A stretch of 61,919 nt of DNA from Calothrix anomala FACHB-343 (lineage in GTDB: Bacteria; Cyanobacteriota; Cyanobacteriia; Cyanobacteriales; Nostocaceae). The notes under the pieces were generated by a model. The model saw only the letters and a program-made list of their open reading frames with translations. It was not told the origin of the DNA and did no database searches. Shown here one piece after another: positions 1 through 61,919 of the stretch. Positions within the stretch are counted from its first letter, which is position 1. The number at the start of each line of letters is the position of its first letter. The stretch is taken from assembly GCF_014696435.1 (NCBI RefSeq), contig NZ_JACJQG010000058.1, forward strand, positions 1-61,919, read 5' to 3'. The translations under genes and the position numbers were made by a program.

Positions 1-1286
1 CGCATTTTTAATCACTTTACCTTGTGCATCTAGCACTTGGAATGTACCACCCGTCACATTGGGTATAAGATTAACAGCTTCATCATTCGCACAGAAACTA
101 GTTTGATTTTCTTCACTACCTACTTGAAAAGTTGCATCTGGTACGGCGAAAATTGTCAAAGTTTTCTGTGCAGAGTTGGTACAACCTTGACTGCTGGTGA
201 TGGTGTATTTTAAGGTAACCTGTGTAGATGTTTCGTTTTCGCCGATTGTGACAGCGCTGGGGAGGAATTGGTAATTAGTGATGGCTGCGCCAACGTCTGC
301 GACGATCGCATTTTCAATGACTTTACCTTGTGCATCAATTACTTGGAATCTACCACCCGCAACCTTAGGTATCAGGGTAACAGCTTCATCATTTGCACAG
401 AAACTCGTTTGATTTTCTTCTCTACCTACCTGGAAACTTGCATCTGGTACGGCGAAAATCGTCAAAATTTGCTGTGTGGAGTTGGTACAACCTTTGTCGC
501 TAGTAATTTCGTATTTTAATGTAACCTGTGTAGATGTTTCGTCTTCACCGATTGTGACTGCTTTGGGGAGGAATTGAGAATTAGCGATCGCATTTTCAAT
601 GACTTTACCTTGTGCATCAATTACTTGGAATTTACCACCCGCAACTTTAGGTATCAGGGTAACAGCTTCATCATTTGCACAGAAACTCGTTTGATTTTCT
701 TCTCTACCTACCTGGAAACTCGCATCTGGTACGGCGAAAATCGTCAAAATTTGCTGTGTGGAGTTGGTACAACCTTTATCGCTGGTAATTTCGTATTTTA
801 AGGTAACCTGTGTAGATGTTTCAGCTTCACCGATTGTGACTGCTTTGGGGAGGAATTGATTGTTAGCGATCGCATTTTCAAGTCCCTTACCTTGTGCATC
901 AATTACTTGGAATTTACCACCCCCAACTTTGGGTATCAGGGTAACAGCTTCATTATTCCCACAGAAACTAGTTTTTTGCGGATCGCTACCTACTTGGAAA
1001 CTCGCATCTGGTAGCGCATAAATTGTCAAAGTTTTCTCGACAGACTTAGTACAACCTTGACTGCTGGTAATGGTATATTTTAAGGTAACTGCCTGAGAAT
1101 TTTGGTTTTCAGATAGTTTGATAGCGTTTGGATGGAATTGATTGTTAGCGAACGCATTTTCAATTACTTTACCTTGTGCATCTAGCACTTGGAATGTACC
1201 ACCCGCCAGCTTTGGTGTTAAGCTTACTGGTTTATCATTAATACAAAAATAATTTTTATCTGGATCTTGACCAATACTAAACCCTG
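1..1286 (-). repeat. Tandem 282-bp (94-aa) coding repeats
   Basis: A marker sequence, gcatctggt, recurs at 134, 440, 722, 1004 and 1286. The spacing is 282 bp three times and 306 bp once. The longer unit carries eight extra codons (VADVGAAI-like) near 285-310. Units at 440-722 and 723-1004 are nearly identical at DNA level, which suggests recent amplification. Each unit encodes one Ig/PKD-like domain with two cysteines. The array continues past position 1. Confidence 0.9.
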
Positions 1287-4200
1287 CATCTGGTAAGGGA
1301 TAGACAGTTACCGTCAATGTATCTGAAGTGTCATTAACAGTATAGACAAAAGTAATTACTACTTCTAGACCCTTAGCTAAATCGTCTTTGCTAGCTTGGT
1401 TGATGCTACTAGGTTGAAAGAGTTGTTTGATACCTTCAAATACAACTCCTTCTCCTTTAACCGTACCACCTTCTGGTTCTAAAATGAATTGATATTTCTT
1501 GCGATCATTTTCGCAAAATACCGTTTTCTCTAATAAAATTATCGGTCTTGGTTTAGCTATTATATAATTGATTGCTGGTGCATCATTACTACAACGATAA
1601 GGTAAGCAAAAATCACCGACAACTACATCTTTACGCTTTTGCAATTCTTGGAATAGTTTTTCCCAACTGTTGATTGATTCTTCAAACCTGTCTGGTGGTA
1701 AGCAAGCAGATTCTTTAATAGTTCTCGTGCGTGAGCTACGTAATTTATAAATAAACGGATCTTTGTCAGCAGCTAGTAGTTGATTAATTTCTTTACCATC
1801 TACATATACTAAAATAAATGTCCCACCTTTTGGGACTCCTCCTAAATGTTCTACACCCGGATACTGTTCAGCAAAATTTTTGAACAAATGCAGTTGTATC
1901 ATTTGTTCAAGTCGGCGCTGATAAGTATTTATCAATCGGATAATTTCAGAATATTTGAGTTCCTCTGCTGCTTGAGGATTACCCATTTTGTAGCTTTTTC
2001 CAGAGTCACTATTACCTTTTTTAGATGAATCTGTAGGTAAATCTGTAGGTAAATCTGTAGGTAAATCTCGTAACCAACTGTAAAGTGTTTCAATATCTTG
2101 AAACTCCGGTTGTGCGATTGTTGGTTGTGCTGAATCATTCCTAAGAGTAAAACTTCCCGAAGAAAGTAAAGTAAGTGTATATTTATTGCTATTTTTATTA
2201 TCCTTGATTGGGAGATTTACGACAGAATCAGTTGAAAGTTTTAGGTAATAATTAGGATTTTCATCTACTATTCCGTAAGTTATTTTTCCTAGTGATAGAC
2301 TGTTTGCTATTTCTCTGGTGATGCGTTGTTGTTCCCGATTAATTTCATCACCATTAAGTTGAGAAAAATCGATATCCAGATCATTAAAATTTTGTAAAAT
2401 ATTTCCCTGAGTGCCGTCTTTCTTAATAACGTATTGTGCAATTCGCTTATTGTTTTTGTCGCGGATAAATAGCTGATAAGTTTGGTTTTGCTCGCCTTTG
2501 ACAAATTCATAAGCTTCAGGTTGACGGGCAAACTCTAAAATAGGATTATATATTTGATTGAGATTGATAGCAGTCAAACTAGGTTGGTCAAAGAAAACTT
2601 CTTTTAAAGTATTAAGTAAAACATTTTTTGATGCCGTTTCATTCTTATGCAAAATTGTTTGAAAATTTTCTTTTAACCGACTAAAATCTAATTCTAAGTC
2701 ATCAAATTGTCCAGCAATATTTAAATCTTGCAGGCTGGCTTGGCTACCAATTTTTAGGGTAAGGACATCAAATGGTAAATTGTAGAGTTTCTGATATTCC
2801 TTGATGCGTTTAAATACGTCGCCGTTAGCTTTACCAATATGTCCTTCGATGCGGTAAAAATTATGTTTATCTAAACGATAAACTAAATCTTCTCCTGGGG
2901 GAATAGCTGGTGTATTGTCACTATTTTTTTGAGAAAAATAAGCAGGTATTAGGTGACTTCTACCTTTACGATAAGCATCGTAATTCCAGTAAAGATAAAT
3001 TTGTGGATAGTTTAAGTAATAAGGAATAGCTTGTTCACTCAGGGGAACTGAACTATCTTTACTAGGAGTAATTTTTAATGGAGTGTCAGAAAATGGTAGT
3101 AGGTAAAAGCTCGTTTCTTGGCATAATTTAATTAGGCGCTCGTACAGATAACGTACTTGTTTAACACGCTGTTGATTACCGTTATAAATTGGCGGCTGGG
3201 TGAAGTAGCTACGATAAGGGGAAGCGGGTTCATATACTTTAGGTTCTTGCTGGGAATCTGGAAATATTCCCAACATGAGAAATTTGGGGAACCGCTGAGT
3301 ATCAGGAGCGTAATCATCCATTAAATCAAAAGCTGCTGCTGCTAATTCATCAAAAGCAGCCACTAGTTGACTCAGGTAATCATAAAAATATTGTATGGCG
3401 TAGCTTGGTTCAGGTTTTTCTGATGGTATGGGGTTTGGGTTATCTGGTGGTGCTTGGATTCCTTTGAGTATTTCTTCTAAGTTTTCTTTCAGCTTACTAA
3501 AATCAGTTTGAGAATTGGGGTTAAAGGAACTAAAGAAAGGTGAGAATAGGCGAGACAATTTGCGAAAAGCATTATCAATTGAGGCGATCGCATTTTCACA
3601 AACCTGGTGGTATTCTTGCCAAAATGCCTCATAGTCACTAATTTTTGTTAAATCTATAATACTAATATTGTCAGATTGTTTATAGCCAAAGCGTTGTATT
3701 TTAGGTGCAAAATCTTTGAATGTTTTCTGCTCCAGTTCTTCTTGGAGATAGTGATTCCGTGCGGTAAACAATGCTTCAATATTCTGCTCAGTCGAAAATA
3801 CGGTTTTTGGAAGCTTTGCTGCAACATCATTAGGGCGGATGAGAAAAAAGCGGTACTTGAGATTAACTTCGTTGCTTAGGTTATCGTAATTTAGTCGGCA
3901 TGTATCGCGCTCAATCTTCTCAAGCTCACAGCATACCACCAATACGCGATTTTTCAGTAATTCTTGAAACGCTGTTTCTGATTGGGGGAGAAGTATATGT
4001 GTTGTATCTTTTTCGGAGGGAGAAAATAGTTCTATAAGTTTGATTTTATCAGGACTGTTTTCTGATTCTTGCTTCTGACTTGATGCAAATAAAGTAACTG
4101 GAACTTCCTGTTCGGTGTCATAATGAGTCAGCTTGGTATCTGCAAGCGCGATCGCATACCCTTCAGAAGTAATACCACATCCGGCGGAAATCTGAATGTG

Positions 4201-4404
4201 TGATTGTGATTGTTTTGAATCGTAAACGCTGCTTACTTCCAACCCGCCAACAATTCCCATACCAATAAAATAGGCGCGGGTAAGGCGATTTTGCTCATCA
4301 AGATAATTAACAAGGTGATTGAGGTCATCCTTGCTCAAAACCTGGTTAGCTGTAAAATGGGGATAGCCACTGTGGTTGATAATTGTATTAATAGCCTTAA
4401 TCAT
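1..4404 (-). CDS. Giant eCIS-associated fibre/surface protein with Ig/PKD-like repeats (partial, 3' end outside window)
   Basis: The frame is open for 1468 codons from the ATG at 4404-4402 to the window edge with no stop, so the C-terminus is missing. Residues about 1-80 (HFTANQVLSKDDLNHLVNYL, then DEQNRLTR and GIGIVGG-like text) resemble the start of large proteins found in eCIS clusters, especially of Bacteroidetes. The middle (about 80-950) is a low-similarity region with predicted helical stretches and a PTDL repeat near residue 780. From about residue 950 to the edge there are tandem 94-aa units, each with an FCxN and a GCT cysteine motif, typical of Bacteroidetes-type PKD/Ig-like surface repeats. 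The start overlaps the stop of the preceding baseplate gene by 8 bp, implying translational coupling. Most likely a tail fibre or baseplate extension; the role is inferred from position and repeats. Confidence 0.8.
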   Translation of the reverse strand, partial: MIKAINTIINHSGYPHFTANQVLSKDDLNHLVNYLDEQNRLTRAYFIGMGIVGGLEVSSVYDSKQSQSHIQISAGCGITSEGYAIALADTKLTHYDTEQEVPVTLFASSQKQESENSPDKIKLIELFSPSEKDTTHILLPQSETAFQELLKNRVLVVCCELEKIERDTCRLNYDNLSNEVNLKYRFFLIRPNDVAAKLPKTVFSTEQNIEALFTARNHYLQEELEQKTFKDFAPKIQRFGYKQSDNISIIDLTKISDYEAFWQEYHQVCENAIASIDNAFRKLSRLFSPFFSSFNPNSQTDFSKLKENLEEILKGIQAPPDNPNPIPSEKPEPSYAIQYFYDYLSQLVAAFDELAAAAFDLMDDYAPDTQRFPKFLMLGIFPDSQQEPKVYEPASPYRSYFTQPPIYNGNQQRVKQVRYLYERLIKLCQETSFYLLPFSDTPLKITPSKDSSVPLSEQAIPYYLNYPQIYLYWNYDAYRKGRSHLIPAYFSQKNSDNTPAIPPGEDLVYRLDKHNFYRIEGHIGKANGDVFKRIKEYQKLYNLPFDVLTLKIGSQASLQDLNIAGQFDDLELDFSRLKENFQTILHKNETASKNVLLNTLKEVFFDQPSLTAINLNQIYNPILEFARQPEAYEFVKGEQNQTYQLFIRDKNNKRIAQYVIKKDGTQGNILQNFNDLDIDFSQLNGDEINREQQRITREIANSLSLGKITYGIVDENPNYYLKLSTDSVVNLPIKDNKNSNKYTLTLLSSGSFTLRNDSAQPTIAQPEFQDIETLYSWLRDLPTDLPTDLPTDSSKKGNSDSGKSYKMGNPQAAEELKYSEIIRLINTYQRRLEQMIQLHLFKNFAEQYPGVEHLGGVPKGGTFILVYVDGKEINQLLAADKDPFIYKLRSSRTRTIKESACLPPDRFEESINSWEKLFQELQKRKDVVVGDFCLPYRCSNDAPAINYIIAKPRPIILLEKTVFCENDRKKYQFILEPEGGTVKGEGVVFEGIKQLFQPSSINQASKDDLAKGLEVVITFVYTVNDTSDTLTVTVYPLPDAGFSIGQDPDKNYFCINDKPVSLTPKLAGGTFQVLDAQGKVIENAFANNQFHPNAIKLSENQNSQAVTLKYTITSSQGCTKSVEKTLTIYALPDASFQVGSDPQKTSFCGNNEAVTLIPKVGGGKFQVIDAQGKGLENAIANNQFLPKAVTIGEAETSTQVTLKYEITSDKGCTNSTQQILTIFAVPDASFQVGREENQTSFCANDEAVTLIPKVAGGKFQVIDAQGKVIENAIANSQFLPKAVTIGEDETSTQVTLKYEITSDKGCTNSTQQILTIFAVPDASFQVGREENQTSFCANDEAVTLIPKVAGGRFQVIDAQGKVIENAIVADVGAAITNYQFLPSAVTIGENETSTQVTLKYTITSSQGCTNSAQKTLTIFAVPDATFQVGSEENQTSFCANDEAVNLIPNVTGGTFQVLDAQGKVIKNA
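2028..2068 (-). repeat. 12-bp in-frame microsatellite encoding PTDL
   Basis: aatctgtaggta is repeated three times plus a partial copy inside the giant fibre gene. It encodes DLPTDLPTDLPTD on the minus strand. It is a possible length-variable linker between domains. Confidence 0.8.
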
Positions 4405-7400
4405 TTGTACTTCCTAAAACAGTTTGGTTGAGAATAATGGGTTGAGCTTCACAGCTAGTAGTTTGCTGAGAGTCGTACAATTTACCCTCTGGATAAATAC
4501 TTCGCAGGTTGGGGAGTAATTTTACAAGATTGCTGTGTGCTAGAGTTAAATTCCTCCCATTCTGGGCTAATTCCTGAAGCCAGTTGCGATAATAATCTTC
4601 AAACTGACGCATCTGTTCCAGATTCAGCCAAGCAATTTTCAACGCAATGTGCGCTGGTGCTTCCAGTCGCAAGGTACGCTCGACAAAAGTGCGAAAATTC
4701 ATATCGCGAAAGCGTTCTGGCCAATAGGGGAGAATGATACTAATCCAAAAAGAATAGGGATCTTGTTGAGTTAAGCGCCAAGGTTCTGCTTCTGAGTTAG
4801 TTCCATCATCCGCATTGATAAAAATGGGCAAAAACTTGTCTGTATCGGTTGGGGATTTCTCAGAAATAGACACAGAGACATTAGTTTGTGGTAGCAACAA
4901 AATATGCTCTAGCAGATGAAACCCTTCATCATTTACGGAATTTTGAATTTCTGTAATTGCTTTATCTCGCTCTACTTTACTGGTGTAATACTGGTTAGCT
5001 AAGATTTCTTTTTTATGGTCTTTTTTATTCTCATAAATTATTTCCCAGCCATAGGGGCCATTTTCACTGTTAATTAAGCGGAAATTACCTGGCTTTTGAA
5101 TTATTTCTAGCAATTGATTGACGGTTTTCCAAGCTGCGCTTTCATCAATATGCTCTTTTTTACTTTGTAATAGTTTTTGCCCATTTTCATCCTCAATATG
5201 CACCAGATAAGTAGACGAAAAATTGTTTGTCTGTGCGGTGAGACGCGCTGTGCGCACAAACAGAAACAGGCGATTAATTGCAGCATCACGCTCTGTAGCT
5301 GTTGTATAGTTGTGGGGATGGATAGCAACTTCAGTATTGCTATCTCCTGGTTTGCTTAGTACCTTAAAGCTAAAACCATCTGGGGTTTGGGTGGGGAGAA
5401 TTGCGGTTGAATCTAAGATACCTAACAGCTCGCGATAAAAGCGATCGCGGGCTGTATTTTCATTTCCTAATAATTCTGTACCTTGTAATAAGGTGATTCC
5501 TTGCCAATTTAACCGGAAACGATAACCGGAATTTGTTGCAGTTAGCGCTTCTATTTCTAAGAATTCATCCAGCAAGTTCAGCATTTTAAAGGTGGCAAAA
5601 GTATCTGTCTGGCTGGGTGAAATTGCGACTACTTTACCAGCTTTATCGGTAATACCCAAGCTATAACCTTGGGAATTTTGTGGAAGATTCACATAGCGAT
5701 TTAGGTAACGCAGATGTTCTGCAAACTGAGCAGCAGATTTCCAAGCTTCAATTTTTGTGGTGTAATGTTTATCGCTTTGCAATATGATTTGATTGTCACT
5801 ATTGCGTTGAAGTTTAAATAAATATTCCTCCCGATCCGGAAATTTTTCTACTACAAATTTAAATTGATTATGGTTCAGTTGAATGTTGCTGAACCAGCTT
5901 TGCAGATCTATTTCCCGTGCTTCTGGAGTTAGTAAGCGATCGCATTTTTCTGCTAGTACTTTTCCTTGGTTATCGATGACAGCGTAGCCATAGTCAGTCA
6001 ATCCCTGACAGGTAAGACGCTGATAAAAATCCTCATGTAAAGCTACTAGTAAAAACTTCTCTAAATCTGCTTGCGCTTGTGCTTGGGTGGGGTAAATTTC
6101 GTAACTGGTTAATACCTGTTGGGAACCACACTTAACAGAAAAAATAAATCTAGCAGTATTAACAACACGATAATGACACAGATCGCGCCGCCGCACATCG
6201 TCAATACCCAACAGACGAGAAACCCGCTTTTTAAAGCCAGAGACGTTTTCGGTGTTCCAAACCTCACGCAAGTTACAATAATTAAAAGCCCGGAAGCGAT
6301 CGCGGCTTAAAGCGGGATAATCTTTTAAAAAGTTTGTCTTATCATATATCAGTTCAATGTCGTGCTGTTCGCGATCGCTATGTTTCTGCGTCATCTGGTA
6401 ATTTAGCAGCACATAGTCACTAAAAGACTCTGCAAATCGCCCCAGAAGATGATCGAGAAATTGATTGCGGCGCTCGCGATAAGCTTCTGTATCTAATTCT
6501 TCTTCTAGAGATTGGAGATAATGATCGTCAAGAATAGCAGGGCGATTGGGAAAATCTAAAGCCTGAATAAAGTAAGTTTTGCGCGTTAGAGAAGACTGAT
6601 TTGTATCCCTAATTCCCTGATGATTTTTATCCATTTCCCAAGAAAATAAATCCCGCACATGCGCCAGTTGGGAAAGGTAATTAGCCAATAACTGATCGAA
6701 AAATACTAGATATCCCTTTAATTGCAGGGCTTGGGCTTTCCGCGATGCTTTCACCGTCTCTGGTAAGCCATCTTCACTAATACCATAATTGAGGGGAAAA
6801 TCATGCTGAATCGAATAATGATCCGCAAGATTGTAATAACTACCTTTAGGTACAGGGAGATTTAATTCATAATTTTCCCGCAGATTTTTGATATATGCAG
6901 TTTGTTGTTCATAATAGCGGCGCTTCACCTCATTAACATCAGCAGTAATAGGCAAAACACCTTTAAATAAAGTAATGTTAGACTGTTCCATCCCTAAAAC
7001 TGGGCTGTAACCTTCCGTTAAATGTAAATACCAGGGATGTTGGGACTGGGGCAAACCATTGATATAGTTAGTAATACTCAGATGTTTAATTGCGGCGACA
7101 CCAGGAACTTTTAATATTTCTTGGTAAATATCTGAAGTATAAATAATTGTCGGCTGAGTCAGATTTGCTAATTCATCAGTATCAATAAAGCCATGACTTT
7201 GGTAAGATTCATCGTTAGTTACTGTTGCTCTCCCGGCAAAAATTTCATCTATACTTTTACCTTTATCTAACAATTGTTGGAGAGTATAAAATTGCAAATT
7301 AGGCGAAATAAATGCTTCTAATCTTGTATATATATCTACTAATACATCCTCAGCATCAGCATCATTTTTAAGTTCAATATCGCAACAAATAGCAATTTCT

Positions 7401-8029
7401 TCATCACCCAAAACAATCACATCTTGGATATCTTCGCAGAGATTGCGATATTGACACAGCACTTTTTTCACTTCCTCAAGAGTATCAGCCCAAGAAAGGT
7501 AAAGCTGTCCGCAAGCATTTCTGCGGTATCCCACATCCAAGTCAATATACACAGTGTAAAGCCCGCGCGGATGCAATCGGGGGGCTGTTTCTGGCGCTTC
7601 ACCATCTGGGGGAGTGGATTGTAAAAGACTGCGATCGCTGTTTATATAAATAGCAGGCTCATAATTTGTAACTTTTTTCAACCAAGCATTACGCACCCCA
7701 GGAATATCAATTAGGCGCTTGCGAATATCCAATTCTGTAACAGGATTACAGCTTAAGATTTCATCGGCGGTAAAAAAGTTATTTTCCTGACTATTAGGCG
7801 GTAAAGCCAGTAGATCCTGAATATCTAAATTATTGCGGTAGCCCAAATCTGTAACCGCATAGCACAACACTTCCAGGATAGTAACACCAGGATCGTGCAG
7901 ATTATAGTCTGTCCAGAGTTTACCAGACAGGGCTTGCAGGTGCTTGATACCGATTTCCCGCAATTTTTGAAAATCTAAGTAATCGGGAAATTCAGGCTGA
8001 CGTTTTGAGATGCTTAAATATTCCAGCAT
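4397..8029 (-). CDS. Large eCIS baseplate protein (Afp12/gp6-like wedge)
   Basis: 1210 residues. The N-terminus has the eCIS baseplate motif LWTDYNLHDPGVTILEVL followed by CYAVTDLGYR (residues about 40-65). This HDPGVT-LE block marks the large baseplate wedge proteins of Afp/PVC-type systems. The remainder is long and poorly conserved, with several repeated modules of the form 'SYxIYxTxxxAxxD' around residues 640-1050 that may be small beta domains. It lies downstream of the J-like baseplate gene and the CBM/TM protein, and its stop overlaps the start of the fibre gene. It should help form the hub-proximal wedge that triggers sheath contraction. The exact Afp11 versus Afp12 assignment is uncertain; baseplate identity is fairly secure. 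Confidence 0.85.
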   Translation of the reverse strand: MLEYLSISKRQPEFPDYLDFQKLREIGIKHLQALSGKLWTDYNLHDPGVTILEVLCYAVTDLGYRNNLDIQDLLALPPNSQENNFFTADEILSCNPVTELDIRKRLIDIPGVRNAWLKKVTNYEPAIYINSDRSLLQSTPPDGEAPETAPRLHPRGLYTVYIDLDVGYRRNACGQLYLSWADTLEEVKKVLCQYRNLCEDIQDVIVLGDEEIAICCDIELKNDADAEDVLVDIYTRLEAFISPNLQFYTLQQLLDKGKSIDEIFAGRATVTNDESYQSHGFIDTDELANLTQPTIIYTSDIYQEILKVPGVAAIKHLSITNYINGLPQSQHPWYLHLTEGYSPVLGMEQSNITLFKGVLPITADVNEVKRRYYEQQTAYIKNLRENYELNLPVPKGSYYNLADHYSIQHDFPLNYGISEDGLPETVKASRKAQALQLKGYLVFFDQLLANYLSQLAHVRDLFSWEMDKNHQGIRDTNQSSLTRKTYFIQALDFPNRPAILDDHYLQSLEEELDTEAYRERRNQFLDHLLGRFAESFSDYVLLNYQMTQKHSDREQHDIELIYDKTNFLKDYPALSRDRFRAFNYCNLREVWNTENVSGFKKRVSRLLGIDDVRRRDLCHYRVVNTARFIFSVKCGSQQVLTSYEIYPTQAQAQADLEKFLLVALHEDFYQRLTCQGLTDYGYAVIDNQGKVLAEKCDRLLTPEAREIDLQSWFSNIQLNHNQFKFVVEKFPDREEYLFKLQRNSDNQIILQSDKHYTTKIEAWKSAAQFAEHLRYLNRYVNLPQNSQGYSLGITDKAGKVVAISPSQTDTFATFKMLNLLDEFLEIEALTATNSGYRFRLNWQGITLLQGTELLGNENTARDRFYRELLGILDSTAILPTQTPDGFSFKVLSKPGDSNTEVAIHPHNYTTATERDAAINRLFLFVRTARLTAQTNNFSSTYLVHIEDENGQKLLQSKKEHIDESAAWKTVNQLLEIIQKPGNFRLINSENGPYGWEIIYENKKDHKKEILANQYYTSKVERDKAITEIQNSVNDEGFHLLEHILLLPQTNVSVSISEKSPTDTDKFLPIFINADDGTNSEAEPWRLTQQDPYSFWISIILPYWPERFRDMNFRTFVERTLRLEAPAHIALKIAWLNLEQMRQFEDYYRNWLQELAQNGRNLTLAHSNLVKLLPNLRSIYPEGKLYDSQQTTSCEAQPIILNQTVLGSTND

Positions 8030-8104
8030 GGAATTTAGGTATTTTTAGATAATAAACAAGCAAAAAATTTATCGGGTGGGTTAAGTAATACCAATTTAAA
8101 AAAA

Positions 8105-8216
8105 GAATGCGACAGATGCATAGGTTGGGCTTACCGTGTGTAAACCCAACATATACAAGGCGTTGGGATGTTGGGTTTCGTTCCTCAACCCAACCTACAT
8201 TTGTCGCAATCATTCT
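8105..8216. repeat. Palindromic GTAGGTTGGG-family element
   Basis: This 110-bp inverted repeat fills most of the 215-bp gap between two baseplate genes. The outer arms are gaatgcgacagatg and its degenerate complement catttgtcgcaatcattc. The inner arms are aggttggg and cccaacct, with gaaacccaaca-like text between. Related copies lie near 16785, 42706, 48029, 48240 and 60762. It is a non-coding MITE/REP-like element and may fold in the operon mRNA. Confidence 0.75.
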
Positions 8217-8244
8217 TCAGTTCTCTTATTATTTAATGATTTTT

Positions 8245-8733
8245 TCAGGCTGCAAACTTGAATAGTTGATAAATCGATTCAATCACCAACCACAAAAGCG
8301 CGATCGCTACTCCCAAACTGAGTAATGTGATATATTTGAGCAGTTTGTCTAAACGTAATTCCATTTGCTGTTTATATTCAGTGAATGCTGTATTCAGCGT
8401 TGTTAAATTCTGTTCAAGTTTGTTAACTTTTTGCTCTAAATCCTTGACATAAGATTTCCAATTGCTACCTGTTCCTGGTGGTTCATTTGGTTTAGCACAA
8501 ATCTCTGTTTTCCCTTGTACTTCCCAAAGAACACCTTGGTAATAAACTACATCTCCGGGAGAATATGTTCTTCCCTCTTGCCAAACTCCGGAAAATTTAT
8601 CTTCTTTTTTATTTAAAGTCGAGTCAATCAAATCAGCAAACTGAGTTTCTGATAACCGACTTTTATTTTTAAATAAAACTTTCAGATCTGCGCGATTTTT
8701 CCAATTCACAGCAATAGTAGATAAGCTCAACAT
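8245..8733 (-). CDS. eCIS-cluster protein: CBM5/12-like module, coiled coil, C-terminal membrane helix
   Basis: 162 residues with three parts. Residues about 50-92 (GVWQEGRTYSPGDVVYYQG, then LWEVQG and NWKSYV) fit the aromatic pattern of chitin-binding type 3/CBM5/12 modules. Residues about 93-128 form a heptad coiled coil (LEQKVNKLEQNLTTL). Residues about 134-155 (LLSLGVAIALLWLVIES) are a single transmembrane helix close to the C-terminus. There is no N-terminal signal peptide, so a tail-anchored topology is expected. The gene sits between two large baseplate genes, 43 bp after the first. Cyanobacterial thylakoid-anchored CIS must contact the membrane through the baseplate, and this is a good candidate for the link. 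That role is inference. Confidence 0.75.
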   Translation of the reverse strand: MLSLSTIAVNWKNRADLKVLFKNKSRLSETQFADLIDSTLNKKEDKFSGVWQEGRTYSPGDVVYYQGVLWEVQGKTEICAKPNEPPGTGSNWKSYVKDLEQKVNKLEQNLTTLNTAFTEYKQQMELRLDKLLKYITLLSLGVAIALLWLVIESIYQLFKFAA

Positions 8734-8776
8734 AATCTCAATTCAAAATTAAAAACTACATCTTAACAGTCAACAG

Positions 8777-11700
8777 TCAACCCAATTCCAAATTATCTAA
8801 GGATTCATAACCCAAAATTCCTGATGCTAATTTGGGCTGTTCTGCAATAGTATGTGCTTCTTGAATAATGTGGGTTTGTCCTGTAGTCAGTACGGAAACT
8901 GACGTAAGTACAGAGCGTGCAGTGGAGGCGATCGCTTCTTTAACATTGCGCTGGTTGTCATGGTGCATCTGAAAATTAACCACATAATCAACATAGTATT
9001 GCTGTTCAATAAAATTGAGAATAGATGAACGATACATAGTACCTCCTAAGTTAATTTCTGCGCCTTTATCAACTGTCCAAGGTGTTAAAAATTGGGTAAT
9101 TCTTTGTTCTAAATCCCGGCGATAATAACCAAAGTTACTATTATATGGAGGTTTAAATTGCACCTCACACTCAACTTGAATATGCTCGTATACAGGATTG
9201 ACAACTCTAATATCTACCCAAGGCGAACTCAAACCAGCTAAATATTTCTCAATTTTTTCTAGGAGATTGATATTAATTTTAGGTTCTAAATCATTGGTAC
9301 TATTACGCTGGGATAAATCAGGAATTACTACCAAAGTGACAGCCCCCGGTACTAGTTCATATAACTGATTAGTTTGTCCTACTTTTCCATGATTAATGCA
9401 GCGAACTTTATAAATTTGGGGAAATTTTTCTAATACTAAGCGTTCATAATCAAAAATACTCACAGCCCGCCCTTTATGGCGCAGGTGTTCGCTAATTCGC
9501 GTATAAAAATGCTCTGGTTTTTCCTTAATTTGTCCGCCAAAGGAATCATAGGGTTGTTCGACTTTTTTAATTTCCGGTATGGGTACAGCTAGTTTGGCGA
9601 TGGTTCCTGCTGGTAAAGGTGTAGCTAAATGCTGAGGATCGTTACCAGCGTCGGTGAAAGTTACCCGCGCAGCTTGGGTATATACGCCAAGAATTTGACA
9701 AATCGCCCCACTCCGGGCGGGAACAGTGGCTTTAATCCAGTGCAAACTCGGATCGAGGATGGTGGTATTCTGTTTGCTGATGTCTCCGGGAATTCCTAAA
9801 TTGACGATACCGGAAGTAATTAGCCCATTAGTTGTGTCGCTGACGATGCGATCGCTCAAGGATATCCAAGTATTATCTTTGAGGTAGTGCCATTGCACAT
9901 CAACTTTTTCTAAAGCTGTATCTGCTGTTTCTTGTGCTACTTGGAATAATAAGGGTAAACTCGTAGGCGGATCTAAGTTTGCTAACCCAATCAACAATTC
10001 ACCCTCGTTGGTAAATTGCGGTAAAAAGTCAGGCGTATCATTCGCTACTACTTCTGCAAATCTATCAAAGGGGTGGAGATGGAATAATCTACAATCTCGC
10101 CCATCAGCAACAGCGTTGTAACTCAGGGAAATAGACTGAATTACGGGGGTATAAGGTTCGTTGAGAATAACTGGTGCGACATTCTGGAGATTAGTACTGA
10201 GAGTATCACCAGGTTGCCAGCGTTGGAAAGTGCTGGTTTTCTTGTCACCGTCAACTGTTACCACTTCATACACAGCACCATTGACATATTCTCCAGCCGC
10301 AAAATTTTTCGCTGAAGCTAAGGTTTGCAACGCATATTTGCGGGGGAATTCTTCGTGGAGAAAGTTCTGTTTGAGGACGAAACGCAGAAAACCGCTAGCA
10401 GTATCTAGGTTAAAGCTAGTTAATTCGTCAATTTTAGCCCCAGGTAAAGGTGTGGAGGCTGTTCTGTCTACAAGAATGCGATCGCCTGCGGGAACAAAAA
10501 GATTATATTCACTAGGTAAGCTTTCTCCTGACCAATTGTGTTGTGTCAGTCGCTTAACATCAGCTGTAAACTTATCAAACTTTGGTTTACTACTATCATT
10601 ATCACCATAATACCCACGATAATGATTTTTTAAATCAGTAGGTAATCCTTGCCAAACAACTTTCATTGTCAGCAAAGAAAGATTTTTTTGAAAAATTTCT
10701 TTACTCCCGACATAAAATGTTGAACCTACTACTGGTCTGGGGCCAAAAGGTTGGAATGGTTTACCGGGATTAATGGGAGATAAATCATTTTGTAGTAATA
10801 AATTTTGAATTTCTATATTTTTAGTGCTGATATTAAATTTAGTCAGTTTCAGGTTACGGAAATAACTATAAGCAGATAAACCATTCACTAATACATTATC
10901 TTTTAAATGCAATCTGGCAACAGGTAAATTAGTATTAAGTCTGGCTCCTGGTAATTCTGGATGATAACTTTCAATAGGTTCTTGCTCGGCAGTTAAAGTG
11001 ACTTCTAATGTTAATGTTTCGCCAGTTAGACTAGTTTCATTATTTGTAATTGGTTGAATTTTCCCTAATACCCAATCTTTTTTACCGCTAAAATCAACTG
11101 TAAAAATATTCGCTAACTCGCTGGCTAATATATTATCAATAACACGATTAAAAGTTAAGGTAAAAATAATGGTGCGCGTCCCTTCTTGAAGATAAAAAAT
11201 ATTCGACGCGATCGCTAATCCTAAAACAGCATGGTTGCGTGTCCTATCGCCAAAGGGTCGCCAAGTCTTCACCACTTGGTCTTTGGGGAAATCTCCACCT
11301 TTGCCATCAAAGGAATTGGCGATTGGTGAAGCATACAAACCCAGTAAATTTTGAGGAATATCACCAGTTGCAATTTCTTGTGAGTCTAAAAATAGCCCTT
11401 GCAAACTGGCGATCGCCGCTTGATGGAAAACTGTTTCGGCATCAAGCTGGTAAAATATATCCACACCACTAGCATCTTTACCAGCCGGAAAGGGCGTTGC
11501 GGCGGCGAGTTTGTATTCTGTTTGCGTTTTCGCCAATTCCAAGATTAAATGAACCCGGTCTGGTTGGGCTGGGCGATCGCGCAGATACAACACTTGACGG
11601 TAAAAAAAGTCCAGATGTCTCTGCGTCATCCGATTGAAATCGTCTCTGGCTGGTTGCATCACTTCCCAAAAGGCAAAATACAAAGCCAGATGGGGTGGAT

Positions 11701-12400
11701 GATCTTGTCTATCTGTCAAACTAGCTTTTAAATATTGCGGTGCTTCTTGAATAATTTGGCGATAAGTTTGAAATAACATCTGAAACACTGCATCTATTTC
11801 TGCACGCGGTTCTGACGTATCATTAAACCGAGTGCGATCGCCTGGGGAATCTGCATTCAAATCCAGTCCCAAAACTTTCTCAAAATCTGTGTAAAATGTC
11901 CCTTCTAAACCTTGATTTCTTTCAAAAGACTGCATCCGCCGTAAAGGTTCTTGCAGATTAGTTTTCACTAGTCCTTGAATAATCGCTTTTAACGGCGTAT
12001 AAGATTCTAAATGCTCATACCAGTTAGCAATGGGTGTTAATAACTCAGATTTCCACAAATCCAGAATTGGTTGCAGCGTTGCAACTGACTGATTTTCGAT
12101 AAAAGCTGGCAAATTTTGCTGATATTTAGCCTTAACCTTTTCCGGTTGGGTTTTACTAATTAAAGCGATTTGTATCGGCGTGCTACTAGTAAAAAAGTCT
12201 TCCCAGTTACCATCTTTTTGCTTTTCTAAGCTATAGTAATGAACCTGCTGACTGAGTTTGTGAGCAAACACCAGAAAATCAGCCAAGTCACCTGCATCAA
12301 TTTTGACGTAATCGGGCGACAAAGCTAAAAGCTGTCGCTGGCGCTGGCTTACCCCATCGCGGATTAAGGGATTTTTCGGTAAATTGGGGCGAATGCTCAT
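8777..12400 (-). CDS. Large eCIS baseplate assembly protein J-like (Afp11-like)
   Basis: About 1207 residues. The start MSIRPNLPKNPLIRDGVSQR and the C-terminal region (about residues 960-1170: YTRISEHLRHKGRAVSIFDY, then LVIPDLS and VYEHIQVECEVQF) match the baseplate J/gp47-type wedge proteins of eCIS clusters. I take the ATG at 12400; a TTG at 12418 would add six residues but leaves little room after the gp25 stop at 12429. The protein should polymerise around the spike hub with the gp25-like protein encoded just upstream. The long central region (about 250-900) has beta-rich, fibre-like composition and is typical of these very large wedge proteins. Confidence 0.88.
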   Translation of the reverse strand: MSIRPNLPKNPLIRDGVSQRQRQLLALSPDYVKIDAGDLADFLVFAHKLSQQVHYYSLEKQKDGNWEDFFTSSTPIQIALISKTQPEKVKAKYQQNLPAFIENQSVATLQPILDLWKSELLTPIANWYEHLESYTPLKAIIQGLVKTNLQEPLRRMQSFERNQGLEGTFYTDFEKVLGLDLNADSPGDRTRFNDTSEPRAEIDAVFQMLFQTYRQIIQEAPQYLKASLTDRQDHPPHLALYFAFWEVMQPARDDFNRMTQRHLDFFYRQVLYLRDRPAQPDRVHLILELAKTQTEYKLAAATPFPAGKDASGVDIFYQLDAETVFHQAAIASLQGLFLDSQEIATGDIPQNLLGLYASPIANSFDGKGGDFPKDQVVKTWRPFGDRTRNHAVLGLAIASNIFYLQEGTRTIIFTLTFNRVIDNILASELANIFTVDFSGKKDWVLGKIQPITNNETSLTGETLTLEVTLTAEQEPIESYHPELPGARLNTNLPVARLHLKDNVLVNGLSAYSYFRNLKLTKFNISTKNIEIQNLLLQNDLSPINPGKPFQPFGPRPVVGSTFYVGSKEIFQKNLSLLTMKVVWQGLPTDLKNHYRGYYGDNDSSKPKFDKFTADVKRLTQHNWSGESLPSEYNLFVPAGDRILVDRTASTPLPGAKIDELTSFNLDTASGFLRFVLKQNFLHEEFPRKYALQTLASAKNFAAGEYVNGAVYEVVTVDGDKKTSTFQRWQPGDTLSTNLQNVAPVILNEPYTPVIQSISLSYNAVADGRDCRLFHLHPFDRFAEVVANDTPDFLPQFTNEGELLIGLANLDPPTSLPLLFQVAQETADTALEKVDVQWHYLKDNTWISLSDRIVSDTTNGLITSGIVNLGIPGDISKQNTTILDPSLHWIKATVPARSGAICQILGVYTQAARVTFTDAGNDPQHLATPLPAGTIAKLAVPIPEIKKVEQPYDSFGGQIKEKPEHFYTRISEHLRHKGRAVSIFDYERLVLEKFPQIYKVRCINHGKVGQTNQLYELVPGAVTLVVIPDLSQRNSTNDLEPKININLLEKIEKYLAGLSSPWVDIRVVNPVYEHIQVECEVQFKPPYNSNFGYYRRDLEQRITQFLTPWTVDKGAEINLGGTMYRSSILNFIEQQYYVDYVVNFQMHHDNQRNVKEAIASTARSVLTSVSVLTTGQTHIIQEAHTIAEQPKLASGILGYESLDNLELG

Positions 12401-12428
12401 GGTTTTCTCAATTACCAACTTCAGACAG

Positions 12429-12944
12429 CTATCTACTAGGCTCAGCGATCGCGCTTAAATTTTGCGGTACAGGAAACTCGGCGGTTTCCGGTGGCACCGC
12501 CAGCAGATTACCGCTAGCTTCTTGCAAATAGAAAGGATAGACAAAATTGAAGCGAGAATTAGTACTGATAATCGTGTAGTCTACGGTAATATAAATCACA
12601 CCTGCTATCTGTGCATCCATGTGCAAATCTAATTGATTAATCAGAATACGCGGTTCGTGATACAGAATCGCAATGCGGATGATTTCTTTGATACTACTAG
12701 CAACTGTAGGGCTAAAGGTTTCAAAGAGCAAATCATGCAGATTGCAGCCATAAGTCGGTTGCATCACCCGTTCGCCCAAATTAGTAGACAGAAGGATTTC
12801 CAAACTCTGGCGGATGTCATCTTCTGCGTTAACTAGTTTTACACCTTTGCTAGCGCGATCAAAAGTCGGTGGAAATCCCCAGCCAGTACCCAAATATGCG
12901 TTACTGCGTTCCCCTGCTGTAATTTGTGTAGAGATATCCCGCAT
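12429..12944 (-). CDS. GPW/gp25-family baseplate wedge protein (Afp9-like)
   Basis: 171 residues from the ATG at 12944. The core (about 25-130) carries the gp25 pattern: GWGFPPTF near the N-terminus, the DDIRQSLEILLSTNLGERVM helix, then PTYGCNLHDLLFE and an EPRI motif. gp25-like proteins are the conserved core-bundle wedge component in T4, T6SS (TssE) and eCIS baseplates. The reading frame could start at a TTG at 12956, but a GGAGG five bases before 12944 makes the ATG much more likely. The ATG follows the PAAR stop by one base, so the two genes are coupled. Confidence 0.93.
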   Translation of the reverse strand: MRDISTQITAGERSNAYLGTGWGFPPTFDRASKGVKLVNAEDDIRQSLEILLSTNLGERVMQPTYGCNLHDLLFETFSPTVASSIKEIIRIAILYHEPRILINQLDLHMDAQIAGVIYITVDYTIISTNSRFNFVYPFYLQEASGNLLAVPPETAEFPVPQNLSAIAEPSR

Positions 12945-12945
12945 A

Positions 12946-13248
12946 TCACCCTCCAATCAACACATTCAATGCGCCTAAAACAATCGAGCCACCGTGAGCT
13001 GTAGTATCGCCAATCCTCACAGCCGGTTTTCCCCCAATGGTTACAGTGGTCGATCCCATCACAATGTTATCTGGCGGGCCCGAGCAAGTGCAGGTATCCC
13101 CTAATACAGCAGCCGGCATCCCTGCAATCAAAACTTGCGGTACTCCCGGCCCCACTACCGGGCCACCCACATGGGGTATAGGCGGAACACCAGGAGTCTG
13201 CATTGGGCAGACATGCATATCATTAATACGAGCAGCAGGTTTTCCCAT
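12946..13248 (-). CDS. PAAR-motif spike tip protein (Afp10-like)
   Basis: 100 residues, almost entirely PAAR repeat. It opens MGKPAARINDMHVCP and has later PAAR-type turns (GMPAAVLGD, GGKPAVRIGD). His12, Cys14, Cys52 and Cys54, with His near residue 85, can provide the metal site seen at PAAR tips. The protein caps the VgrG-like trimer and sharpens the spike. It carries no C-terminal toxin extension, so effectors are probably loaded elsewhere, for example in the tube lumen. It lies 134 bp downstream of the spike gene, separated by short tandem repeats, and is coupled to the gp25 gene. Confidence 0.95.
   Translation of the reverse strand: MGKPAARINDMHVCPMQTPGVPPIPHVGGPVVGPGVPQVLIAGMPAAVLGDTCTCSGPPDNIVMGSTTVTIGGKPAVRIGDTTAHGGSIVLGALNVLIGG
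12950..12954 (-). promoter_or_regulatory. Strong Shine-Dalgarno for gp25 gene
   Basis: GGAGG on the minus strand, five bases before the ATG at 12944 and inside the last codons of the PAAR gene. It decides the start of the gp25-like protein. Confidence 0.75.
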
Positions 13249-13256
13249 AATTTTTT

Positions 13257-13378
13257 AGTTGTCAGTTGTTAGTTGTCAGTTGTTAGTTGTTAGTTGTCAA
13301 TTCCTCTCAATGCCCAATGCCCAATGCCCCATGCCCAATGCCCCATGCCCAATGCCCCATGCCCCATGCCCCATCCCC
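13257..13378. repeat. Heptanucleotide short tandem repeats (STRR)
   Basis: A first block (about 13258-13302) alternates agttgtc and agttgtt. A second block (about 13308-13378) alternates caatgccc and ccatgccc units. These 7-8 bp arrays are typical of heterocystous cyanobacteria and are non-coding here, within the spike-PAAR gap. Confidence 0.9.
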
Positions 13379-13382
13379 ATAT

Positions 13383-15155
13383 TCAATTAATTTGCACCAA
13401 CGATCCCTTGAGAATGGCGATCGCACTGGTGGACACTTCCGCGCCGGCGCTACCTTCGGCTTTAAATTGGGCGTTGGCTTTGACATTAACGTTTAAGCCT
13501 TGAACGCTGGCGTCTTGAGTAGCTTTCAGGGTTAACTTACCCGTGGCTTCGATGGTGATGTCTTTGGAGCTTTTCATAACAATACCGCGATCGTTCATCG
13601 TCAGGGTATTACCGTTTTGGTCTTTTAAAGCAATACCTTTATCCTCATCAGAGATAATAATTTTGTTACCACCAGGGGTTTCCAGGGACACGATCTTCTT
13701 TTCGTCATCGAAAGTCACCTTCATTTGCGAACGGGTAAAAAAGCCTTTGCGATGATTCTCGTCAGAACCTTTCAGAGGTGCGGGATTCTTGCTACTATTG
13801 AGCATTCCCAGCACAATCGCATCGCGAGGATCGTCGTTGAGAAAGCCAACAATCACTTCATCGCCAATTTCTGGGCGAAAGAACGAACCGCGATTATGTC
13901 CCGCGTATAAGGTGGCAATCCGCGACCAAATACCCTCATTTTTATTGTCGATAGTGGGAACTTTAACTAAAATACGGTCTTCGTTGTTGGGGTCATCTTG
14001 CAACTTGACTACTACCCCAATTTGCAAGCCGTTGACACCAGGAAGCAGTCCGGAAGCTGGTTGATCGACAATGTCTGTTTCCTGGTAAAACCACTGAAGC
14101 GACAAACCAAGCTGTATGTCTGTATACCATGCTCCACCATTGAGTTCGTGACGAATCCCGGAGACGTAGGCTAAACCGTTGAAGCGTCTCCCCATGCCTT
14201 CTAACTCGATTAAGGTATCCGGTTTGGCATCAGGGTAGCCTTTAACCTTGACTCGCCCCTGTATCTTAGCTAACCGACTCTTCAATAATTGGGCATCAGC
14301 CCAGGCTTTGAGTTCCGGTTCTTGTACCCGACCACTATGGCTTAATTCCCAAGCCTCCAGAGCAATGACCTGCGCTAAATTTTTCCCTGACAGGTTACCC
14401 TGTTTGTTCACCGTCGGCTCAGTTCCGGCAATCTCCAGCAAGTTCTGATCTTTGTAGCTCCAAGCTTTTGCTTTCACCGCTGCATACTGGGAACGTGCAT
14501 CCATTTCTGCTTCAAATTCCAGTATGTTGACACCATAGGTGAGGGTAACTAAGGGGCTACCACTGGTAGTTGGAGCTTTAATTGTCAGTTTACCGTTTTC
14601 TGCTAGGACAATCTGCCCATTGATTTCCGCCCGCGATAGTATAAAGTCCCAATCAGTAGCGTAATGTTGAACAATTTCGGGATATTGAATTTCAGTGGCT
14701 TCTATATTTTGACTAATACCACTGTAACTGCCAATAATTTGGGCGATCGCTTCACTATCTTTAACTTCTGTAAAATATCGACTATGGCGACCAATAGTCA
14801 ATTTTGTGACTTTATCCTTACACTCAAGCACTAATATCGAATCGCCATTAGCACCAATCTTCAAGGAATGCTTGACAATTAGCCCTTTAAAAACAGTTTT
14901 ATTATTACCATCGTAACCAAGCGCAATTTCTAGTTCCTTACCCGGAATTAGGTCAGGCCCCTCACTAGCAGCAAAGGTTTCTGCATCCACCGCACCATCA
15001 CGCAGCACTATCCGTGCTGTTGGTACACGGTTAACTATGCGGTTCACTGTCAAAGACAATACCGTATAAGTGTTGGTAATTTCCTTACCATCAGAGAGCA
15101 ACTTAAACGTAGCGACATTATAAAGCGCATTTTGCGGAATAATCAGGTCAGTCAT
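13383..15155 (-). CDS. VgrG-like central spike protein (Afp8-like)
   Basis: 590 residues. Residues about 1-350 correspond to the gpD/gp27-like hub domain. Residues about 375-460 form the gp5 OB fold (IGVVVKLQDDPNNEDRILVK, then WSRIATLYAG and PEIGDEVIVGFLNDDPRDAI). The last 110 residues are short hydrophobic/glycine repeats (FDDEKKIVSLETPGG, ISDEDKGIALKD) typical of the triple beta-helix needle. It trimerises and is tipped by the PAAR protein encoded next. Its start overlaps the stop of the LysM gene in an ATGA arrangement. Length and domain order match eCIS spike proteins, and no enzymatic extension is visible. Confidence 0.95.
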   Translation of the reverse strand: MTDLIIPQNALYNVATFKLLSDGKEITNTYTVLSLTVNRIVNRVPTARIVLRDGAVDAETFAASEGPDLIPGKELEIALGYDGNNKTVFKGLIVKHSLKIGANGDSILVLECKDKVTKLTIGRHSRYFTEVKDSEAIAQIIGSYSGISQNIEATEIQYPEIVQHYATDWDFILSRAEINGQIVLAENGKLTIKAPTTSGSPLVTLTYGVNILEFEAEMDARSQYAAVKAKAWSYKDQNLLEIAGTEPTVNKQGNLSGKNLAQVIALEAWELSHSGRVQEPELKAWADAQLLKSRLAKIQGRVKVKGYPDAKPDTLIELEGMGRRFNGLAYVSGIRHELNGGAWYTDIQLGLSLQWFYQETDIVDQPASGLLPGVNGLQIGVVVKLQDDPNNEDRILVKVPTIDNKNEGIWSRIATLYAGHNRGSFFRPEIGDEVIVGFLNDDPRDAIVLGMLNSSKNPAPLKGSDENHRKGFFTRSQMKVTFDDEKKIVSLETPGGNKIIISDEDKGIALKDQNGNTLTMNDRGIVMKSSKDITIEATGKLTLKATQDASVQGLNVNVKANAQFKAEGSAGAEVSTSAIAILKGSLVQIN

Positions 15156-15859
15156 ACTTCAGTTTTCTCCAACGGCGGAAATCTCAAATCCTTGTTATCC
15201 AGCAAACGGCGAAAATTCACCAACCCGTTGACTTTAGCAACTTGCAAATAATAGGATGGGTCGCCATAAATACGATGAGTCATCAACGGTAAGGTATCAC
15301 CGGCTGTAACCTTGCGTACATGGGTCACATCTGGCGATTGTTTCCCTTCTTTACGAACACGACGCTGGGCTTCAATATAACTAACAAAAGTAGCGTTAAT
15401 TTTTGCCCTCAAAGGCTTACCATCGGGAGCAAACAGAGTGTAGTTAATCTGTAAATCTATGAGGATACAATCAAAGCTATTTGTCGTCCCAAAGGTCAAG
15501 TTTCCCCACAGCAGACGGAGAAAATTAGGTCTGTGAGTATCACTTTGCATGGTGTAAACCACATTCAGCAACTCTTGTACCTGTTTACCTACGTCTTTAT
15601 AAAATGTATTAGGTTTACCCTTAATTGGTACTACACCAGTCCCATCAAAAGTAAATTCCAGCTTAATTTCTTCAGGTTTTGTACATTTATACTGTAAATC
15701 GTTACCTTGGGCACCTATGTCTTGTGCAGCATCGTATTCCACCTTAAAACTTTGGGACAATTGCTCCGGATTAATCGGTAGATCAAATTCTCCATGTTTA
15801 TTCTCAAATCGCTTGTCTTTATAAGCTTGAATTTTAACTTTGCTGAGTTCGCCCGTCAT
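15152..15859 (-). CDS. LysM-containing baseplate/tube-end protein (Afp7-like, gp53-like)
   Basis: 235 residues. The N-terminal region (about 1-165) follows the eCIS Afp7/gp53 pattern starting VKIQAYKDKRFE and containing NPEQLSQSFKV and LRLLWGNLTF. A C-terminal LysM-like domain (about 180-230: VTAGDTLPLMTHRIYGDPSY) is the module that joins spike and wedge in CIS baseplates. The stop overlaps the spike start by four bases. The gene begins four bases after the DUF5908 gene, so DUF5908, LysM and spike form a tightly coupled unit. Confidence 0.92.
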   Translation of the reverse strand: MTGELSKVKIQAYKDKRFENKHGEFDLPINPEQLSQSFKVEYDAAQDIGAQGNDLQYKCTKPEEIKLEFTFDGTGVVPIKGKPNTFYKDVGKQVQELLNVVYTMQSDTHRPNFLRLLWGNLTFGTTNSFDCILIDLQINYTLFAPDGKPLRAKINATFVSYIEAQRRVRKEGKQSPDVTHVRKVTAGDTLPLMTHRIYGDPSYYLQVAKVNGLVNFRRLLDNKDLRFPPLEKTEV

Positions 15860-15863
15860 AAAT

Positions 15864-16034
15864 TTACCGCTCAGACTTTTCCTTCAAGATGGCTAGAACC
15901 TGTTCCACACAAGTAGCTATGATGGCAGCTTGAGTATCAGCATCAAAATTGCCGGATTCTCGCGCAGAATTTTGTCGTTGTTGTCCTTCATTCACTGAGG
16001 CTTTAATCACTAATTCTCTAATTTCTAATGGCAT
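15864..16034 (-). CDS. DUF5908-family mini-protein of eCIS clusters
   Basis: 56 residues from the ATG at 16034 (MPLEIRELVIKASVNEG) to the TAA at 15864. The opening MPLEIRELVIK is the hallmark of DUF5908, a short family that occurs in eCIS loci next to tube and LysM genes. The rest is polar with a C-terminal helix (VEQVLAILKEKSER). Its function is unknown; its conserved place suggests a chaperone or minor tube/baseplate connector. The gaps are 45 bp to the tube-type gene and 4 bp to the LysM gene. Confidence 0.88.
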   Translation of the reverse strand: MPLEIRELVIKASVNEGQQRQNSARESGNFDADTQAAIIATCVEQVLAILKEKSER

Positions 16035-16079
16035 AAATGATTCACTTGATTTTAATATTTATTGCAGTAATTATTTTTT

Positions 16080-16577
16080 TTAAGACTTGCCTATCATCTC
16101 AAAATAGCTGTAATTCAATTCCAAAGATTCAATGGCAATGGAATTTTGTTCTGCATTGAATTCCGAGACAGACCATTTTTTCGGCCAAGCATTAATCACC
16201 TTCCAAGTTACCAGAGGTGCGGTTGTTTGCGGTGCTGGGTTCGCACCAGCAGACTGGACATGTAGCAAGCTTACCAATAAATCCATCGGTTTAATATCAA
16301 AATTAAGAATAGCATCCATGCACCACTTCACCATCTGGGAATTCTTAACTAAGCCACGCTTTAGCACTAAAGGGTCGTATTTAGTCCGCACTGGTAAGAT
16401 ATGTTCAAAGCGATTTTCACCACCTTCTTTTAAAGTTTCAGTCTGCATATCTACACTCAAACCAGTCACACTCTGAAAGCGTGTCTCAACTACATTTTTA
16501 TCTAATCTTTCGCCTGCAAATTGACCTTGAAAACTAACATCAAAAAAGAAACTAACCGGGGGATAACTATATGTCAT
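16080..16577 (-). CDS. Second tail-tube-type protein (gp19 family, Afp5-like)
   Basis: 165 residues of the T4 gp19/conserved phage tail region family. Visible features are FFFDVSFQG near the start, the GLSVDMQTETLKEGG beta strand, LKRGLVKNSQMVKWCMDA, and WKVINAWPKKWSVSEFN with IAIESLELNYSYFE at the end. It is longer than the main tube protein and carries a 10-15 residue insertion before WKVINAW (SAGANPAPQTTAP). In Afp/PVC systems such a divergent tube paralogue forms the first ring that connects tube to spike. It is separated from the main tube gene by about 490 bp containing a MITE. Confidence 0.9.
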   Translation of the reverse strand: MTYSYPPVSFFFDVSFQGQFAGERLDKNVVETRFQSVTGLSVDMQTETLKEGGENRFEHILPVRTKYDPLVLKRGLVKNSQMVKWCMDAILNFDIKPMDLLVSLLHVQSAGANPAPQTTAPLVTWKVINAWPKKWSVSEFNAEQNSIAIESLELNYSYFEMIGKS

Positions 16578-16748
16578 AGCTAACTGATTAAAAACTGAGC
16601 AAAATTAATCTAACAAACCACTCATCCACCAGTTGAATTTGGATATGTGAGTGATTTTGGCAATCTTTATTCTTTTCCTCTTCCTTCGCGTTCTACCCTC
16701 CGGGAACGATTTAGTCGAATGCGCCTTTGTCGTTTGTTCTCTATATCT

Positions 16749-16884
16749 CAATACGGTTCAGTTAGCATCAAAAAACAGATTTGACGTAGGTTGGGTTGAG
16801 GGACGAAACCCAACATTTTCTGCGCTTTGTTGGGTTTCACTTCGTTCAACCCAACCTACATTTATCCTTAACTGAACCGTATTG
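16749..16884. mobile_element. 136-bp MITE, copy 1 (terminal repeats CAATACGGTTCAGTTA)
   Basis: Perfect 16-bp terminal inverted repeats at 16749-16764 and 16869-16884 enclose an inner palindrome (gtaggttgggttgag ... ttcaacccaacctac). A copy of identical length, in inverted orientation, lies at 48218-48353. No ORF is inside. No clear target-site duplication is seen. It occupies the 494-bp space (16578-17071) between two tube genes of the operon; I see no gene in the rest of that gap. Confidence 0.85.
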
Positions 16885-17071
16885 CTCTATTTCTAATCCC
16901 ATCGAAAGATTGGTGAATTACTACTGATTTATGGCATTAATTCTGAAGAATTGAGGCACTAACCGCATTCGCCACAGGTGTTCCCGCAGGGTAGACGCTA
17001 AGTTCGCGAAGAAGAGAAAAAAAAGAGAAAGAGAATAGTAAGTTTACATCACCAAATTAATGCGATTATCG

Positions 17072-17503
17072 CTATCCATTCTGAATAGTTAACCCTTCAT
17101 GGGCAATTTCAATGCTTTCAATCGCCACTTCGTTACCATCACTTTTGAGGTCGGTAGATTGTACCTTGGTCGGCCAGGCGTGTTTAACTTTCCAAACTAC
17201 CACAGGTTCATGTTTTTCATTGAGCAAACTAACAGTTAAATCACGGCGCTCAATAGTATTTAAAGCTACCGTATTCCACCACTTATAAAAATCATTGTCA
17301 GCTTTAACAGTGCCCCGCTTCATCGTGATTTTGCTCAATTTCTGCATACCGGGCATATTCAATTTGTGATATTCCTTCATGTTACCTTCGCGGTATTCAA
17401 TCATGTCGGTTTCTACTTCTAGCCCGGTAACTTCAGTGAATCCTAAGCGAGTACCGCCCCACTCTACTTGGAAATGAAACTTGGGTAAAGGATAATCTGC
17501 CAT
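17072..17503 (-). CDS. Tail tube protein (gp19 family, Afp1-like)
   Basis: 143 residues, the usual size of an inner tube subunit. It shows YPLPKFHFQVEWGG, GFTEVTGLEVETDMIEYREG, KITMKRGTVKADNDFYKWW, VVWKVKHAWPTKVQSTDLK and the terminal VAIESIEIAHEGL. These are characteristic of the T4-like gp19 fold that stacks as hexamers inside the sheath. It is encoded 59 bp after the sheath gene. Confidence 0.95.
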   Translation of the reverse strand: MADYPLPKFHFQVEWGGTRLGFTEVTGLEVETDMIEYREGNMKEYHKLNMPGMQKLSKITMKRGTVKADNDFYKWWNTVALNTIERRDLTVSLLNEKHEPVVVWKVKHAWPTKVQSTDLKSDGNEVAIESIEIAHEGLTIQNG

Positions 17504-17562
17504 AAATGCTTAATGTGTTGATGGGTTTATTGAGAAACTTTTGTCCAGAATCGGGAATAGAA

Positions 17563-19002
17563 TTAACTTTCCTGCATCTTATGAGAGAACTTGAGGATGA
17601 TAAATTCTGCTGGACGGACTACAGCCATACCAATCTCGATAATCAAGCGGCCTTCCAAAATATCTAAGGCGGTCATGGTTTCATTCAGCCCTACTTTCAC
17701 ATAAAAGGCTTGTTCTGGTTTGGCTCCAGCTAATGCCCCAGCCCGCCATTGGAGAATTAAGAAGTTTTCGATCATCGCCCGCACTTTCACCCAAGTATTG
17801 GCATCGTTAGGATCGAACACAAAGGCTTCGGTAGCTTTTTTAATCGATTCTTCTGCCATGTTGAAGAAGCGACGGACTGATATATAGCGCCATTCGTTAT
17901 CGTTACCTGCTAGAGTCCGCGCACCCCAAATTAACGTACCTTTGCCAGTAAAAGCACGGATGGCGTTGATTGATTTACCACTAGTATCAACGTTGAGGTT
18001 GTCTTGCTGATCGTTGGAAATCTTTAAGGTAGGTTTGATAACTGAGGTAAGAGCAACGTTGGCAGGGGCTTTCCAAACGCCACGGGTGTTATCGGTACTG
18101 GCGTATTGACCAACTACCAAGGGTGAAGGTGGCAGTACTAAGGGCAATTGATCAATGGCTGCTTTGATCAAAGCATATTGAGTACCATCAGCACCAGTTG
18201 TAGTGGCGGGATTGAAACTAGCCATAGTCCCAGCTTCTGTTCTAGGTTCTCCATCCTCGCTGCGGTAAATCTTTACTTGAGCCTCGTCGTAGAAGTAGTT
18301 GAAGATAGTTTCAATATTGGGGGTATAGATTGCGCCGTATTTCAGGTTATTTAAAGGTAGGGCTAATCCGCGAAACGTAGTTGCTGCATCGAGGATGGTT
18401 TTGGGTGGGGTCAGCAGTTTCAAATCTATGACTGTGAACCGATCCTGTAGCTTACCGCATTGATTTAAAGCGTCACTTATCAAGGCAGCGTAGTTAGCGT
18501 CACTGAGGGCTTGGCTTTCCGGGAATACCAGCAGGGTAACTTCATCTTCTTTAGCAACTTCCGCCAGACCTTTTTGCAAGGCGGCTAATTCAATAGTGCC
18601 GTTCATCTTCCCGACGGAGACAATGTAGCAAGGGCCACCTCCATTGCTAAAGAAAGCCTGCATGGCGTAATACAGATTGTTGGCATTTGGGGCGGTGATC
18701 AGGGCATTGGCTTTGCGATCAATGAGATTGCCAGCACTATCTTTGGTATCGGCAATGACAACTTCAATTGTGGTTTCTTTTTTAGCTTTGCCAAAAAATT
18801 GTTCGTATTCAAGTAAGGAAGTGATGCGGATCGGTCGAATAACGGGGTTACTAGTATCGGCGTGAAAGTTTTCGACACCGTATTTAGCTATTTCGGTATA
18901 ACCAATAAATGCCGGGATGGCAGTTTCAACTTGGGCGACAGAGGGGGGAAACTTGGATATTTCCTCGATGTAAACACCTGGAGTTTTATAAGTGCTTGGC
19001 AT
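17563..19002 (-). CDS. Contractile tail sheath protein (Afp2-like)
   Basis: 479 residues. It starts with the sheath signature TYKTPGVYIEEI and continues with IPAFIGYTE. The C-terminal region (about 355-475) carries IWGARTLAGNDNEWRYISVR and the FVFDPNDANTWVKVRAMIEN, FLILQWRAGAL and EQAFYVKVGLNETMT blocks found in nearly all sheaths. The insertion from about 80 to 300 forms the surface-exposed domain. Only one sheath gene is present here, while Afp and PVC encode three; single-sheath clusters are common in cyanobacterial and other eCIS. Confidence 0.96.
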   Translation of the reverse strand: MPSTYKTPGVYIEEISKFPPSVAQVETAIPAFIGYTEIAKYGVENFHADTSNPVIRPIRITSLLEYEQFFGKAKKETTIEVVIADTKDSAGNLIDRKANALITAPNANNLYYAMQAFFSNGGGPCYIVSVGKMNGTIELAALQKGLAEVAKEDEVTLLVFPESQALSDANYAALISDALNQCGKLQDRFTVIDLKLLTPPKTILDAATTFRGLALPLNNLKYGAIYTPNIETIFNYFYDEAQVKIYRSEDGEPRTEAGTMASFNPATTTGADGTQYALIKAAIDQLPLVLPPSPLVVGQYASTDNTRGVWKAPANVALTSVIKPTLKISNDQQDNLNVDTSGKSINAIRAFTGKGTLIWGARTLAGNDNEWRYISVRRFFNMAEESIKKATEAFVFDPNDANTWVKVRAMIENFLILQWRAGALAGAKPEQAFYVKVGLNETMTALDILEGRLIIEIGMAVVRPAEFIILKFSHKMQES

Positions 19003-19029
19003 AATTTTGGGAAGGTAATTGCTGGTTGT

Positions 19030-20229
19030 TTAGAGATGAATATCTGAGAAGATGGTGGTGACGCGGGACTGTGCATCGGTTTCGGGCTTAATCAGCGCGA
19101 TCGCAGGTGCTGGTAAGTACTGGTCTTTACCATCGGTGAGTAGTTTATCTGGTTGCAAACGCAGACCTAGAGGCCGTTTAGTAACATAGGTTTTGGCATC
19201 GATTAATTCAAAGTTAGGTAAATTAGCCGCATTAAAGCCATGCGGTTTTTCGTAACGATAGCGCCAGCGAGTCGCCCGATTTTTGCAACGAATGACATAG
19301 GTTTTGGGTTTAATTAAAGTGTTTCCGTCCTGATTTTGCAAGAGGGTGAAAGCTGGAGGTACGAGGCTCTGATTCAGCACTATTTCCACCAGCGCAAAGG
19401 CCTCACTGGACGTAATTGGGTCACACAGAACAAACTTGTCAATTTGGCGATTATTGAGACTTAGCTTGTAAAATCCAGGAATTTGTCCGGTAAAATTGAG
19501 ATTACAAGCGATCGCATCACCTGGTTGATGATTATCCCCAATCTTAACATCTAATGCAAAAGTTACCTGCTCGTTCACATCTTGCAAGGTAAAGCGCCAA
19601 GTCTCTCCCGGATTAGCTTTGGGGATTGTATAGATGCGAGACAATCCCTGTTTAGTTAACCTATCTTGCTCAGATACATATTGACTTTGAGGCAAAATAT
19701 CCCAATCATTATTGTTTGGTTTCACGCTAGCTGAAGCTTGATAACGCCAGGCTTCTAGGGTCTTCCCCTCATGATTTACTAATTGCCCTAGATGATATTC
19801 GCTTTTTGGCTTGTAGCTTGGCAGAGGTTGGGTCAAGAATAAAGCATGACCCTGATTACCCCAAAGATTGGAGAAATAATAAATCTGCTGGCGGTTTGTA
19901 GTCAGGGATAGATTGGTAAAATTGGCAAAATAGCGATCGCGCACCAATAGCCAAAATGTCAGTCGTTCCGGTCGGTTCACTGGTAATAAAGTCTGCCAAT
20001 CACCTGACTTACCTGGCTCTACATGGGCATAGATACTTGCACCCCGTGATTGTGGACGAAATAACCAGCGAAGATTTCGCAATATTCGCAGACATTCTGA
20101 CGTAGGTACTAAAGCTAACATTTGTGAGATGTCATAATCATTGGCTGGTAGTTTTGGGGGATTGGGCTGGCCTAGATAATAGTCATGCCAAATCTCTAAA
20201 TCCAGGATTTTTTGATATAAAACCTTCAT
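19030..20229 (-). CDS. eCIS-cluster protein of unknown function (between DUF4255 and sheath genes)
   Basis: 399 residues. I do not recognise a named family. It begins MKVLYQKILDLEIWHDYYLG and has NLRWLFRPQSRGASIYAHVE (about 50-75). The middle third contains strands like those of beta-sandwich domains, then ATRWRYRYEKP near residue 315. The last 60 residues (TYVTKRPLGLRLQPDKLLTD) are hydrophilic. There is no signal peptide or membrane segment. It lies 13 bp after the DUF4255 gene and 27 bp before the sheath gene, so it is co-transcribed with core structural genes and is probably a structural or assembly component of the cap/sheath end. Confidence 0.7.
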   Translation of the reverse strand: MKVLYQKILDLEIWHDYYLGQPNPPKLPANDYDISQMLALVPTSECLRILRNLRWLFRPQSRGASIYAHVEPGKSGDWQTLLPVNRPERLTFWLLVRDRYFANFTNLSLTTNRQQIYYFSNLWGNQGHALFLTQPLPSYKPKSEYHLGQLVNHEGKTLEAWRYQASASVKPNNNDWDILPQSQYVSEQDRLTKQGLSRIYTIPKANPGETWRFTLQDVNEQVTFALDVKIGDNHQPGDAIACNLNFTGQIPGFYKLSLNNRQIDKFVLCDPITSSEAFALVEIVLNQSLVPPAFTLLQNQDGNTLIKPKTYVIRCKNRATRWRYRYEKPHGFNAANLPNFELIDAKTYVTKRPLGLRLQPDKLLTDGKDQYLPAPAIALIKPETDAQSRVTTIFSDIHL

Positions 20230-20242
20230 CGGCGATTATGCC

Positions 20243-20821
20243 TCACTCATTGATAGAGACTCCAGTGATGACTTCACCTTCACCCTGACGTTTTTGTGCC
20301 TCTATAGCTACAAGGCGGGCGCGGTACATTACGAAAGGTACTTGTTTTCCGCCCAAAGAACCCCAAATTTGATTAACTTGTTCAAAACTGAGGGAATAAA
20401 GGTCTGGTATCAGCCGCACATTGCGCGAAATACTGCCATTCCCTGGCGTAGAGGTAAACGAAATTTCCTGTTGTGACTGAAAAAATTCTACTACCCGCGA
20501 CAGCAATCTCAGGGCTGTTTCATACTGATTGTGCAGTGAGGAAAACAGAATAAATAGGTTGAGGTTGACAGGAGGATTTTGGTAAATAGTCCGCCCATTA
20601 TCCATTCGATAGTGACTACCATTTTTTAGCGTAGCCTCTTCTTGGAGATTTACTAAGCTCATGACGATATGACCGTTTAACTGATTGTTGGGGCCTCCAA
20701 GTTCTTCCGCCATGCCAATGTTATCTATTAACACAATCTGTCCCAGCCCGAGTTCTGGCTCAAGCTCTAGGATGTAGCGCTGCAAAGCAACCTGTATCAA
20801 CCTCATTGCATCAAATATCAT
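20243..20821 (-). CDS. DUF4255 protein (Pvc16/Afp16-like tube terminator)
   Basis: 192 residues. The pattern IFDAMRLIQVALQRYI, VLIDNIGM, HIVMSLVNLQEEATLKN, NPPVNLNLFILFSS and SLSFEQVNQIWGSLGGKQVP is that of DUF4255/Pvc16_N. Afp16 ends tube and sheath growth and fixes particle length. It is the first gene of the structural operon after the 477-bp gap behind the ATPase gene. The family assignment is firm; the terminator role is transferred from Afp. Confidence 0.93.
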   Translation of the reverse strand: MIFDAMRLIQVALQRYILELEPELGLGQIVLIDNIGMAEELGGPNNQLNGHIVMSLVNLQEEATLKNGSHYRMDNGRTIYQNPPVNLNLFILFSSLHNQYETALRLLSRVVEFFQSQQEISFTSTPGNGSISRNVRLIPDLYSLSFEQVNQIWGSLGGKQVPFVMYRARLVAIEAQKRQGEGEVITGVSINE

Positions 20822-21298
20822 AATCAGTCAGTTCATGAATCACTCAGAGGGCTATACTGTTTCATCTATATCGATACATAAATTTACGAGTCATATTAAC
20901 ACGTAATACTGAAAAAAATTTTGTAACAAAAGTGTTAAACAAAAAGTACTTTTTGCAACATGATTTTTTGTCACAAAGCTCCGAAGTAGTTTGGACAGGT
21001 AGGTATTTATTTAATGGTTTTAGCTAAGAATGCAGGCTTAAAGTACATCCATAGAAAAACCTATAGGAATTTATGCTAATTTCCGACTTTACTCCTTGAA
21101 AAATAGAAATATTTAACCCACAATCTTAATTTACAACCGTAAAATTACCCAATTAAGACAATATCTTTTCTCTGACTTTTCTCTTATTGAATGTAATAAT
21201 TTTTATTATTCTCTGTATTTTCACTCCCTCGGTTTTGTGACTAAAGTCTATTACCCTGAAAAAATAGGGTTTTTAGTCAATGCCCCATGCCCGATATC
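20822..21298. other. 477-bp intergenic region between ATPase and eCIS structural operon
   Basis: AT-rich and without a credible gene. It should contain the promoter of the structural operon (minus strand). A weak stem (accct/agggt at 21253-21270, followed by TTTTT on the plus strand) lies near the end of the ATPase gene. I cannot assign a confident -35/-10 pair. Confidence 0.5.
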
Positions 21299-22645
21299 CT
21301 AGATCATCTTTCCCGTTTTACTAAATTCTCGCTTGATAGCAGAGAGTAAATCCTGTTGATGAATGAGCGTATCACCTTGCTGTAGTGCTTGCAAGCAGCA
21401 GTATTGCACTACATTCATAATGTCAGAACCGGTGAGTTCATAGGTTGTGGAAAGTTGTTCTAGGTCTAGAGTATCGGCTAGCTTTAATTGTGATGGAAAG
21501 GCCATTTGCCACAGTTGCAAGCGTTCTTTGGGACTTGGTATGGGGAATTGAATAATGGATTGAAATCTGCGGATGAAGGCCTCATCGATATTACTTTTGA
21601 AGTTGGAAGAGAGTATCACCAAACCATCGTAGTTTTCCACCCGCTGTAGCAAGTAGCTCACTTCCTGGTTAGCGTATTTATCATGGGCATCGCGGACATT
21701 GGTACGCTTACCAAAAAGAGCGTCAGCTTCATCAAAAAAGAGAATCCAATCTTTACTTTCGGCTCTAGCAAAGAGATTGGCGAGGTTCTTTTCTGTTTCG
21801 CCAATAAATTTGGATACCATCATCGAGATATCTACTTTATAAACATCTTTGCCTGTATATTTGCCTAAAAGGCTGGCTGTGAGCGTCTTACCTGTACCAG
21901 GGGGGCCGTAAAATAAGGCGCGGTAACCTAATTTGAGTTTCTTTTTCATCCCCCAATCATAGAGAATGGTGGGGCCGTGAATAATCCAGGCTTCTAAGTC
22001 GCGAATTTGTTGTAAGGTTTGGGCATTGAGAACCAAGTCTTCCCACTCCATATCTGTGGTAATGCGCTGGGCGGGAAAACGCATACTAAAATGAGGACGA
22101 GAAAAGTGTCCTTGAATGAATAGGTCAATGTAATCCTGAGTGATGACGAGTTTGCCACTCATTAATGGTTCGCCTTCTGGTGGTGCATCGAGGTAGAGTA
22201 CACCTTCACGGGCAAATGGATGATCTTCGCTGAAAATTTGTTGTAGGATGAGGCGATCGCTAAAGTCACTACCCCCCAAGATAAACAACACCGTTTCACC
22301 AGTTGGGAGAAAACCCCGATGGGATTTACCCCGCCAGCCGCCAATTTGTGGATAGTCTCCGGCTTGGGGTAACTGCGCTGCGATCGCTCGATCGAAAAAG
22401 TCAGGTTGTAAGTGGGGAGCCAAGGCTATCAATAAAGTTAGTTGGGCGGCAATATCTAATTGATGATTGCGAATAAAGCAGGTGAGAGGCGTTTGGGCTG
22501 TTAACCATTCAGCTGGTGGATGCGGCATCATTGCCACCGTTTCTGCTTCGCGATCGCCCAAGTGATAGTCCAAGCGCCACTGAATCACTTGGGCTAGGTA
22601 GTTTAGTGCTGTTTGTAAAGTTTGGATTACAAGCAAACGTGTCAT
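21299..22645 (-). CDS. AAA+ ATPase of the eCIS (Afp15/Pvc15-like)
   Basis: 448 residues. A C-terminal AAA+ domain (about 200-445) has Walker A GPPGTGKT (residues 247-254), Walker B ILFFDEADALFG, sensor 1 LVILSSNFKSNIDEAFIRRF with arginine finger, and a sensor-2-like helix region. The N-terminal 190 residues are family-specific and include a PPAEWL motif. Afp15-type ATPases are needed for particle assembly and are the usual cytosolic partner of eCIS. It is encoded upstream of and in the same direction as the structural genes, with a 477-bp gap, so it may have its own promoter. Confidence 0.93.
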   Translation of the reverse strand: MTRLLVIQTLQTALNYLAQVIQWRLDYHLGDREAETVAMMPHPPAEWLTAQTPLTCFIRNHQLDIAAQLTLLIALAPHLQPDFFDRAIAAQLPQAGDYPQIGGWRGKSHRGFLPTGETVLFILGGSDFSDRLILQQIFSEDHPFAREGVLYLDAPPEGEPLMSGKLVITQDYIDLFIQGHFSRPHFSMRFPAQRITTDMEWEDLVLNAQTLQQIRDLEAWIIHGPTILYDWGMKKKLKLGYRALFYGPPGTGKTLTASLLGKYTGKDVYKVDISMMVSKFIGETEKNLANLFARAESKDWILFFDEADALFGKRTNVRDAHDKYANQEVSYLLQRVENYDGLVILSSNFKSNIDEAFIRRFQSIIQFPIPSPKERLQLWQMAFPSQLKLADTLDLEQLSTTYELTGSDIMNVVQYCCLQALQQGDTLIHQQDLLSAIKREFSKTGKMI

Positions 22646-23016
22646 GTGTGCGGTTTAGAGAATCTGATCGACAATCGATGAGGCACACAGCCAGGGGCAA
22701 ATCTGCTGTAGCCATTTAAAATATATCTAGTAGATCTAGATTCTCATCTACTGGCAATGCCAAAAGTAAAAAGATATTGAGTTTTTAATTAATGTATCAA
22801 TTTTTGTTCCGAGCCTGTGATTTCATAATAAATTAGATTGTTAATGTCATAAATAGCTCAGTTTAAACGCAAAATCTCGTCAAGAGCTTACTTTTTTATA
22901 AGCCATCTCTATCTCAAGTGCTGACCAAACTAATAATTTTCTGTATAAAAAGTAACAAAAATATCCAATTGTCAATTGATTGTAGTGGTATCAAACCTAG
23001 AGACTGACTCAAATTT
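22646..23016. other. 371-bp divergent intergenic region
   Basis: Lies between the divergently transcribed ATPase and membrane-protein genes and is AT-rich. It should contain both promoters, but no clear motif pair stands out. I see no RNA gene or repeat. Confidence 0.4.
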
Positions 23017-23499
23017 ATGCAAGAAACAGTAGCTCAACCAATTCAGGAATCCCTGAGAAACCTTCCAGTTCTCTACAAACAGGATGAATCCCAAATAATC
23101 CAGCATAATCCTATTCAACAAGCTATACAGCTATGGGCGAATATCTCCGATCGCAAGACTGTAGAAGTTTATCAACAGGCGGCTGGTAAAACTTGGGATC
23201 TGTTAAAGCAAGCTTTGGCAGTTATTTTCTTTTTATGCCAATTACTGATTGCCCTGATTATCTGGATATCGGGTTTTTGTTTTCAAATGGGTCAAATTTT
23301 TCGCAATAAGCTGGAAGTTGAACAACCGACTCTCGAGCAAACCATATCTACTTTGTTCCAATTTCTTCTATGGCCTCTTGCTCGTACATACGATTGGGCG
23401 GACTCATTCGTGAAAAAATATTTAGGATGGGATAATCCTATCTCCACAACATCTTCTGCAATCAAGCCAAAACAGACAACTACCTCTGGTGACACATAA
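23017..23499 (+). CDS. Small membrane protein of unknown function
   Basis: 160 residues. One strong hydrophobic segment (about 68-95: LAVIFFLCQLLIALIIWISG) is followed by an amphipathic stretch and a second weaker one (about 115-135: LFQFLLWPLARTYDW). The N-terminus is soluble and polar, and the C-terminus is Ser/Thr-rich. I do not recognise a family. It is divergent from the eCIS ATPase gene and convergent with the lipoxygenase gene. A link to the membrane-anchored injection system is possible but only positional. Confidence 0.6.
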   Translation: MQETVAQPIQESLRNLPVLYKQDESQIIQHNPIQQAIQLWANISDRKTVEVYQQAAGKTWDLLKQALAVIFFLCQLLIALIIWISGFCFQMGQIFRNKLEVEQPTLEQTISTLFQFLLWPLARTYDWADSFVKKYLGWDNPISTTSSAIKPKQTTTSGDT

Positions 23500-23527
23500 G
23501 GGACTTCCAACAAAAAAAATATCCCAT

Positions 23528-23583
23528 CGCTGCGTAGGCAGGGGGGCAGAGGGCAGGGGGGCAGGGGGCAGGGAGCAGGGGGA
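23528..23583. repeat. G-rich short tandem repeat (ggcaggg units)
   Basis: Seven- to eight-base units of the type gcagggg are repeated about seven times just after the small membrane protein gene. It belongs to the STRR class of Nostoc-like genomes. Confidence 0.8.
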
Positions 23584-23649
23584 GGAATAAAAATATTATC
23601 TGAATAAAGGGACTGCACCTTTAGGTGCTTCGCATTCATGAGAGCAGTT

Positions 23650-23741
23650 CCGTGGGCGGGTTTCCCGACTTGAGGAAACTGCCCGTCCCACCCCTGAAGG
23701 ACGTAACAGATTGAAAATCCAAAAAATTTTCAATCTGTTAC
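23650..23741. repeat. Two adjacent hairpins at the end of the lipoxygenase gene
   Basis: First an imperfect inverted repeat (gtgggcgggtttcc ... ggaaactgcccgtcccac, about 23651-23692). Then a perfect 16-bp stem gtaacagattgaaaat/attttcaatctgttac (23703-23718 and 23726-23741) with a 7-base spacer. They lie between two convergent genes and could serve as a bidirectional transcription end, although no clean U-tract follows. They may also be a dispersed palindromic repeat. Confidence 0.65.
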
Positions 23742-23788
23742 TGGTGGGCTTTCTGCTCCAATACTTGTAAGCAGTTCAATATGCCTAC

Positions 23789-25930
23789 TTAGATATTGAT
23801 ACTTTGAGGAATCTTAGAAGGTAGCAAATACTCATAAGCTAATAATCTTTCGCTACTTTGATTACGTTGCCGAATTTGTTGCTCAATATCTTTGAGTTCC
23901 TTCTGGAAATTGTTCAAAGCATCTTGTACTCGTGGCGAAGAGTGAAAATCAGAGTTAGTGTAATCGCCTAACTTCGTGTAGTAAACAGAGCCAAGTAAAT
24001 ACAGTAAATTAATCTGGTCTGTAGCTCTATCTAGTGGTGGTAAACCATCTATAAAATTTTCTTGCTGATTGGGATCTGTTGGTGCAGGAATATAACGTGC
24101 TAAAGGAAATGCTGGCGGATAGAGCATTAAACCACGTTGGGCAAAGTTAACAGCAGCATGTTGAGCGCTAGCAGTAAAAATAACTGTTGAAACAGCCTCA
24201 ATTAAATAATTGAGCGTCTTAATTCTACCTTGAGCATCCTCACCGAAATTCTTGAGGCGGCCTCCTGTTGGAGAAACTAATTGCGAAGCCCATTTCTGTA
24301 AATCTTGATCGTTCTCAACGGAAGAATCTGTACTGTAGTAAGAGCTTAAATAACCCTTCACCCAATTATGGATAGCATTCCAAATCAGCATTCCGTCATC
24401 TCTGTAAGGATAAATAGGTAGTTGACTCGGATCGTTAACACCTCGATGTTCTAGAGTCTTGGGAAATGCAACTTCATTAAAGTTCAATAGGCAAATCTGC
24501 GCTCCTTTGACAGCTAGCTGGTGATCAGAGTTAATATTACTAGCTAGCAACTTATCTACAGAACCCTTTGGTGCTACTAAAGATTGATGAGCGCCATAAT
24601 TGATTAATACCGTACCTTCTAGATGCGGTTTCAACAGTTTTCTGAGATTGTGATCCTTAGGCAAATGATTAGTTGCAACGACAAAAGGCTCAATAAATAA
24701 GTGAGTTTGGCCTAAGTGGCTATAAACCTCATGGTAGTTGCTATCTGCCATTTGTAAAATGCTCTTAGCACTCATCCAGGTTCCTGTATGTAGTGGTGTA
24801 AATACAGCCTGTTGAATCTTGATTGCAACTGGTATCAAAGAGCGAGAGGAACTACCAACCGGTGGAACTGCAAATAGTCCTAAGGGAGCATAAATATATT
24901 TTTGGTCTCTGGGGAAATTCCCATTTGCCATACCCTCTAATAGAGAATAGTCTGCTAAGTAAATTCGGCCTTCTTGCAGCGCTACATCTAGAGAATCGGC
25001 TTTACCAATGATTTTAGCGGTAATTTGTTGGTATTGTTCGCCAGTGATGGGCAAACGTGGATCTGCTGTTTTGATTTGCTTGAGCATGACTGGATTTGGC
25101 CCAGCCACCTGCATATAGGCAAAAACTATATCCTGTTGGAATTTTGCAGAAATCTCTGGTTTGGTTATCAGTCGAAATAGGTTATCGTAATCCTCAAGGG
25201 TATGTGAATAATTATCTCCCACAGAACCAAAGTTAACATTTGCCGCATCTTCAGCATTCTCAGTAGCTTGCATATCAGCAAGTTCTAATAACTGAGCGTT
25301 ATATCTGATGATATTTTTCAGATTAGCGATCGCAATTTGTTCGCTAGAATCCAAATCGAAGGAAATATTATCTGGATTCTCTTCTAAATGTTCAGCAATC
25401 TGAGCATCAATTTTTTGGAACTCGTCTTCAAATGAAAATTGAGTATTACTATCTGTTGCGTTAGCATCATTGTGACTGCGATACTCATCAATTTGTTCAT
25501 TAATTGAGAGATGCTCGTTAACTTCTTTGAGAGTTGATACTAGCTGAAAAGCAATATCATTGACATTTTCTGTCGTTTTAACTTCGTTTATCTGCTGCTC
25601 AATTGTTTCTAAAGAATTAAGTTTATCGCTTAAAAAGATGCTATCGCTGTCTACATCATCTGTACTAAACGAGACATTACCACCACTAGCTTTAGAAGTG
25701 TTATTGATATTATAAACACTTATTGCCTTTAATACTAAAAGTAGCCACTCCCGGCTAGGAAGCTCATCTTTTGGCAATCTAGGTAAATTGATTAATGGCA
25801 TTTTCGGCACATCTGTCATCGCCAAAGGGTTTAGATAGTTGTAGTTGTATTCATATCTATCACCTTGAGTCAAGATATAACGATCTACAAGCTTATACAA
25901 AAGTAAAAGCAAATCTTGTTGATTCAGCAT
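23789..25930 (-). CDS. Lipoxygenase (non-heme iron dioxygenase)
   Basis: 713 residues. The lipoxygenase histidine cluster H-x4-H-x4-H-x16-H-x8-H lies at His400, 405, 410, 427 and 436 (text NYHEVYSHLGQTHLFIEPF). By homology the iron ligands are His405, His410, His591 and Asn595 (QHAAVNF) and the C-terminal Ile713; all are present. Ala447, eleven residues after His436, falls at the Coffa position, where Ala usually goes with S-stereospecificity, though cyanobacterial exceptions exist. There is no PLAT domain. Instead residues about 75-225 are acidic and low-complexity. The enzyme would oxygenate polyunsaturated fatty acids to hydroperoxides. It stands alone on the minus strand between the injection system and the protease/CHAT set. 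Confidence 0.93.
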   Translation of the reverse strand: MLNQQDLLLLLYKLVDRYILTQGDRYEYNYNYLNPLAMTDVPKMPLINLPRLPKDELPSREWLLLVLKAISVYNINNTSKASGGNVSFSTDDVDSDSIFLSDKLNSLETIEQQINEVKTTENVNDIAFQLVSTLKEVNEHLSINEQIDEYRSHNDANATDSNTQFSFEDEFQKIDAQIAEHLEENPDNISFDLDSSEQIAIANLKNIIRYNAQLLELADMQATENAEDAANVNFGSVGDNYSHTLEDYDNLFRLITKPEISAKFQQDIVFAYMQVAGPNPVMLKQIKTADPRLPITGEQYQQITAKIIGKADSLDVALQEGRIYLADYSLLEGMANGNFPRDQKYIYAPLGLFAVPPVGSSSRSLIPVAIKIQQAVFTPLHTGTWMSAKSILQMADSNYHEVYSHLGQTHLFIEPFVVATNHLPKDHNLRKLLKPHLEGTVLINYGAHQSLVAPKGSVDKLLASNINSDHQLAVKGAQICLLNFNEVAFPKTLEHRGVNDPSQLPIYPYRDDGMLIWNAIHNWVKGYLSSYYSTDSSVENDQDLQKWASQLVSPTGGRLKNFGEDAQGRIKTLNYLIEAVSTVIFTASAQHAAVNFAQRGLMLYPPAFPLARYIPAPTDPNQQENFIDGLPPLDRATDQINLLYLLGSVYYTKLGDYTNSDFHSSPRVQDALNNFQKELKDIEQQIRQRNQSSERLLAYEYLLPSKIPQSINI

Positions 25931-26595
25931 ATTTTTCTCCTTTAGCTATCAATTGTCATGGATGGTTGAGCATTGAGCAGAATTAATTTTGACAAGGATA
26001 GAAGTAATTAATTAAGACTAAGTATGCAGATGTAAATAAATATAATATGCTGTGTTCCCAGCATATAGTTTTTCCTCAAGGAGACGCTACACGTAGTGTC
26101 TTGTAGAGAGTAACCTACTTCTTACCTGAGAGAAATTGTTCGCGTAGCACGATAGCAGAAGAGTAGCAATCCCAGCTTTTACAATTGCCTTGTTGTTTCT
26201 CCATCCTGCCGGAATTCAGCTACTTTATGACGACTTATATTTAATTATGTCTACTTACTTAGAGGGTGCAATTATTTTTTAACCTTGTCACACGAAAACG
26301 CATTAACTGTACTTTTATATACTCAATGCGGCTGGGGTTTGATGTTATTTAATTATGTCTTAAGAATAACATTGTGTACAGAATATATTATAAAAATAAT
26401 TAATAATAACGAAATATTGCAATATATCATCCAAGCGCTGTATTGACAAAATGTACTCAATTTGTGTTTAACGCAAAAATCTGATTTTATCGTTGATTTT
26501 ATTTTTTAGAAGTAAAATTTTTAGAAGTAAAATGTCAATAAGCTAACTTTATTGAGACTAAAGGCGGTTTTTGAGATTAATACATTCTTATCATT
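25931..26595. other. AT-rich divergent intergenic region
   Basis: About 665 bp without a gene between the lipoxygenase (minus) and hydrolase (plus) starts. It contains a short direct repeat (ttttagaagtaaaa twice, about 26504-26532) and a palindromic tract near 26096 (gacgctacacgtagtgtc). Promoters for both genes should lie here. Confidence 0.5.
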
Positions 26596-26633
26596 GCCGT
26601 ATTTTTTGTATAAAAACATACAAAAAATACGGC
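26596..26633. promoter_or_regulatory. Perfect 16-bp inverted repeat upstream of the hydrolase/protease genes
   Basis: gccgtattttttgtat and its exact complement flank a 6-base spacer (arms 26596-26611 and 26618-26633). It lies about 100 bp before the hydrolase ATG and 40 bp before a candidate -35 box. It could be an operator for a dimeric regulator, a bidirectional terminator, or a small mobile palindrome. Confidence 0.6.
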
Positions 26634-26673
26634 ATTTTGTAGATTATTTTTCTCTTTCCGGATTTAAGAAAAG

Positions 26674-26702
26674 TTGTATTATCCTCATAAGTGAAGTATG
26701 GT
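26674..26702 (+). promoter_or_regulatory. Candidate sigma-70 promoter for hydrolase gene
   Basis: TTGTAT, a 17-bp spacer, then TATGGT, 34 bp before the ATG at 26737. The fit to consensus is moderate and it is judged by eye only. Confidence 0.3.
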
Positions 26703-26736
26703 TTATTACTAAGATTTTATGTATAAGGGCTAACCT

Positions 26737-28104
26737 ATGGCGCTTGAAAAAGTACGTGGTACTTCTTTGGAATACTATCTAATTTCTTTTGATGAGAAAG
26801 GCCACGAACGTCCAGAAAATGGCAAGTTAACTAGTCAACAAGTCTTAGATGTTTTAACTAGTCAGCCGATTACAGATGTTTTCTTGATGAGTCATGGATG
26901 GCAAGGAGACATTCCGGCTGCCAAAGACCAATACCAACGCTGGATTGCAGCTATGGCAGATAACCAAGCTGACATTCAAAAAATGCAACAGCTACAACCT
27001 GGGTTTAGTCCATTACTTATTGGGTTGCATTGGCCAAGTAAGCCTTGGGGAAATGAAAACTTAAACGCTCAAATTCCCTCTTTTGACACAGCAGACTCTC
27101 AATTGAATGATTTGATTGATGATTATGCTCGTCAAGTTTCAGACACAGAAGCTAGTAGAGAAGCACTCAGAACAATTTTTAGTGCGGCTATTGAATATGA
27201 CACGCCACCAGAAAACTTACCACCAGAAGTTGCCGCAGCTTATCAGGTATTGCTTGTGGAAGCATCCTCATACAATCAAAGTGAAGATACTTCCGAATGG
27301 AACGACACCGAACCCTTAAATTTTGATCCGGAAACTGTATATCAAGCCAGCTTAGAAGAAAATACCGAAGAAATCAGCTTTGGCATAGGCGATTCCATCG
27401 CATCAGCTTGGGATAAGTTTTTGAATGTACCCAGATTGTTATCTTTCTGGAAAATGAAAGACCTGGCGCGTAAAATTGGTCAAACTAGTGGCTTTAACTT
27501 ATTGACCAAACTACAACAAGTCGCAGACGATCGCGTCCGATTCCACCTCATGGGTCATAGCTTTGGGACTATTTTTGTATCGGCAACAGTTGCAGGTACA
27601 AAAGATAATAATAGACTTGTGCGCCCAGTGAATTCTCTAGCCTTAATTCAGGGAGCTGTATCGCTTTGGTCTTATACTGGCAAGGTTCCCTACAGACAAA
27701 ATCTGGCTGGTTATTTTCACCCCATCATTAGCGATCGCAAAGTGTCCGGGCCAATTATCACAACTCAATCTCGCTATGACAATGCCGTCAGGGTAGCTTA
27801 TCCTGTAGCTGGAACAATGGGATTAGGAATCGGCCAAGATATCCATTTTGATGTCTCTAAACCAAGTTATCCAGGTGTCGGTGGCATAGGTTTCTATGGA
27901 ATTCAAGGGGAAGATTTAGATATTACGGATATCGATATGCTCAACCCCAACAAATCCTATGATTTTAAACCAGGTAAAATTTACAACTTAGAAAGCAGCA
28001 ATTATATTACTGTTCCCAATCCCGATCCTTTTGTCGGCGCACACAACGCGATTGATAATCCTGCTGTCGCTCATGCTGTTTGGTCTGCTGCCCTCGTTAA
28101 TTAG
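26737..28104 (+). CDS. Alpha/beta-hydrolase-fold protein
   Basis: 455 residues. The N-terminal strand TDVFLMSHGWQGD gives an HGW oxyanion-type loop. The nucleophile elbow is GHSFG with Ser275 (FHLMGHSFGTIF). A Thr/Ser/Asp/Glu-rich insertion lies at about 125-225. Candidate catalytic His and Asp residues occur in the C-terminal half (VGAHNAIDNPAVAHAVW at the end). There is no signal peptide, so it is probably cytosolic. It resembles large alpha/beta hydrolases seen next to caspase-like and CHAT genes in filamentous cyanobacteria. The substrate is unknown; lipase or esterase is possible. The protease gene follows after 98 bp, likely in the same transcript. Confidence 0.75.
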   Translation: MALEKVRGTSLEYYLISFDEKGHERPENGKLTSQQVLDVLTSQPITDVFLMSHGWQGDIPAAKDQYQRWIAAMADNQADIQKMQQLQPGFSPLLIGLHWPSKPWGNENLNAQIPSFDTADSQLNDLIDDYARQVSDTEASREALRTIFSAAIEYDTPPENLPPEVAAAYQVLLVEASSYNQSEDTSEWNDTEPLNFDPETVYQASLEENTEEISFGIGDSIASAWDKFLNVPRLLSFWKMKDLARKIGQTSGFNLLTKLQQVADDRVRFHLMGHSFGTIFVSATVAGTKDNNRLVRPVNSLALIQGAVSLWSYTGKVPYRQNLAGYFHPIISDRKVSGPIITTQSRYDNAVRVAYPVAGTMGLGIGQDIHFDVSKPSYPGVGGIGFYGIQGEDLDITDIDMLNPNKSYDFKPGKIYNLESSNYITVPNPDPFVGAHNAIDNPAVAHAVWSAALVN

Positions 28105-28202
28105 CAGTTACAAGTTCTTAGCATCATTCTCAATCACCGTAGGGTAAGCACTGCCCTCTTAATACAAGACATATCTGGCACAAACATCAGGAGACAAAGA
28201 GC

Positions 28203-29903
28203 ATGAGTGTAGAACAGCTTACAGAAGAACTATATTTCAATGGCATTGATGGCGCTTCCGGAGGTTATTTGTTACCTCCTTTAACGCCGGAACAAGTTGC
28301 GAGAATTGCTCAAGGCGAAGACTTCGACCCAATAGAAATTAGCGAACTCAAGAAAAAGGATCTCCATGTCAAAGGTCTAGAACCAGACTTTGCCCCGATA
28401 GAAGGAGTAGATCCGAAAAATTTGGCTGAAACAGGTTGGGGAGTTATTTTTGCCTATAATGCCGATCCCGCTATTAAAGAAGCGCTCAAGGAACTGCTAG
28501 AGCATCGCCAAAGACAAGCAACCAAAAATTACGACCATTATTATCAGGAATATACTGGCCCTAGAGGTTATCGTCCTGGTGAGTCAAAGAATGCATTTTT
28601 AGCGCGTCATGGAGTTGGGCCTGGCCCAGCAGATCCAGAAAAAATGCCTTATTATCTGCTGATTGTTGGCGATCCAGAAACAATTCCCTATCGCTTTCAG
28701 TACCAACTTGATGTGCAGTATGCAGTTGGTCGGATTTACTTTGATACCCCCGAAGAGTATGCCCAATATGCTCGCAGCGTTGTACAAGCTGAAAGTCCAG
28801 GGTTTTCACTTCCTCGGCGGGCTAGCTTCTTTGGTGTCCAAACCAGTGGTGATGCAGCTACACAATTAAGTGCGAAGAACTTAATTCAACCTCTTGCTGA
28901 ATGGATGGTTGGAGAGCAAAAAGATTGGAAAGTCGAAACTATCCTGGCACAAGAAGCCACCAAAGCCAGACTCAAGAAACTCTTAGGCGGTGAAGACACA
29001 CCTGCATTGTTATTCACTGGTAGTCATGGTATGGGTTTTCCCAATGGGGATGAACGACAATTACGCCATCAAGGTGCCCTACTGTGCCAAGACTGGCCAG
29101 GCCCTATACAATGGCGCGGTAAGCCGATACCAGAAGACTTTTACTTTTCAGCAGATGATGTTGGCGCTGATGCGCGGTTGTTAGGCTTAATTGCGTTTCA
29201 CTTTGCTTGTTACGGTGCGGGTACGCCCAAACTAGATGAATTTGCCCATCAAAAAGGCTCTAATGAAAGAGCCACTATTGCTCCCCATGCATTTATTGCA
29301 CCTTTACCGCGACGGTTACTTAGCCATCCCAACGGCGGAGCCTTAGCTGTAATTGGTCATGTGGAAAGAGCTTGGGGTTGTTCGTTTGTTTGGGAGAAAA
29401 CAGGTAAGCAGTTAGCAGTATTTGAAAGTACTTTAAAGCGGCTGTTAGAGGGTCATCCTGTAGGGTCTGCGGTTGAGTATTTCAATGAACGGTATGCCGA
29501 GCTGTCTTCTGATTTGAGTACTGAACTCGAAGAAATCAAATTTGGCGCGACAGCCAATCCAGTCAGCTTGGCAGGAATGTGGACAGCAAACAACGATGCT
29601 CGTAGTTATGCCATTGTCGGCGATCCTGCAGTGCGGTTGGTAGTGAGCGATCGCCAAAATGCTTCAGAGCGACAAACCATAGAGTCAGTGAAATTACCTG
29701 CTGCAATTGCTGCACCAAATACCTCTACCTCTAATGGCACTGGTGATACATCAGCAATTAAAAAGGCGCAGACAGATTTAAATCAAGCCCTAGAACAGTT
29801 TATTCAAAATGTCGATCAAGCTTCTGCAACTCGCACAGAAAAGCTTGAGGCGGCGATTTCTGGAGTGATGAGTTTATTAGAGGCGTTGAAAAAGCTGAAA
29901 TAA
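28203..29903 (+). CDS. Caspase-fold cysteine protease (C25-like)
   Basis: 566 residues. The catalytic dyad fits clan CD: His275 in [11 protein letters not shown] and Cys336 in [12 protein letters not shown], each after a hydrophobic strand. A later [15 protein letters not shown] block is typical of C25/CHAT-like families. The first 180 residues precede the protease domain and contain [22 protein letters not shown]-terminal helix (about 515-566) may be a docking segment. A good RBS (AGGAGA at 28190-28195) precedes the ATG. No signal peptide is seen, unlike secreted gingipains. Such enzymes usually need activation, and the CHAT-STAND genes next door are plausible partners. Confidence 0.82.
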
Positions 29904-29909
29904 CCATAG

Positions 29910-29943
29910 GTGCGTAGTAGCAAAAGCTACTACGCACTTTCTT
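29910..29943 (+). terminator. Rho-independent-like terminator after the protease gene
   Basis: A perfect 12-bp stem gtgcgtagtagc/gctactacgcac with an AAAA loop, followed by TTTCTT, starts 7 bases after the stop codon. It implies that the hydrolase-protease pair and the CHAT-STAND genes can be separate transcripts. Confidence 0.75.
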
Positions 29944-30050
29944 GATAATCAGGTACGCGGGTAGGGGCAGCAGAACAGTGCCCTTACCAAAAATCTGCTG
30001 TACATCGTATATAACTCGTCGTAGACAGGGTCTTTATTAGCTAAAAAATT

Positions 30051-33000
30051 ATGAAAACATTCGAGATAAACATCCAGCGCAAATCAGCAAATCACTGGCC
30101 GATTGTTGTAGAACATAGTCGCCCTGGTGAACTGCTCTCATCGCGTTCGGAAGGAATTCTCGAACTAACATCAGCAGACTTAGAAAAACTCACCAGCTTA
30201 TTGGGACAGCCCAAAGACTACGGTACATTTTTAGGGAAAGCACTATTTAAAGAAGAAATTAGAGATGCTTTTGTCAGCGCCTTGCGGGACTCAGACACCA
30301 TAGTCAGGGTATTGTTATTTATTGAAGCTGAAGACAAAGAAATCAGAACCCTGCGTTGGGAAAGACTCTGCGCCAACATCGATGACGGATGGCATTTATT
30401 AAGCCTAGAACAGCGCACACCATATTCACTTTATATCCCTGCGATTACAGACCGTCGATTTCCCCCCATTGGCAGGAGAGATTTACGCGCCTTAATCTTA
30501 GTAGCCAGTCCACAGGAAATAGAAAGGTATAAATTAGACTCATTTGATGTAGAAGCAGCAGTTTCAGGTGTGCGGCAAGCATTAGGTAAAATCCCCTGTG
30601 ATGTCTTAGCTACAGTCGAAGGTGCAATTGGCAAACCGACTATTGATGAGTTGTGTAAACACTTAACAGATAGAACAAAGCAGTATACTTTGCTGCACTT
30701 CGTCAGTCATAGTCGCGTGATTCAGGATAGCGGCGAAACAGTTCTCTACTGGGCAACATCAGAGAATAAAGTAGACCCAGTTACAGGAACGCGCTTAATT
30801 GAGAGATTGCGATCGCTCTCAGCCAGTAAGGGGCTACCACATTTGACCTTTCTTTCGACTTGCGAAAGTGCTAGCCCAGAAGCAGAAGCGGCATTGGGGG
30901 GTTTAGGGCAAAGATTAGTCCGGGATTTGGGAATGCCGGCAGTGATTGCGATGACGGAGAAAGTCACTGTTAAAACAGCTTTGGCATTAGGGGCAAAATT
31001 TTATGAGCAGTTGGGTAAATCTGGGGAAGTAGATTTAGCACTGCAAGAAGCAGCCGCATCTCTAGCAGAACGGCAAGATATTACTGTCCCTGCTTTGTTT
31101 AGCCGCTTGGGTGGGCGACCTTTATTTAGCGACCAACTGGACAGAGAACTCACTAACGCCGAAATTCAGCATGGTTTAGAGCAATTTGAGAAGTTATTGT
31201 TAGAACGCGCCCCTGCACTCCGCCAGAGATTCTCAGAGCAAGCCCAGAAACTATACACCTGTTTAGGGACAGAGATTACAGCCTTAAGCAAACAAGCCCG
31301 TTATGAACGAGAGCTAGCATTAGCAGAGATAAATACTCTCTGTGAGGAAATAGTAGACCTCAGTTTTAACGCCCTAGCTTTAGGACAAGAACCACCTGCT
31401 TATGATGCTCGTTGTCCCTTCCTGGGTTTGTATCCTTTCCGCGAGTCCAACCGCGAATTTTTCTTTGGGCGAGAAAAATTAATTGCTCAATTGCAACAAA
31501 AGCTGAGAGAGCATAACTTCTTAGCTGTGTTAGGTGCTTCTGGGAGTGGGAAATCATCAGTGGTGTTAGCTGGGCTAATTCCGGCGCTACAGGAGAAAGA
31601 ACCTAATTTAGTGGTGTCATATATGACACCGAATAATAATCCACTCGCACAACTACAAGCTACTCTTGCTGGGGTAGAAAAAGAAATACATTCCATTGTG
31701 GATAGCGAATGGGCACCAAAGCCAGAACTCGTCACTAACTCAGCAGGTAGTTATTTACCTTTAACCAGAGAGTGGAATGTCGCCGCAACTATTAACAAAA
31801 CGCCTATTTTAGTAATTGACCAGTTTGAGGAAGTATTTACTCTTTGCGCTGATGAAAACGAACGTCTAGCCTTTATTGAGCAAGTTTTAAACTTAACCCA
31901 GCAACAGAAAGTTGTGATTACCATGCGGGCAGACTTTTGGGGTGAATGCGCTCCCTACCGCGAATTAAAAGAATTGATGGAAGCGCGACAAAAGTTAATT
32001 GGGCCAATGGACAATGCTGAGTTGCGAAAAGCGATGGAAATGCAAGCCGCCAAAGTGGGTTTACGCTTTGAAGCCGGATTAAGTAACTCAATTTTGGATG
32101 AAGTAAAAGACGAACCAGGGGCAATGCCATTATTGCAACATGCGCTGCTAGAGTTGTGGAAGCGACGACATGGTAGATGGTTGCAAGCCAAGGAATATGA
32201 AGCTATTGGTGGTGTGAAAATGGCGATCGCGCAAACTGCCGATGATGTTTACAATACATTATCACCCCCAGAACAAGAGCAAGTTAAAAATATTTTCATT
32301 CGTTTAACCCGCTTAGATGACAGCGCCCTCCAGGGAGAGAAACGCAGAGATACACGCCGACGAGTTTGGTTAGATGAATTAGTACCTGCGGGTGGAACAG
32401 TTGCACTAATTAAGGAATTAGTCAATAGGTTAGCAGGAGAAGGTGCTAGATTGGTAGTTACCAGCGTAGACGGCTCGACAAAGCGAGAAGAAGTAGAAGT
32501 AGCCCATGAAGCTTTAATTCGCTACTGGCCGAGGTTGCTCAATTGGTTAGATGAAAATCGGACGAATTTGCAGCTACGAGAAACCATCCGTCAGGCGGCT
32601 TTGGATTGGGAAAAGCAGGAAAAAGATGATAATTATTTAGTGCATCGTGGTGGGAGATTAGATGACGCTTATGCCTTAGCCAAGCAAGCTGGTTTTCTCA
32701 ACCAACTTGAGGCTAATTACATAACTACTTGTGTAGAATTGCGCCTGCGTCAAGAACAAGAAAAAGAAGCGCATCGCCGTCGAGAAATTAGAACAGCTTG
32801 GGGAGTTGCGATCGGAGCAGTTTTTGCGGTGATTGTTAGTGGTACTTTTGGAGTAGTAGCTTGGTATCAAAAGCAAACAGCAGAAGCACAAAAACACGAA
32901 GCGGAAACACAAAAGCAAAGAGCTGAAATAACTAAAGCTGAGGCCATCAGCCAATCTTCTTTAGCACTCTTTGATTCTCACCAAGAGTTGGATGCACTTA

Positions 33001-34940
33001 GAGAAGGAATTCAGGCTGGAAAAATACTGAAAGATCTCAAAATCCCCCAGTCCCTAACCCACTCCCTAGCTATAGGCGCTTTGCAGAAAGCAGTTTATGG
33101 AGTGAATGAACAAAATAATCTTGAGCATGAGGATTTAGTCAATAGTGTAGACTATAGCCCCGATGGTAAAACCATTGCTACTTTGAGTAATGATAGTACT
33201 GTGAAACTTTGGGATTCAAAGGGCAAACTACTGCAAGTTTTCAAACATGATCATGAGGTTAACAGCGTAGCCTTCAGTCCTGACGGTAAAACTATTGCTA
33301 GTGCTAGTAATGACAAAACTGTAAAACTCTGGGATTTTAACGGCAAGCTTATTCAAACCTACCCTCATCAACAAGTTGTCACCAGTGTAGCCTTTCGTCC
33401 TTGTGGTAAAAGTATAGCTACTGCAAATAGCGATGGTACCATCAACCTTTGGAATTCAAAAGGCAAGCTCATCCAAACTTTTAAAGCACATGACAAAGAG
33501 GTCAAAAGCATAGTCTTTAGTCCAACTGATGACACCATTGCTACTGCTAGTAATGAAAAAACCGTGAAACTTTGGGATTTAAGCGGTAAACTCATCCAAA
33601 CCTTCAAACACGATGATGAGGTTAAAAGCGTAGCTTTCAGTCCCGACGGTCAAACTATTGCTACTGCTAGTAATGACAAAACAGTGAAACTTTGGGATTT
33701 AAACGGCAAGCTCATCCAAACCTTCAAACATGATGATATAGTCAACAGCGTGGTATTTAGTCCCGACGGTCAAACCATCGCTTCTGGTAGTAGTGACAGT
33801 ACAGTAAAACTTTGGGATATCAAAAGCAAAGCACCAAAACCACTACAAACTTTTCAAGGACATCAAAATTTAGTCACAAGCGTGGTATTTAGTCCAGATG
33901 GTCAAACTATTGCTTCTGCTAGTTGGGATAAAACAGTGAGACTTTGGCATGTCAAAAGCCCACAACCGCAAACCTTGAAACATCAACAAAATATCAACAG
34001 TGTGGTATTCAGTCCCAATGGTAAAACCATTGCTACTGCTAGTAAGGACAAAACCGTGAAACTTTGGGATTTAAACGGCAAGCCACTAAAAACTTTTCCC
34101 GATCAAGATGAAGTCAACAGCGTAGTCTTTAGCCCAGACGGTCAAAACATCGCTACTGTCAACAATGATTACAGTATAAAAGTTTGGAATTTAAGCAGCA
34201 GTCAAGAATTGCCAATCTTTAAAAAACAAGAGAACTTGTTCGATAGCATGATCTTTAGCCCAGAAGGTCAAACCATCGCTACTGTTAGTGGTAATATTTT
34301 GAAACTTTGGGATTTAAAAGGCAATCAACTACCAAATTTTATAGAACATGAAAATGCCATCAAAAGTGTGGTCTTTAGTCCTGACGGTCAAACCATTGCT
34401 TTTGCTAGTCAAGACAAAAATGTGACACTTTGGGATTTTAAAAAGAATAAACAGCGAACCATCAAAACAGACCAGCAAAAGGTCACAATCGTGGTATTTA
34501 GCCCAGATGGTAAAACTATCGCTACTGCAAGCCCTGAAAGTAAAGGTACCGTCAAACTGTGGGATGTAATCAGCAGCAAACAAGTGAGGAAATTTCAACA
34601 TCAGGAAGGTGTAAAAGGCGTAGCCTTTAGTCCAGACGGCCAAACTATCGCTACAGCAGGTTATGGCGATATCAAGTCTAAACACAGTAGCTTGAAACTT
34701 TGGGATTTGAACGGCAAGTTACTGCAAACATGGAAATATGATGCTGTTATCAATAATGTAGTATTTAGTCCTGACGGCAAAACCATTGCTTTTGCTAGTG
34801 AAAATACCGTGATTTTATGGGATTGGAATCTAGATTCTTTGATGGTGAGTGCTTGCAATTGGGCGCGAGATTATCTTCACAATAGCGCGGAGGTAGAAGA
34901 GAGCGATAGGCATATATGCGATGATATTGGCAAAAATTAA
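30051..34940 (+). CDS. CHAT protease - STAND NTPase - TM - WD40 (14 repeats) protein
   Basis: 1629 residues. A CHAT domain (about 135-365) has dyad His220 (LLHFVSHSR) and Cys271 (LTFLSTCESA). An nSTAND1-type NTPase follows: CPFLGLYPFRESN lead-in, FFFGRE, Walker A GASGSGKSS (about 494-502), Walker B ILVIDQFEE (about 586), and the downstream GPMDNAELRKAMEMQA and GAMPLLQHALLELWKRRHG blocks. A hydrophobic helix lies at about 918-939. Fourteen WD40 repeats follow, counted by xLWD/xLWN motifs from about residue 1025, enough for two 7-blade propellers. The C-terminal tail ends ACNWARDYLH ... SDRHICDDIG. STAND proteins switch on when the sensor binds a ligand; here the output would be proteolysis. 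The stimulus and substrate are unknown. Confidence 0.93.
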   Translation: MKTFEINIQRKSANHWPIVVEHSRPGELLSSRSEGILELTSADLEKLTSLLGQPKDYGTFLGKALFKEEIRDAFVSALRDSDTIVRVLLFIEAEDKEIRTLRWERLCANIDDGWHLLSLEQRTPYSLYIPAITDRRFPPIGRRDLRALILVASPQEIERYKLDSFDVEAAVSGVRQALGKIPCDVLATVEGAIGKPTIDELCKHLTDRTKQYTLLHFVSHSRVIQDSGETVLYWATSENKVDPVTGTRLIERLRSLSASKGLPHLTFLSTCESASPEAEAALGGLGQRLVRDLGMPAVIAMTEKVTVKTALALGAKFYEQLGKSGEVDLALQEAAASLAERQDITVPALFSRLGGRPLFSDQLDRELTNAEIQHGLEQFEKLLLERAPALRQRFSEQAQKLYTCLGTEITALSKQARYERELALAEINTLCEEIVDLSFNALALGQEPPAYDARCPFLGLYPFRESNREFFFGREKLIAQLQQKLREHNFLAVLGASGSGKSSVVLAGLIPALQEKEPNLVVSYMTPNNNPLAQLQATLAGVEKEIHSIVDSEWAPKPELVTNSAGSYLPLTREWNVAATINKTPILVIDQFEEVFTLCADENERLAFIEQVLNLTQQQKVVITMRADFWGECAPYRELKELMEARQKLIGPMDNAELRKAMEMQAAKVGLRFEAGLSNSILDEVKDEPGAMPLLQHALLELWKRRHGRWLQAKEYEAIGGVKMAIAQTADDVYNTLSPPEQEQVKNIFIRLTRLDDSALQGEKRRDTRRRVWLDELVPAGGTVALIKELVNRLAGEGARLVVTSVDGSTKREEVEVAHEALIRYWPRLLNWLDENRTNLQLRETIRQAALDWEKQEKDDNYLVHRGGRLDDAYALAKQAGFLNQLEANYITTCVELRLRQEQEKEAHRRREIRTAWGVAIGAVFAVIVSGTFGVVAWYQKQTAEAQKHEAETQKQRAEITKAEAISQSSLALFDSHQELDALREGIQAGKILKDLKIPQSLTHSLAIGALQKAVYGVNEQNNLEHEDLVNSVDYSPDGKTIATLSNDSTVKLWDSKGKLLQVFKHDHEVNSVAFSPDGKTIASASNDKTVKLWDFNGKLIQTYPHQQVVTSVAFRPCGKSIATANSDGTINLWNSKGKLIQTFKAHDKEVKSIVFSPTDDTIATASNEKTVKLWDLSGKLIQTFKHDDEVKSVAFSPDGQTIATASNDKTVKLWDLNGKLIQTFKHDDIVNSVVFSPDGQTIASGSSDSTVKLWDIKSKAPKPLQTFQGHQNLVTSVVFSPDGQTIASASWDKTVRLWHVKSPQPQTLKHQQNINSVVFSPNGKTIATASKDKTVKLWDLNGKPLKTFPDQDEVNSVVFSPDGQNIATVNNDYSIKVWNLSSSQELPIFKKQENLFDSMIFSPEGQTIATVSGNILKLWDLKGNQLPNFIEHENAIKSVVFSPDGQTIAFASQDKNVTLWDFKKNKQRTIKTDQQKVTIVVFSPDGKTIATASPESKGTVKLWDVISSKQVRKFQHQEGVKGVAFSPDGQTIATAGYGDIKSKHSSLKLWDLNGKLLQTWKYDAVINNVVFSPDGKTIAFASENTVILWDWNLDSLMVSACNWARDYLHNSAEVEESDRHICDDIGKN

Positions 34941-34963
34941 TAATTTTCATCATATATGCACTT

Positions 34964-36053
34964 ATGAACACATTCGAGATAAACATCCAGCGCAAATCAG
35001 CAAATCACTGGCCGATTGTTGTAGAACATAGTCGCCCTGGTGAACTGCTCTCATCGCGTTCGGAAGGAATTCTCGAACTCACATCTACTGATTTTCAGCA
35101 ACTAACTAGTTTATTAGGACAGCCCAAAGACTACGGTACATTTTTAGGGAAAGCACTATTTAAAGAAGAAATCAGAGACGCTTTTGTCAGCGCTTTGCGG
35201 GATTCCGATGCCATAGTCAGGGTATTGTTATTTATTGAAGCTGAAGACAAAGAAATCAGAACCCTGCGTTGGGAAAGACTCTGCGCCAACATCGATGACG
35301 GATGGCATTTATTAAGCCTAGAACAGCGCACACCATATTCACTTTATATCCCCGCGATTACAGACCGTCGATTTCCCCCCATTGGTAGGAGAGATTTACG
35401 CGCCTTAATCTTAGTAGCTAGCCCACAGGAAATAGAACGGTATAAATTAGACTCATTTGATGTAGAAGCCGCAGTCTCAGGTGTGCGGCAAGCATTAGGT
35501 AAAATCCCCTGTGATGTCTTAGCTACAGTCGAAGGTGCAATTGGCAAACCGACTATTGATGAGTTGTGTAAATACTTAACAGATAGAACAAAGCAGTATA
35601 CTTTGCTGCACTTCGTCAGTCATAGTCGCGTGATTCAGGATAGCGGCGAAACAGTTCTCTACTGGGCAACATCAGAGAATAAAGTAGACCCAGTTACAGG
35701 AACGCGCTTAATTGAGAGATTGCGATCGCTCTCAGCCAGTAAGGGGCTACCACATTTGACCTTTCTTTCGACTTGCGAAAGTGCTAGCCCAGAAGCAGAA
35801 GCGGCATTGGGGGGTTTAGGACAAAGATTAGTCCGGGATTTGGGAATGCCGGCGGTGATTGCGATGACGGAGAAAGTCACAGTCAAAACCGCTTTGGTAT
35901 TGGGGGCAAAATTTTACGAGCAGTTGAGTAAATCAGGGGAAGTAGATTTAGCACTGCAAGAAGCAGCCGCATCCTTAGCAGAGCGGCAAGATATTACTGT
36001 CCCTGCTCTGTTTAGCCGCTTGGGTGGGCGACCTTTGTTTAGCGACCAACTTG
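34964..36053 (+). repeat. Near-identical duplication of the CHAT-coding segment (other copy 30051-31140)
   Basis: The first about 1.09 kb of the two CHAT genes differ at only about 10 amino acids in 363. Similarity then falls abruptly in the linker (after LFSDQLDR) and is patchy in the NTPase and WD40 regions. This pattern indicates recent duplication or gene conversion limited to the effector domain. Confidence 0.9.
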
Positions 36054-39000
36054 ACCGCAAATTAACTAACAGCGAAATTAAATATGGTTTAGAGCAGTTG
36101 CAAGTATTGTTTCAAGAGCGATCGCCTATACTGTTACCAAAGCTGGAAGTCCGAGTCGAAAAGTTGACAAATCTGCTGCATATAGATTTAGCAGCTTTGA
36201 GCAAAGAAGCCCGAAAAGAGCGAGAACAGGCACTAGAAGATGTAAACAATCTCTCTATTGCTGTGCTTGATATCAGTTTTAACGCCGTCGCCTTGGGTCA
36301 GGAACCACCAATTTACGATGCTCGCTGTCCTTTTTTGGGCTTATATCCCTTCCGCGTCGAAAATCAGAAATTTTTCTTTGGTAGAGAAAAATTAGTTGCA
36401 CAATTACAACAAAAGCTAGAAAAAGACAATTTTTTAGCTGTGTTTGGGGCTTCTGGTAGTGGTAAATCATCCTTGGTACTAGCAGGGCTAATTCCAGCGC
36501 TGAAGGAAAAACAGTCGGATTTGCAAATGGCATACATGACACCCAACTGTAACCCCATTGAGCAAATGCAAGCCAGTTTCTTAGAGGTGCAAAATCAAGC
36601 TGCAATTTTAGTGATCGACCAATTTGAAGAACTGTTCACCCTCTGTACTGACAATCAGCGCCGACAAGAATTTATCGATAAATTGCTGTTTACTATCCAG
36701 CAGCAAAAAGTTGTGGTTACCATGCGAGCAGACTTTTGGGGTGAATGTGCGTCCTATCCCCAACTGAAGCAGTTAATGCAATCGCGCCAAGAATTGATCG
36801 GCCCAATGGATACTGCCGAACTACGGAAGGCGATGGAAATGCAAGCTGCGCAAGTAGGGTTACGCTTTGAAGCCGACTTGAGTAATCAGATTTTGGATGA
36901 TGTGCAAGGTGAACCAGGGGCGATGCCATTATTGCAACATGCACTGCTAGAGTTGTGGAAACGGCGACATGGCAGATGGTTAAGGACAATGGAGTATGAA
37001 GCCATTGGTGGTGTGAAAATAGCGATCGCGCAAACTGCTGATGCTGTTTACGATCAATGTGAACCACAACAAAAAGAACAAATCAAGAATATCTTTATTC
37101 GCTTAACTCGCTTAGATGATTCAGCCCCAACCGGAGAGAAACGCCGCGACACCCGCCGCCGAGTTTGGTTAGAAGAATTAATTCCTACTGTGAATGATGA
37201 GGCGCTGATTCAACAGCTGGTTAAGAAACTAGCAGGTGAAGGCGCTCGCCTCGTAGTTACTAGTGTAGATTCAGCCACACAACGAGAAGAGGTAGAAGTC
37301 GCCCATGAAGCCTTAATTCGTTACTGGCCGAGGTTGCTAAATTGGTTAGATGAAAACCGTTCTCTACTGCTACTGCGCGAAAAGATTCGTCAAGAAGCTT
37401 TAGAATGGGAAAACAATCAAAAAGAAGAAAGCTATTTAGTACATCGCGGGGAACGCTTAAAAAACGCCCAAGAATTACTTAAATCCAATTTTTTCAACGT
37501 CTTAGAAACTAATTATGTCCAAAGTTGCCTAGAATTGCGCGATCGCCAACAGCAAGAACAAGAAGCCCGTCGTCGTCGCGACATTCAAATTAAATGGACA
37601 ATCTTCACAGGAGCAGTTGCGATCTTCTTGACTACTAGTTTAGGGCTAATAGCTGTGAAGAAAGGGTATGAAGCTGAATTAAGTAAAGCCGATTCTCTGC
37701 GTCAAAGTTCCTTGTCATTGTCTAGATCTGCCAAAGATTTAGAAGCACTCACCAATGCAATTAAGTCGGCAAAAATTATCCAAGATACGAAATTTTTGTC
37801 AAAAGTTAGCAGCTTAATTATTAAAAATCAAGACCAAATTAACTCTTTGGCTCAGGTAATTGCAGTGTTACAGCGAGCTATAGATGGAGTAAAAGCACGC
37901 AATTACTTAAATGGACATAGTTCTACGCCTACAACAGTGGTCTTTAGCCCCAATGGTAAAATGATTGCCACAGTTAGTAAAGATAAAACTCTCAAACTTT
38001 GGGATTTGCAAGGTCAAGAATTAACAAAATCTCGGCTCAAATATTATGTAGGGGTAACTCAGGTAGCCTTCAGCCCTGATAGCCAAACTCTAGCCACAGT
38101 TATTCACAACAAAACCGTTCAACTTTGGGATTTACAAGCCAATCATCAGTTAGGAACTCTGCTCAAACATGATGCAGCCGTTACAAGTTTAGCATTCAGC
38201 CCCGATGGTAATACTCTTGCTACAGCAAGTTTGGATCGTAGGGTGATTCTCTGGAATTTACAAGGCTATGAACTACCAACACGCTTCCATCAAGAGGATG
38301 CGGCAATTACAAGTTTAGTCTTCAGTCCCGATGGTAAGACTATTGCCACAGCAACAAAGAATCACACAGTCAAATTTTGGGATTTACAGGGTAAGGAACT
38401 GGCAAAAACCTCCTTTGCAGATAAATCTGGAGAAACTAATTTAGTCTTCAGTCCCGATCGCCAAACTATTGCTACTGTAACAAAAGATAATACCATTTTG
38501 CTTTGGGATTTACAGGATAAAGAACTGACAAAAGCCTTAGCAACTAATCAATTCACTATTCAAGAGTCGCAGATTCAAGATAATATTTTTACAATTAAAA
38601 ATATCAACCCAAATCAACAGCAAAAACAACCCTTCAAGCATAAGTCAAAAATCACCACTCTAGCTTTTAGTGCCGACTGTCAAACTATCGCCACAGGTAG
38701 TGAAGATAATAGCGTCATCCTTTGGGATTTAAATGGTAATCAACTGCAAACTTTTAAAGGACATGAGGGTGATATCACCAGCCTAGCCTTTAGTCCTGAC
38801 GGTAGTGGCCTCGTTTCTGCTAGTAAGGATAATAATATCATTCTCTGGAATTTAGGAGGCAAACTCCTACAAACCTGGACAGGACATCAAGCTGGAGTTA
38901 CCAGTATTGCTATTAGCCCTGACGGTAAAAATATTGCCTCTGCTAGTAAAGATAATACAGTCAAACTATGGAATTTAGGAGGTAAATTACTACGCACTTT

Positions 39001-40888
39001 TAACGAACATAAATCTGCTGTCACCAGTGTAGCTTTTAGTGCTGATGGTAATACAATTGCCTCTACTAGTGAAGATAAAACTGTAAAAATTTGGGATTTA
39101 AAAACTAATTCCCCATCCAACGTAACTATCCCCGGAGAACAAGCAGGATTTACTAGTGTAGTTTTTTCTCCCCATAATCTTTCACAAAAAACTAACTGTC
39201 AGTTCCTCGCTGCTGCAACTAAAGACAATCTCATTCAACTTTGGGATTTAAGGGAAAATAAGCCGCATATTTGGGATATAGGACAGAAGCAACCGCAAAT
39301 ATTGAGAGGACATAAATATGCAGTTACTAGTCTAGCTTTTAGTCCAGATTGTCAAACTTTAGCATCTGCAAGTGTTGACAAGAGTATCATTTTATGGAGT
39401 TTGAATGGTAAGCAACTGCAAACATTCAAAGGGCATGAGGCTGCTATTACCAGCATCGCCTTTAGCCCCGACAGTCAAAAATTGGCTTCTGGTAGTGACG
39501 ATAAAACTATTATTATCTGGGATTTAAAGGGCAATCAATTGCATAAATTTAAAGGTCATGAGGCTGGTATTACCAGTGTTGCCTTCAGTCCCCATAGTGA
39601 TAATCTAGCTTCTGCAAGTCTAGATCGTACTATCATCATTTGGGATTTAAATGGTAAGAAATTGCAAACTTTGAGAGGACATCAAGCTGCTGTCACTAGT
39701 GTTGCTTTTAGCAACGATGGTAAAACTATAGTATCAGCAAGTGAAGACAATACCATTAAACTTTGGAATTTAAAAGGTAAGCATATTCTCGAAGGACATC
39801 GGGATACTGTATATGCAGTTAAGTTTAGCCCGGATGGTAAAACTCTCGCATCAGCAAGTGAAGACAATACCATTAAACTTTGGAATTTACAGAGTAGAGA
39901 ACTAGCTACTATCAAAAATGGTGAGGCAGAAATTATAGATATAGTATTCAGCCATGATAGTAAAAATCTAGCTGCTGTGAATGAAAACAAAACCATCACA
40001 CTTTGGGATTTAAAAGGTAAGGAATTAGCTAATTTCAAAAGACATCAAGCAGAAATTACAACTATAATATTCAGTCATAACGATAAAATCCTCGCTTCTG
40101 GTAGTAAAGATAAGACCATCAAACTGTGGAATTTACAAGGTAAGGAACTAGCTACTTTCAAAGGACATCAAGCAGAAATTACAACTATAGTCTTCAGCCA
40201 TAACGATAAAATTCTCGCTTCTGGTAGTAAAGATAAGACCATCAAACTGTGGAATTTACAAGGTAAGAAACTAGCTACCTTCAAAGGACATCAAGCAGAA
40301 ATTACAACTATAGTCTTGAGTCCTAATGGTAAAATTATCGCTTCTGGTAGTAAAGATAAGACTATCAAACTGTGGAATTTACAAGGTAAGGAACTAGCTA
40401 CTTTCAAAGGACATCAAGCAGGAATTAAAGATATAGTTTTTAGCCAAGATAGCCAAAATCTGGTTTCTATGAGTGCAGACTGGGCAATAATTTTATGGGA
40501 TTTACAAGGGAAGCAACTCCACACCTTCAAAGTAAATGAGAATCAGTTGGCAAAAATAGTTGTCAGCCCAAATAGTAAAACTATTGCTTTTCTCAGCGAA
40601 GATAAGACAATTAAACTCTGGGATTTTCAGGGTAATCTTAAACGAACTTTGATAGGACACGAGGCTGGGATAAAAACTATGGCTTTTAGCCCCGATGGCG
40701 ATACCCTGGCTTCTGGTAGCGCTGACAATAACATAATTTTGTGGGATATTAATGATTTAGATATAGATGCACTTTTAGATGATTTGATAGTGACTGCTTG
40801 CAATTCGGTTAGAGATTATCTGCACTATAACCAACAGGTAGAAAAGAGCGATCGCAATATGTGTGATGATATGGGCACATCAAAGTAG
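34964..40888 (+). CDS. CHAT protease - STAND NTPase - TM - WD40 (22 repeats) protein, tandem paralogue
   Basis: 1974 residues, starting 23 bp after the previous gene. The CHAT dyad is at the same positions, His220 and Cys271. The NTPase follows with Walker A GASGSGKSS at about 495 and Walker B ILVIDQFEELF. It is shorter than its neighbour because a segment of about 35 residues between the Walker motifs is missing. A membrane helix lies at about 876-898. From about residue 980 there are 22 WD40 repeats, four of them (residues about 1685-1815) nearly identical. The tail repeats the ACNSVRDYLH ... SDRNMCDDMG ending of the neighbour. It probably senses a different ligand while sharing the same protease output. 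Confidence 0.93.
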   Translation: MNTFEINIQRKSANHWPIVVEHSRPGELLSSRSEGILELTSTDFQQLTSLLGQPKDYGTFLGKALFKEEIRDAFVSALRDSDAIVRVLLFIEAEDKEIRTLRWERLCANIDDGWHLLSLEQRTPYSLYIPAITDRRFPPIGRRDLRALILVASPQEIERYKLDSFDVEAAVSGVRQALGKIPCDVLATVEGAIGKPTIDELCKYLTDRTKQYTLLHFVSHSRVIQDSGETVLYWATSENKVDPVTGTRLIERLRSLSASKGLPHLTFLSTCESASPEAEAALGGLGQRLVRDLGMPAVIAMTEKVTVKTALVLGAKFYEQLSKSGEVDLALQEAAASLAERQDITVPALFSRLGGRPLFSDQLDRKLTNSEIKYGLEQLQVLFQERSPILLPKLEVRVEKLTNLLHIDLAALSKEARKEREQALEDVNNLSIAVLDISFNAVALGQEPPIYDARCPFLGLYPFRVENQKFFFGREKLVAQLQQKLEKDNFLAVFGASGSGKSSLVLAGLIPALKEKQSDLQMAYMTPNCNPIEQMQASFLEVQNQAAILVIDQFEELFTLCTDNQRRQEFIDKLLFTIQQQKVVVTMRADFWGECASYPQLKQLMQSRQELIGPMDTAELRKAMEMQAAQVGLRFEADLSNQILDDVQGEPGAMPLLQHALLELWKRRHGRWLRTMEYEAIGGVKIAIAQTADAVYDQCEPQQKEQIKNIFIRLTRLDDSAPTGEKRRDTRRRVWLEELIPTVNDEALIQQLVKKLAGEGARLVVTSVDSATQREEVEVAHEALIRYWPRLLNWLDENRSLLLLREKIRQEALEWENNQKEESYLVHRGERLKNAQELLKSNFFNVLETNYVQSCLELRDRQQQEQEARRRRDIQIKWTIFTGAVAIFLTTSLGLIAVKKGYEAELSKADSLRQSSLSLSRSAKDLEALTNAIKSAKIIQDTKFLSKVSSLIIKNQDQINSLAQVIAVLQRAIDGVKARNYLNGHSSTPTTVVFSPNGKMIATVSKDKTLKLWDLQGQELTKSRLKYYVGVTQVAFSPDSQTLATVIHNKTVQLWDLQANHQLGTLLKHDAAVTSLAFSPDGNTLATASLDRRVILWNLQGYELPTRFHQEDAAITSLVFSPDGKTIATATKNHTVKFWDLQGKELAKTSFADKSGETNLVFSPDRQTIATVTKDNTILLWDLQDKELTKALATNQFTIQESQIQDNIFTIKNINPNQQQKQPFKHKSKITTLAFSADCQTIATGSEDNSVILWDLNGNQLQTFKGHEGDITSLAFSPDGSGLVSASKDNNIILWNLGGKLLQTWTGHQAGVTSIAISPDGKNIASASKDNTVKLWNLGGKLLRTFNEHKSAVTSVAFSADGNTIASTSEDKTVKIWDLKTNSPSNVTIPGEQAGFTSVVFSPHNLSQKTNCQFLAAATKDNLIQLWDLRENKPHIWDIGQKQPQILRGHKYAVTSLAFSPDCQTLASASVDKSIILWSLNGKQLQTFKGHEAAITSIAFSPDSQKLASGSDDKTIIIWDLKGNQLHKFKGHEAGITSVAFSPHSDNLASASLDRTIIIWDLNGKKLQTLRGHQAAVTSVAFSNDGKTIVSASEDNTIKLWNLKGKHILEGHRDTVYAVKFSPDGKTLASASEDNTIKLWNLQSRELATIKNGEAEIIDIVFSHDSKNLAAVNENKTITLWDLKGKELANFKRHQAEITTIIFSHNDKILASGSKDKTIKLWNLQGKELATFKGHQAEITTIVFSHNDKILASGSKDKTIKLWNLQGKKLATFKGHQAEITTIVLSPNGKIIASGSKDKTIKLWNLQGKELATFKGHQAGIKDIVFSQDSQNLVSMSADWAIILWDLQGKQLHTFKVNENQLAKIVVSPNSKTIAFLSEDKTIKLWDFQGNLKRTLIGHEAGIKTMAFSPDGDTLASGSADNNIILWDINDLDIDALLDDLIVTACNSVRDYLHYNQQVEKSDRNMCDDMGTSK
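40025..40420 (+). repeat. Recently amplified 123-bp WD40 repeats
   Basis: ctagct marks at 40148, 40271 and 40394 are exactly 123 bp (41 residues) apart. The intervening DNA is almost unchanged, encoding TIKLWNLQGKELATFKGHQ-type blades. Most other blades of the protein are much more diverged, so this is a local expansion. Confidence 0.9.
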
Positions 40889-41029
40889 GCGTTGCATATT
40901 TGCGTGATGATTTGGTAATGCATCTGATTGCGCTCCGCATATTCTTGTCTACGTTGCCAAGATATTAGATTTTTAACTATCAAATCTAGGACTTACGCAC
41001 CGAACACAAAAACCCTCACAAGGGTGGTC

Positions 41030-41184
41030 AAAAGTCAAAAGTCAATGGTCAAAAGTCAGGTTCTTTTGTGAACAACCCATATATAGCAACCCTAAATGAA
41101 TTATAAATACTTATCTTCCTTGTCCCCCTTGTCCTCCTTGTCTCCCTTGTCCTTTTTGTTTGCATCTCAAATAGGATTGCTATA
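41030..41184. repeat. Short repeats and a MITE-like palindrome upstream of ctaD remnant
   Basis: This lies in the 339-bp gap (40889-41227). Repeats of ggtcaaaagtca are followed by tatagcaaccctaaatga (about 41085), a ccttgtcctccttgtc tract, and tcaaataggattgctata (about 41167). The outer words form partial terminal inverted repeats of a small element of about 100 bp. No gene is seen. Confidence 0.5.
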
Positions 41185-41227
41185 GTGGGGCTTCTGTCCT
41201 GAATAATTATGTTTCTTCCAAGAGTGG

Positions 41228-42664
41228 ATGCTCCCTGTCTTGCAAGATCTGTGGCTGTCCCTTGTACGCTCATCTCTTGTTGGATTTGCTAACTATTTAG
41301 TGCCTCTGATGATTGGGGCACGAGACATGGCCTTTCCCCGCCTAAATGCCGTTGCCTTTTGGATGGTGCCAGTAGTCGGCATTCTCTTAATGGCTAGTTT
41401 CTTCGTTCCCGGCGGCCCCGCCCAAGCAGGTTGGTGGGCTTATCCACCAGTCAGTCTGCAAAACCCCACAGGCCATTTAATTAACGGTCAAGTCATCTGG
41501 TTATTAGCAGTTGCCATATCCGGCGTTTCCTCGATTATGGGGGCAGTTAACTTTGTCACCACCATCGTCAAAATGCGGGCCCCAGGCATGACCTTTTTCC
41601 GGATGCCCCTCTTCGTTTGGGCAGTATTAAGCGCCCAAATCATCCAACTTTTTGGTCTACCTGCTTTGACTGCCGGTGCAGTCATGCTACTACTTGACCT
41701 CACTGCTGGTACAGCCTTTTTTGACCCCAGCAAAGGTGGGAATCCAGTCATGTTCCAGCATTACTTCTGGTTCTACTCCCACCCAGCCGTATATGTGATT
41801 ATTCTGCCTATCTTTGGTATTTTCTCGGAAATCTTCCCCGTATATAGCCGTAAACCTTTATTCGGTTACAAAGTAGTTGCAGTTTCCTCCCTCTTAATTG
41901 CCGTAGTTAGTGCCATTGTTTGGGTACACCATTTATATGTCAGTGGCACACCTGCTTGGATGCGGATGCTATTCATGTTGACGACAATGTTAGTATCAGT
42001 ACCCACTGGTATCAAAGTCTTTGCTTGGGTAGCAACCATTTGGGGTGGTAAATTGCGACTTACCACACCCATGCTATTTGCCCTTGGCGGATTAATTTTG
42101 TTCGTCTTCGCCGGTATCGTTGGCATTATGCTTTCCTCCGTACCTGTAGACGTACATGTAAACAACACCTATTTTGTTGTCGGTCACTTCCACTATGTAC
42201 TCTTCGGTACCGTGACAATGGGCTTGTATGCAGCCTTCTATCACTGGTTCCCCAAAATGACCGGTCGGATGTATTACGAAAGCTGGGGTAAATTGCACTT
42301 CTGGTTAACATTCATCGGCGTGAACCTCAACTTTTTACCCATGCACCCCTTAGGATTGCAAGGGATGTTACGTCGGGTTTCCTCCTACGCCCCAGAATAT
42401 GAATTTTGGAACATCATCGCTAGCCTTGGTTCCTTCCTCTTAGGTATGTCTACATTGCCCTTCATCTTCAACATGATAGTTTCTTGGATGCATGGGCCGA
42501 AAGCACTCAGCAATCCCTGGCGGGCGATTGGGTTGGAATGGTTAGTTTCTTCACCACCCCCAGTAGAAAACTTTGAAGAAATCCCCATCGTTATTAGCGA
42601 ACCCTACGGCTACGGTAAGTCTGAACCCTTAACTCTTCAGGCTCATCAACAATCCCAGTCATAA
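41228..42664 (+). pseudogene. ctaD: N-terminally truncated cytochrome c oxidase subunit I (ctaD remnant)
   Basis: About 460 codons match subunit I from GFANYLVPLMIGARDMAFPR to the C-terminus. The CuB/heme a3 ligands are present: the WFYSHPAVYV His with its Tyr, the VHHLYVSG pair, and the VVGHFHYVLFG pair. Homology stops abruptly near 41280. The first roughly 110 residues, with the first two helices and a His ligand of heme a (usually in an LHATIMIF-like motif), are absent, and about 18 unrelated codons precede the junction. No subunit II gene is found upstream; the CHAT gene is there instead. The frame remains open, so the break may be recent. A functional oxidase cannot be made from this copy alone. 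An alternative explanation is a chimeric assembly join. Confidence 0.85.
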
Positions 42665-42705
42665 GTAATGCAATAGGGGCTAGGGCGTGTTTGCAAACTC
42701 CAAAA

Positions 42706-42778
42706 GTAGGTTGTGGAAAGTAGGCGCAACCCAACGAAGTTACGTAAATGTTGGGTTTCGTTCCTCAACCCAACCTAC
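42706..42778. repeat. Palindromic GTAGGTTGGG-family element
   Basis: gtaggttg at the left and caacccaacctac at the right enclose tgttgggtttcgttcctcaac, the same core as at 8105, 16785, 48029, 48240 and 60762. It lies downstream of the ctaD remnant. Confidence 0.7.
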
Positions 42779-42831
42779 TAGCTAGCTCTGTTTCCTAGCC
42801 CCTAACCCCTAAATTGCCGCAGTCTGTAAGT

Positions 42832-42999
42832 TGACATACCTCCTCGTCCTGAAGGAGCGAGGATTCCTTGACACTTCGCTGGGTTGCGCCACAGGTGGTC
42901 TTACCATCCCTCCATGTCCGTTTAAAGTCTCCCAATGCCCTATGGCGACTATACATATTTTACCAGAAAGCCCTCGTAGAACGACGGGGCTTGTATCCC
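42832..42999. mobile_element. Possible IS200/IS605-like end or derived non-autonomous element
   Basis: A hairpin cctcgtcctgaaggagcgagg (about 42851-42872) and a second hairpin aagccctcgtagaacgacggggctt (about 42971-42995) bracket about 110 bp without a gene. Such 'cctcgtc ... gacgggg' stems are common at IS200/IS605 ends in cyanobacteria. No TnpA or TnpB fragment is present. It sits immediately before ctaE and after the ctaD remnant. The identification is by memory of similar ends and remains tentative. Confidence 0.45.
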
Positions 43000-43027
43000 A
43001 TTTTTTTGGTCAAGGAGAATTTAACCA

Positions 43028-43630
43028 ATGGATAGTTATATTACCACTGAGGAGTTGCATCACCTAGATGGTGAGCATACTCACGATGAAGAAGGCAATA
43101 AAATGTTTGGCTTTATTGTCTTCTTAATCTCAGAAAGCGTCATTTTCTTGAGTTTTTTCGCTGGCTATATCGTTTACAAAATCACAACGCCTAATTGGTT
43201 ACCAGCTGGGGTTTCTGGTTTAGAAATTAAAGACCCAGCAATCAATACAATTATTCTGGTTTCTAGTAGCTTTGTGATTTACCTGGCAGAACGCGCCCTA
43301 CAACGCCATGATTTATTAAAATTTCGTCTGTTTCTCGCAGCCACAATGGCTATGGGTAGCTACTTTTTGCTAGGACAGGCGATTGAATGGCACGGACTCG
43401 CCTTTGGCTTTACTTCCGGAACGTTTGGTGGCATGTTCTATCTCCTAACAGGCTTCCACGGTTTGCACGTATTCACCGGTATTTTATTGCAGCTAATCAT
43501 TTTGATTCGCTCTTTTCTTCCTGGTAATTACGACAACGGCCACTTTGGTGTAAATGCAACTTCACTGTTTTGGCACTTTGTCGATGTTATCTGGATTGTT
43601 TTGTTCATTCTGATCTATATCTGGCAATAA
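43028..43630 (+). CDS. ctaE: Cytochrome c oxidase subunit III
   Basis: 200 residues with about five membrane helices, the short form normal in cyanobacteria. Typical motifs are KMFGFIVFLISESVIFLSFF, the AIEWHGL loop, YLLTGFHGLHVFTGIL (conserved His residues) and the terminal SLFWHFVDVIWIVLFI. The RBS AAGGAG at about 43011 fits the ATG. It normally forms an operon with ctaC and ctaD; here ctaD is broken and an insertion-like sequence separates the two, so expression may depend on a new promoter. It could still serve another oxidase copy. Confidence 0.95.
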   Translation: MDSYITTEELHHLDGEHTHDEEGNKMFGFIVFLISESVIFLSFFAGYIVYKITTPNWLPAGVSGLEIKDPAINTIILVSSSFVIYLAERALQRHDLLKFRLFLAATMAMGSYFLLGQAIEWHGLAFGFTSGTFGGMFYLLTGFHGLHVFTGILLQLIILIRSFLPGNYDNGHFGVNATSLFWHFVDVIWIVLFILIYIWQ

Positions 43631-43669
43631 GCTTTACGCTGTCTACGATCCAAGTCTTTCCCCTAAATC

Positions 43670-43706
43670 ACTCCTCTGAGCTTAACTGCGTAGAGGAGTA
43701 TTTTTT
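43670..43706 (+). terminator. Rho-independent terminator after ctaE
   Basis: The 8-bp stem actcctct/agaggagt is followed by attttttacc. It lies 40 bp after the ctaE stop. The rest of the 484-bp gap up to 44114 holds no gene. Confidence 0.78.
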
Positions 43707-44008
43707 ACCTTATTTTAACCAGCAAATAACCTTCATATAACTAATTAATACGTGCTAAACATAATTTAAAATTGTCTAAAAATAAAAAAATACTGTGTGT
43801 TTTTTTGATAAAGAAATTGTATAGACACAGTTTTATTGTTGTTAAACAAACGTACTTATCTATAAAATGATGTAAAGATACAGGGCTACCTGACCGAAAT
43901 ATTACTTAAATTCATGAGATTCAGGTGAAACTAATTTCTTGGATTTATCTCAAAAATCTCATCTACTTCACGACTTGCATCAAGATTTTCTCAGCCGTGA
44001 TTTTTTGT

Positions 44009-44063
44009 GTAAGAAAAATTTCTTACCACAGAATTGACAATGTATTTTCAGGTTACATATCAG
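44009..44063 (+). promoter_or_regulatory. Palindrome and candidate promoter for the PEP-CTERM gene
   Basis: The palindrome gtaagaaaaatttcttac (44009-44026) directly precedes TTGACA (44034-44039) and, after 18 bp, TATCAG. The palindrome could be an operator. The -10 match is weak. Confidence 0.35.
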
Positions 44064-44114
44064 CAGAATTCTCATTTCTGTTGTCAACATTTAGCAATTT
44101 GGAGAAATGAATTA

Positions 44115-44888
44115 ATGATGAAACCCACTGTATTACTACAAGCTTTGGGTGTAAGTATCATGGCGATGTTCGCTGCATCTTCTGCCAATGCTGCTACCAT
44201 CACCTTAACAGGCACAATTCGCGACTTTAACGATACCCATCCAGACTTTGAAAAATTAATTAAGAGCGATAAAGGTATTGTGCAATCAATACTAGGTGCA
44301 GACGGTAAGCCAGTATATGCAGGCCAAGCAGGTAACCCAACAACTAGCGGTCAAGAAAACTTTGACCAATGGTATCGAGATGTTTCAGGTGTGAATCAAA
44401 GTAAACAGTATAGTATTACCTTAGACGATACTGGCAATCCTCCTGGTATTTACTCGTATACTAACAACAATTTCTTCCCCATTGATGGTGAGCTATGGGG
44501 CAACCAAGGACGTAAGCACAACTATCACTTTACTTACGAAATCGCTTCTAAGTTTACTTATCAACCTGGACAAATCTTTACATTTAGTGGAGATGACGAT
44601 CTGTGGGTTTTCATTGATAAGAAACTAGCCATAGATCTCGGTGGCGTTCACCAAATACAGACAGGAAGCGTAAATCTTGATACTCTAGGTCTGATTGCTG
44701 GGAAAACTTATGATTTCAATCTCTTCTTTGCAGAACGACACACAAATAAATCTAATTTTTCAATTAGTACATCGATCGCTCTAGAACCGCCATCGGTTCC
44801 CGAACCTCTAACTATTGGTAGTACTATAGTTGCAGCTGGTTTGGGTTTGTGGATGAAGCGCAAGCAAAAAGCTGCGCACCCAGCATAG
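44115..44888 (+). CDS. Exported PEP-CTERM protein with fibro-slime domain
   Basis: 257 residues from the ATG at 44115, with GGAG at 44101-44104 as RBS. An N-terminal signal peptide (VLLQALGVSIMAMF then ASSANAA) is followed by a fibro-slime domain (about 35-225: FSGDDDLWVFIDKKLAIDLGG, LFFAERHTNKSNF). The end has the PEP-CTERM sorting signal: VPEPLT, a hydrophobic helix (IVAAGLGLWM) and a basic KRKQK tail. Such proteins are exported and processed by exosortase, probably for the outer surface or extracellular matrix. It is followed by a strong terminator. Confidence 0.88.
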   Translation: MMKPTVLLQALGVSIMAMFAASSANAATITLTGTIRDFNDTHPDFEKLIKSDKGIVQSILGADGKPVYAGQAGNPTTSGQENFDQWYRDVSGVNQSKQYSITLDDTGNPPGIYSYTNNNFFPIDGELWGNQGRKHNYHFTYEIASKFTYQPGQIFTFSGDDDLWVFIDKKLAIDLGGVHQIQTGSVNLDTLGLIAGKTYDFNLFFAERHTNKSNFSISTSIALEPPSVPEPLTIGSTIVAAGLGLWMKRKQKAAHPA

Positions 44889-44926
44889 TTGCGTAGTTGT
44901 TCTCATTTTCGTCAACAATTTTAATC

Positions 44927-44965
44927 TAATGCCCTTGGGGAGAACACAAGGGCATTAAATTTTTT
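44927..44965. terminator. Bidirectional terminator between PEP-CTERM and methyltransferase genes
   Basis: A perfect 11-bp stem taatgcccttg/caagggcatta with a 9-base loop, then aatttttt. It lies between two converging genes. Confidence 0.85.
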
Positions 44966-44969
44966 AGGT

Positions 44970-45599
44970 TCATGATGGTTTTTGTGCTTGAATTACCTGT
45001 AAACTGCCACCTGCATATAACTTGGGTTCAGGGACTGTAAACCCGATTTCTGCTAATAAGCTGGGTAAATCAGTTTTTAATAACTGCCAAGCTGTCTCGG
45101 TTTCAAACAACAACAAAAATAGTGATAACCCAGGCCAAAATAGAGGATTAGTGGGAGCATGAAAATCTACTAAGGTAAATATACCCCCTGGTTTAAGTAC
45201 TCGATAAACTTCCCTCAAAATATTGCGTAATTGCTCGCTTTCCATCTCATGTAGCGCCACACTCGTATGCACTACATCAAACTCACCATCTGTAAAGGGC
45301 ATGTTTTCGGCAAAAGCTTCTACATAAACAGCACTAGGTACATTTTGCCGGGCCCGATTTAAAGATAAGGGAGAGGCATCTAATCCTGTTACATTTTGTG
45401 AAGATTTCACTAAAAATTGCGTCGCTTGACCGCTACCACAACATAAATCTAAAATTTGCGTCTGTGAGTTGATTGTTAACCCTTGCAAAGCTAATTGGCG
45501 AAACCGAGTTTCACCGCCTATACTTAACGCCGCTAAACGAGAAATGCCATCATATAGCCATTGATAGCGGTAACTCCATTCCCTTAAAATTGTTGCCAT
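44970..45599 (-). CDS. Class I SAM-dependent methyltransferase
   Basis: 209 residues. Motif I LDLCCGSGQATQFL (about 50-63), the acidic GLDASPLSLNRAR (about 73-85), then the motif around FTDGEFDVVHTSVALHEM and the LKPGGIFTLVDFHAP post-motif fit the Methyltransf_11 family. The substrate is not evident; small-molecule or lipid/quinone methylation is possible. It ends 5 bp from the shared terminator and diverges from hemH with 94 bp between the starts. Confidence 0.85.
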   Translation of the reverse strand: MATILREWSYRYQWLYDGISRLAALSIGGETRFRQLALQGLTINSQTQILDLCCGSGQATQFLVKSSQNVTGLDASPLSLNRARQNVPSAVYVEAFAENMPFTDGEFDVVHTSVALHEMESEQLRNILREVYRVLKPGGIFTLVDFHAPTNPLFWPGLSLFLLLFETETAWQLLKTDLPSLLAEIGFTVPEPKLYAGGSLQVIQAQKPS

Positions 45600-45693
45600 G
45601 ACATCATTGCGTCCTGTTAACCTTTATATTTAATAAAGATATATTGTTAACATTAGTAAAAAAAACTGAAAAGGTTGGGGGAAAATAACTGCT

Positions 45694-46857
45694 ATGGGTC
45701 GTGTAGGCGTCTTATTACTCAATCTCGGCGGGCCAGATAAGCTAGAAGATGTAGGGCCATTTTTATTTAACCTGTTTTCCGATCCGGAAATTATTCGCCT
45801 ACCCTTTCGTTGGCTGCAAAAACCCCTAGCTTGGTTCATTGCTTCCCGGCGGACAAAGACATCGCAAGAAAACTACAAGCATATCGGGGGTGGTTCGCCA
45901 CTGCGCCGGATTACAGAAGCCCAAGGCGAAGCGCTCAAAGAACAACTGAAAGATTTGGGGCAAGAAGCTAATATCTATGTGGGAATGCGTTATTGGCATC
46001 CCTATACCGAAGAAGCGATCGCGCTTTTAACTCAAGATAAAATTGAACAGTTGGTAATTTTACCTCTGTATCCCCAATTTTCCATTAGTACCAGTGGTTC
46101 TAGCTTCCGACTATTAGAAAGACTTTGGCAAGAAAATCCCAAACTTCAGCCTGCTGAATACACTGTCATTCCTTCTTGGTATAAACAAAGTAATTATCTC
46201 CAAGCAATGGCACAACTCATTGCGCAAGAACTAGATCAATTTCCTAACCCTGATGAAGTTCACATCTTCTTCAGCGCTCATGGCGTACCGAAAAGCTATG
46301 TTGAAGAAGCAGGCGATCCTTATCAGCAAGAAATTGAGGAATGTACAGTTCTGATTATGCGTACCCTCAACCGTCCTAATGCGCACACCTTGGCTTATCA
46401 AAGTCGTGTCGGCCCGGTAGAGTGGTTGCAGCCATACACAGAAGATGCATTGAAAGAATTAGGAGCCAAAGGCGTTCAGGATATAGTTGTCGTACCTATC
46501 AGTTTTGTTTCAGAGCATATTGAGACATTACAAGAAATCGACATTGAATATCGGGAAATTGCTGAAGAAGCGGGAATTCACAACTTCCGCCGCGCACCTG
46601 CTCCTAATACCCATCCCGTATTTATTAGAGCCTTGGCAGATTTGGTGATTGATTCCTTGCAGAAACCCAGTCTCAAGCTGTCCCAAGTCACTCAAATGAA
46701 GAAAAAGGTGAAAATGTATCCCCAAGAGCGTTGGGAATGGGGTATCACCACCAGCGCCGAAGTCTGGAATGGCCGGATTGCCATGCTCGGATTTATTGCC
46801 TTAATTATCGAGCTTGTTACTGGGCGCGGACTACTGCACATGATTGGACTGTTATAA
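45694..46857 (+). CDS. hemH: Ferrochelatase with C-terminal chlorophyll a/b-binding-like helix
   Basis: 387 residues. [20 protein letters not shown] and [20 protein letters not shown] start the ferrochelatase fold. [20 protein letters not shown] carries the active-site His, and [19 protein letters not shown] the second conserved block with Glu. The last 40 residues ([20 protein letters not shown], then [13 protein letters not shown]) form the CAB/HLIP helix typical of cyanobacterial and plant-type enzymes. The enzyme inserts Fe2+ into protoporphyrin IX for heme synthesis at the membrane; the CAB helix is thought to tune it to chlorophyll metabolism. Confidence 0.97.
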
Positions 46858-46941
46858 CTCCTAAGCACAGTCAAGGTGACAACGGAACAGTGTGTTGTGG
46901 AATGAGTCGAGTCATATACAACCTTGAGGTGCAAACCTACA

Positions 46942-47994
46942 ATGACTCGCAACCAAATCTTTGGGAAAGTACTCACAGTATGGACTCTTACCTTAGTCAC
47001 GACTACTGTTTGCGGTTGCACTACATTGACTGCCAAATTTCAGGACTCAGTTAGCCAATCTGCGCAAAATAGTCAACCACTCCGCAAGCTTTCAACAAAA
47101 TCAGATTCGGGTTACTCTGTTGCTTATTCTGCAGAAGTGGTGAAAGCAAACAATCCTGTTGCTTCTACTCTTCTGGCCAGTGCTGGTACTAAAACCGTTA
47201 AACTTTGGCATCCCAGCACTGGAAAGCTTATCCGTACCTTTACCGGACAGGCTTGGGCTGTTAACTTTAGCCCAGATGGTAAAATTCTGGCTAGTGGGAG
47301 TCAGAATGGAAATCTCAATCTTTGGAATGTTGACACAGGAGAACTAATCCGTACCCTTCAGCATTCCCAACCAGTCATTGATATAGTATTTAGCCCTGAT
47401 GGGCAGACAATAGCTAGTGGTCTTGACCAAGGTGCTAACATGAGGTTGTGGAATTGGCGTACTGGAAAAATCATTCCTATACCTGATGATTCTAATGCTT
47501 CTACTAAGGGATTTGATAACTTCAAATCTGTACCCATCGTTTTTAGCCCAGATAGTCAGACTTTATTTGCGAGAAATGGTTCAGGTAACGCGATTAATTT
47601 GTGGAATATTAATAGTGGTAAATTTCTCCGCAGTTTCGATGCCCAATCATTAATTAATGATGTTGCTATCAGTGCAGATGGAAAAATTTTAGCTATTGGC
47701 ATTCGTGACAAGGCTATTAAGCTGTGGAATGTTAGTACTGGCAAACTTATCAATACTTTAACTGGTCATCAAGGTGAAGTGAGAGCGGTTGCTTTCAGTC
47801 CAGATGGAAAAACTCTTGCTAGTGGGAGTCAGGATGGAAGTATCAAGCTATGGAATCTTAGTACTGGCAAACTGATGAGTACGTTCATGGCGCAAAAAGA
47901 ACAAGTTTGGTCTGTTGCTTTTAGCCCAGATGGAACAACTCTTGCTAGTGGGAGTCAGGATGGCATCATCAAGATTTGGCAGGTATTACCATAG
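46942..47994 (+). CDS. WD40-repeat lipoprotein (single 7-blade propeller)
   Basis: About 350 residues from the ATG at 46942, which has GAGGT 12 bases upstream; a TTG at 46924 would add six codons. The N-terminus is hydrophobic and ends in a lipobox-like VCGC (TLTLVTTTVCGC), so a periplasmic or outer lipoprotein is likely. Seven WD40 blades follow (KTVKLWHPSTG, GNLNLWNVDTG, ANMRLWNWRTG, NAINLWNINSG, KAIKLWNVSTG, GSIKLWNLSTG, GIIKIWQVLP). No enzymatic domain. The role is probably a scaffold or binding platform. Confidence 0.85.
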   Translation: MTRNQIFGKVLTVWTLTLVTTTVCGCTTLTAKFQDSVSQSAQNSQPLRKLSTKSDSGYSVAYSAEVVKANNPVASTLLASAGTKTVKLWHPSTGKLIRTFTGQAWAVNFSPDGKILASGSQNGNLNLWNVDTGELIRTLQHSQPVIDIVFSPDGQTIASGLDQGANMRLWNWRTGKIIPIPDDSNASTKGFDNFKSVPIVFSPDSQTLFARNGSGNAINLWNINSGKFLRSFDAQSLINDVAISADGKILAIGIRDKAIKLWNVSTGKLINTLTGHQGEVRAVAFSPDGKTLASGSQDGSIKLWNLSTGKLMSTFMAQKEQVWSVAFSPDGTTLASGSQDGIIKIWQVLP

Positions 47995-48028
47995 TCATAC
48001 CAATTTCAGAAAAAAATGAGACAGATGG

Positions 48029-48102
48029 GTAGGTTGGGTAGAAGATTGTGAAACCCAACAATTGCAAGACTTTGGAGTGTTGGGTTTCGTTCCTCAACCC
48101 AA
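48029..48102. repeat. Palindromic GTAGGTTGGG-family element
   Basis: gtaggttggg at the left and cctcaaccca at the right, with gaaacccaaca and tgttgggtttcg inside. The flank caatttcagaaaaaaatgagacagatg resembles the flank at 8095-8117, so both may be the same longer element. It lies in the 943-bp gap 47996-48938. Confidence 0.7.
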
Positions 48103-48217
48103 ATTTTCTTTCTAATACCCAACGTTTGGGCAAAATCTGAAATTCTTGCTCAGTACGCCGCATTACCTCAACATGAGCTTGAATCATTAACCAAACACAA
48201 AGCGCAAATTTATAAGC

Positions 48218-48353
48218 CAATACGGTTCAGTTAAGGATAATTGTAGGTTGGGTTGAACGAAGTGAAACCCAACAAACCGATGAAAATGTTGGGTTTCGTT
48301 CCTCAACCCAACCTACGCAGCTTAAGGTTTTTGGCGCTAACTGAACTGTATTG
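48218..48353. mobile_element. 136-bp MITE, copy 2
   Basis: Terminal inverted repeats caatacggttcagtta (48218-48233) and taactgaactgtattg (48338-48353) have one mismatch. Length and inner palindrome equal the copy at 16749-16884 in inverted orientation. It has no coding content. Confidence 0.85.
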
Positions 48354-48623
48354 ATTTATAAGCGTCATAACCGGAATCAACCCACAAAATCGGCGATCGC
48401 CTTTTTTGATTTGATACAGAATTATGTTGTGTGCAATGTGCGATCGCACTGAGAAATGCCAGAATATCAATGCGATCGCTCAGTAGTAAGAAATCAAAAA
48501 ATAAGAAACGCTTGTGGGATGAAAGTTACAACTTATTGATCGCAAGCATTTGGGGTAGGTAATGCTGCATAACCGTTTTGCGCGGTCGGGGTTAGCATAC
48601 ATTGCCATTATCTTAAATAAAGA

Positions 48624-48751
48624 GAAGGTATCTTACATGGGGTAGAGTAAGGAAAAATTCTCTTACAGGGCTAAGAGTTTACTAAATGGGTTAACGAAAA
48701 ATTCTCCTACATGCGGTTACGAGACAGAAAAATTCTCTTACTGCGGTTACA
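48624..48751 (+). repeat. Array of repeated motif GAAAAATTCTCYTAC
   Basis: Clear copies start at 48652, 48696 and 48727; a degenerate one (gaaggtatcttac) starts at about 48624. The second and third are each followed by gcggttac. The spacing is irregular (28, 44, 31 bp), which suggests protein-binding sites rather than a CRISPR array. It lies about 100 bp upstream of a promoter for a small ORF. Confidence 0.7.
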
Positions 48752-48834
48752 ACTACTTGACGGCGTTAGATTAGTGCTATACCATATTTCTATAACCCGT
48801 ATATTAAAATGCCCAAACCTTATCTATATAAGGG

Positions 48835-48864
48835 TTGACAACACGGGCTAAACTTTGGTATTCT
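48835..48864 (+). promoter_or_regulatory. Sigma-70-type promoter for small ORF/RNA
   Basis: TTGACA (48835-48840), an 18-bp spacer, then TATTCT (48859-48864). It is the best consensus match in this gap and drives toward the hairpin at 48882 and the ORF at 48939. Confidence 0.55.
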
Positions 48865-48881
48865 CAAATGGAAACAAAACA

Positions 48882-48914
48882 CCCCTGAAGTTATGCAATG
48901 CATCAATTCAGGGG
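48882..48914 (+). promoter_or_regulatory. Leader hairpin
   Basis: cccctgaa at 48882-48889 pairs with ttcagggg at 48907-48914, and an inner atgca/tgcat pairs around a single base. The 33-nt stem-loop has two mismatches. It would form near the 5' end of the transcript starting at the 48835 promoter and could control the small ORF or end a short RNA. Confidence 0.6.
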
Positions 48915-48938
48915 TCAATTTTAAATACTTAGGATTCT

Positions 48939-49148
48939 ATGATTTCACAAAAATCAACAAAAGTCAACCCTCGTGTGAGGGTTCGTTTTCGACTGGTTTT
49001 TAATAAAAAAGCAGCACTCACACGTACTATTCCCTTGCTGCTTGTGTTAGTGCGACCCCCGGCAACGACCCCGCCTAATTGCCCCTGCCAAACTCCTCAA
49101 CCGGAGAACGCAGAGGTACGTGTAATCAAACCTAATAATTCTCAATAG
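48939..49148 (+). CDS. Small ORF of unknown function (Pro-rich, basic)
   Basis: 69 residues. The N-terminus is basic (QKSTKVNPRVRVRFRLVF), the middle has a short hydrophobic run (IPLLLVLV), and the end is proline-rich with two cysteines (PPNCPCQTP). It follows a promoter and a leader hairpin and precedes a stem-loop. I recognise no family. It could be a secreted peptide, a regulator, or a chance ORF in an RNA gene. Confidence 0.35.
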   Translation: MISQKSTKVNPRVRVRFRLVFNKKAALTRTIPLLLVLVRPPATTPPNCPCQTPQPENAEVRVIKPNNSQ

Positions 49149-49160
49149 TTTTAATTTTTA

Positions 49161-49188
49161 GGCGTTTGGGAGTAAACCTCAAACGTCT
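49161..49188 (+). terminator. Possible terminator of the small ORF
   Basis: ggcgtttggg pairs with cctcaaacgtc (two G-U pairs allowed) with a short loop; only a weak T run follows. Confidence 0.4.
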
Positions 49189-49300
49189 TAACCTTCGTCA
49201 TGCCCATTGCTGCTTTGACCTAAGATGCGCATCGCTAACTGTTCTGTGCTTTCTAGGGCATAGGTTACAGCAGTTTTCACCTATTTGAACCACATCTTTA

Positions 49301-49364
49301 GTAGGGGCACGGCATTGACAATCTTTTGGTACATACAATAATTTTACTGGTGCCGTGCCCCTAC
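49301..49364. repeat. Inverted repeat GTAGGGGCACGGCA
   Basis: A perfect 14-bp inverted repeat at 49301-49314 and 49351-49364. It is a dispersed palindrome of cyanobacterial intergenic DNA. The remainder of the 381-bp gap (49149-49529) contains no credible gene. Confidence 0.75.
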
Positions 49365-49529
49365 AGCGTGGTCTATTTACAGGAAGATGCTGTAATTGGT
49401 GCAAAAATTTAATACGGCTCATCTTGGGTTTGAAGCTCCTAAATTTTAGAGACTTCAATAGGTACAGCTTTATCCGTAGCGATGCCTGCGGCGGCAAGCT
49501 ACGCAGTATATTACCCTAACTTTTGACCC

Positions 49530-50090
49530 CTAACTTTTTGAATGCTGACGGCGATATTGCCAATACCAGTCATACCATTGTTTAGCACTGTGAATTGCAA
49601 ACCAAAGGAGGATAAAAGTAATTAATCCTCCTGGCCAAGGGGCATGAAAGGCAAAGATAATTAAAACAACACACAAAAAATCTTGCAGAAATGTTGCCCA
49701 CAACGGTAAACCACGCAAGCGATAAAACCAGCCAACTTGCACGAGTTGGAATACCAAAGCTAATAAACCACAAATCACAGCAATTAGCCAATGGGGTAAT
49801 ATAGCTGTGGAAGCAGCCGCTAAACCGAGAATTGCGCCAACAATCGGGGAAAATAGTAACTCAAATATTTGTATGACTCTTTGCCCCAAGCGTCTTTTAG
49901 AAGCCACCAGTTCCACTAAAGACCAGATACTGAACAAGCCTATTAACAATGGTGGCGAAATATAGGACAAAATCGGGACTTTTGACCACAGCTGAACTCC
50001 GTGCAACAATCCCATAATTAGTAGGGGTAAACCTATTCTGATGCCTGCTGCCGCAGAAGCAGAAAGTGCGGCTAGGATATCGATAATCAC
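49530..50090 (-). CDS. DUF4126 family membrane protein
   Basis: 186 residues with about five hydrophobic helices. The opening ALSASAAAGIRIGLPLL matches the DUF4126 pattern. A charged loop KRRLGQRVIQIFE follows helix two. The start is a GTG at 50090. The function of the family is unknown. The gene is upstream of a tandem-repeat region and next to purB, with no evident operon. Confidence 0.75.
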   Translation of the reverse strand: MIIDILAALSASAAAGIRIGLPLLIMGLLHGVQLWSKVPILSYISPPLLIGLFSIWSLVELVASKRRLGQRVIQIFELLFSPIVGAILGLAAASTAILPHWLIAVICGLLALVFQLVQVGWFYRLRGLPLWATFLQDFLCVVLIIFAFHAPWPGGLITFILLWFAIHSAKQWYDWYWQYRRQHSKS

Positions 50091-50220
50091 GGCACTAGAA
50101 GCGCTATTTAATAGGCTTTTAATAAAATTAATTGAAGTAGCAGATTTAAGCGGGTAAGTATATCAGCTATATAATATTTTACAACAAAAAATTCTGTTTG
50201 TGGGTAGAAGGGGGGAAGGG

Positions 50221-50276
50221 GGACAAGGAGGACAAGGAGGACAAGGAGGACAAGGGGGACAAGGAGGACAAGGAGG
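50221..50276. repeat. Tandem 9-bp repeat (acaaggagg)
   Basis: Six units of acaaggagg, one of them acaaggggg. The same word, in reverse, occurs near 41116-41150. It sits between purB and the DUF4126 gene in a 260-bp gap, followed by attgacc-type repeats. Confidence 0.9.
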
Positions 50277-50350
50277 AAAATAAATGATTATTGACTCTTG
50301 ACCATTGACCATTGACCATTGACTCTTGACTCTTCCCCCATGCCCTATTC

Positions 50351-51646
50351 CTAAATCCCTAACCGTTGATAAACTTGTTCTAAGTGCCGCAGATGTTGTT
50401 GGGGGTCAAAACATAACTCAATCTCTGTTGGGGTTAACTTTGCGGTGACGCGGGGGTCTTTGGTAATTAAGTCGTGGAAGTTTCCTTCTGGTTTATTCCA
50501 GGCGGTGTGGGCATTTGATTGGACGATCGCATAAGCTTCTTCGCGGCTAACTCCCTTGTCTACTAAGGCTAGTAGCACTTTCTGGCTAAATACTACCCCG
50601 CCATAGCAGTTGAGGTTGCGTTGCATGTTATCTGGGTATACCAGCAGGTTGGTTACTAAGTCGGTAATTTCACGCAACATAAAATGGGTCAAAATGCAAG
50701 CATCTGGCAAAACTACCCGTTCTACAGAGCTGTGAGAAATATCTCGTTCGTGCCATAGGGCTACATCTTCTAAAGCTGCACCTGCATGGCTTCTCACCAG
50801 TCGCGCCATCCCTGTTAGGCGTTCAGAACGGATGGGATTGCGCTTGTGTGGCATAGCAGAGGAACCTTTTTGCCCTTTGGCGAAGAATTCTTCCACTTCC
50901 AGAACATCGGTTTTTTGCAGGTTACGAATTTCCACTGCAAACCGTTCAATAGATGCGGCGACTAAAGCTAATTGCTGTACATAGTCGGCGTGGATATCGC
51001 GGGAGATAACTTGTGTAGAGGCGGTATCTGGTTTAAGTCCGAGTTTTTGACAAGCGATCGCTTCTACACGGGGTTCAATATTTGCATAGGTTCCCACTGC
51101 GCCAGAAATCTTACCTACAGCGATTGTTTTACGCAGAGTTTGTAACCGTTCTTGGTGGCGCAATACCTCAGCTAACCATCCAGCTAGTTTAAAACCAAAG
51201 GTAATCGGTTCGGCATGAATCCCGTGAGAACGACCAATCATCACCGTATAACGGTGTTCTTTGGCTTTATTGCGAATAGCTTGAATTAAATCTTCTAGAC
51301 GTTGCAGTATGACATCTAAACTGGCTACCAATTGCAATGCTAAAGCTGTATCTAACACATCCGAACTTGTTAAGCCCAGGTGAATATAACGTCCAGCATC
51401 ACCAACATATTCATTGACATTTGTTAAAAAAGCAATCACATCGTGGCGGACTTCAGCCTCAATTTCTAACACCCGCTTGGGATCAAAATTCGCCTTGGCT
51501 TTAATTTCTGCAACCGCCTCAGCCGGAATGTAACCCAACTCAGCTTGTGCTTCACAAACAGCAATTTCTACTTGTAACCAAGTTTTTAGCTTATAGGCTT
51601 CACTCCAAAGATTACCCATTTCGGGCAAGGTATAACGATCAATCAC
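50351..51646 (-). CDS. purB: Adenylosuccinate lyase
   Basis: 431 residues, normal length. The fumarase/aspartase signature GSSAMPHKRNPI (about 264-275) is intact. Also visible are HDVIAFLTNV, the catalytic-region GRSHGIHAEPITFG and LTSSDVLDTALA. It starts at a GTG (51646); homologues begin MI-x-RYTLPEMG in the same place. The enzyme acts twice in purine synthesis, on SAICAR and on adenylosuccinate, releasing fumarate. Confidence 0.97.
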   Translation of the reverse strand: MIDRYTLPEMGNLWSEAYKLKTWLQVEIAVCEAQAELGYIPAEAVAEIKAKANFDPKRVLEIEAEVRHDVIAFLTNVNEYVGDAGRYIHLGLTSSDVLDTALALQLVASLDVILQRLEDLIQAIRNKAKEHRYTVMIGRSHGIHAEPITFGFKLAGWLAEVLRHQERLQTLRKTIAVGKISGAVGTYANIEPRVEAIACQKLGLKPDTASTQVISRDIHADYVQQLALVAASIERFAVEIRNLQKTDVLEVEEFFAKGQKGSSAMPHKRNPIRSERLTGMARLVRSHAGAALEDVALWHERDISHSSVERVVLPDACILTHFMLREITDLVTNLLVYPDNMQRNLNCYGGVVFSQKVLLALVDKGVSREEAYAIVQSNAHTAWNKPEGNFHDLITKDPRVTAKLTPTEIELCFDPQQHLRHLEQVYQRLGI

Positions 51647-51686
51647 AATCCGCCACAGAATACAACCGTCATATTTTACATTTTTA

Positions 51687-52238
51687 TTAGGACAGATCGC
51701 TTTTTGATTTATTTTTTTCTGGAGTAATCAAATTAGTTTTGCTGTCGGAGGTGATGACGCTAATGCTACCGTCAGCTTCCATAAATGCTAACTTCACATC
51801 TTCCAAATATTCGATACTTTGCTGGCGTAACTTACTCATTAACTCATCTTCTGTAATTAACTCTCGTTCTAGATGTCGGTGAATCATTTTGCCATTTTTT
51901 ACCAACAGTAAGGGTGGGGGATTAAGTAAGCGCTGAAACTGCGGCAGTTTGTAACCCAACCAGTTAAGCAAATAGCTCCAAAAAATCACAGTTCCTACCA
52001 GAATTGCTCCTTCGGTAATTGATGTATAATTACTCGCCATTGCGTTTTGGGCGGCTTCTGCGAACAATACAACTACCAGTAAGTCGGTAATTCCTAAAGT
52101 TCCCATTTGTCGGCTAGGTAGCCAGCGCAGTACCAAAAACAGTGCCAAATAAACTAAAGATCCCCTGATAATCAATTCCAGCACGCTCATACTCGGAACA
52201 AAAATTGCGTGCCAATTGATAACCAACCATTTTTCCAT
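51687..52238 (-). CDS. DUF421 (YetF-like) membrane protein
   Basis: 183 residues. Three N-terminal helices (about 18-100) include the RQMGTLGITDLLVVVLFAEA motif. A cytosolic domain follows with NPPPLLLVKNGKMIHRHL and LRQQSIEYLEDVKLAFME, as in YetF/YdfS-type proteins. Its function is unknown. It lies 41 bp upstream of purB on the same strand, so co-transcription is possible. Confidence 0.88.
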   Translation of the reverse strand: MEKWLVINWHAIFVPSMSVLELIIRGSLVYLALFLVLRWLPSRQMGTLGITDLLVVVLFAEAAQNAMASNYTSITEGAILVGTVIFWSYLLNWLGYKLPQFQRLLNPPPLLLVKNGKMIHRHLERELITEDELMSKLRQQSIEYLEDVKLAFMEADGSISVITSDSKTNLITPEKNKSKSDLS

Positions 52239-52435
52239 TAGCGTACAATTCCTTTACTTTTCCAGAGTTATATTTACAACCATAGTAAATTTACTCATGA
52301 ATATGAATTTTTGATAGAGAATTTTGGCGTTAAGTGGGGGTATAAATCAGGATTCTGCAAAGATATAGTAATCATACTGACAGAAGATCGCTTTTGTAGA
52401 TAAATTAAAGACTATCAAGATTGGCCTTTGTTGCG

Positions 52436-53482
52436 ATGAATCGATTTCCGCCACAATTAACCCAGCTGCACGAGTGGATTTTACAGGAAACTCGGCTCGG
52501 TCGCATGTGTGGCTCTTCCGAAAGATTTCGCGATCGCTATGAAATTCTCAAAGTTTTAGGTAGAGGTGGCTTTGGGATTACCTTTTTAGCCAAGAATGCA
52601 GTATTACCTGGTAAGCCTTTGTGTGTAATTAAACAACTTTGCCCGAAGGTTACCAGTATCAAAAGTTGGGAAAGAGCTTGTCAGCGCTTTAAAAAAGAAG
52701 CCAAAGCTTTGGGCGAACTAGGTAGTCATCCGCAAATTCCCATGTTGTTAGACTACTTTGAAGTTAAGGGAGAGTTTTATTTAGTTCAAGAATATATCCG
52801 TGGTTCTACTTTAGCGCGGGAAGTAAAGAAATCCGGGACGAAGAATGAAGCCGCAGTGAAACAGTTTTTGCAGGAATTATTACCAGTATTAAAATATCTC
52901 CATCAAAATGGCGTAATTCATCGCGATATCAAGCCGCATAACTTGTTGCGTTGCGAAGATGATGAGCGAATTGTGTTAATTGATTTCGGCGCGGTGAAAC
53001 AGGAATTAGTTAATGCTGAACAAAACTCAATTCATCGCCATCCGACTACTAATTTTGTCGGGACAATGGGATATGCGCCACCAGAACAGTTTTCTTTAAC
53101 TCCAGTTTATGCCAGTGATATTTATGCTTTGGGAGTGACTTGTATTTATTTACTCACTGGTAAAAGCCCTTTAGAACTTTCCTACGATCAAGATACTGGT
53201 GAGATTTGTTGGGAAAAAGAAGTCAAGGTAAGTGATAGTTTTGCGCAGATATTGGGCAAAATGGTGAAAATTTCCCTAAAAGAGCGGTTTAAGTCGGCTC
53301 AAGAAGTTCTGAGAGCCTTGGAATTAGAAACTTATTTACCGACTTTAACAAACTGTTTAACTACCCAACCACCGAGAACCAAGACATATAAACAACCAGA
53401 AGTTACGCAAACATACTTAACACCAGCGCAAAGAACTGCGATCGCTATTCGCGAATGGAAAGCGCGAGGAAATAAAAAATAA
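52436..53482 (+). CDS. Ser/Thr protein kinase (PknB-type)
   Basis: 348 residues from the ATG at 52436; an in-frame TTG lies five codons earlier. It has a complete kinase domain (about 35-290): P-loop GRGGFGITFLAK, VIKQL lysine, catalytic HRDIKPHNLL, DFG in LIDFGAVKQ and the APE-like GYAPPEQF. The C-terminal 50 residues are Thr/Pro-rich. No membrane helix or sensor domain, so a cytosolic kinase is likely. Confidence 0.95.
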   Translation: MNRFPPQLTQLHEWILQETRLGRMCGSSERFRDRYEILKVLGRGGFGITFLAKNAVLPGKPLCVIKQLCPKVTSIKSWERACQRFKKEAKALGELGSHPQIPMLLDYFEVKGEFYLVQEYIRGSTLAREVKKSGTKNEAAVKQFLQELLPVLKYLHQNGVIHRDIKPHNLLRCEDDERIVLIDFGAVKQELVNAEQNSIHRHPTTNFVGTMGYAPPEQFSLTPVYASDIYALGVTCIYLLTGKSPLELSYDQDTGEICWEKEVKVSDSFAQILGKMVKISLKERFKSAQEVLRALELETYLPTLTNCLTTQPPRTKTYKQPEVTQTYLTPAQRTAIAIREWKARGNKK

Positions 53483-53483
53483 G

Positions 53484-53524
53484 GGCATGGGGCATGGGCA
53501 TTGGGCATGGGCATTGGGCATTGC
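53484..53524. repeat. STRR (gggcatt/gggcatg)
   Basis: About six 6-8 base units directly after the kinase gene; further copies occur at 13308-13378 and 57020-57050. The rest of the 318-bp gap holds no gene. Confidence 0.8.
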
Positions 53525-53800
53525 GCAGAGACGCGATTAATCGCGTCTCTACAAGTTGTCCTTCTAGTCCCTAACAGAAAATTTGATTATTATATCATCA
53601 ACAAATAATTATTTTAGCTCTTGTAATTTTCCTCAATTAAGAGAAAATTGACTATAATCTACAAACGCTGACTATCTTAAGTAACTCCCCGTTTCCAAAA
53701 CAGGGATAATCTACCATCAGTAAACAAAAGCTAGTCTAAAACTAGGGAAATTGCGGGTACAACTTAGCATAATTTGTCATGCAGTAGCGCCTGTCATCTC

Positions 53801-55843
53801 ATGATCTGCTGCTTAAATCCTGATTGCTCAAATCCACTCAACGCCGATGAAAATAAGTTTTGCCAAGCCTGTAACACCCCACTCTCAGGACTGTTAAGAA
53901 ATCGCTTCCGTGTTATTCGCGTCCTTTCGGATGAGGGGGGATTTGGTAGAACTTATTTATCTCAAGATGTCGATAAACTACACGAACGTTGTGTAGTGAA
54001 ACAATTAGCTCCAAAGTTTCAAGGCACTTGGTCGCAAAAAAAAGCGATGGAGTTATTTGCTGAAGAAGCTAAACGACTGCAACAACTCGGAGAACATCCA
54101 CAAATTCCCACTTTATTGGCTTATTTTGAACAAGACCATTGTCTGTATTTAGTACAACAATTTATTAATGGTCAGAATTTGTTAATGGAGTTACAGCAGG
54201 GTAAAACCTATAAGAATCAGGATATTCACGCATTTTTGCTGGATTTATTACCTATCCTGAAATATATTCACGAGCGCGGTGTAATTCATCGGGATCTCAA
54301 GCCGGAAAATATTATTCGCCGTCACAGTGATGGACGTTTATGTTTAATTGATTTTGGTTCTTCTAAGCAATTAACAGCCAGAGTTCAAAATAAAATTGGT
54401 ACTTCCATTGGTTCTCATGGTTACTCACCTATCGAACAAATTCGCGATGGTAAGGCTTATCCTGCTAGCGATTTATTTGGCTTGGGGACTACCTGTTTTC
54501 ATTTACTGACGGGTATTTCTCCGTTTCAATTGTGGACGGAACATGGCTATTCTTGGGTGACAAATTGGCGACAATATTTGCGTAAACCCATAACTTCAGA
54601 ATTGGATCGGGTAATGGATAAGCTGTTGCAAAAAGATATCCATAAGCGTTATCAATCTGCTGATGAAGTTATTCGTGATTTGTCACAAAAACCACAAAAG
54701 CGACTGTTACCTATAGTTAAATCTTCGGCTAAAATACCGAAGACTCAAACACAATATTTACCGAAAAAATATAGTTTTTTGAGACTATTAGTCTTAACTT
54801 CTGCTGTTTTCTTGTTATTTGGCTTTGGTGACTTTTGGTATAAACCATTTCTCGATTTACAAAATATTTTATTGTCTCGCCTCAGTCAACAAAATAATCG
54901 TCCGCGAAATACCGAAGCTGTTTTAACTCAGCAGTCACAAACATCGACATCATTAGCGAAAATTTCTTTAGTCAATACCCTACAAGTCAGTACAAATGGG
55001 GTTTTATCTGTAGCGATTAGTCCTGATGGTCAGTTGGTGGCTAGTAATAGCGATCGCATTATTAAATTATGGAATCTCGCCACAGGTCAAGTTATCTTTA
55101 ACTTTAAGGGTCATTCCCAAAGAGTAAATGCGGTAATTTTCAGCCCTAATGGCAAAAAATTGGTCAGTGGGAGTGATGATAACACCATTAAAGTCTGGAA
55201 TGTGGCAACAGGTAAGCTCATTCGCACCTTGGTGGGACATACTGACTCAATTCATGCTTTAACTATTAGCCCAGATGGTCACACTTTGGTTAGCGGTAGC
55301 GATGACAGCACCATCAAAGTTTGGAATTTAAACACCGGTCGAGAAATTTCTACCTTGCTAGGACATGAATTCTGGGTGCGTTCTCTGGCTATGAGTCCAG
55401 ATGGAAAAACTCTGGCTAGCGGTAGCTTTGATAAAACTATCAAATTATGGAATTTAGATAAAGGCTACATCATCCGCACCCTGAGAGGAGATAACAAAAC
55501 GATTACATCTTTAGCGATTAGTCCTGATGGTCAGACTTTAGCTAGTGCAAACCGCGATCGCACAATTAAACTGTGGAATATCACTACAGGTATGGAAATT
55601 CGGACACTAGTAGGGCATGATAATACAGTTACATCTTTAGCTATAAGTCCCGATGGAAAAAGCCTTGCTAGCGGTAGCCGCGATCGCACAATTAAAGTAT
55701 GGAATTTAACCACAGGTGCAGAAATTCTCACCCTAGACGCCCATACCAACACCGTCACCTCTCTCAGCTTTAGCCCAGATAGCAAAACCCTGATCAGTGG
55801 TAGCGAAGACAACAATATGAAGATTTGGCAAATGTCGCCATAG
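53801..55843 (+). CDS. Zinc-ribbon Ser/Thr kinase with TM helix and WD40 propeller
   Basis: 680 residues from the ATG at 53801; a TTG at 53774 is less likely because the sister gene at 58662 starts at the same point. Four cysteines at the N-terminus (CCLNPDCSNP ... FCQACNTPL) form a zinc-ribbon-like motif. The kinase domain (about 35-280) has GGFGRTYL, VVKQL, HRDLKPENI and LIDFGSSKQ. A membrane helix follows (about 330-350: LLVLTSAVFLLFGFG). Seven WD40 blades follow. The propeller is probably outside the cytosol and may sense a ligand. Confidence 0.93.
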   Translation: MICCLNPDCSNPLNADENKFCQACNTPLSGLLRNRFRVIRVLSDEGGFGRTYLSQDVDKLHERCVVKQLAPKFQGTWSQKKAMELFAEEAKRLQQLGEHPQIPTLLAYFEQDHCLYLVQQFINGQNLLMELQQGKTYKNQDIHAFLLDLLPILKYIHERGVIHRDLKPENIIRRHSDGRLCLIDFGSSKQLTARVQNKIGTSIGSHGYSPIEQIRDGKAYPASDLFGLGTTCFHLLTGISPFQLWTEHGYSWVTNWRQYLRKPITSELDRVMDKLLQKDIHKRYQSADEVIRDLSQKPQKRLLPIVKSSAKIPKTQTQYLPKKYSFLRLLVLTSAVFLLFGFGDFWYKPFLDLQNILLSRLSQQNNRPRNTEAVLTQQSQTSTSLAKISLVNTLQVSTNGVLSVAISPDGQLVASNSDRIIKLWNLATGQVIFNFKGHSQRVNAVIFSPNGKKLVSGSDDNTIKVWNVATGKLIRTLVGHTDSIHALTISPDGHTLVSGSDDSTIKVWNLNTGREISTLLGHEFWVRSLAMSPDGKTLASGSFDKTIKLWNLDKGYIIRTLRGDNKTITSLAISPDGQTLASANRDRTIKLWNITTGMEIRTLVGHDNTVTSLAISPDGKSLASGSRDRTIKVWNLTTGAEILTLDAHTNTVTSLSFSPDSKTLISGSEDNNMKIWQMSP

Positions 55844-55956
55844 ATAAAGTTAAGTAACCACACATTATAATAATTTAATATAATATTCAGTAATTTTAGC
55901 GATGTACCAGCTATGTTATTGTGCATTATTCGGGCAGTAATACTGGGAGATCTGCG

Positions 55957-56985
55957 ATGTCTGTAAATCTCACTCACTCAAAATTAAAATTCTTAACAAC
56001 CACAGCTTTCTTGGTGTTAGGATTCGGGGGGGTTTTGTCTTCGCAAGTTCCCTTAGCTGCCGGTAGTAGTTCGACTGATACTAATGAACGAGTATCAGAA
56101 ATTTTAAACCTGAACGAGAATTCCGGCTCAGTCAGAGCTGTAGCCATAAGTCCCGACGGGAACACGCTTGCTAGCGTCAGTACAGATAACACAATTAAAT
56201 TGTGGAATTTGAATACTGGCTTGAAACTGCGTACCTTAGTTGGTCATACCAATTGGGTAAATTCCATAGCTTTTAGCCCTGATGGCAGTATCCTAGCTAG
56301 CGGCAGTATAGACAAAACTATCAAACTGTGGAATCTATCTACAGGTGCAGAACTTCATACTCTCACAGGACATAAACTTTCAATTCAGTCTGTCGCCTTC
56401 AGCCCCGATGGCAATACTTTAGCTAGTGGTGGTTGGGATCAGACGATTAAATTGTGGAATGTCACCACAGGAGAAGTTATCCGCACCCTAGAAGGGGAGT
56501 GCGATATTATCAATTCCTTAGCTTTTAGCCCAGACGGCAAAACCCTTGCTAGTACAAATCATTTTGAAAAGAAAATTAAACTATGGAATTTGGCTGATGG
56601 CTCTGTTAAGCAAAGTCTTGCAGGACATAGCGATGTAGTCAATGCCATAGCGATTAGTCCCAACGGCAAAATTATTGCCAGTGCGAGTTGGGATGGTACG
56701 ATTAAACTGTGGAACTTGCGCACAGGGCGAGAACTCAGTACCCTCAAAGCCGATGCCAATAAAGTTTGGTCTGTAGCTTTCAGTCCCGATGGCCGCACCC
56801 TTGTCAGTGGAGGCTGGGATAACACTGTCAGACTCTGGAATGTGCAACAAAGAAAACAAATCCGCTCTTTTAAAGGACATACCAATAAAATTTGGGCTGT
56901 AGCCTTTAACCCCAATGGCAAAACCATTGTCAGCGCCGGTAAAGACCGTCAAATTAAAGTTTGGCCAGTTGAGCAGTTAAATTAG
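55957..56985 (+). CDS. Secreted WD40 propeller protein
   Basis: 342 residues from the ATG at 55957 (GGGAGA upstream). A signal peptide (LKFLTTTAFLVLGFGGVLSS) precedes seven WD40 blades, e.g. NTIKLWNLNTG, KTIKLWNLSTG and a final RQIKVWPVEQ. Such proteins are periplasmic scaffolds. It could interact with the extracytoplasmic propellers of the neighbouring kinases, which is inference. Confidence 0.87.
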   Translation: MSVNLTHSKLKFLTTTAFLVLGFGGVLSSQVPLAAGSSSTDTNERVSEILNLNENSGSVRAVAISPDGNTLASVSTDNTIKLWNLNTGLKLRTLVGHTNWVNSIAFSPDGSILASGSIDKTIKLWNLSTGAELHTLTGHKLSIQSVAFSPDGNTLASGGWDQTIKLWNVTTGEVIRTLEGECDIINSLAFSPDGKTLASTNHFEKKIKLWNLADGSVKQSLAGHSDVVNAIAISPNGKIIASASWDGTIKLWNLRTGRELSTLKADANKVWSVAFSPDGRTLVSGGWDNTVRLWNVQQRKQIRSFKGHTNKIWAVAFNPNGKTIVSAGKDRQIKVWPVEQLN

Positions 56986-57019
56986 ATTAGGGACAAGGGA
57001 GATAAATAATTATCTATTC

Positions 57020-57050
57020 CCATGCCCAATGCCCCATGCCCAATGCCCAA
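57020..57050. repeat. STRR (catgccc/caatgcc)
   Basis: Four 7-8 base units between the WD40 gene and the convergent PPC gene. Confidence 0.75.
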
Positions 57051-57051
57051 A

Positions 57052-58389
57052 TTAATATAAAGTCAATCTGTATCTACCCCTTTCCTGCGGATTAGCAGAG
57101 GTCACTACCACATAATAAGTATCATCTCCAGGTAATCTGGCACGGTCAATGAGGGCGCTAAATCTACCATCATTAGCATTATCAGCAGCGATAATTTGAC
57201 CTTGAGAATTTAACAAAACTAAATAAGGGGAAAATTCCTCATACAAGCTATCTGCACGAATACTAACCAGTTGATTTTTTTTGCCCTCAAACTTGGTAAT
57301 ATCGTAAGGACTTTTATTTTGTTTTAAAGTCAGACTTTGGGCAGTTAGTTGCGCAGATTCGTCTAAAACATAGCTAGCGCGATCGTTCCTCAGTGCTAAA
57401 CTATAGCGACCTGTATCGCCAGGATTGCGACTAGTGACGGCGATAGTATAAGTACCGTCAACAGGTAATCTGACAAAAACAAAGGCATCTTTAATACCAT
57501 TTGTTGCTTGTGTACTGCTGCGCTTGACAATTACATTATTATCTGGGTCAAGCAGAAACATATAAGGATTGAGACTAAGATTATTGGAGCGTCGGGTATC
57601 GGTGCTACCACCAAGCCGAATTTGCACTAATTGATTTGCTCTGCCTTCAAATTGGTAGAAGTGATAATATCTACCTTGAGATTGAAAATCGCCTTTGCTG
57701 AGAATCCCGAAGGCGAAATCAACAAAGTTAATTGGCTTGTAATTGAGATTTGTCGGTAGAGAAACAGGCGAAACTTCGCGAGTTGGCTGGTTACCTGTAC
57801 GTGGTTTAGTTGTTGGTTGATACCGTCCTGACTCTGGACGGGGAGAACGATTATTTACAGGTTGAGATGGTGCAGTTTGTCTTGGCTGCGGTGCTGGATT
57901 TACAGGTTGAGATGGTGTAGTTTGTCTTGGCTGCGGTGCTGGATTTACAGGTTGAGATGGTGCAGTTTGTCTTGGCTGCGGTGCTGGATTTACAGGTTGA
58001 GATGGTGCAGTTTGTCTTGGCTGCGGTGCTGGGTTGACAGGTTGAGATGGTGCAGTTTGTCTTGGTTGCGGTGCTGGATTTACAGGTTGAGATGGTGCTG
58101 TATTTGTAGTTGTCGGGGGTACGCGGGGGGGTAGAGGTGAATCAATAGATTGGCGAGGTTGCGGTGCTACAGGTGGTTGAGATGTAGGAATTTGCTCAAT
58201 TCCTTGTTCTACTGCTTCTGGTTGTCTTTCATCGGGTGGTTTAGCAATGATGAATTTTCGCAGCACTAGGGGAACTTCTACAGCATTGATAGGTAGAGAA
58301 AAACTACTTATCAAAAAACTGTTACCTATTGTCAAGAAAATCGCTAATTGAGCCAGGAAAGTGAATTTTTGATGTTTTGCTAGGGGCAT
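57052..58389 (-). CDS. Exported protein with Pro-rich repeats and two PPC domains
   Basis: 445 residues. A signal peptide (FLAQLAIFLTIGNSFLISSF) is followed by a linker of 15-residue repeats APSQPVNPAPQPRQT (about 95-180). Two pre-peptidase C-terminal (PPC) beta-sandwich domains follow (about 215-325, with YYHFYQFEGRANQLVQIRLG and DGTYTIAVTSRNPGDTGRYS, and about 340-445, ending DDTYYVVVTSANPQERGRY). PPC domains usually aid secretion or substrate binding, but no catalytic domain is fused here. Likely periplasmic or surface-located. Confidence 0.85.
   Translation of the reverse strand: MPLAKHQKFTFLAQLAIFLTIGNSFLISSFSLPINAVEVPLVLRKFIIAKPPDERQPEAVEQGIEQIPTSQPPVAPQPRQSIDSPLPPRVPPTTTNTAPSQPVNPAPQPRQTAPSQPVNPAPQPRQTAPSQPVNPAPQPRQTAPSQPVNPAPQPRQTTPSQPVNPAPQPRQTAPSQPVNNRSPRPESGRYQPTTKPRTGNQPTREVSPVSLPTNLNYKPINFVDFAFGILSKGDFQSQGRYYHFYQFEGRANQLVQIRLGGSTDTRRSNNLSLNPYMFLLDPDNNVIVKRSSTQATNGIKDAFVFVRLPVDGTYTIAVTSRNPGDTGRYSLALRNDRASYVLDESAQLTAQSLTLKQNKSPYDITKFEGKKNQLVSIRADSLYEEFSPYLVLLNSQGQIIAADNANDGRFSALIDRARLPGDDTYYVVVTSANPQERGRYRLTLY
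57857..58100 (-). repeat. 45-bp coding tandem repeats
   Basis: acaggttgagatgg occurs at 57857, 57902, 57947, 57992, 58037 and 58082, exactly 45 bp apart. The copies differ by only a few bases and encode the 15-residue Pro/Gln repeat. Confidence 0.95.
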
Positions 58390-58661
58390 TATCTCACACC
58401 TCTTAAATATATGTCTTTAGCAAGATGCGATCGCAGTTTTTTTTACCCTGATTATTAAAAGTACATAGAAAGTTTCAATTAAATCCATAAGGATAGAAGA
58501 TGCTATAAGCGATCGCTCTTTGACTAAGTTACTTTTAATTTTAAATTGTTGAGTTACCTATAGAATAATTTCTGAATGCAAAATAATTATTATCAGCAAC
58601 TTTATAGCAAAATTATGTGTCATGAATTAATATATACACAATCTGCATATGGATTTCCAGT

Positions 58662-60677
58662 ATGCGCTGCTGTCTGAATCCCGATTGTCTCAGTCCGCAA
58701 AATCCTGACAGTAACAAGGTTTGCCAAAGTTGCAATACACCCTTGATCGAACTTTTACGAGGTCGTTATCGTGTAATAAAAGTCATTTCTGATGAAGGTG
58801 GATTTGGTAGAACCTATCTCGCGGAAGATGTAGATAAACTCAATGAATGGTGTGTAGTAAAACAATTCGCACCCAAAGTTCAGGGAACTGCTGCATTAAA
58901 AAAAGCGGTAGAACTGTTTAAAGAAGAAGCCAAACAACTGCAAAAATTAGGCGAACATCCGCAAATTCCCACGCTTTTAGCTTACTTTGAACAAGACAAT
59001 TACTTGTTTTTAGTCCAGCAATATATCGATGGACAAAATTTGTTGCAGGAATTACGCCGAGGTGTCATATATGATGAAAATAAAATCATCCAACTTTTGT
59101 TAGATTTACTTCCTATTCTCAAATTTATTCACGAGCGCGGAGTCATTCATCGAGATATTAAACCACAAAATATAATTCGCCGTCAAAGCGATGGGCGATT
59201 AGTTTTAATAGATTTTGGCTCGTCTAAGCAATTAACAGCAACTGTACATACACAAATTGGTACAAGCATTGGCTCTCATGGTTATACTCCGATGGAACAA
59301 ATGCAGGATGGTAAAGCTTATCCATCGAGCGATTTATTTAGTTTAGGCGCAACTTGCTTTCATTTATTGACAAAGATTCGCCCATCCCAACTATTAATGC
59401 AAAAAGGCTATAGTTGGGTAAACTCTTGGCAGCAATATGTTAATCATAATCAGAGAAATGGTGTCTCTCCAAATGTTGATTTAGATCGAGTACTCAACAA
59501 ATTATTAACTACAGATATTAAGCAACGCTATCAATCTGCTGATGAAGTTATCAAAGATTTAACACCACAACAGACATCAGCAGCATTGCTACATACCATA
59601 ATTTCCAGTTCTGCAACTACCCAAACAGCAAAGGTAAGAAATCCTTGGTTAATTGGTGCCGGGGTTTTGCTATTGTTATTAGGATTAATTGGCTATGTGT
59701 ACTCTCGCTCACAACCAGCAACTAGATTTTCTCAACCTATCAAGCCGATAAACATCACAGATAACCCTGAGCAAAGTAACACCCTTAAAGGACATGCTAG
59801 CGATGTGAATTCTGTCGCCTTTAGTCCTGATGGTAAAACCTTAGCTAGTGGCAGTGATGACAAGACAATCAAACTCTGGAATGTAGAAACTAAACAAGAA
59901 ATTCGCACCCTAAAAGGTCATTTACAATGGATTTGGACTGTTTCCTTTAGTCCTGATGGTAAAACCTTGGCTAGTGGTGGTGCAGATAGAAATATCAAAC
60001 TTTGGAATATTTCTACTGGGGAAGAGATTCGGACTTTAAAAGGACATAAAGATGGTATCGCGGCTGTAGCTTTTAGTCCTGATGGTAATACATTAGCTAC
60101 AGCGAGTTTAGATAACACAATTAAACTATGGAATGTCTCTACTGGAGAACTAATTCGTACATTATCTGGACATAATAAAGCAGTTTCTACGATTAGTTTT
60201 AGCCCTGATGGACAGACTCTAGCTAGTGGCAGTTGGGATAATAAAATTAAACTGTGGAATGTCGCAACAGGTAAAGAAATTCGCACTTTTAGCGGACATA
60301 CACAATTAATTCTGACCGTTGCTTTTAGTCCTGATGGTATGACTCTTGCTAGTGGTAGTAAGGACAAAACTATTAAATTATGGAATCTGGTAACGCGGGA
60401 GAATATTATAACCTTACAAGGTCATACAGATAAAGTTAATGCTGTTGCCTATTTACCGAAAATAGCAGCTAGTAAAATATTAAATAATGGAAGTTTGGTT
60501 AGTGGTAGTAATGATAATACAGTTAAATTATGGGATACAAAAACTGGTAAAGAAATTCGCACCTTCAAGCGAGATTCGGGGTATATTTATTCTGTAGCTA
60601 CTAGTCCTGATGGCAAGAATATTGCTAGTGGTGGTAGTGCGGATAATATTATTAAAATTTGGCGTTTGTCTGATTAA
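58662..60677 (+). CDS. Zinc-ribbon Ser/Thr kinase with TM helix and WD40 propeller (paralogue)
   Basis: 671 residues. The N-terminal zinc-ribbon cysteines are CCLNPDCLSP ... CQSCNTPL. The kinase domain (about 28-290) has GGFGRTYL, VVKQF, HRDIKPQNI and LIDFGSSKQ. The membrane helix is at about 325-346 (WLIGAGVLLLLLGLIGYVYS). Seven WD40 blades follow, ending NIIKIWRLSD. Its N-terminal two-thirds align with the protein encoded at 53801, so the pair arose by duplication around the secreted WD40 and PPC genes. Confidence 0.94.
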   Translation: MRCCLNPDCLSPQNPDSNKVCQSCNTPLIELLRGRYRVIKVISDEGGFGRTYLAEDVDKLNEWCVVKQFAPKVQGTAALKKAVELFKEEAKQLQKLGEHPQIPTLLAYFEQDNYLFLVQQYIDGQNLLQELRRGVIYDENKIIQLLLDLLPILKFIHERGVIHRDIKPQNIIRRQSDGRLVLIDFGSSKQLTATVHTQIGTSIGSHGYTPMEQMQDGKAYPSSDLFSLGATCFHLLTKIRPSQLLMQKGYSWVNSWQQYVNHNQRNGVSPNVDLDRVLNKLLTTDIKQRYQSADEVIKDLTPQQTSAALLHTIISSSATTQTAKVRNPWLIGAGVLLLLLGLIGYVYSRSQPATRFSQPIKPINITDNPEQSNTLKGHASDVNSVAFSPDGKTLASGSDDKTIKLWNVETKQEIRTLKGHLQWIWTVSFSPDGKTLASGGADRNIKLWNISTGEEIRTLKGHKDGIAAVAFSPDGNTLATASLDNTIKLWNVSTGELIRTLSGHNKAVSTISFSPDGQTLASGSWDNKIKLWNVATGKEIRTFSGHTQLILTVAFSPDGMTLASGSKDKTIKLWNLVTRENIITLQGHTDKVNAVAYLPKIAASKILNNGSLVSGSNDNTVKLWDTKTGKEIRTFKRDSGYIYSVATSPDGKNIASGGSADNIIKIWRLSD

Positions 60678-60761
60678 TTTCTAATTCAGGACTTACGCAT
60701 TATTTGGGCGGGCGAGATGCCCACCCCACAAGAGTTTGAGTAATGTCCTGTTTTAGTAGAT

Positions 60762-60833
60762 GTAGGTTGGGTTGAGGAACGAAACCCAACATTTGCAGGA
60801 GTTTGTTGGGTTTACACACGGTAATCCCAACCT
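60762..60833. repeat. Palindromic GTAGGTTGGG-family element
   Basis: gtaggttgggttgaggaacg and the degenerate tttacacacggtaatcccaacctat form the arms around gaaacccaacatt. It lies in the gap before the short-chain dehydrogenase gene. Confidence 0.7.
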
Positions 60834-60909
60834 ATTAGTATGAATGTGGCGCTAACACCAAGGGTATTGGAATTAGTATTACAAATCAAATAAAATGTTT
60901 GGCATTCAC

Positions 60910-61710
60910 TTATTTATTTGCTGAACCAGGTTCAGTCAGCTGACGGTGTTGTTCAGCATTCACAGTATCAGGTAAAACCTTGCTCACATTACCTTGAATC
61001 TTGGTTTTTAGCGAACCGGCAATTACATGATCCTTATCAGCCATTAATGCTTCAAAGCCTTGTTTCGCCACCAGCGCCGGATCATCTTTTTCATTTGCAC
61101 CCGCCTTGGTATCATCCATCCCTGCACGATGGAAAAAATTGGTATCAGTGGGGCCTGGCATCAGTGCTGTTACTGTAATGTCTGTATCTTTTAACTCGTT
61201 GCGTAATGCTTCTGAGAAAGAATGTATAAATGCTTTAGAAGCTGCATAAACCGCCTCAAATGGCCCTGGCATAATGGCAGCAATTGACGAAGTGAAGAGA
61301 ATTTTTCCTCTGTTCAGTTCTACCATATCTTTCAGCACTCGTTTAGCCAGATGAACTGAAGATACGACATTCAGGTTAATTAAATTTAGCTCATCGTCTA
61401 GGTTAGTTTCCCGCGCAAAGTCACCGCCAACACCTACACCAGCATTAATTGCGATCGCATCTACCGGGCGATGAATGTCTTGAATCTTTTGGTATAATTT
61501 TTCTACACCGTCATAAGTAGCCAAATCTGCTTGCACTGTCTCAACCTTAGCACCCAACGCCGCAAAAGCTTGGGCAGCTTGATTAATAGCCGCTCCTGTT
61601 GATGTAATCAGCAAATCAAAGCCGTTTTGGGCGAACTGTTTAGCCAATTCATAGCCAATACCATTAGAAGCACCTGTGACTACAGCTAGTGGTCGGGTTA
61701 CACTATTCAT
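60910..61710 (-). CDS. Short-chain dehydrogenase/reductase (SDR)
   Basis: 266 residues. The cofactor motif VVTGASNGIGYELA (TGxxxGIG) is at about 10-22, INAGVGVGG corresponds to the NAG motif near residue 90, the catalytic Ser is in ILFTSSIAAI, and YAASKAF carries the YxxxK dyad (about 155-159). PGPTDTNFF follows, as is usual for classical SDR enzymes. The substrate is unknown. The start lies near the right end of the window with HIP1 sequence (gcgatcgc) just upstream. Confidence 0.92.
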   Translation of the reverse strand: MNSVTRPLAVVTGASNGIGYELAKQFAQNGFDLLITSTGAAINQAAQAFAALGAKVETVQADLATYDGVEKLYQKIQDIHRPVDAIAINAGVGVGGDFARETNLDDELNLINLNVVSSVHLAKRVLKDMVELNRGKILFTSSIAAIMPGPFEAVYAASKAFIHSFSEALRNELKDTDITVTALMPGPTDTNFFHRAGMDDTKAGANEKDDPALVAKQGFEALMADKDHVIAGSLKTKIQGNVSKVLPDTVNAEQHRQLTEPGSANK

Positions 61711-61919
61711 AATTATCCAAACTCCTGTTTAGTGCGATCGCCTTTCAACCCTTACCATGCTAAGTAGGCAGTAAATTGAGTGCGTCTTTCCATAGAAGTA
61801 ACTGACTGAAGAAAGGCAGTCCCAATGAAAAAATTTCACCGCCAAGCATGAAAATGTGGTAGCTTCCACTTAAGGCTGAGACAAACGAGGTTGTCCTTCA
61901 GTAGAGCATATTTAGCCTG
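61711..61919. other. Right-edge intergenic region
   Basis: No credible gene. It presumably contains the promoter of the SDR gene; no motif stands out. Confidence 0.4.

Follow-up and report, generated by a model that had tools for sequence, protein, structure and literature searches.

A lipase-like hydrolase gene, a C25-type protease gene, and CHAT/STAND genes form a real and recurrent module that is linked across phyla. In Calothrix anomala FACHB-343 it lies in the window analyzed here, a stretch of 61,919 nucleotides (contig NZ_JACJQG010000058.1). The side-by-side recurrence of these genes in unrelated bacteria suggests a system for self-destruction or alarm, which may act through breakdown and oxidation of the cell's own lipids. 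The four open reading frames (ORFs) of the set, all on the plus strand (window coordinates 26737-28104, 28203-29903, 30051-34940, and 34964-40888), are located exactly where the initial annotation had placed them; the C25, CHAT, nSTAND1, and WD40 domains were confirmed by Pfam and the hydrolase by its predicted fold. The interval 26737-40888, given as the whole set, was too narrow, as it omits a lipoxygenase gene (23789-25930, minus strand) that is divergent from the hydrolase gene and is found near it in relatives too. Inclusion of this gene changes the likely output of the system.

The hydrolase gene (26737-28104) encodes 455 amino acids. A Pfam profile search gave no match for this protein, and no PDB sequence matched it beyond chance; the structure model predicted an alpha/beta hydrolase fold, in agreement with its earlier description as lipase-like. 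By fold it is closest to proteins such as esterases, PHB depolymerase, and the Nir1/Nir2 NirD (DDHD) domain, the Foldseek result alone being weak. In the model, strand 268-274 is followed by helix 276-286 around the GxSxG nucleophile elbow (G273-H-S275-F-G277), which was invariant in 31 sequences, as were Asp348 and His436. We infer that Ser275, Asp348, and His436 form the catalytic triad; a His53-Gly54 pair is located near the N terminus. The protein is predicted to be a lipase-like enzyme, which may hydrolyze membrane lipids. Two loops modeled with low confidence, 178-193 and 209-221, are candidate sites for cleavage by the proteases. An origin from phages was rejected, as the hydrolase had no match among 50,697 phage records and PHROGs returned nothing for it or for the C25 protein.

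The C25 gene (28203-29903) encodes a putative caspase-fold cysteine protease of 566 amino acids, which matched the C25 profile PF01364 (5.3e-7) with 29.6 bits at a cutoff of 23, the alignment covering profile positions 288 to 374 only. The proposed dyad His275/Cys336 was corroborated by the invariance of both residues in 21 aligned sequences. No PDB sequence matched the protein beyond chance, and its structure model (pLDDT of 52.5) was too poor for a fold search. The protease could serve degradation instead of activation. Between the C25 gene and the first CHAT gene, at 29908-29939 on the plus strand, lies a hairpin with a 14-pair stem (-23.3 kcal/mol, z of -6.5) and a weak T tail, which may be a terminator or an attenuator and is absent from the list of a consensus terminator scan. 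The hairpin that had been reported as a terminator at 29910 is real, and the doubt derived from it, that the two halves might be separate, does not hold in general, since the C25 and CHAT ORFs of Nostoc sp. MS1 overlap by 4 bases.

The two large proteins of 1,629 residues (30051-34940) and 1,974 residues (34964-40888) both contain a CHAT domain (PF12770, 60.0 and 59.7 bits, above cutoff), an nSTAND1 domain (1.3e-118 and 2.3e-111) with the Walker motifs GASGSGKS and LVIDQFEE, and WD40 repeats, the latter among the best 25 Pfam families. The CHAT residues His220 and Cys271 occupy the positions previously assigned to them and were conserved in 46 of 46 and 45 of 46 alignment rows with letters, respectively. 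The two proteins are 95-99% identical over residues 1-360 and 46-75% identical over the remainder, which suggests that they have one output domain in common, whereas their switches and sensors have diverged. The WD40 array is longer in the second protein, whose gene carries a 123-base repeat array at 39834-40446 (5.0 copies, 84% matches). Although the host genome has 93 CHAT matches, just two are of this subfamily, both at this locus, and the next closest are 25-29% identical to it. For the window genes, PADLOC yielded partial domain matches only (HEAT-ARM_XIII, SAVED_CHAT, mad3, mad8) and no known anti-phage system.

The synteny of hydrolase, C25, and CHAT/STAND genes, for which a neighborhood survey had been suggested, was clearly found again in other genomes, as the genes travel together across phyla in permuted orders. 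Among 243 genomes of the same order as the host, 11 contained the hydrolase gene and 13 the C25 gene; both were present in 11 genomes, the hydrolase gene alone in none, and the C25 gene alone in two (G110 and, as a fragment, G168; Fisher P = 2e-17, uncorrected for kinship). The CHAT subfamily was likewise present in 11 genomes, nine of them with the hydrolase gene, leaving two with the hydrolase only and two with CHAT only (Fisher P = 4e-13, uncorrected for kinship).

A survey of individual loci comprised 56 hydrolase loci, 37 cyanobacterial and 19 others, after exclusion of the duplicates L025, L026, L030, L033, and L034 and of the hydrolase-less L035 and L036; the detection profiles were built from these same loci. 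A C25 gene was present in 45 loci, always on the strand of the hydrolase gene and in 38 cases at most 1 kb away, and a CHAT or STAND gene was found nearby in 44. The CHAT matches in L072, L084, L086, and L088 were weak (E values of 1e-6 to 1e-4), those in L072 and L088 being confirmed by Pfam. Five gene orders occurred (HYD-C25-CHAT, HYD-CHAT-C25, CHAT-HYD-C25, C25-CHAT-HYD, and CHAT-C25-HYD), and a quick tree indicated at least five changes in the placement of CHAT. C25 was not detected in 11 loci, including all four from Microbacterium, and 12 loci had no CHAT/STAND match. In the latter group, the contig end truncates a convergent WD40 ORF in L028, L059 has a C14 gene in place, and L048, L056, L057, L062, L070, L074, L075, and L080 are short or cut on the possibly relevant side; L045 and L085 offer sufficient space, and no CHAT/STAND gene was detected there.

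In some loci other partners were swapped in. Pfam identified a C14 caspase instead of the usual caspase-fold domain in L067 and L059, with the hydrolase pairing kept, and presumably the same applies to L060, L065, and L089, judged by C14 motifs read in the sequences. Further partners were SEFIR/TIR with a NACHT-type NTPase, SIR2-like, and Trypco2, the last of which is fused to CHAT and adjoins the hydrolase in Arthrobacter. Kin of the hydrolase occurred in 26 plasmid records. Seven of these were examined: the records of MS1, Planktothrix, Sinorhizobium, and Gemmobacter have CHAT neighbors, an S8 peptidase gene lies beside the hydrolase kin in Rhizobium leguminosarum, neither CHAT nor S8 peptidase is annotated next to it in Rhodococcus rhodochrous, and the Embleya record carries no annotation.

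The lipoxygenase (713 amino acids), a candidate lipid-oxidizing output enzyme, is intact: it matched PF00305 (2.3e-56) and, in the PDB, arachidonate 15-lipoxygenase (8x8f, 3.7e-102), with an alignment extending through the C-terminal Ile. His405, His410, His591, and Asn595 were invariant in six copies beside the hydrolase, and together with the C-terminal Ile713 we take them to be the iron ligands. In 14 of the 37 cyanobacterial loci a lipoxygenase gene is found at most 10 kb from the hydrolase gene, in three arrangements; none was detected in the other 23 or in any of the 19 remaining loci, so that oxidation cannot be a universal output. In a tree, from which three of the 14 copies were left out as too partial, ten hydrolase-linked copies formed one clade and the window's copy a separate lineage, and the placement of the latter may thus be accidental. 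Short lipoxygenase pieces in L051 and L046 suggest loss of the gene. As a control, 15 chosen lipoxygenase places (three contigs shorter than 10 kb) had no hydrolase, no C25, one CHAT, and one STAND gene nearby. In L049 a gene for a P450, whose nearest PDB entries are bacterial-type P450s such as mycinamicin hydroxylase, is located between CHAT-STAND and lipoxygenase. In Nostoc sp. MS1 a heme peroxidase gene (PF03098), with transposases around, lies upstream of the module; its product had no PDB match and matched 35 plasmid records, its own counted. A function of this peroxidase as lipoxygenase substitute is therefore only suggestive.

Building on the observed gene linkage, domain make-up, and conserved catalytic residues, we see an even chance that the genes constitute one system, in which a WD40-STAND-switched caspase-like protease would release a membrane lipase and the lipoxygenase, where present, would oxidize fatty acids. 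The trigger, the activities, the order of cleavage, and the outcome are proposed as follows. The WD40 part would detect a trigger, the STAND part would then assemble, and the CHAT protease, or the C14 caspase in some relatives, would become active. CHAT would activate the hydrolase, either directly or via the C25 protease, and the hydrolase would attack membrane glycerolipids, thereby freeing fatty acids and damaging membranes. In cyanobacterial carriers the lipoxygenase, in one locus with the P450 alongside, would convert the freed polyunsaturated fatty acids to hydroperoxides and oxylipins, and the outcome would be self-killing, an alarm to neighboring filament cells, or both. A more specific version, which is possible but tentative, is an inflammasome-like relay from STAND via CHAT or C14 to C25, with enzymatic lipid peroxidation by the released lipase and the lipoxygenase (sometimes also the P450) as executioner; an infected or damaged filament cell would oxidize its own thylakoid lipids and warn its neighbors by oxylipins.

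The same linked module might instead kill by proteolysis or by plain membrane lysis through the lipase alone, with the lipoxygenase as an unrelated or optional neighbor. The many loci without a detectable lipoxygenase, the position of the window's copy outside the syntenic clade, and the remnants indicating that the gene can be lost are in line with this explanation, which we nevertheless regard as rather doubtful, because proximity of a lipoxygenase to the hydrolase recurs, with three arrangements and two or more lineages involved, although only 72 of the 243 order genomes possess one, and because a P450 once joins it. It is improbable, in our view, that the protease switch governs signaling by oxylipins or free fatty acids, during filament development or in a wound response, rather than killing. 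The succession of lipase, lipoxygenase, and P450 follows the logic of plant oxylipin pathways, and many cyanobacterial carriers belong by name to filamentous genera; however, the patchy presence in the order, the plasmid copies, and the immune-type swapped partners look like a conflict system, and no lipoxygenase was detected among the 19 loci outside the cyanobacteria.

A further explanation takes the hydrolase and the C25 protein to be cargo of, or accessories to, the contractile injection system whose genes lie at 1-22645 on the minus strand. This complete-looking locus and the hydrolase gene downstream of it are 4.1 kb apart, with the lipoxygenase gene and a small ORF in between, and a thylakoid-anchored system is reported to be tied to ghost cells in Anabaena (PMC8894136). 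A comparison of 62 loci (15 and 47) with the window's 14 injection ORFs by BLASTP at 1e-3, which may miss diverged tail genes, gave only matches of 26-27% with one AAA ATPase, in 7 ORFs. As the upstream tail genes by this comparison do not recur beside the module, the injection system was set aside as incidental, and we consider a cargo role very improbable. Ordinary chance proximity in a genome so rich in CHAT genes has a practically negligible probability and was rejected by the neighborhood survey: CHAT was found within 8 kb of the hydrolase in 11 of 14 hydrolase genomes, compared to 1.11 expected (P = 1.3e-10, kinship and CHAT clustering ignored), and the subfamily-specific co-occurrence and the control lipoxygenase places likewise speak against it.

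The proposed lipase-releasing system shares features with several known ones. Avs proteins are STAND NTPase immune sensors that combine a STAND switch with an effector at the N terminus and a repeat sensor at the C terminus; the window differs in having nSTAND1 with WD40 and CHAT, and PADLOC gave no Avs match. In the plant oxylipin pathway a lipase is followed by a lipoxygenase and then by CYP74. The module resembles it in this order of enzyme types, including the P450 of L049, whereas it is gene-clustered and located beside a caspase-STAND switch, and the L049 P450 is closest to bacterial-type P450s. A pairing of caspase and alpha/beta hydrolase was already reported for the MoxR-vWA-VMAP ternary and GAP1-N1 conflict systems (Kaur et al. 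2020, PMC7159879), which also have a caspase-superfamily protease beside an alpha/beta-hydrolase gene and are enriched in multicellular bacteria; Trypco2, the CHAT fusion partner in Arthrobacter, was defined there. In contrast to these systems, the module has a CHAT-nSTAND1-WD40 switch, a separate C25 protease, and in some loci a lipoxygenase. VMAP, MoxR, and vWA were absent among the Pfam matches shown for the 23 window ORFs in 1-44888 (best 25 families for the two large proteins), and the text of that paper nowhere uses the terms C25, CHAT, lipoxygenase, or gingipain. The conflict or cell-death role put forward in the initial annotation is partly supported, as it fits both the swapped-in partners and this published pairing, whereas the lipoxygenase had been overlooked.

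The effectors listed for systems with Death-like/TRADD-N domains similarly include caspases as well as alpha/beta hydrolases, which serve to hydrolyze membrane lipids, and some caspase fusions there are linked to the gene of a STAND ATPase, but these systems are joined by adaptor domains, and the text mentions no lipase, lipoxygenase, or C25 (PMC8195603). The caspase-activated nuclease Canu likewise pairs a caspase-type protease with a hydrolytic effector that it unlocks, a gated nuclease there instead of a lipase-like hydrolase (Tuck et al. 2025, PMC12799240); no nuclease family was among the Pfam matches shown for the window's four genes (best 25 families for the two large proteins). In Craspase, consisting of gRAMP with TPR-CHAT (PMC9729208, PMC10028731), target sensing reportedly controls a CHAT protease, whereas the window's switch is STAND-WD40, with no CRISPR part among the Pfam matches shown. 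A publication on the combination of CHAT-STAND, C25, and lipoxygenase was not found in open-licence PMC, and a subscription paper could hold one; the caspase/hydrolase pairing itself is known from conflict systems.

In the module, proteases of the caspase fold are joined with STAND switches and with enzymes acting on lipids as one inherited unit, with its genes and residues named. If the proposed lipid arm proves correct, bacteria would possess lipid peroxidation driven by enzymes as an immune or death output, and the lipid-peroxidation relay, if true, would be a prokaryotic counterpart to caspase-driven death and plant oxylipin immunity.

The initial annotation had proposed that a lipase-like alpha/beta hydrolase (window 26737-28104, + strand), a C25 caspase-fold protease (28203-29903, +) and two giant CHAT-nSTAND1-WD40 proteins (gene 3, 30051-34940, +; gene 4, 34964-40888, +) form a possible conflict or cell-death system. 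A neighbourhood survey of 56 loci bore out the linkage of hydrolase, C25 and CHAT/STAND genes, with stronger support than could be known at that stage. A scan with the hydrolase alignment, covering one genome per species in 84,980 species, yielded 47 hydrolase loci, 28 of them cyanobacterial and 19 from Acidobacteria, Verrucomicrobiota, Actinobacteria, one Isosphaeraceae MAG and one Rubrivivax MAG; eight further loci and the window completed the set, in which 37 loci are cyanobacterial. Using profiles built from the window's proteins and then extended on these same loci, C25 was detected in 45 of the 56 loci, in every case on the hydrolase strand and in 38 at a distance of at most 1 kb. CHAT or STAND was detected in 44 of the 56, and a lipoxygenase in 14, all among the 37 cyanobacterial loci. 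A CHAT gene lay within 8 kb of the hydrolase in 11 of 14 genomes, compared to 1.11 expected under a chance model.

Hydrolase-C25-CHAT was the gene order in 23 of the 37 cyanobacterial loci, with CHAT convergent in seven of these. Other loci showed the orders hydrolase-CHAT-C25 (L066), CHAT-hydrolase-C25 (L079, L082, L083), C25-CHAT-hydrolase (L073, L076, L077) and CHAT-C25-hydrolase (L078, L081, L087). On a quick hydrolase tree, in which some long branches are unsure, this corresponds to at least five changes in CHAT placement and seven in C25 state. As the partners stay together despite rearrangement, the persistent linkage points to function rather than simple inheritance as a block. In L083 (Bryobacterales MAG, 10001-14173), hydrolase and C25 domains lie in a single ORF, which would represent a natural fusion of the pair. 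L057 (Nostoc sp. LEGE 06077, 8618-13216) has a C25 gene split by another ORF and, ~1.3 kb upstream, an N-terminal hydrolase piece, which we read as a decaying module. A second short CHAT ORF (18690-19199) and a further STAND ORF (20286-21308) follow the module in L061 (Scytonema sp. NIES-4073), suggesting serial duplication of the switch.

Of the 243 genomes surveyed within the order, 13 contained C25; the hydrolase was detected in 11, each of which also had C25. The CHAT subfamily, searched with residues 1-360 of gene 3, was likewise present in 11 genomes, nine of them with the hydrolase. Ignoring kinship among the 243 genomes, Fisher p values were 2e-17 for hydrolase/C25 and 4e-13 for hydrolase/CHAT subfamily. 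The two subfamily genomes lacking the hydrolase were G110, which has C25, and G156, whose match carries two stop codons. Conversely, the subfamily was not found in two hydrolase genomes, G055 and G160. In G055 a convergent WD40 gene is truncated by the contig end, whereas G160 carries a C14-caspase-STAND gene. In the window genome, only 2 of 93 CHAT matches belong to the subfamily, both within this module, and the next-best match shows 25% identity (E 5e-8). The hydrolase was found in 6 of 386 genomes drawn across the phylum and is therefore rare.

The partners of the hydrolase are exchanged between loci, yet they are mostly of one kind. A C14-nSTAND1-WD40-type protein adjoins it in four loci (C14 assigned by Pfam for L067 and from motifs for L060, L065 and L089), a C14 gene in L059, CHAT with HEAT repeats in L073 and L082, CHAT with a SIR2-like domain in L081, a SEFIR/TIR-NNH1-NTPase-CHAT protein in L072 and Trypco2-CHAT in L069 (Arthrobacter); in L074, a subtilase lies between C25 and hydrolase. 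Plasmid copies of the module, with C25 and CHAT neighbours named in the annotation, occur in Nostoc sp. MS1, Planktothrix agardhii and Sinorhizobium terangae. On the conjugative plasmid of the latter (L137, 1-5251), a UvrD helicase, a PD-(D/E)XK nuclease and a WYL-domain protein adjoin the module, surroundings that resemble a defence island.

The two giants share 95-99% identity over residues 1-360, 55% in the linker, 70-75% in the switch and 47% in the WD40 part. This pattern suggests that recent copying or gene conversion has homogenised a single output domain as switch and sensor diverge, and the giants may thus be read as two sensors sharing one output. Gene 4 contains five consecutive 123-base WD40 repeats with 84% matches, as would be expected for a sensor that renews its repeats.

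The most interesting part of the module, and also the least certain, is the lipoxygenase, which the initial annotation had left out. The window copy (713 aa, 23789-25930, - strand) is divergent from the hydrolase and can be aligned with solved lipoxygenases through its C-terminal isoleucine; it keeps His405, His410, His591, Asn595 and Ile713, which we take to be the iron ligands. The region separating the two divergent genes contains a 17-pair hairpin with a T tail (26595-26634). Among the 14 lipoxygenase loci, the gene is upstream and divergent in six, upstream and co-directional in four, and downstream and co-directional, past the CHAT-STAND gene, in four. The gene is represented by short pieces in L046 and L051, and the L049 copy is cut at the end of the locus DNA examined. 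Ten hydrolase-adjacent copies, counting that of L062, split over two ORFs, form a clade (SH-aLRT 97) together with another copy, located on a 5-kb contig from a genome that has the hydrolase. The window copy clusters instead with two lipoxygenases that have no adjacent hydrolase. Lipoxygenase recruitment would have occurred two or more times, unless the window copy owes its position to accident. In 15 lipoxygenase places selected as controls, three of them on contigs <10 kb including one from a hydrolase genome, we found no hydrolase, no C25, one CHAT and one STAND. In L049 (Nostoc sp. S4), a P450 gene separates the CHAT-STAND gene from the lipoxygenase, all on the same strand. A heme peroxidase belonging to PF03098, a family that includes fatty-acid dioxygenases, lies upstream of the hydrolase in Nostoc sp. 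MS1, although mobile elements are found nearby.

A contractile injection system locus (window 1-22645, - strand; Baseplate_J, gp25, PAAR, base V hub, CIS tube, two gp19 tubes, sheath, Pvc16_N and AAA genes) was not found recurring beside the module in the other module loci compared. In gene content it resembles the Anabaena thylakoid-anchored system (PMC8894136). Within it, the product of 8245-8733 (-), 162 aa long and bearing a CBM5/12 carbohydrate-binding module, is possibly a fibre or target-binding part.

What is directly supported for the module is linkage, domain content and residue conservation only. From its anatomy, we infer a circuit running from sensing to oxidation, of which the steps up to protease and hydrolase activation, already put forward in the initial annotation, are plausible. 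The WD40 part would sense a trigger, upon which the STAND part would assemble and activate CHAT, which in turn would release C25 and/or the hydrolase; C25 may activate, degrade or itself be the executioner. The hydrolase would then attack membrane lipids, and the freed fatty acids would be oxidised by the lipoxygenase in loci having one. This logic is like that of Canu, in which a caspase unlocks a paired effector (PMC12799240). A companion paper to Kaur et al. 2020, PMC8195603, lists caspases and lipid-cleaving alpha/beta hydrolases among effectors and links caspase fusions to STAND ATPases. In MoxR-vWA-VMAP systems, the caspase domain is always paired with a neighbouring alpha/beta hydrolase, as stated by Kaur et al. 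2020 (PMC7159879), and the pairing itself is therefore already known. In contrast to those systems, no VMAP, MoxR or vWA family is among the Pfam matches listed for the window genes, and C25, CHAT and lipoxygenase are nowhere mentioned in the accessible text of that paper. Text searches of the open-licence literature found no paper on the combination of CHAT-STAND, C25 and hydrolase/lipoxygenase.
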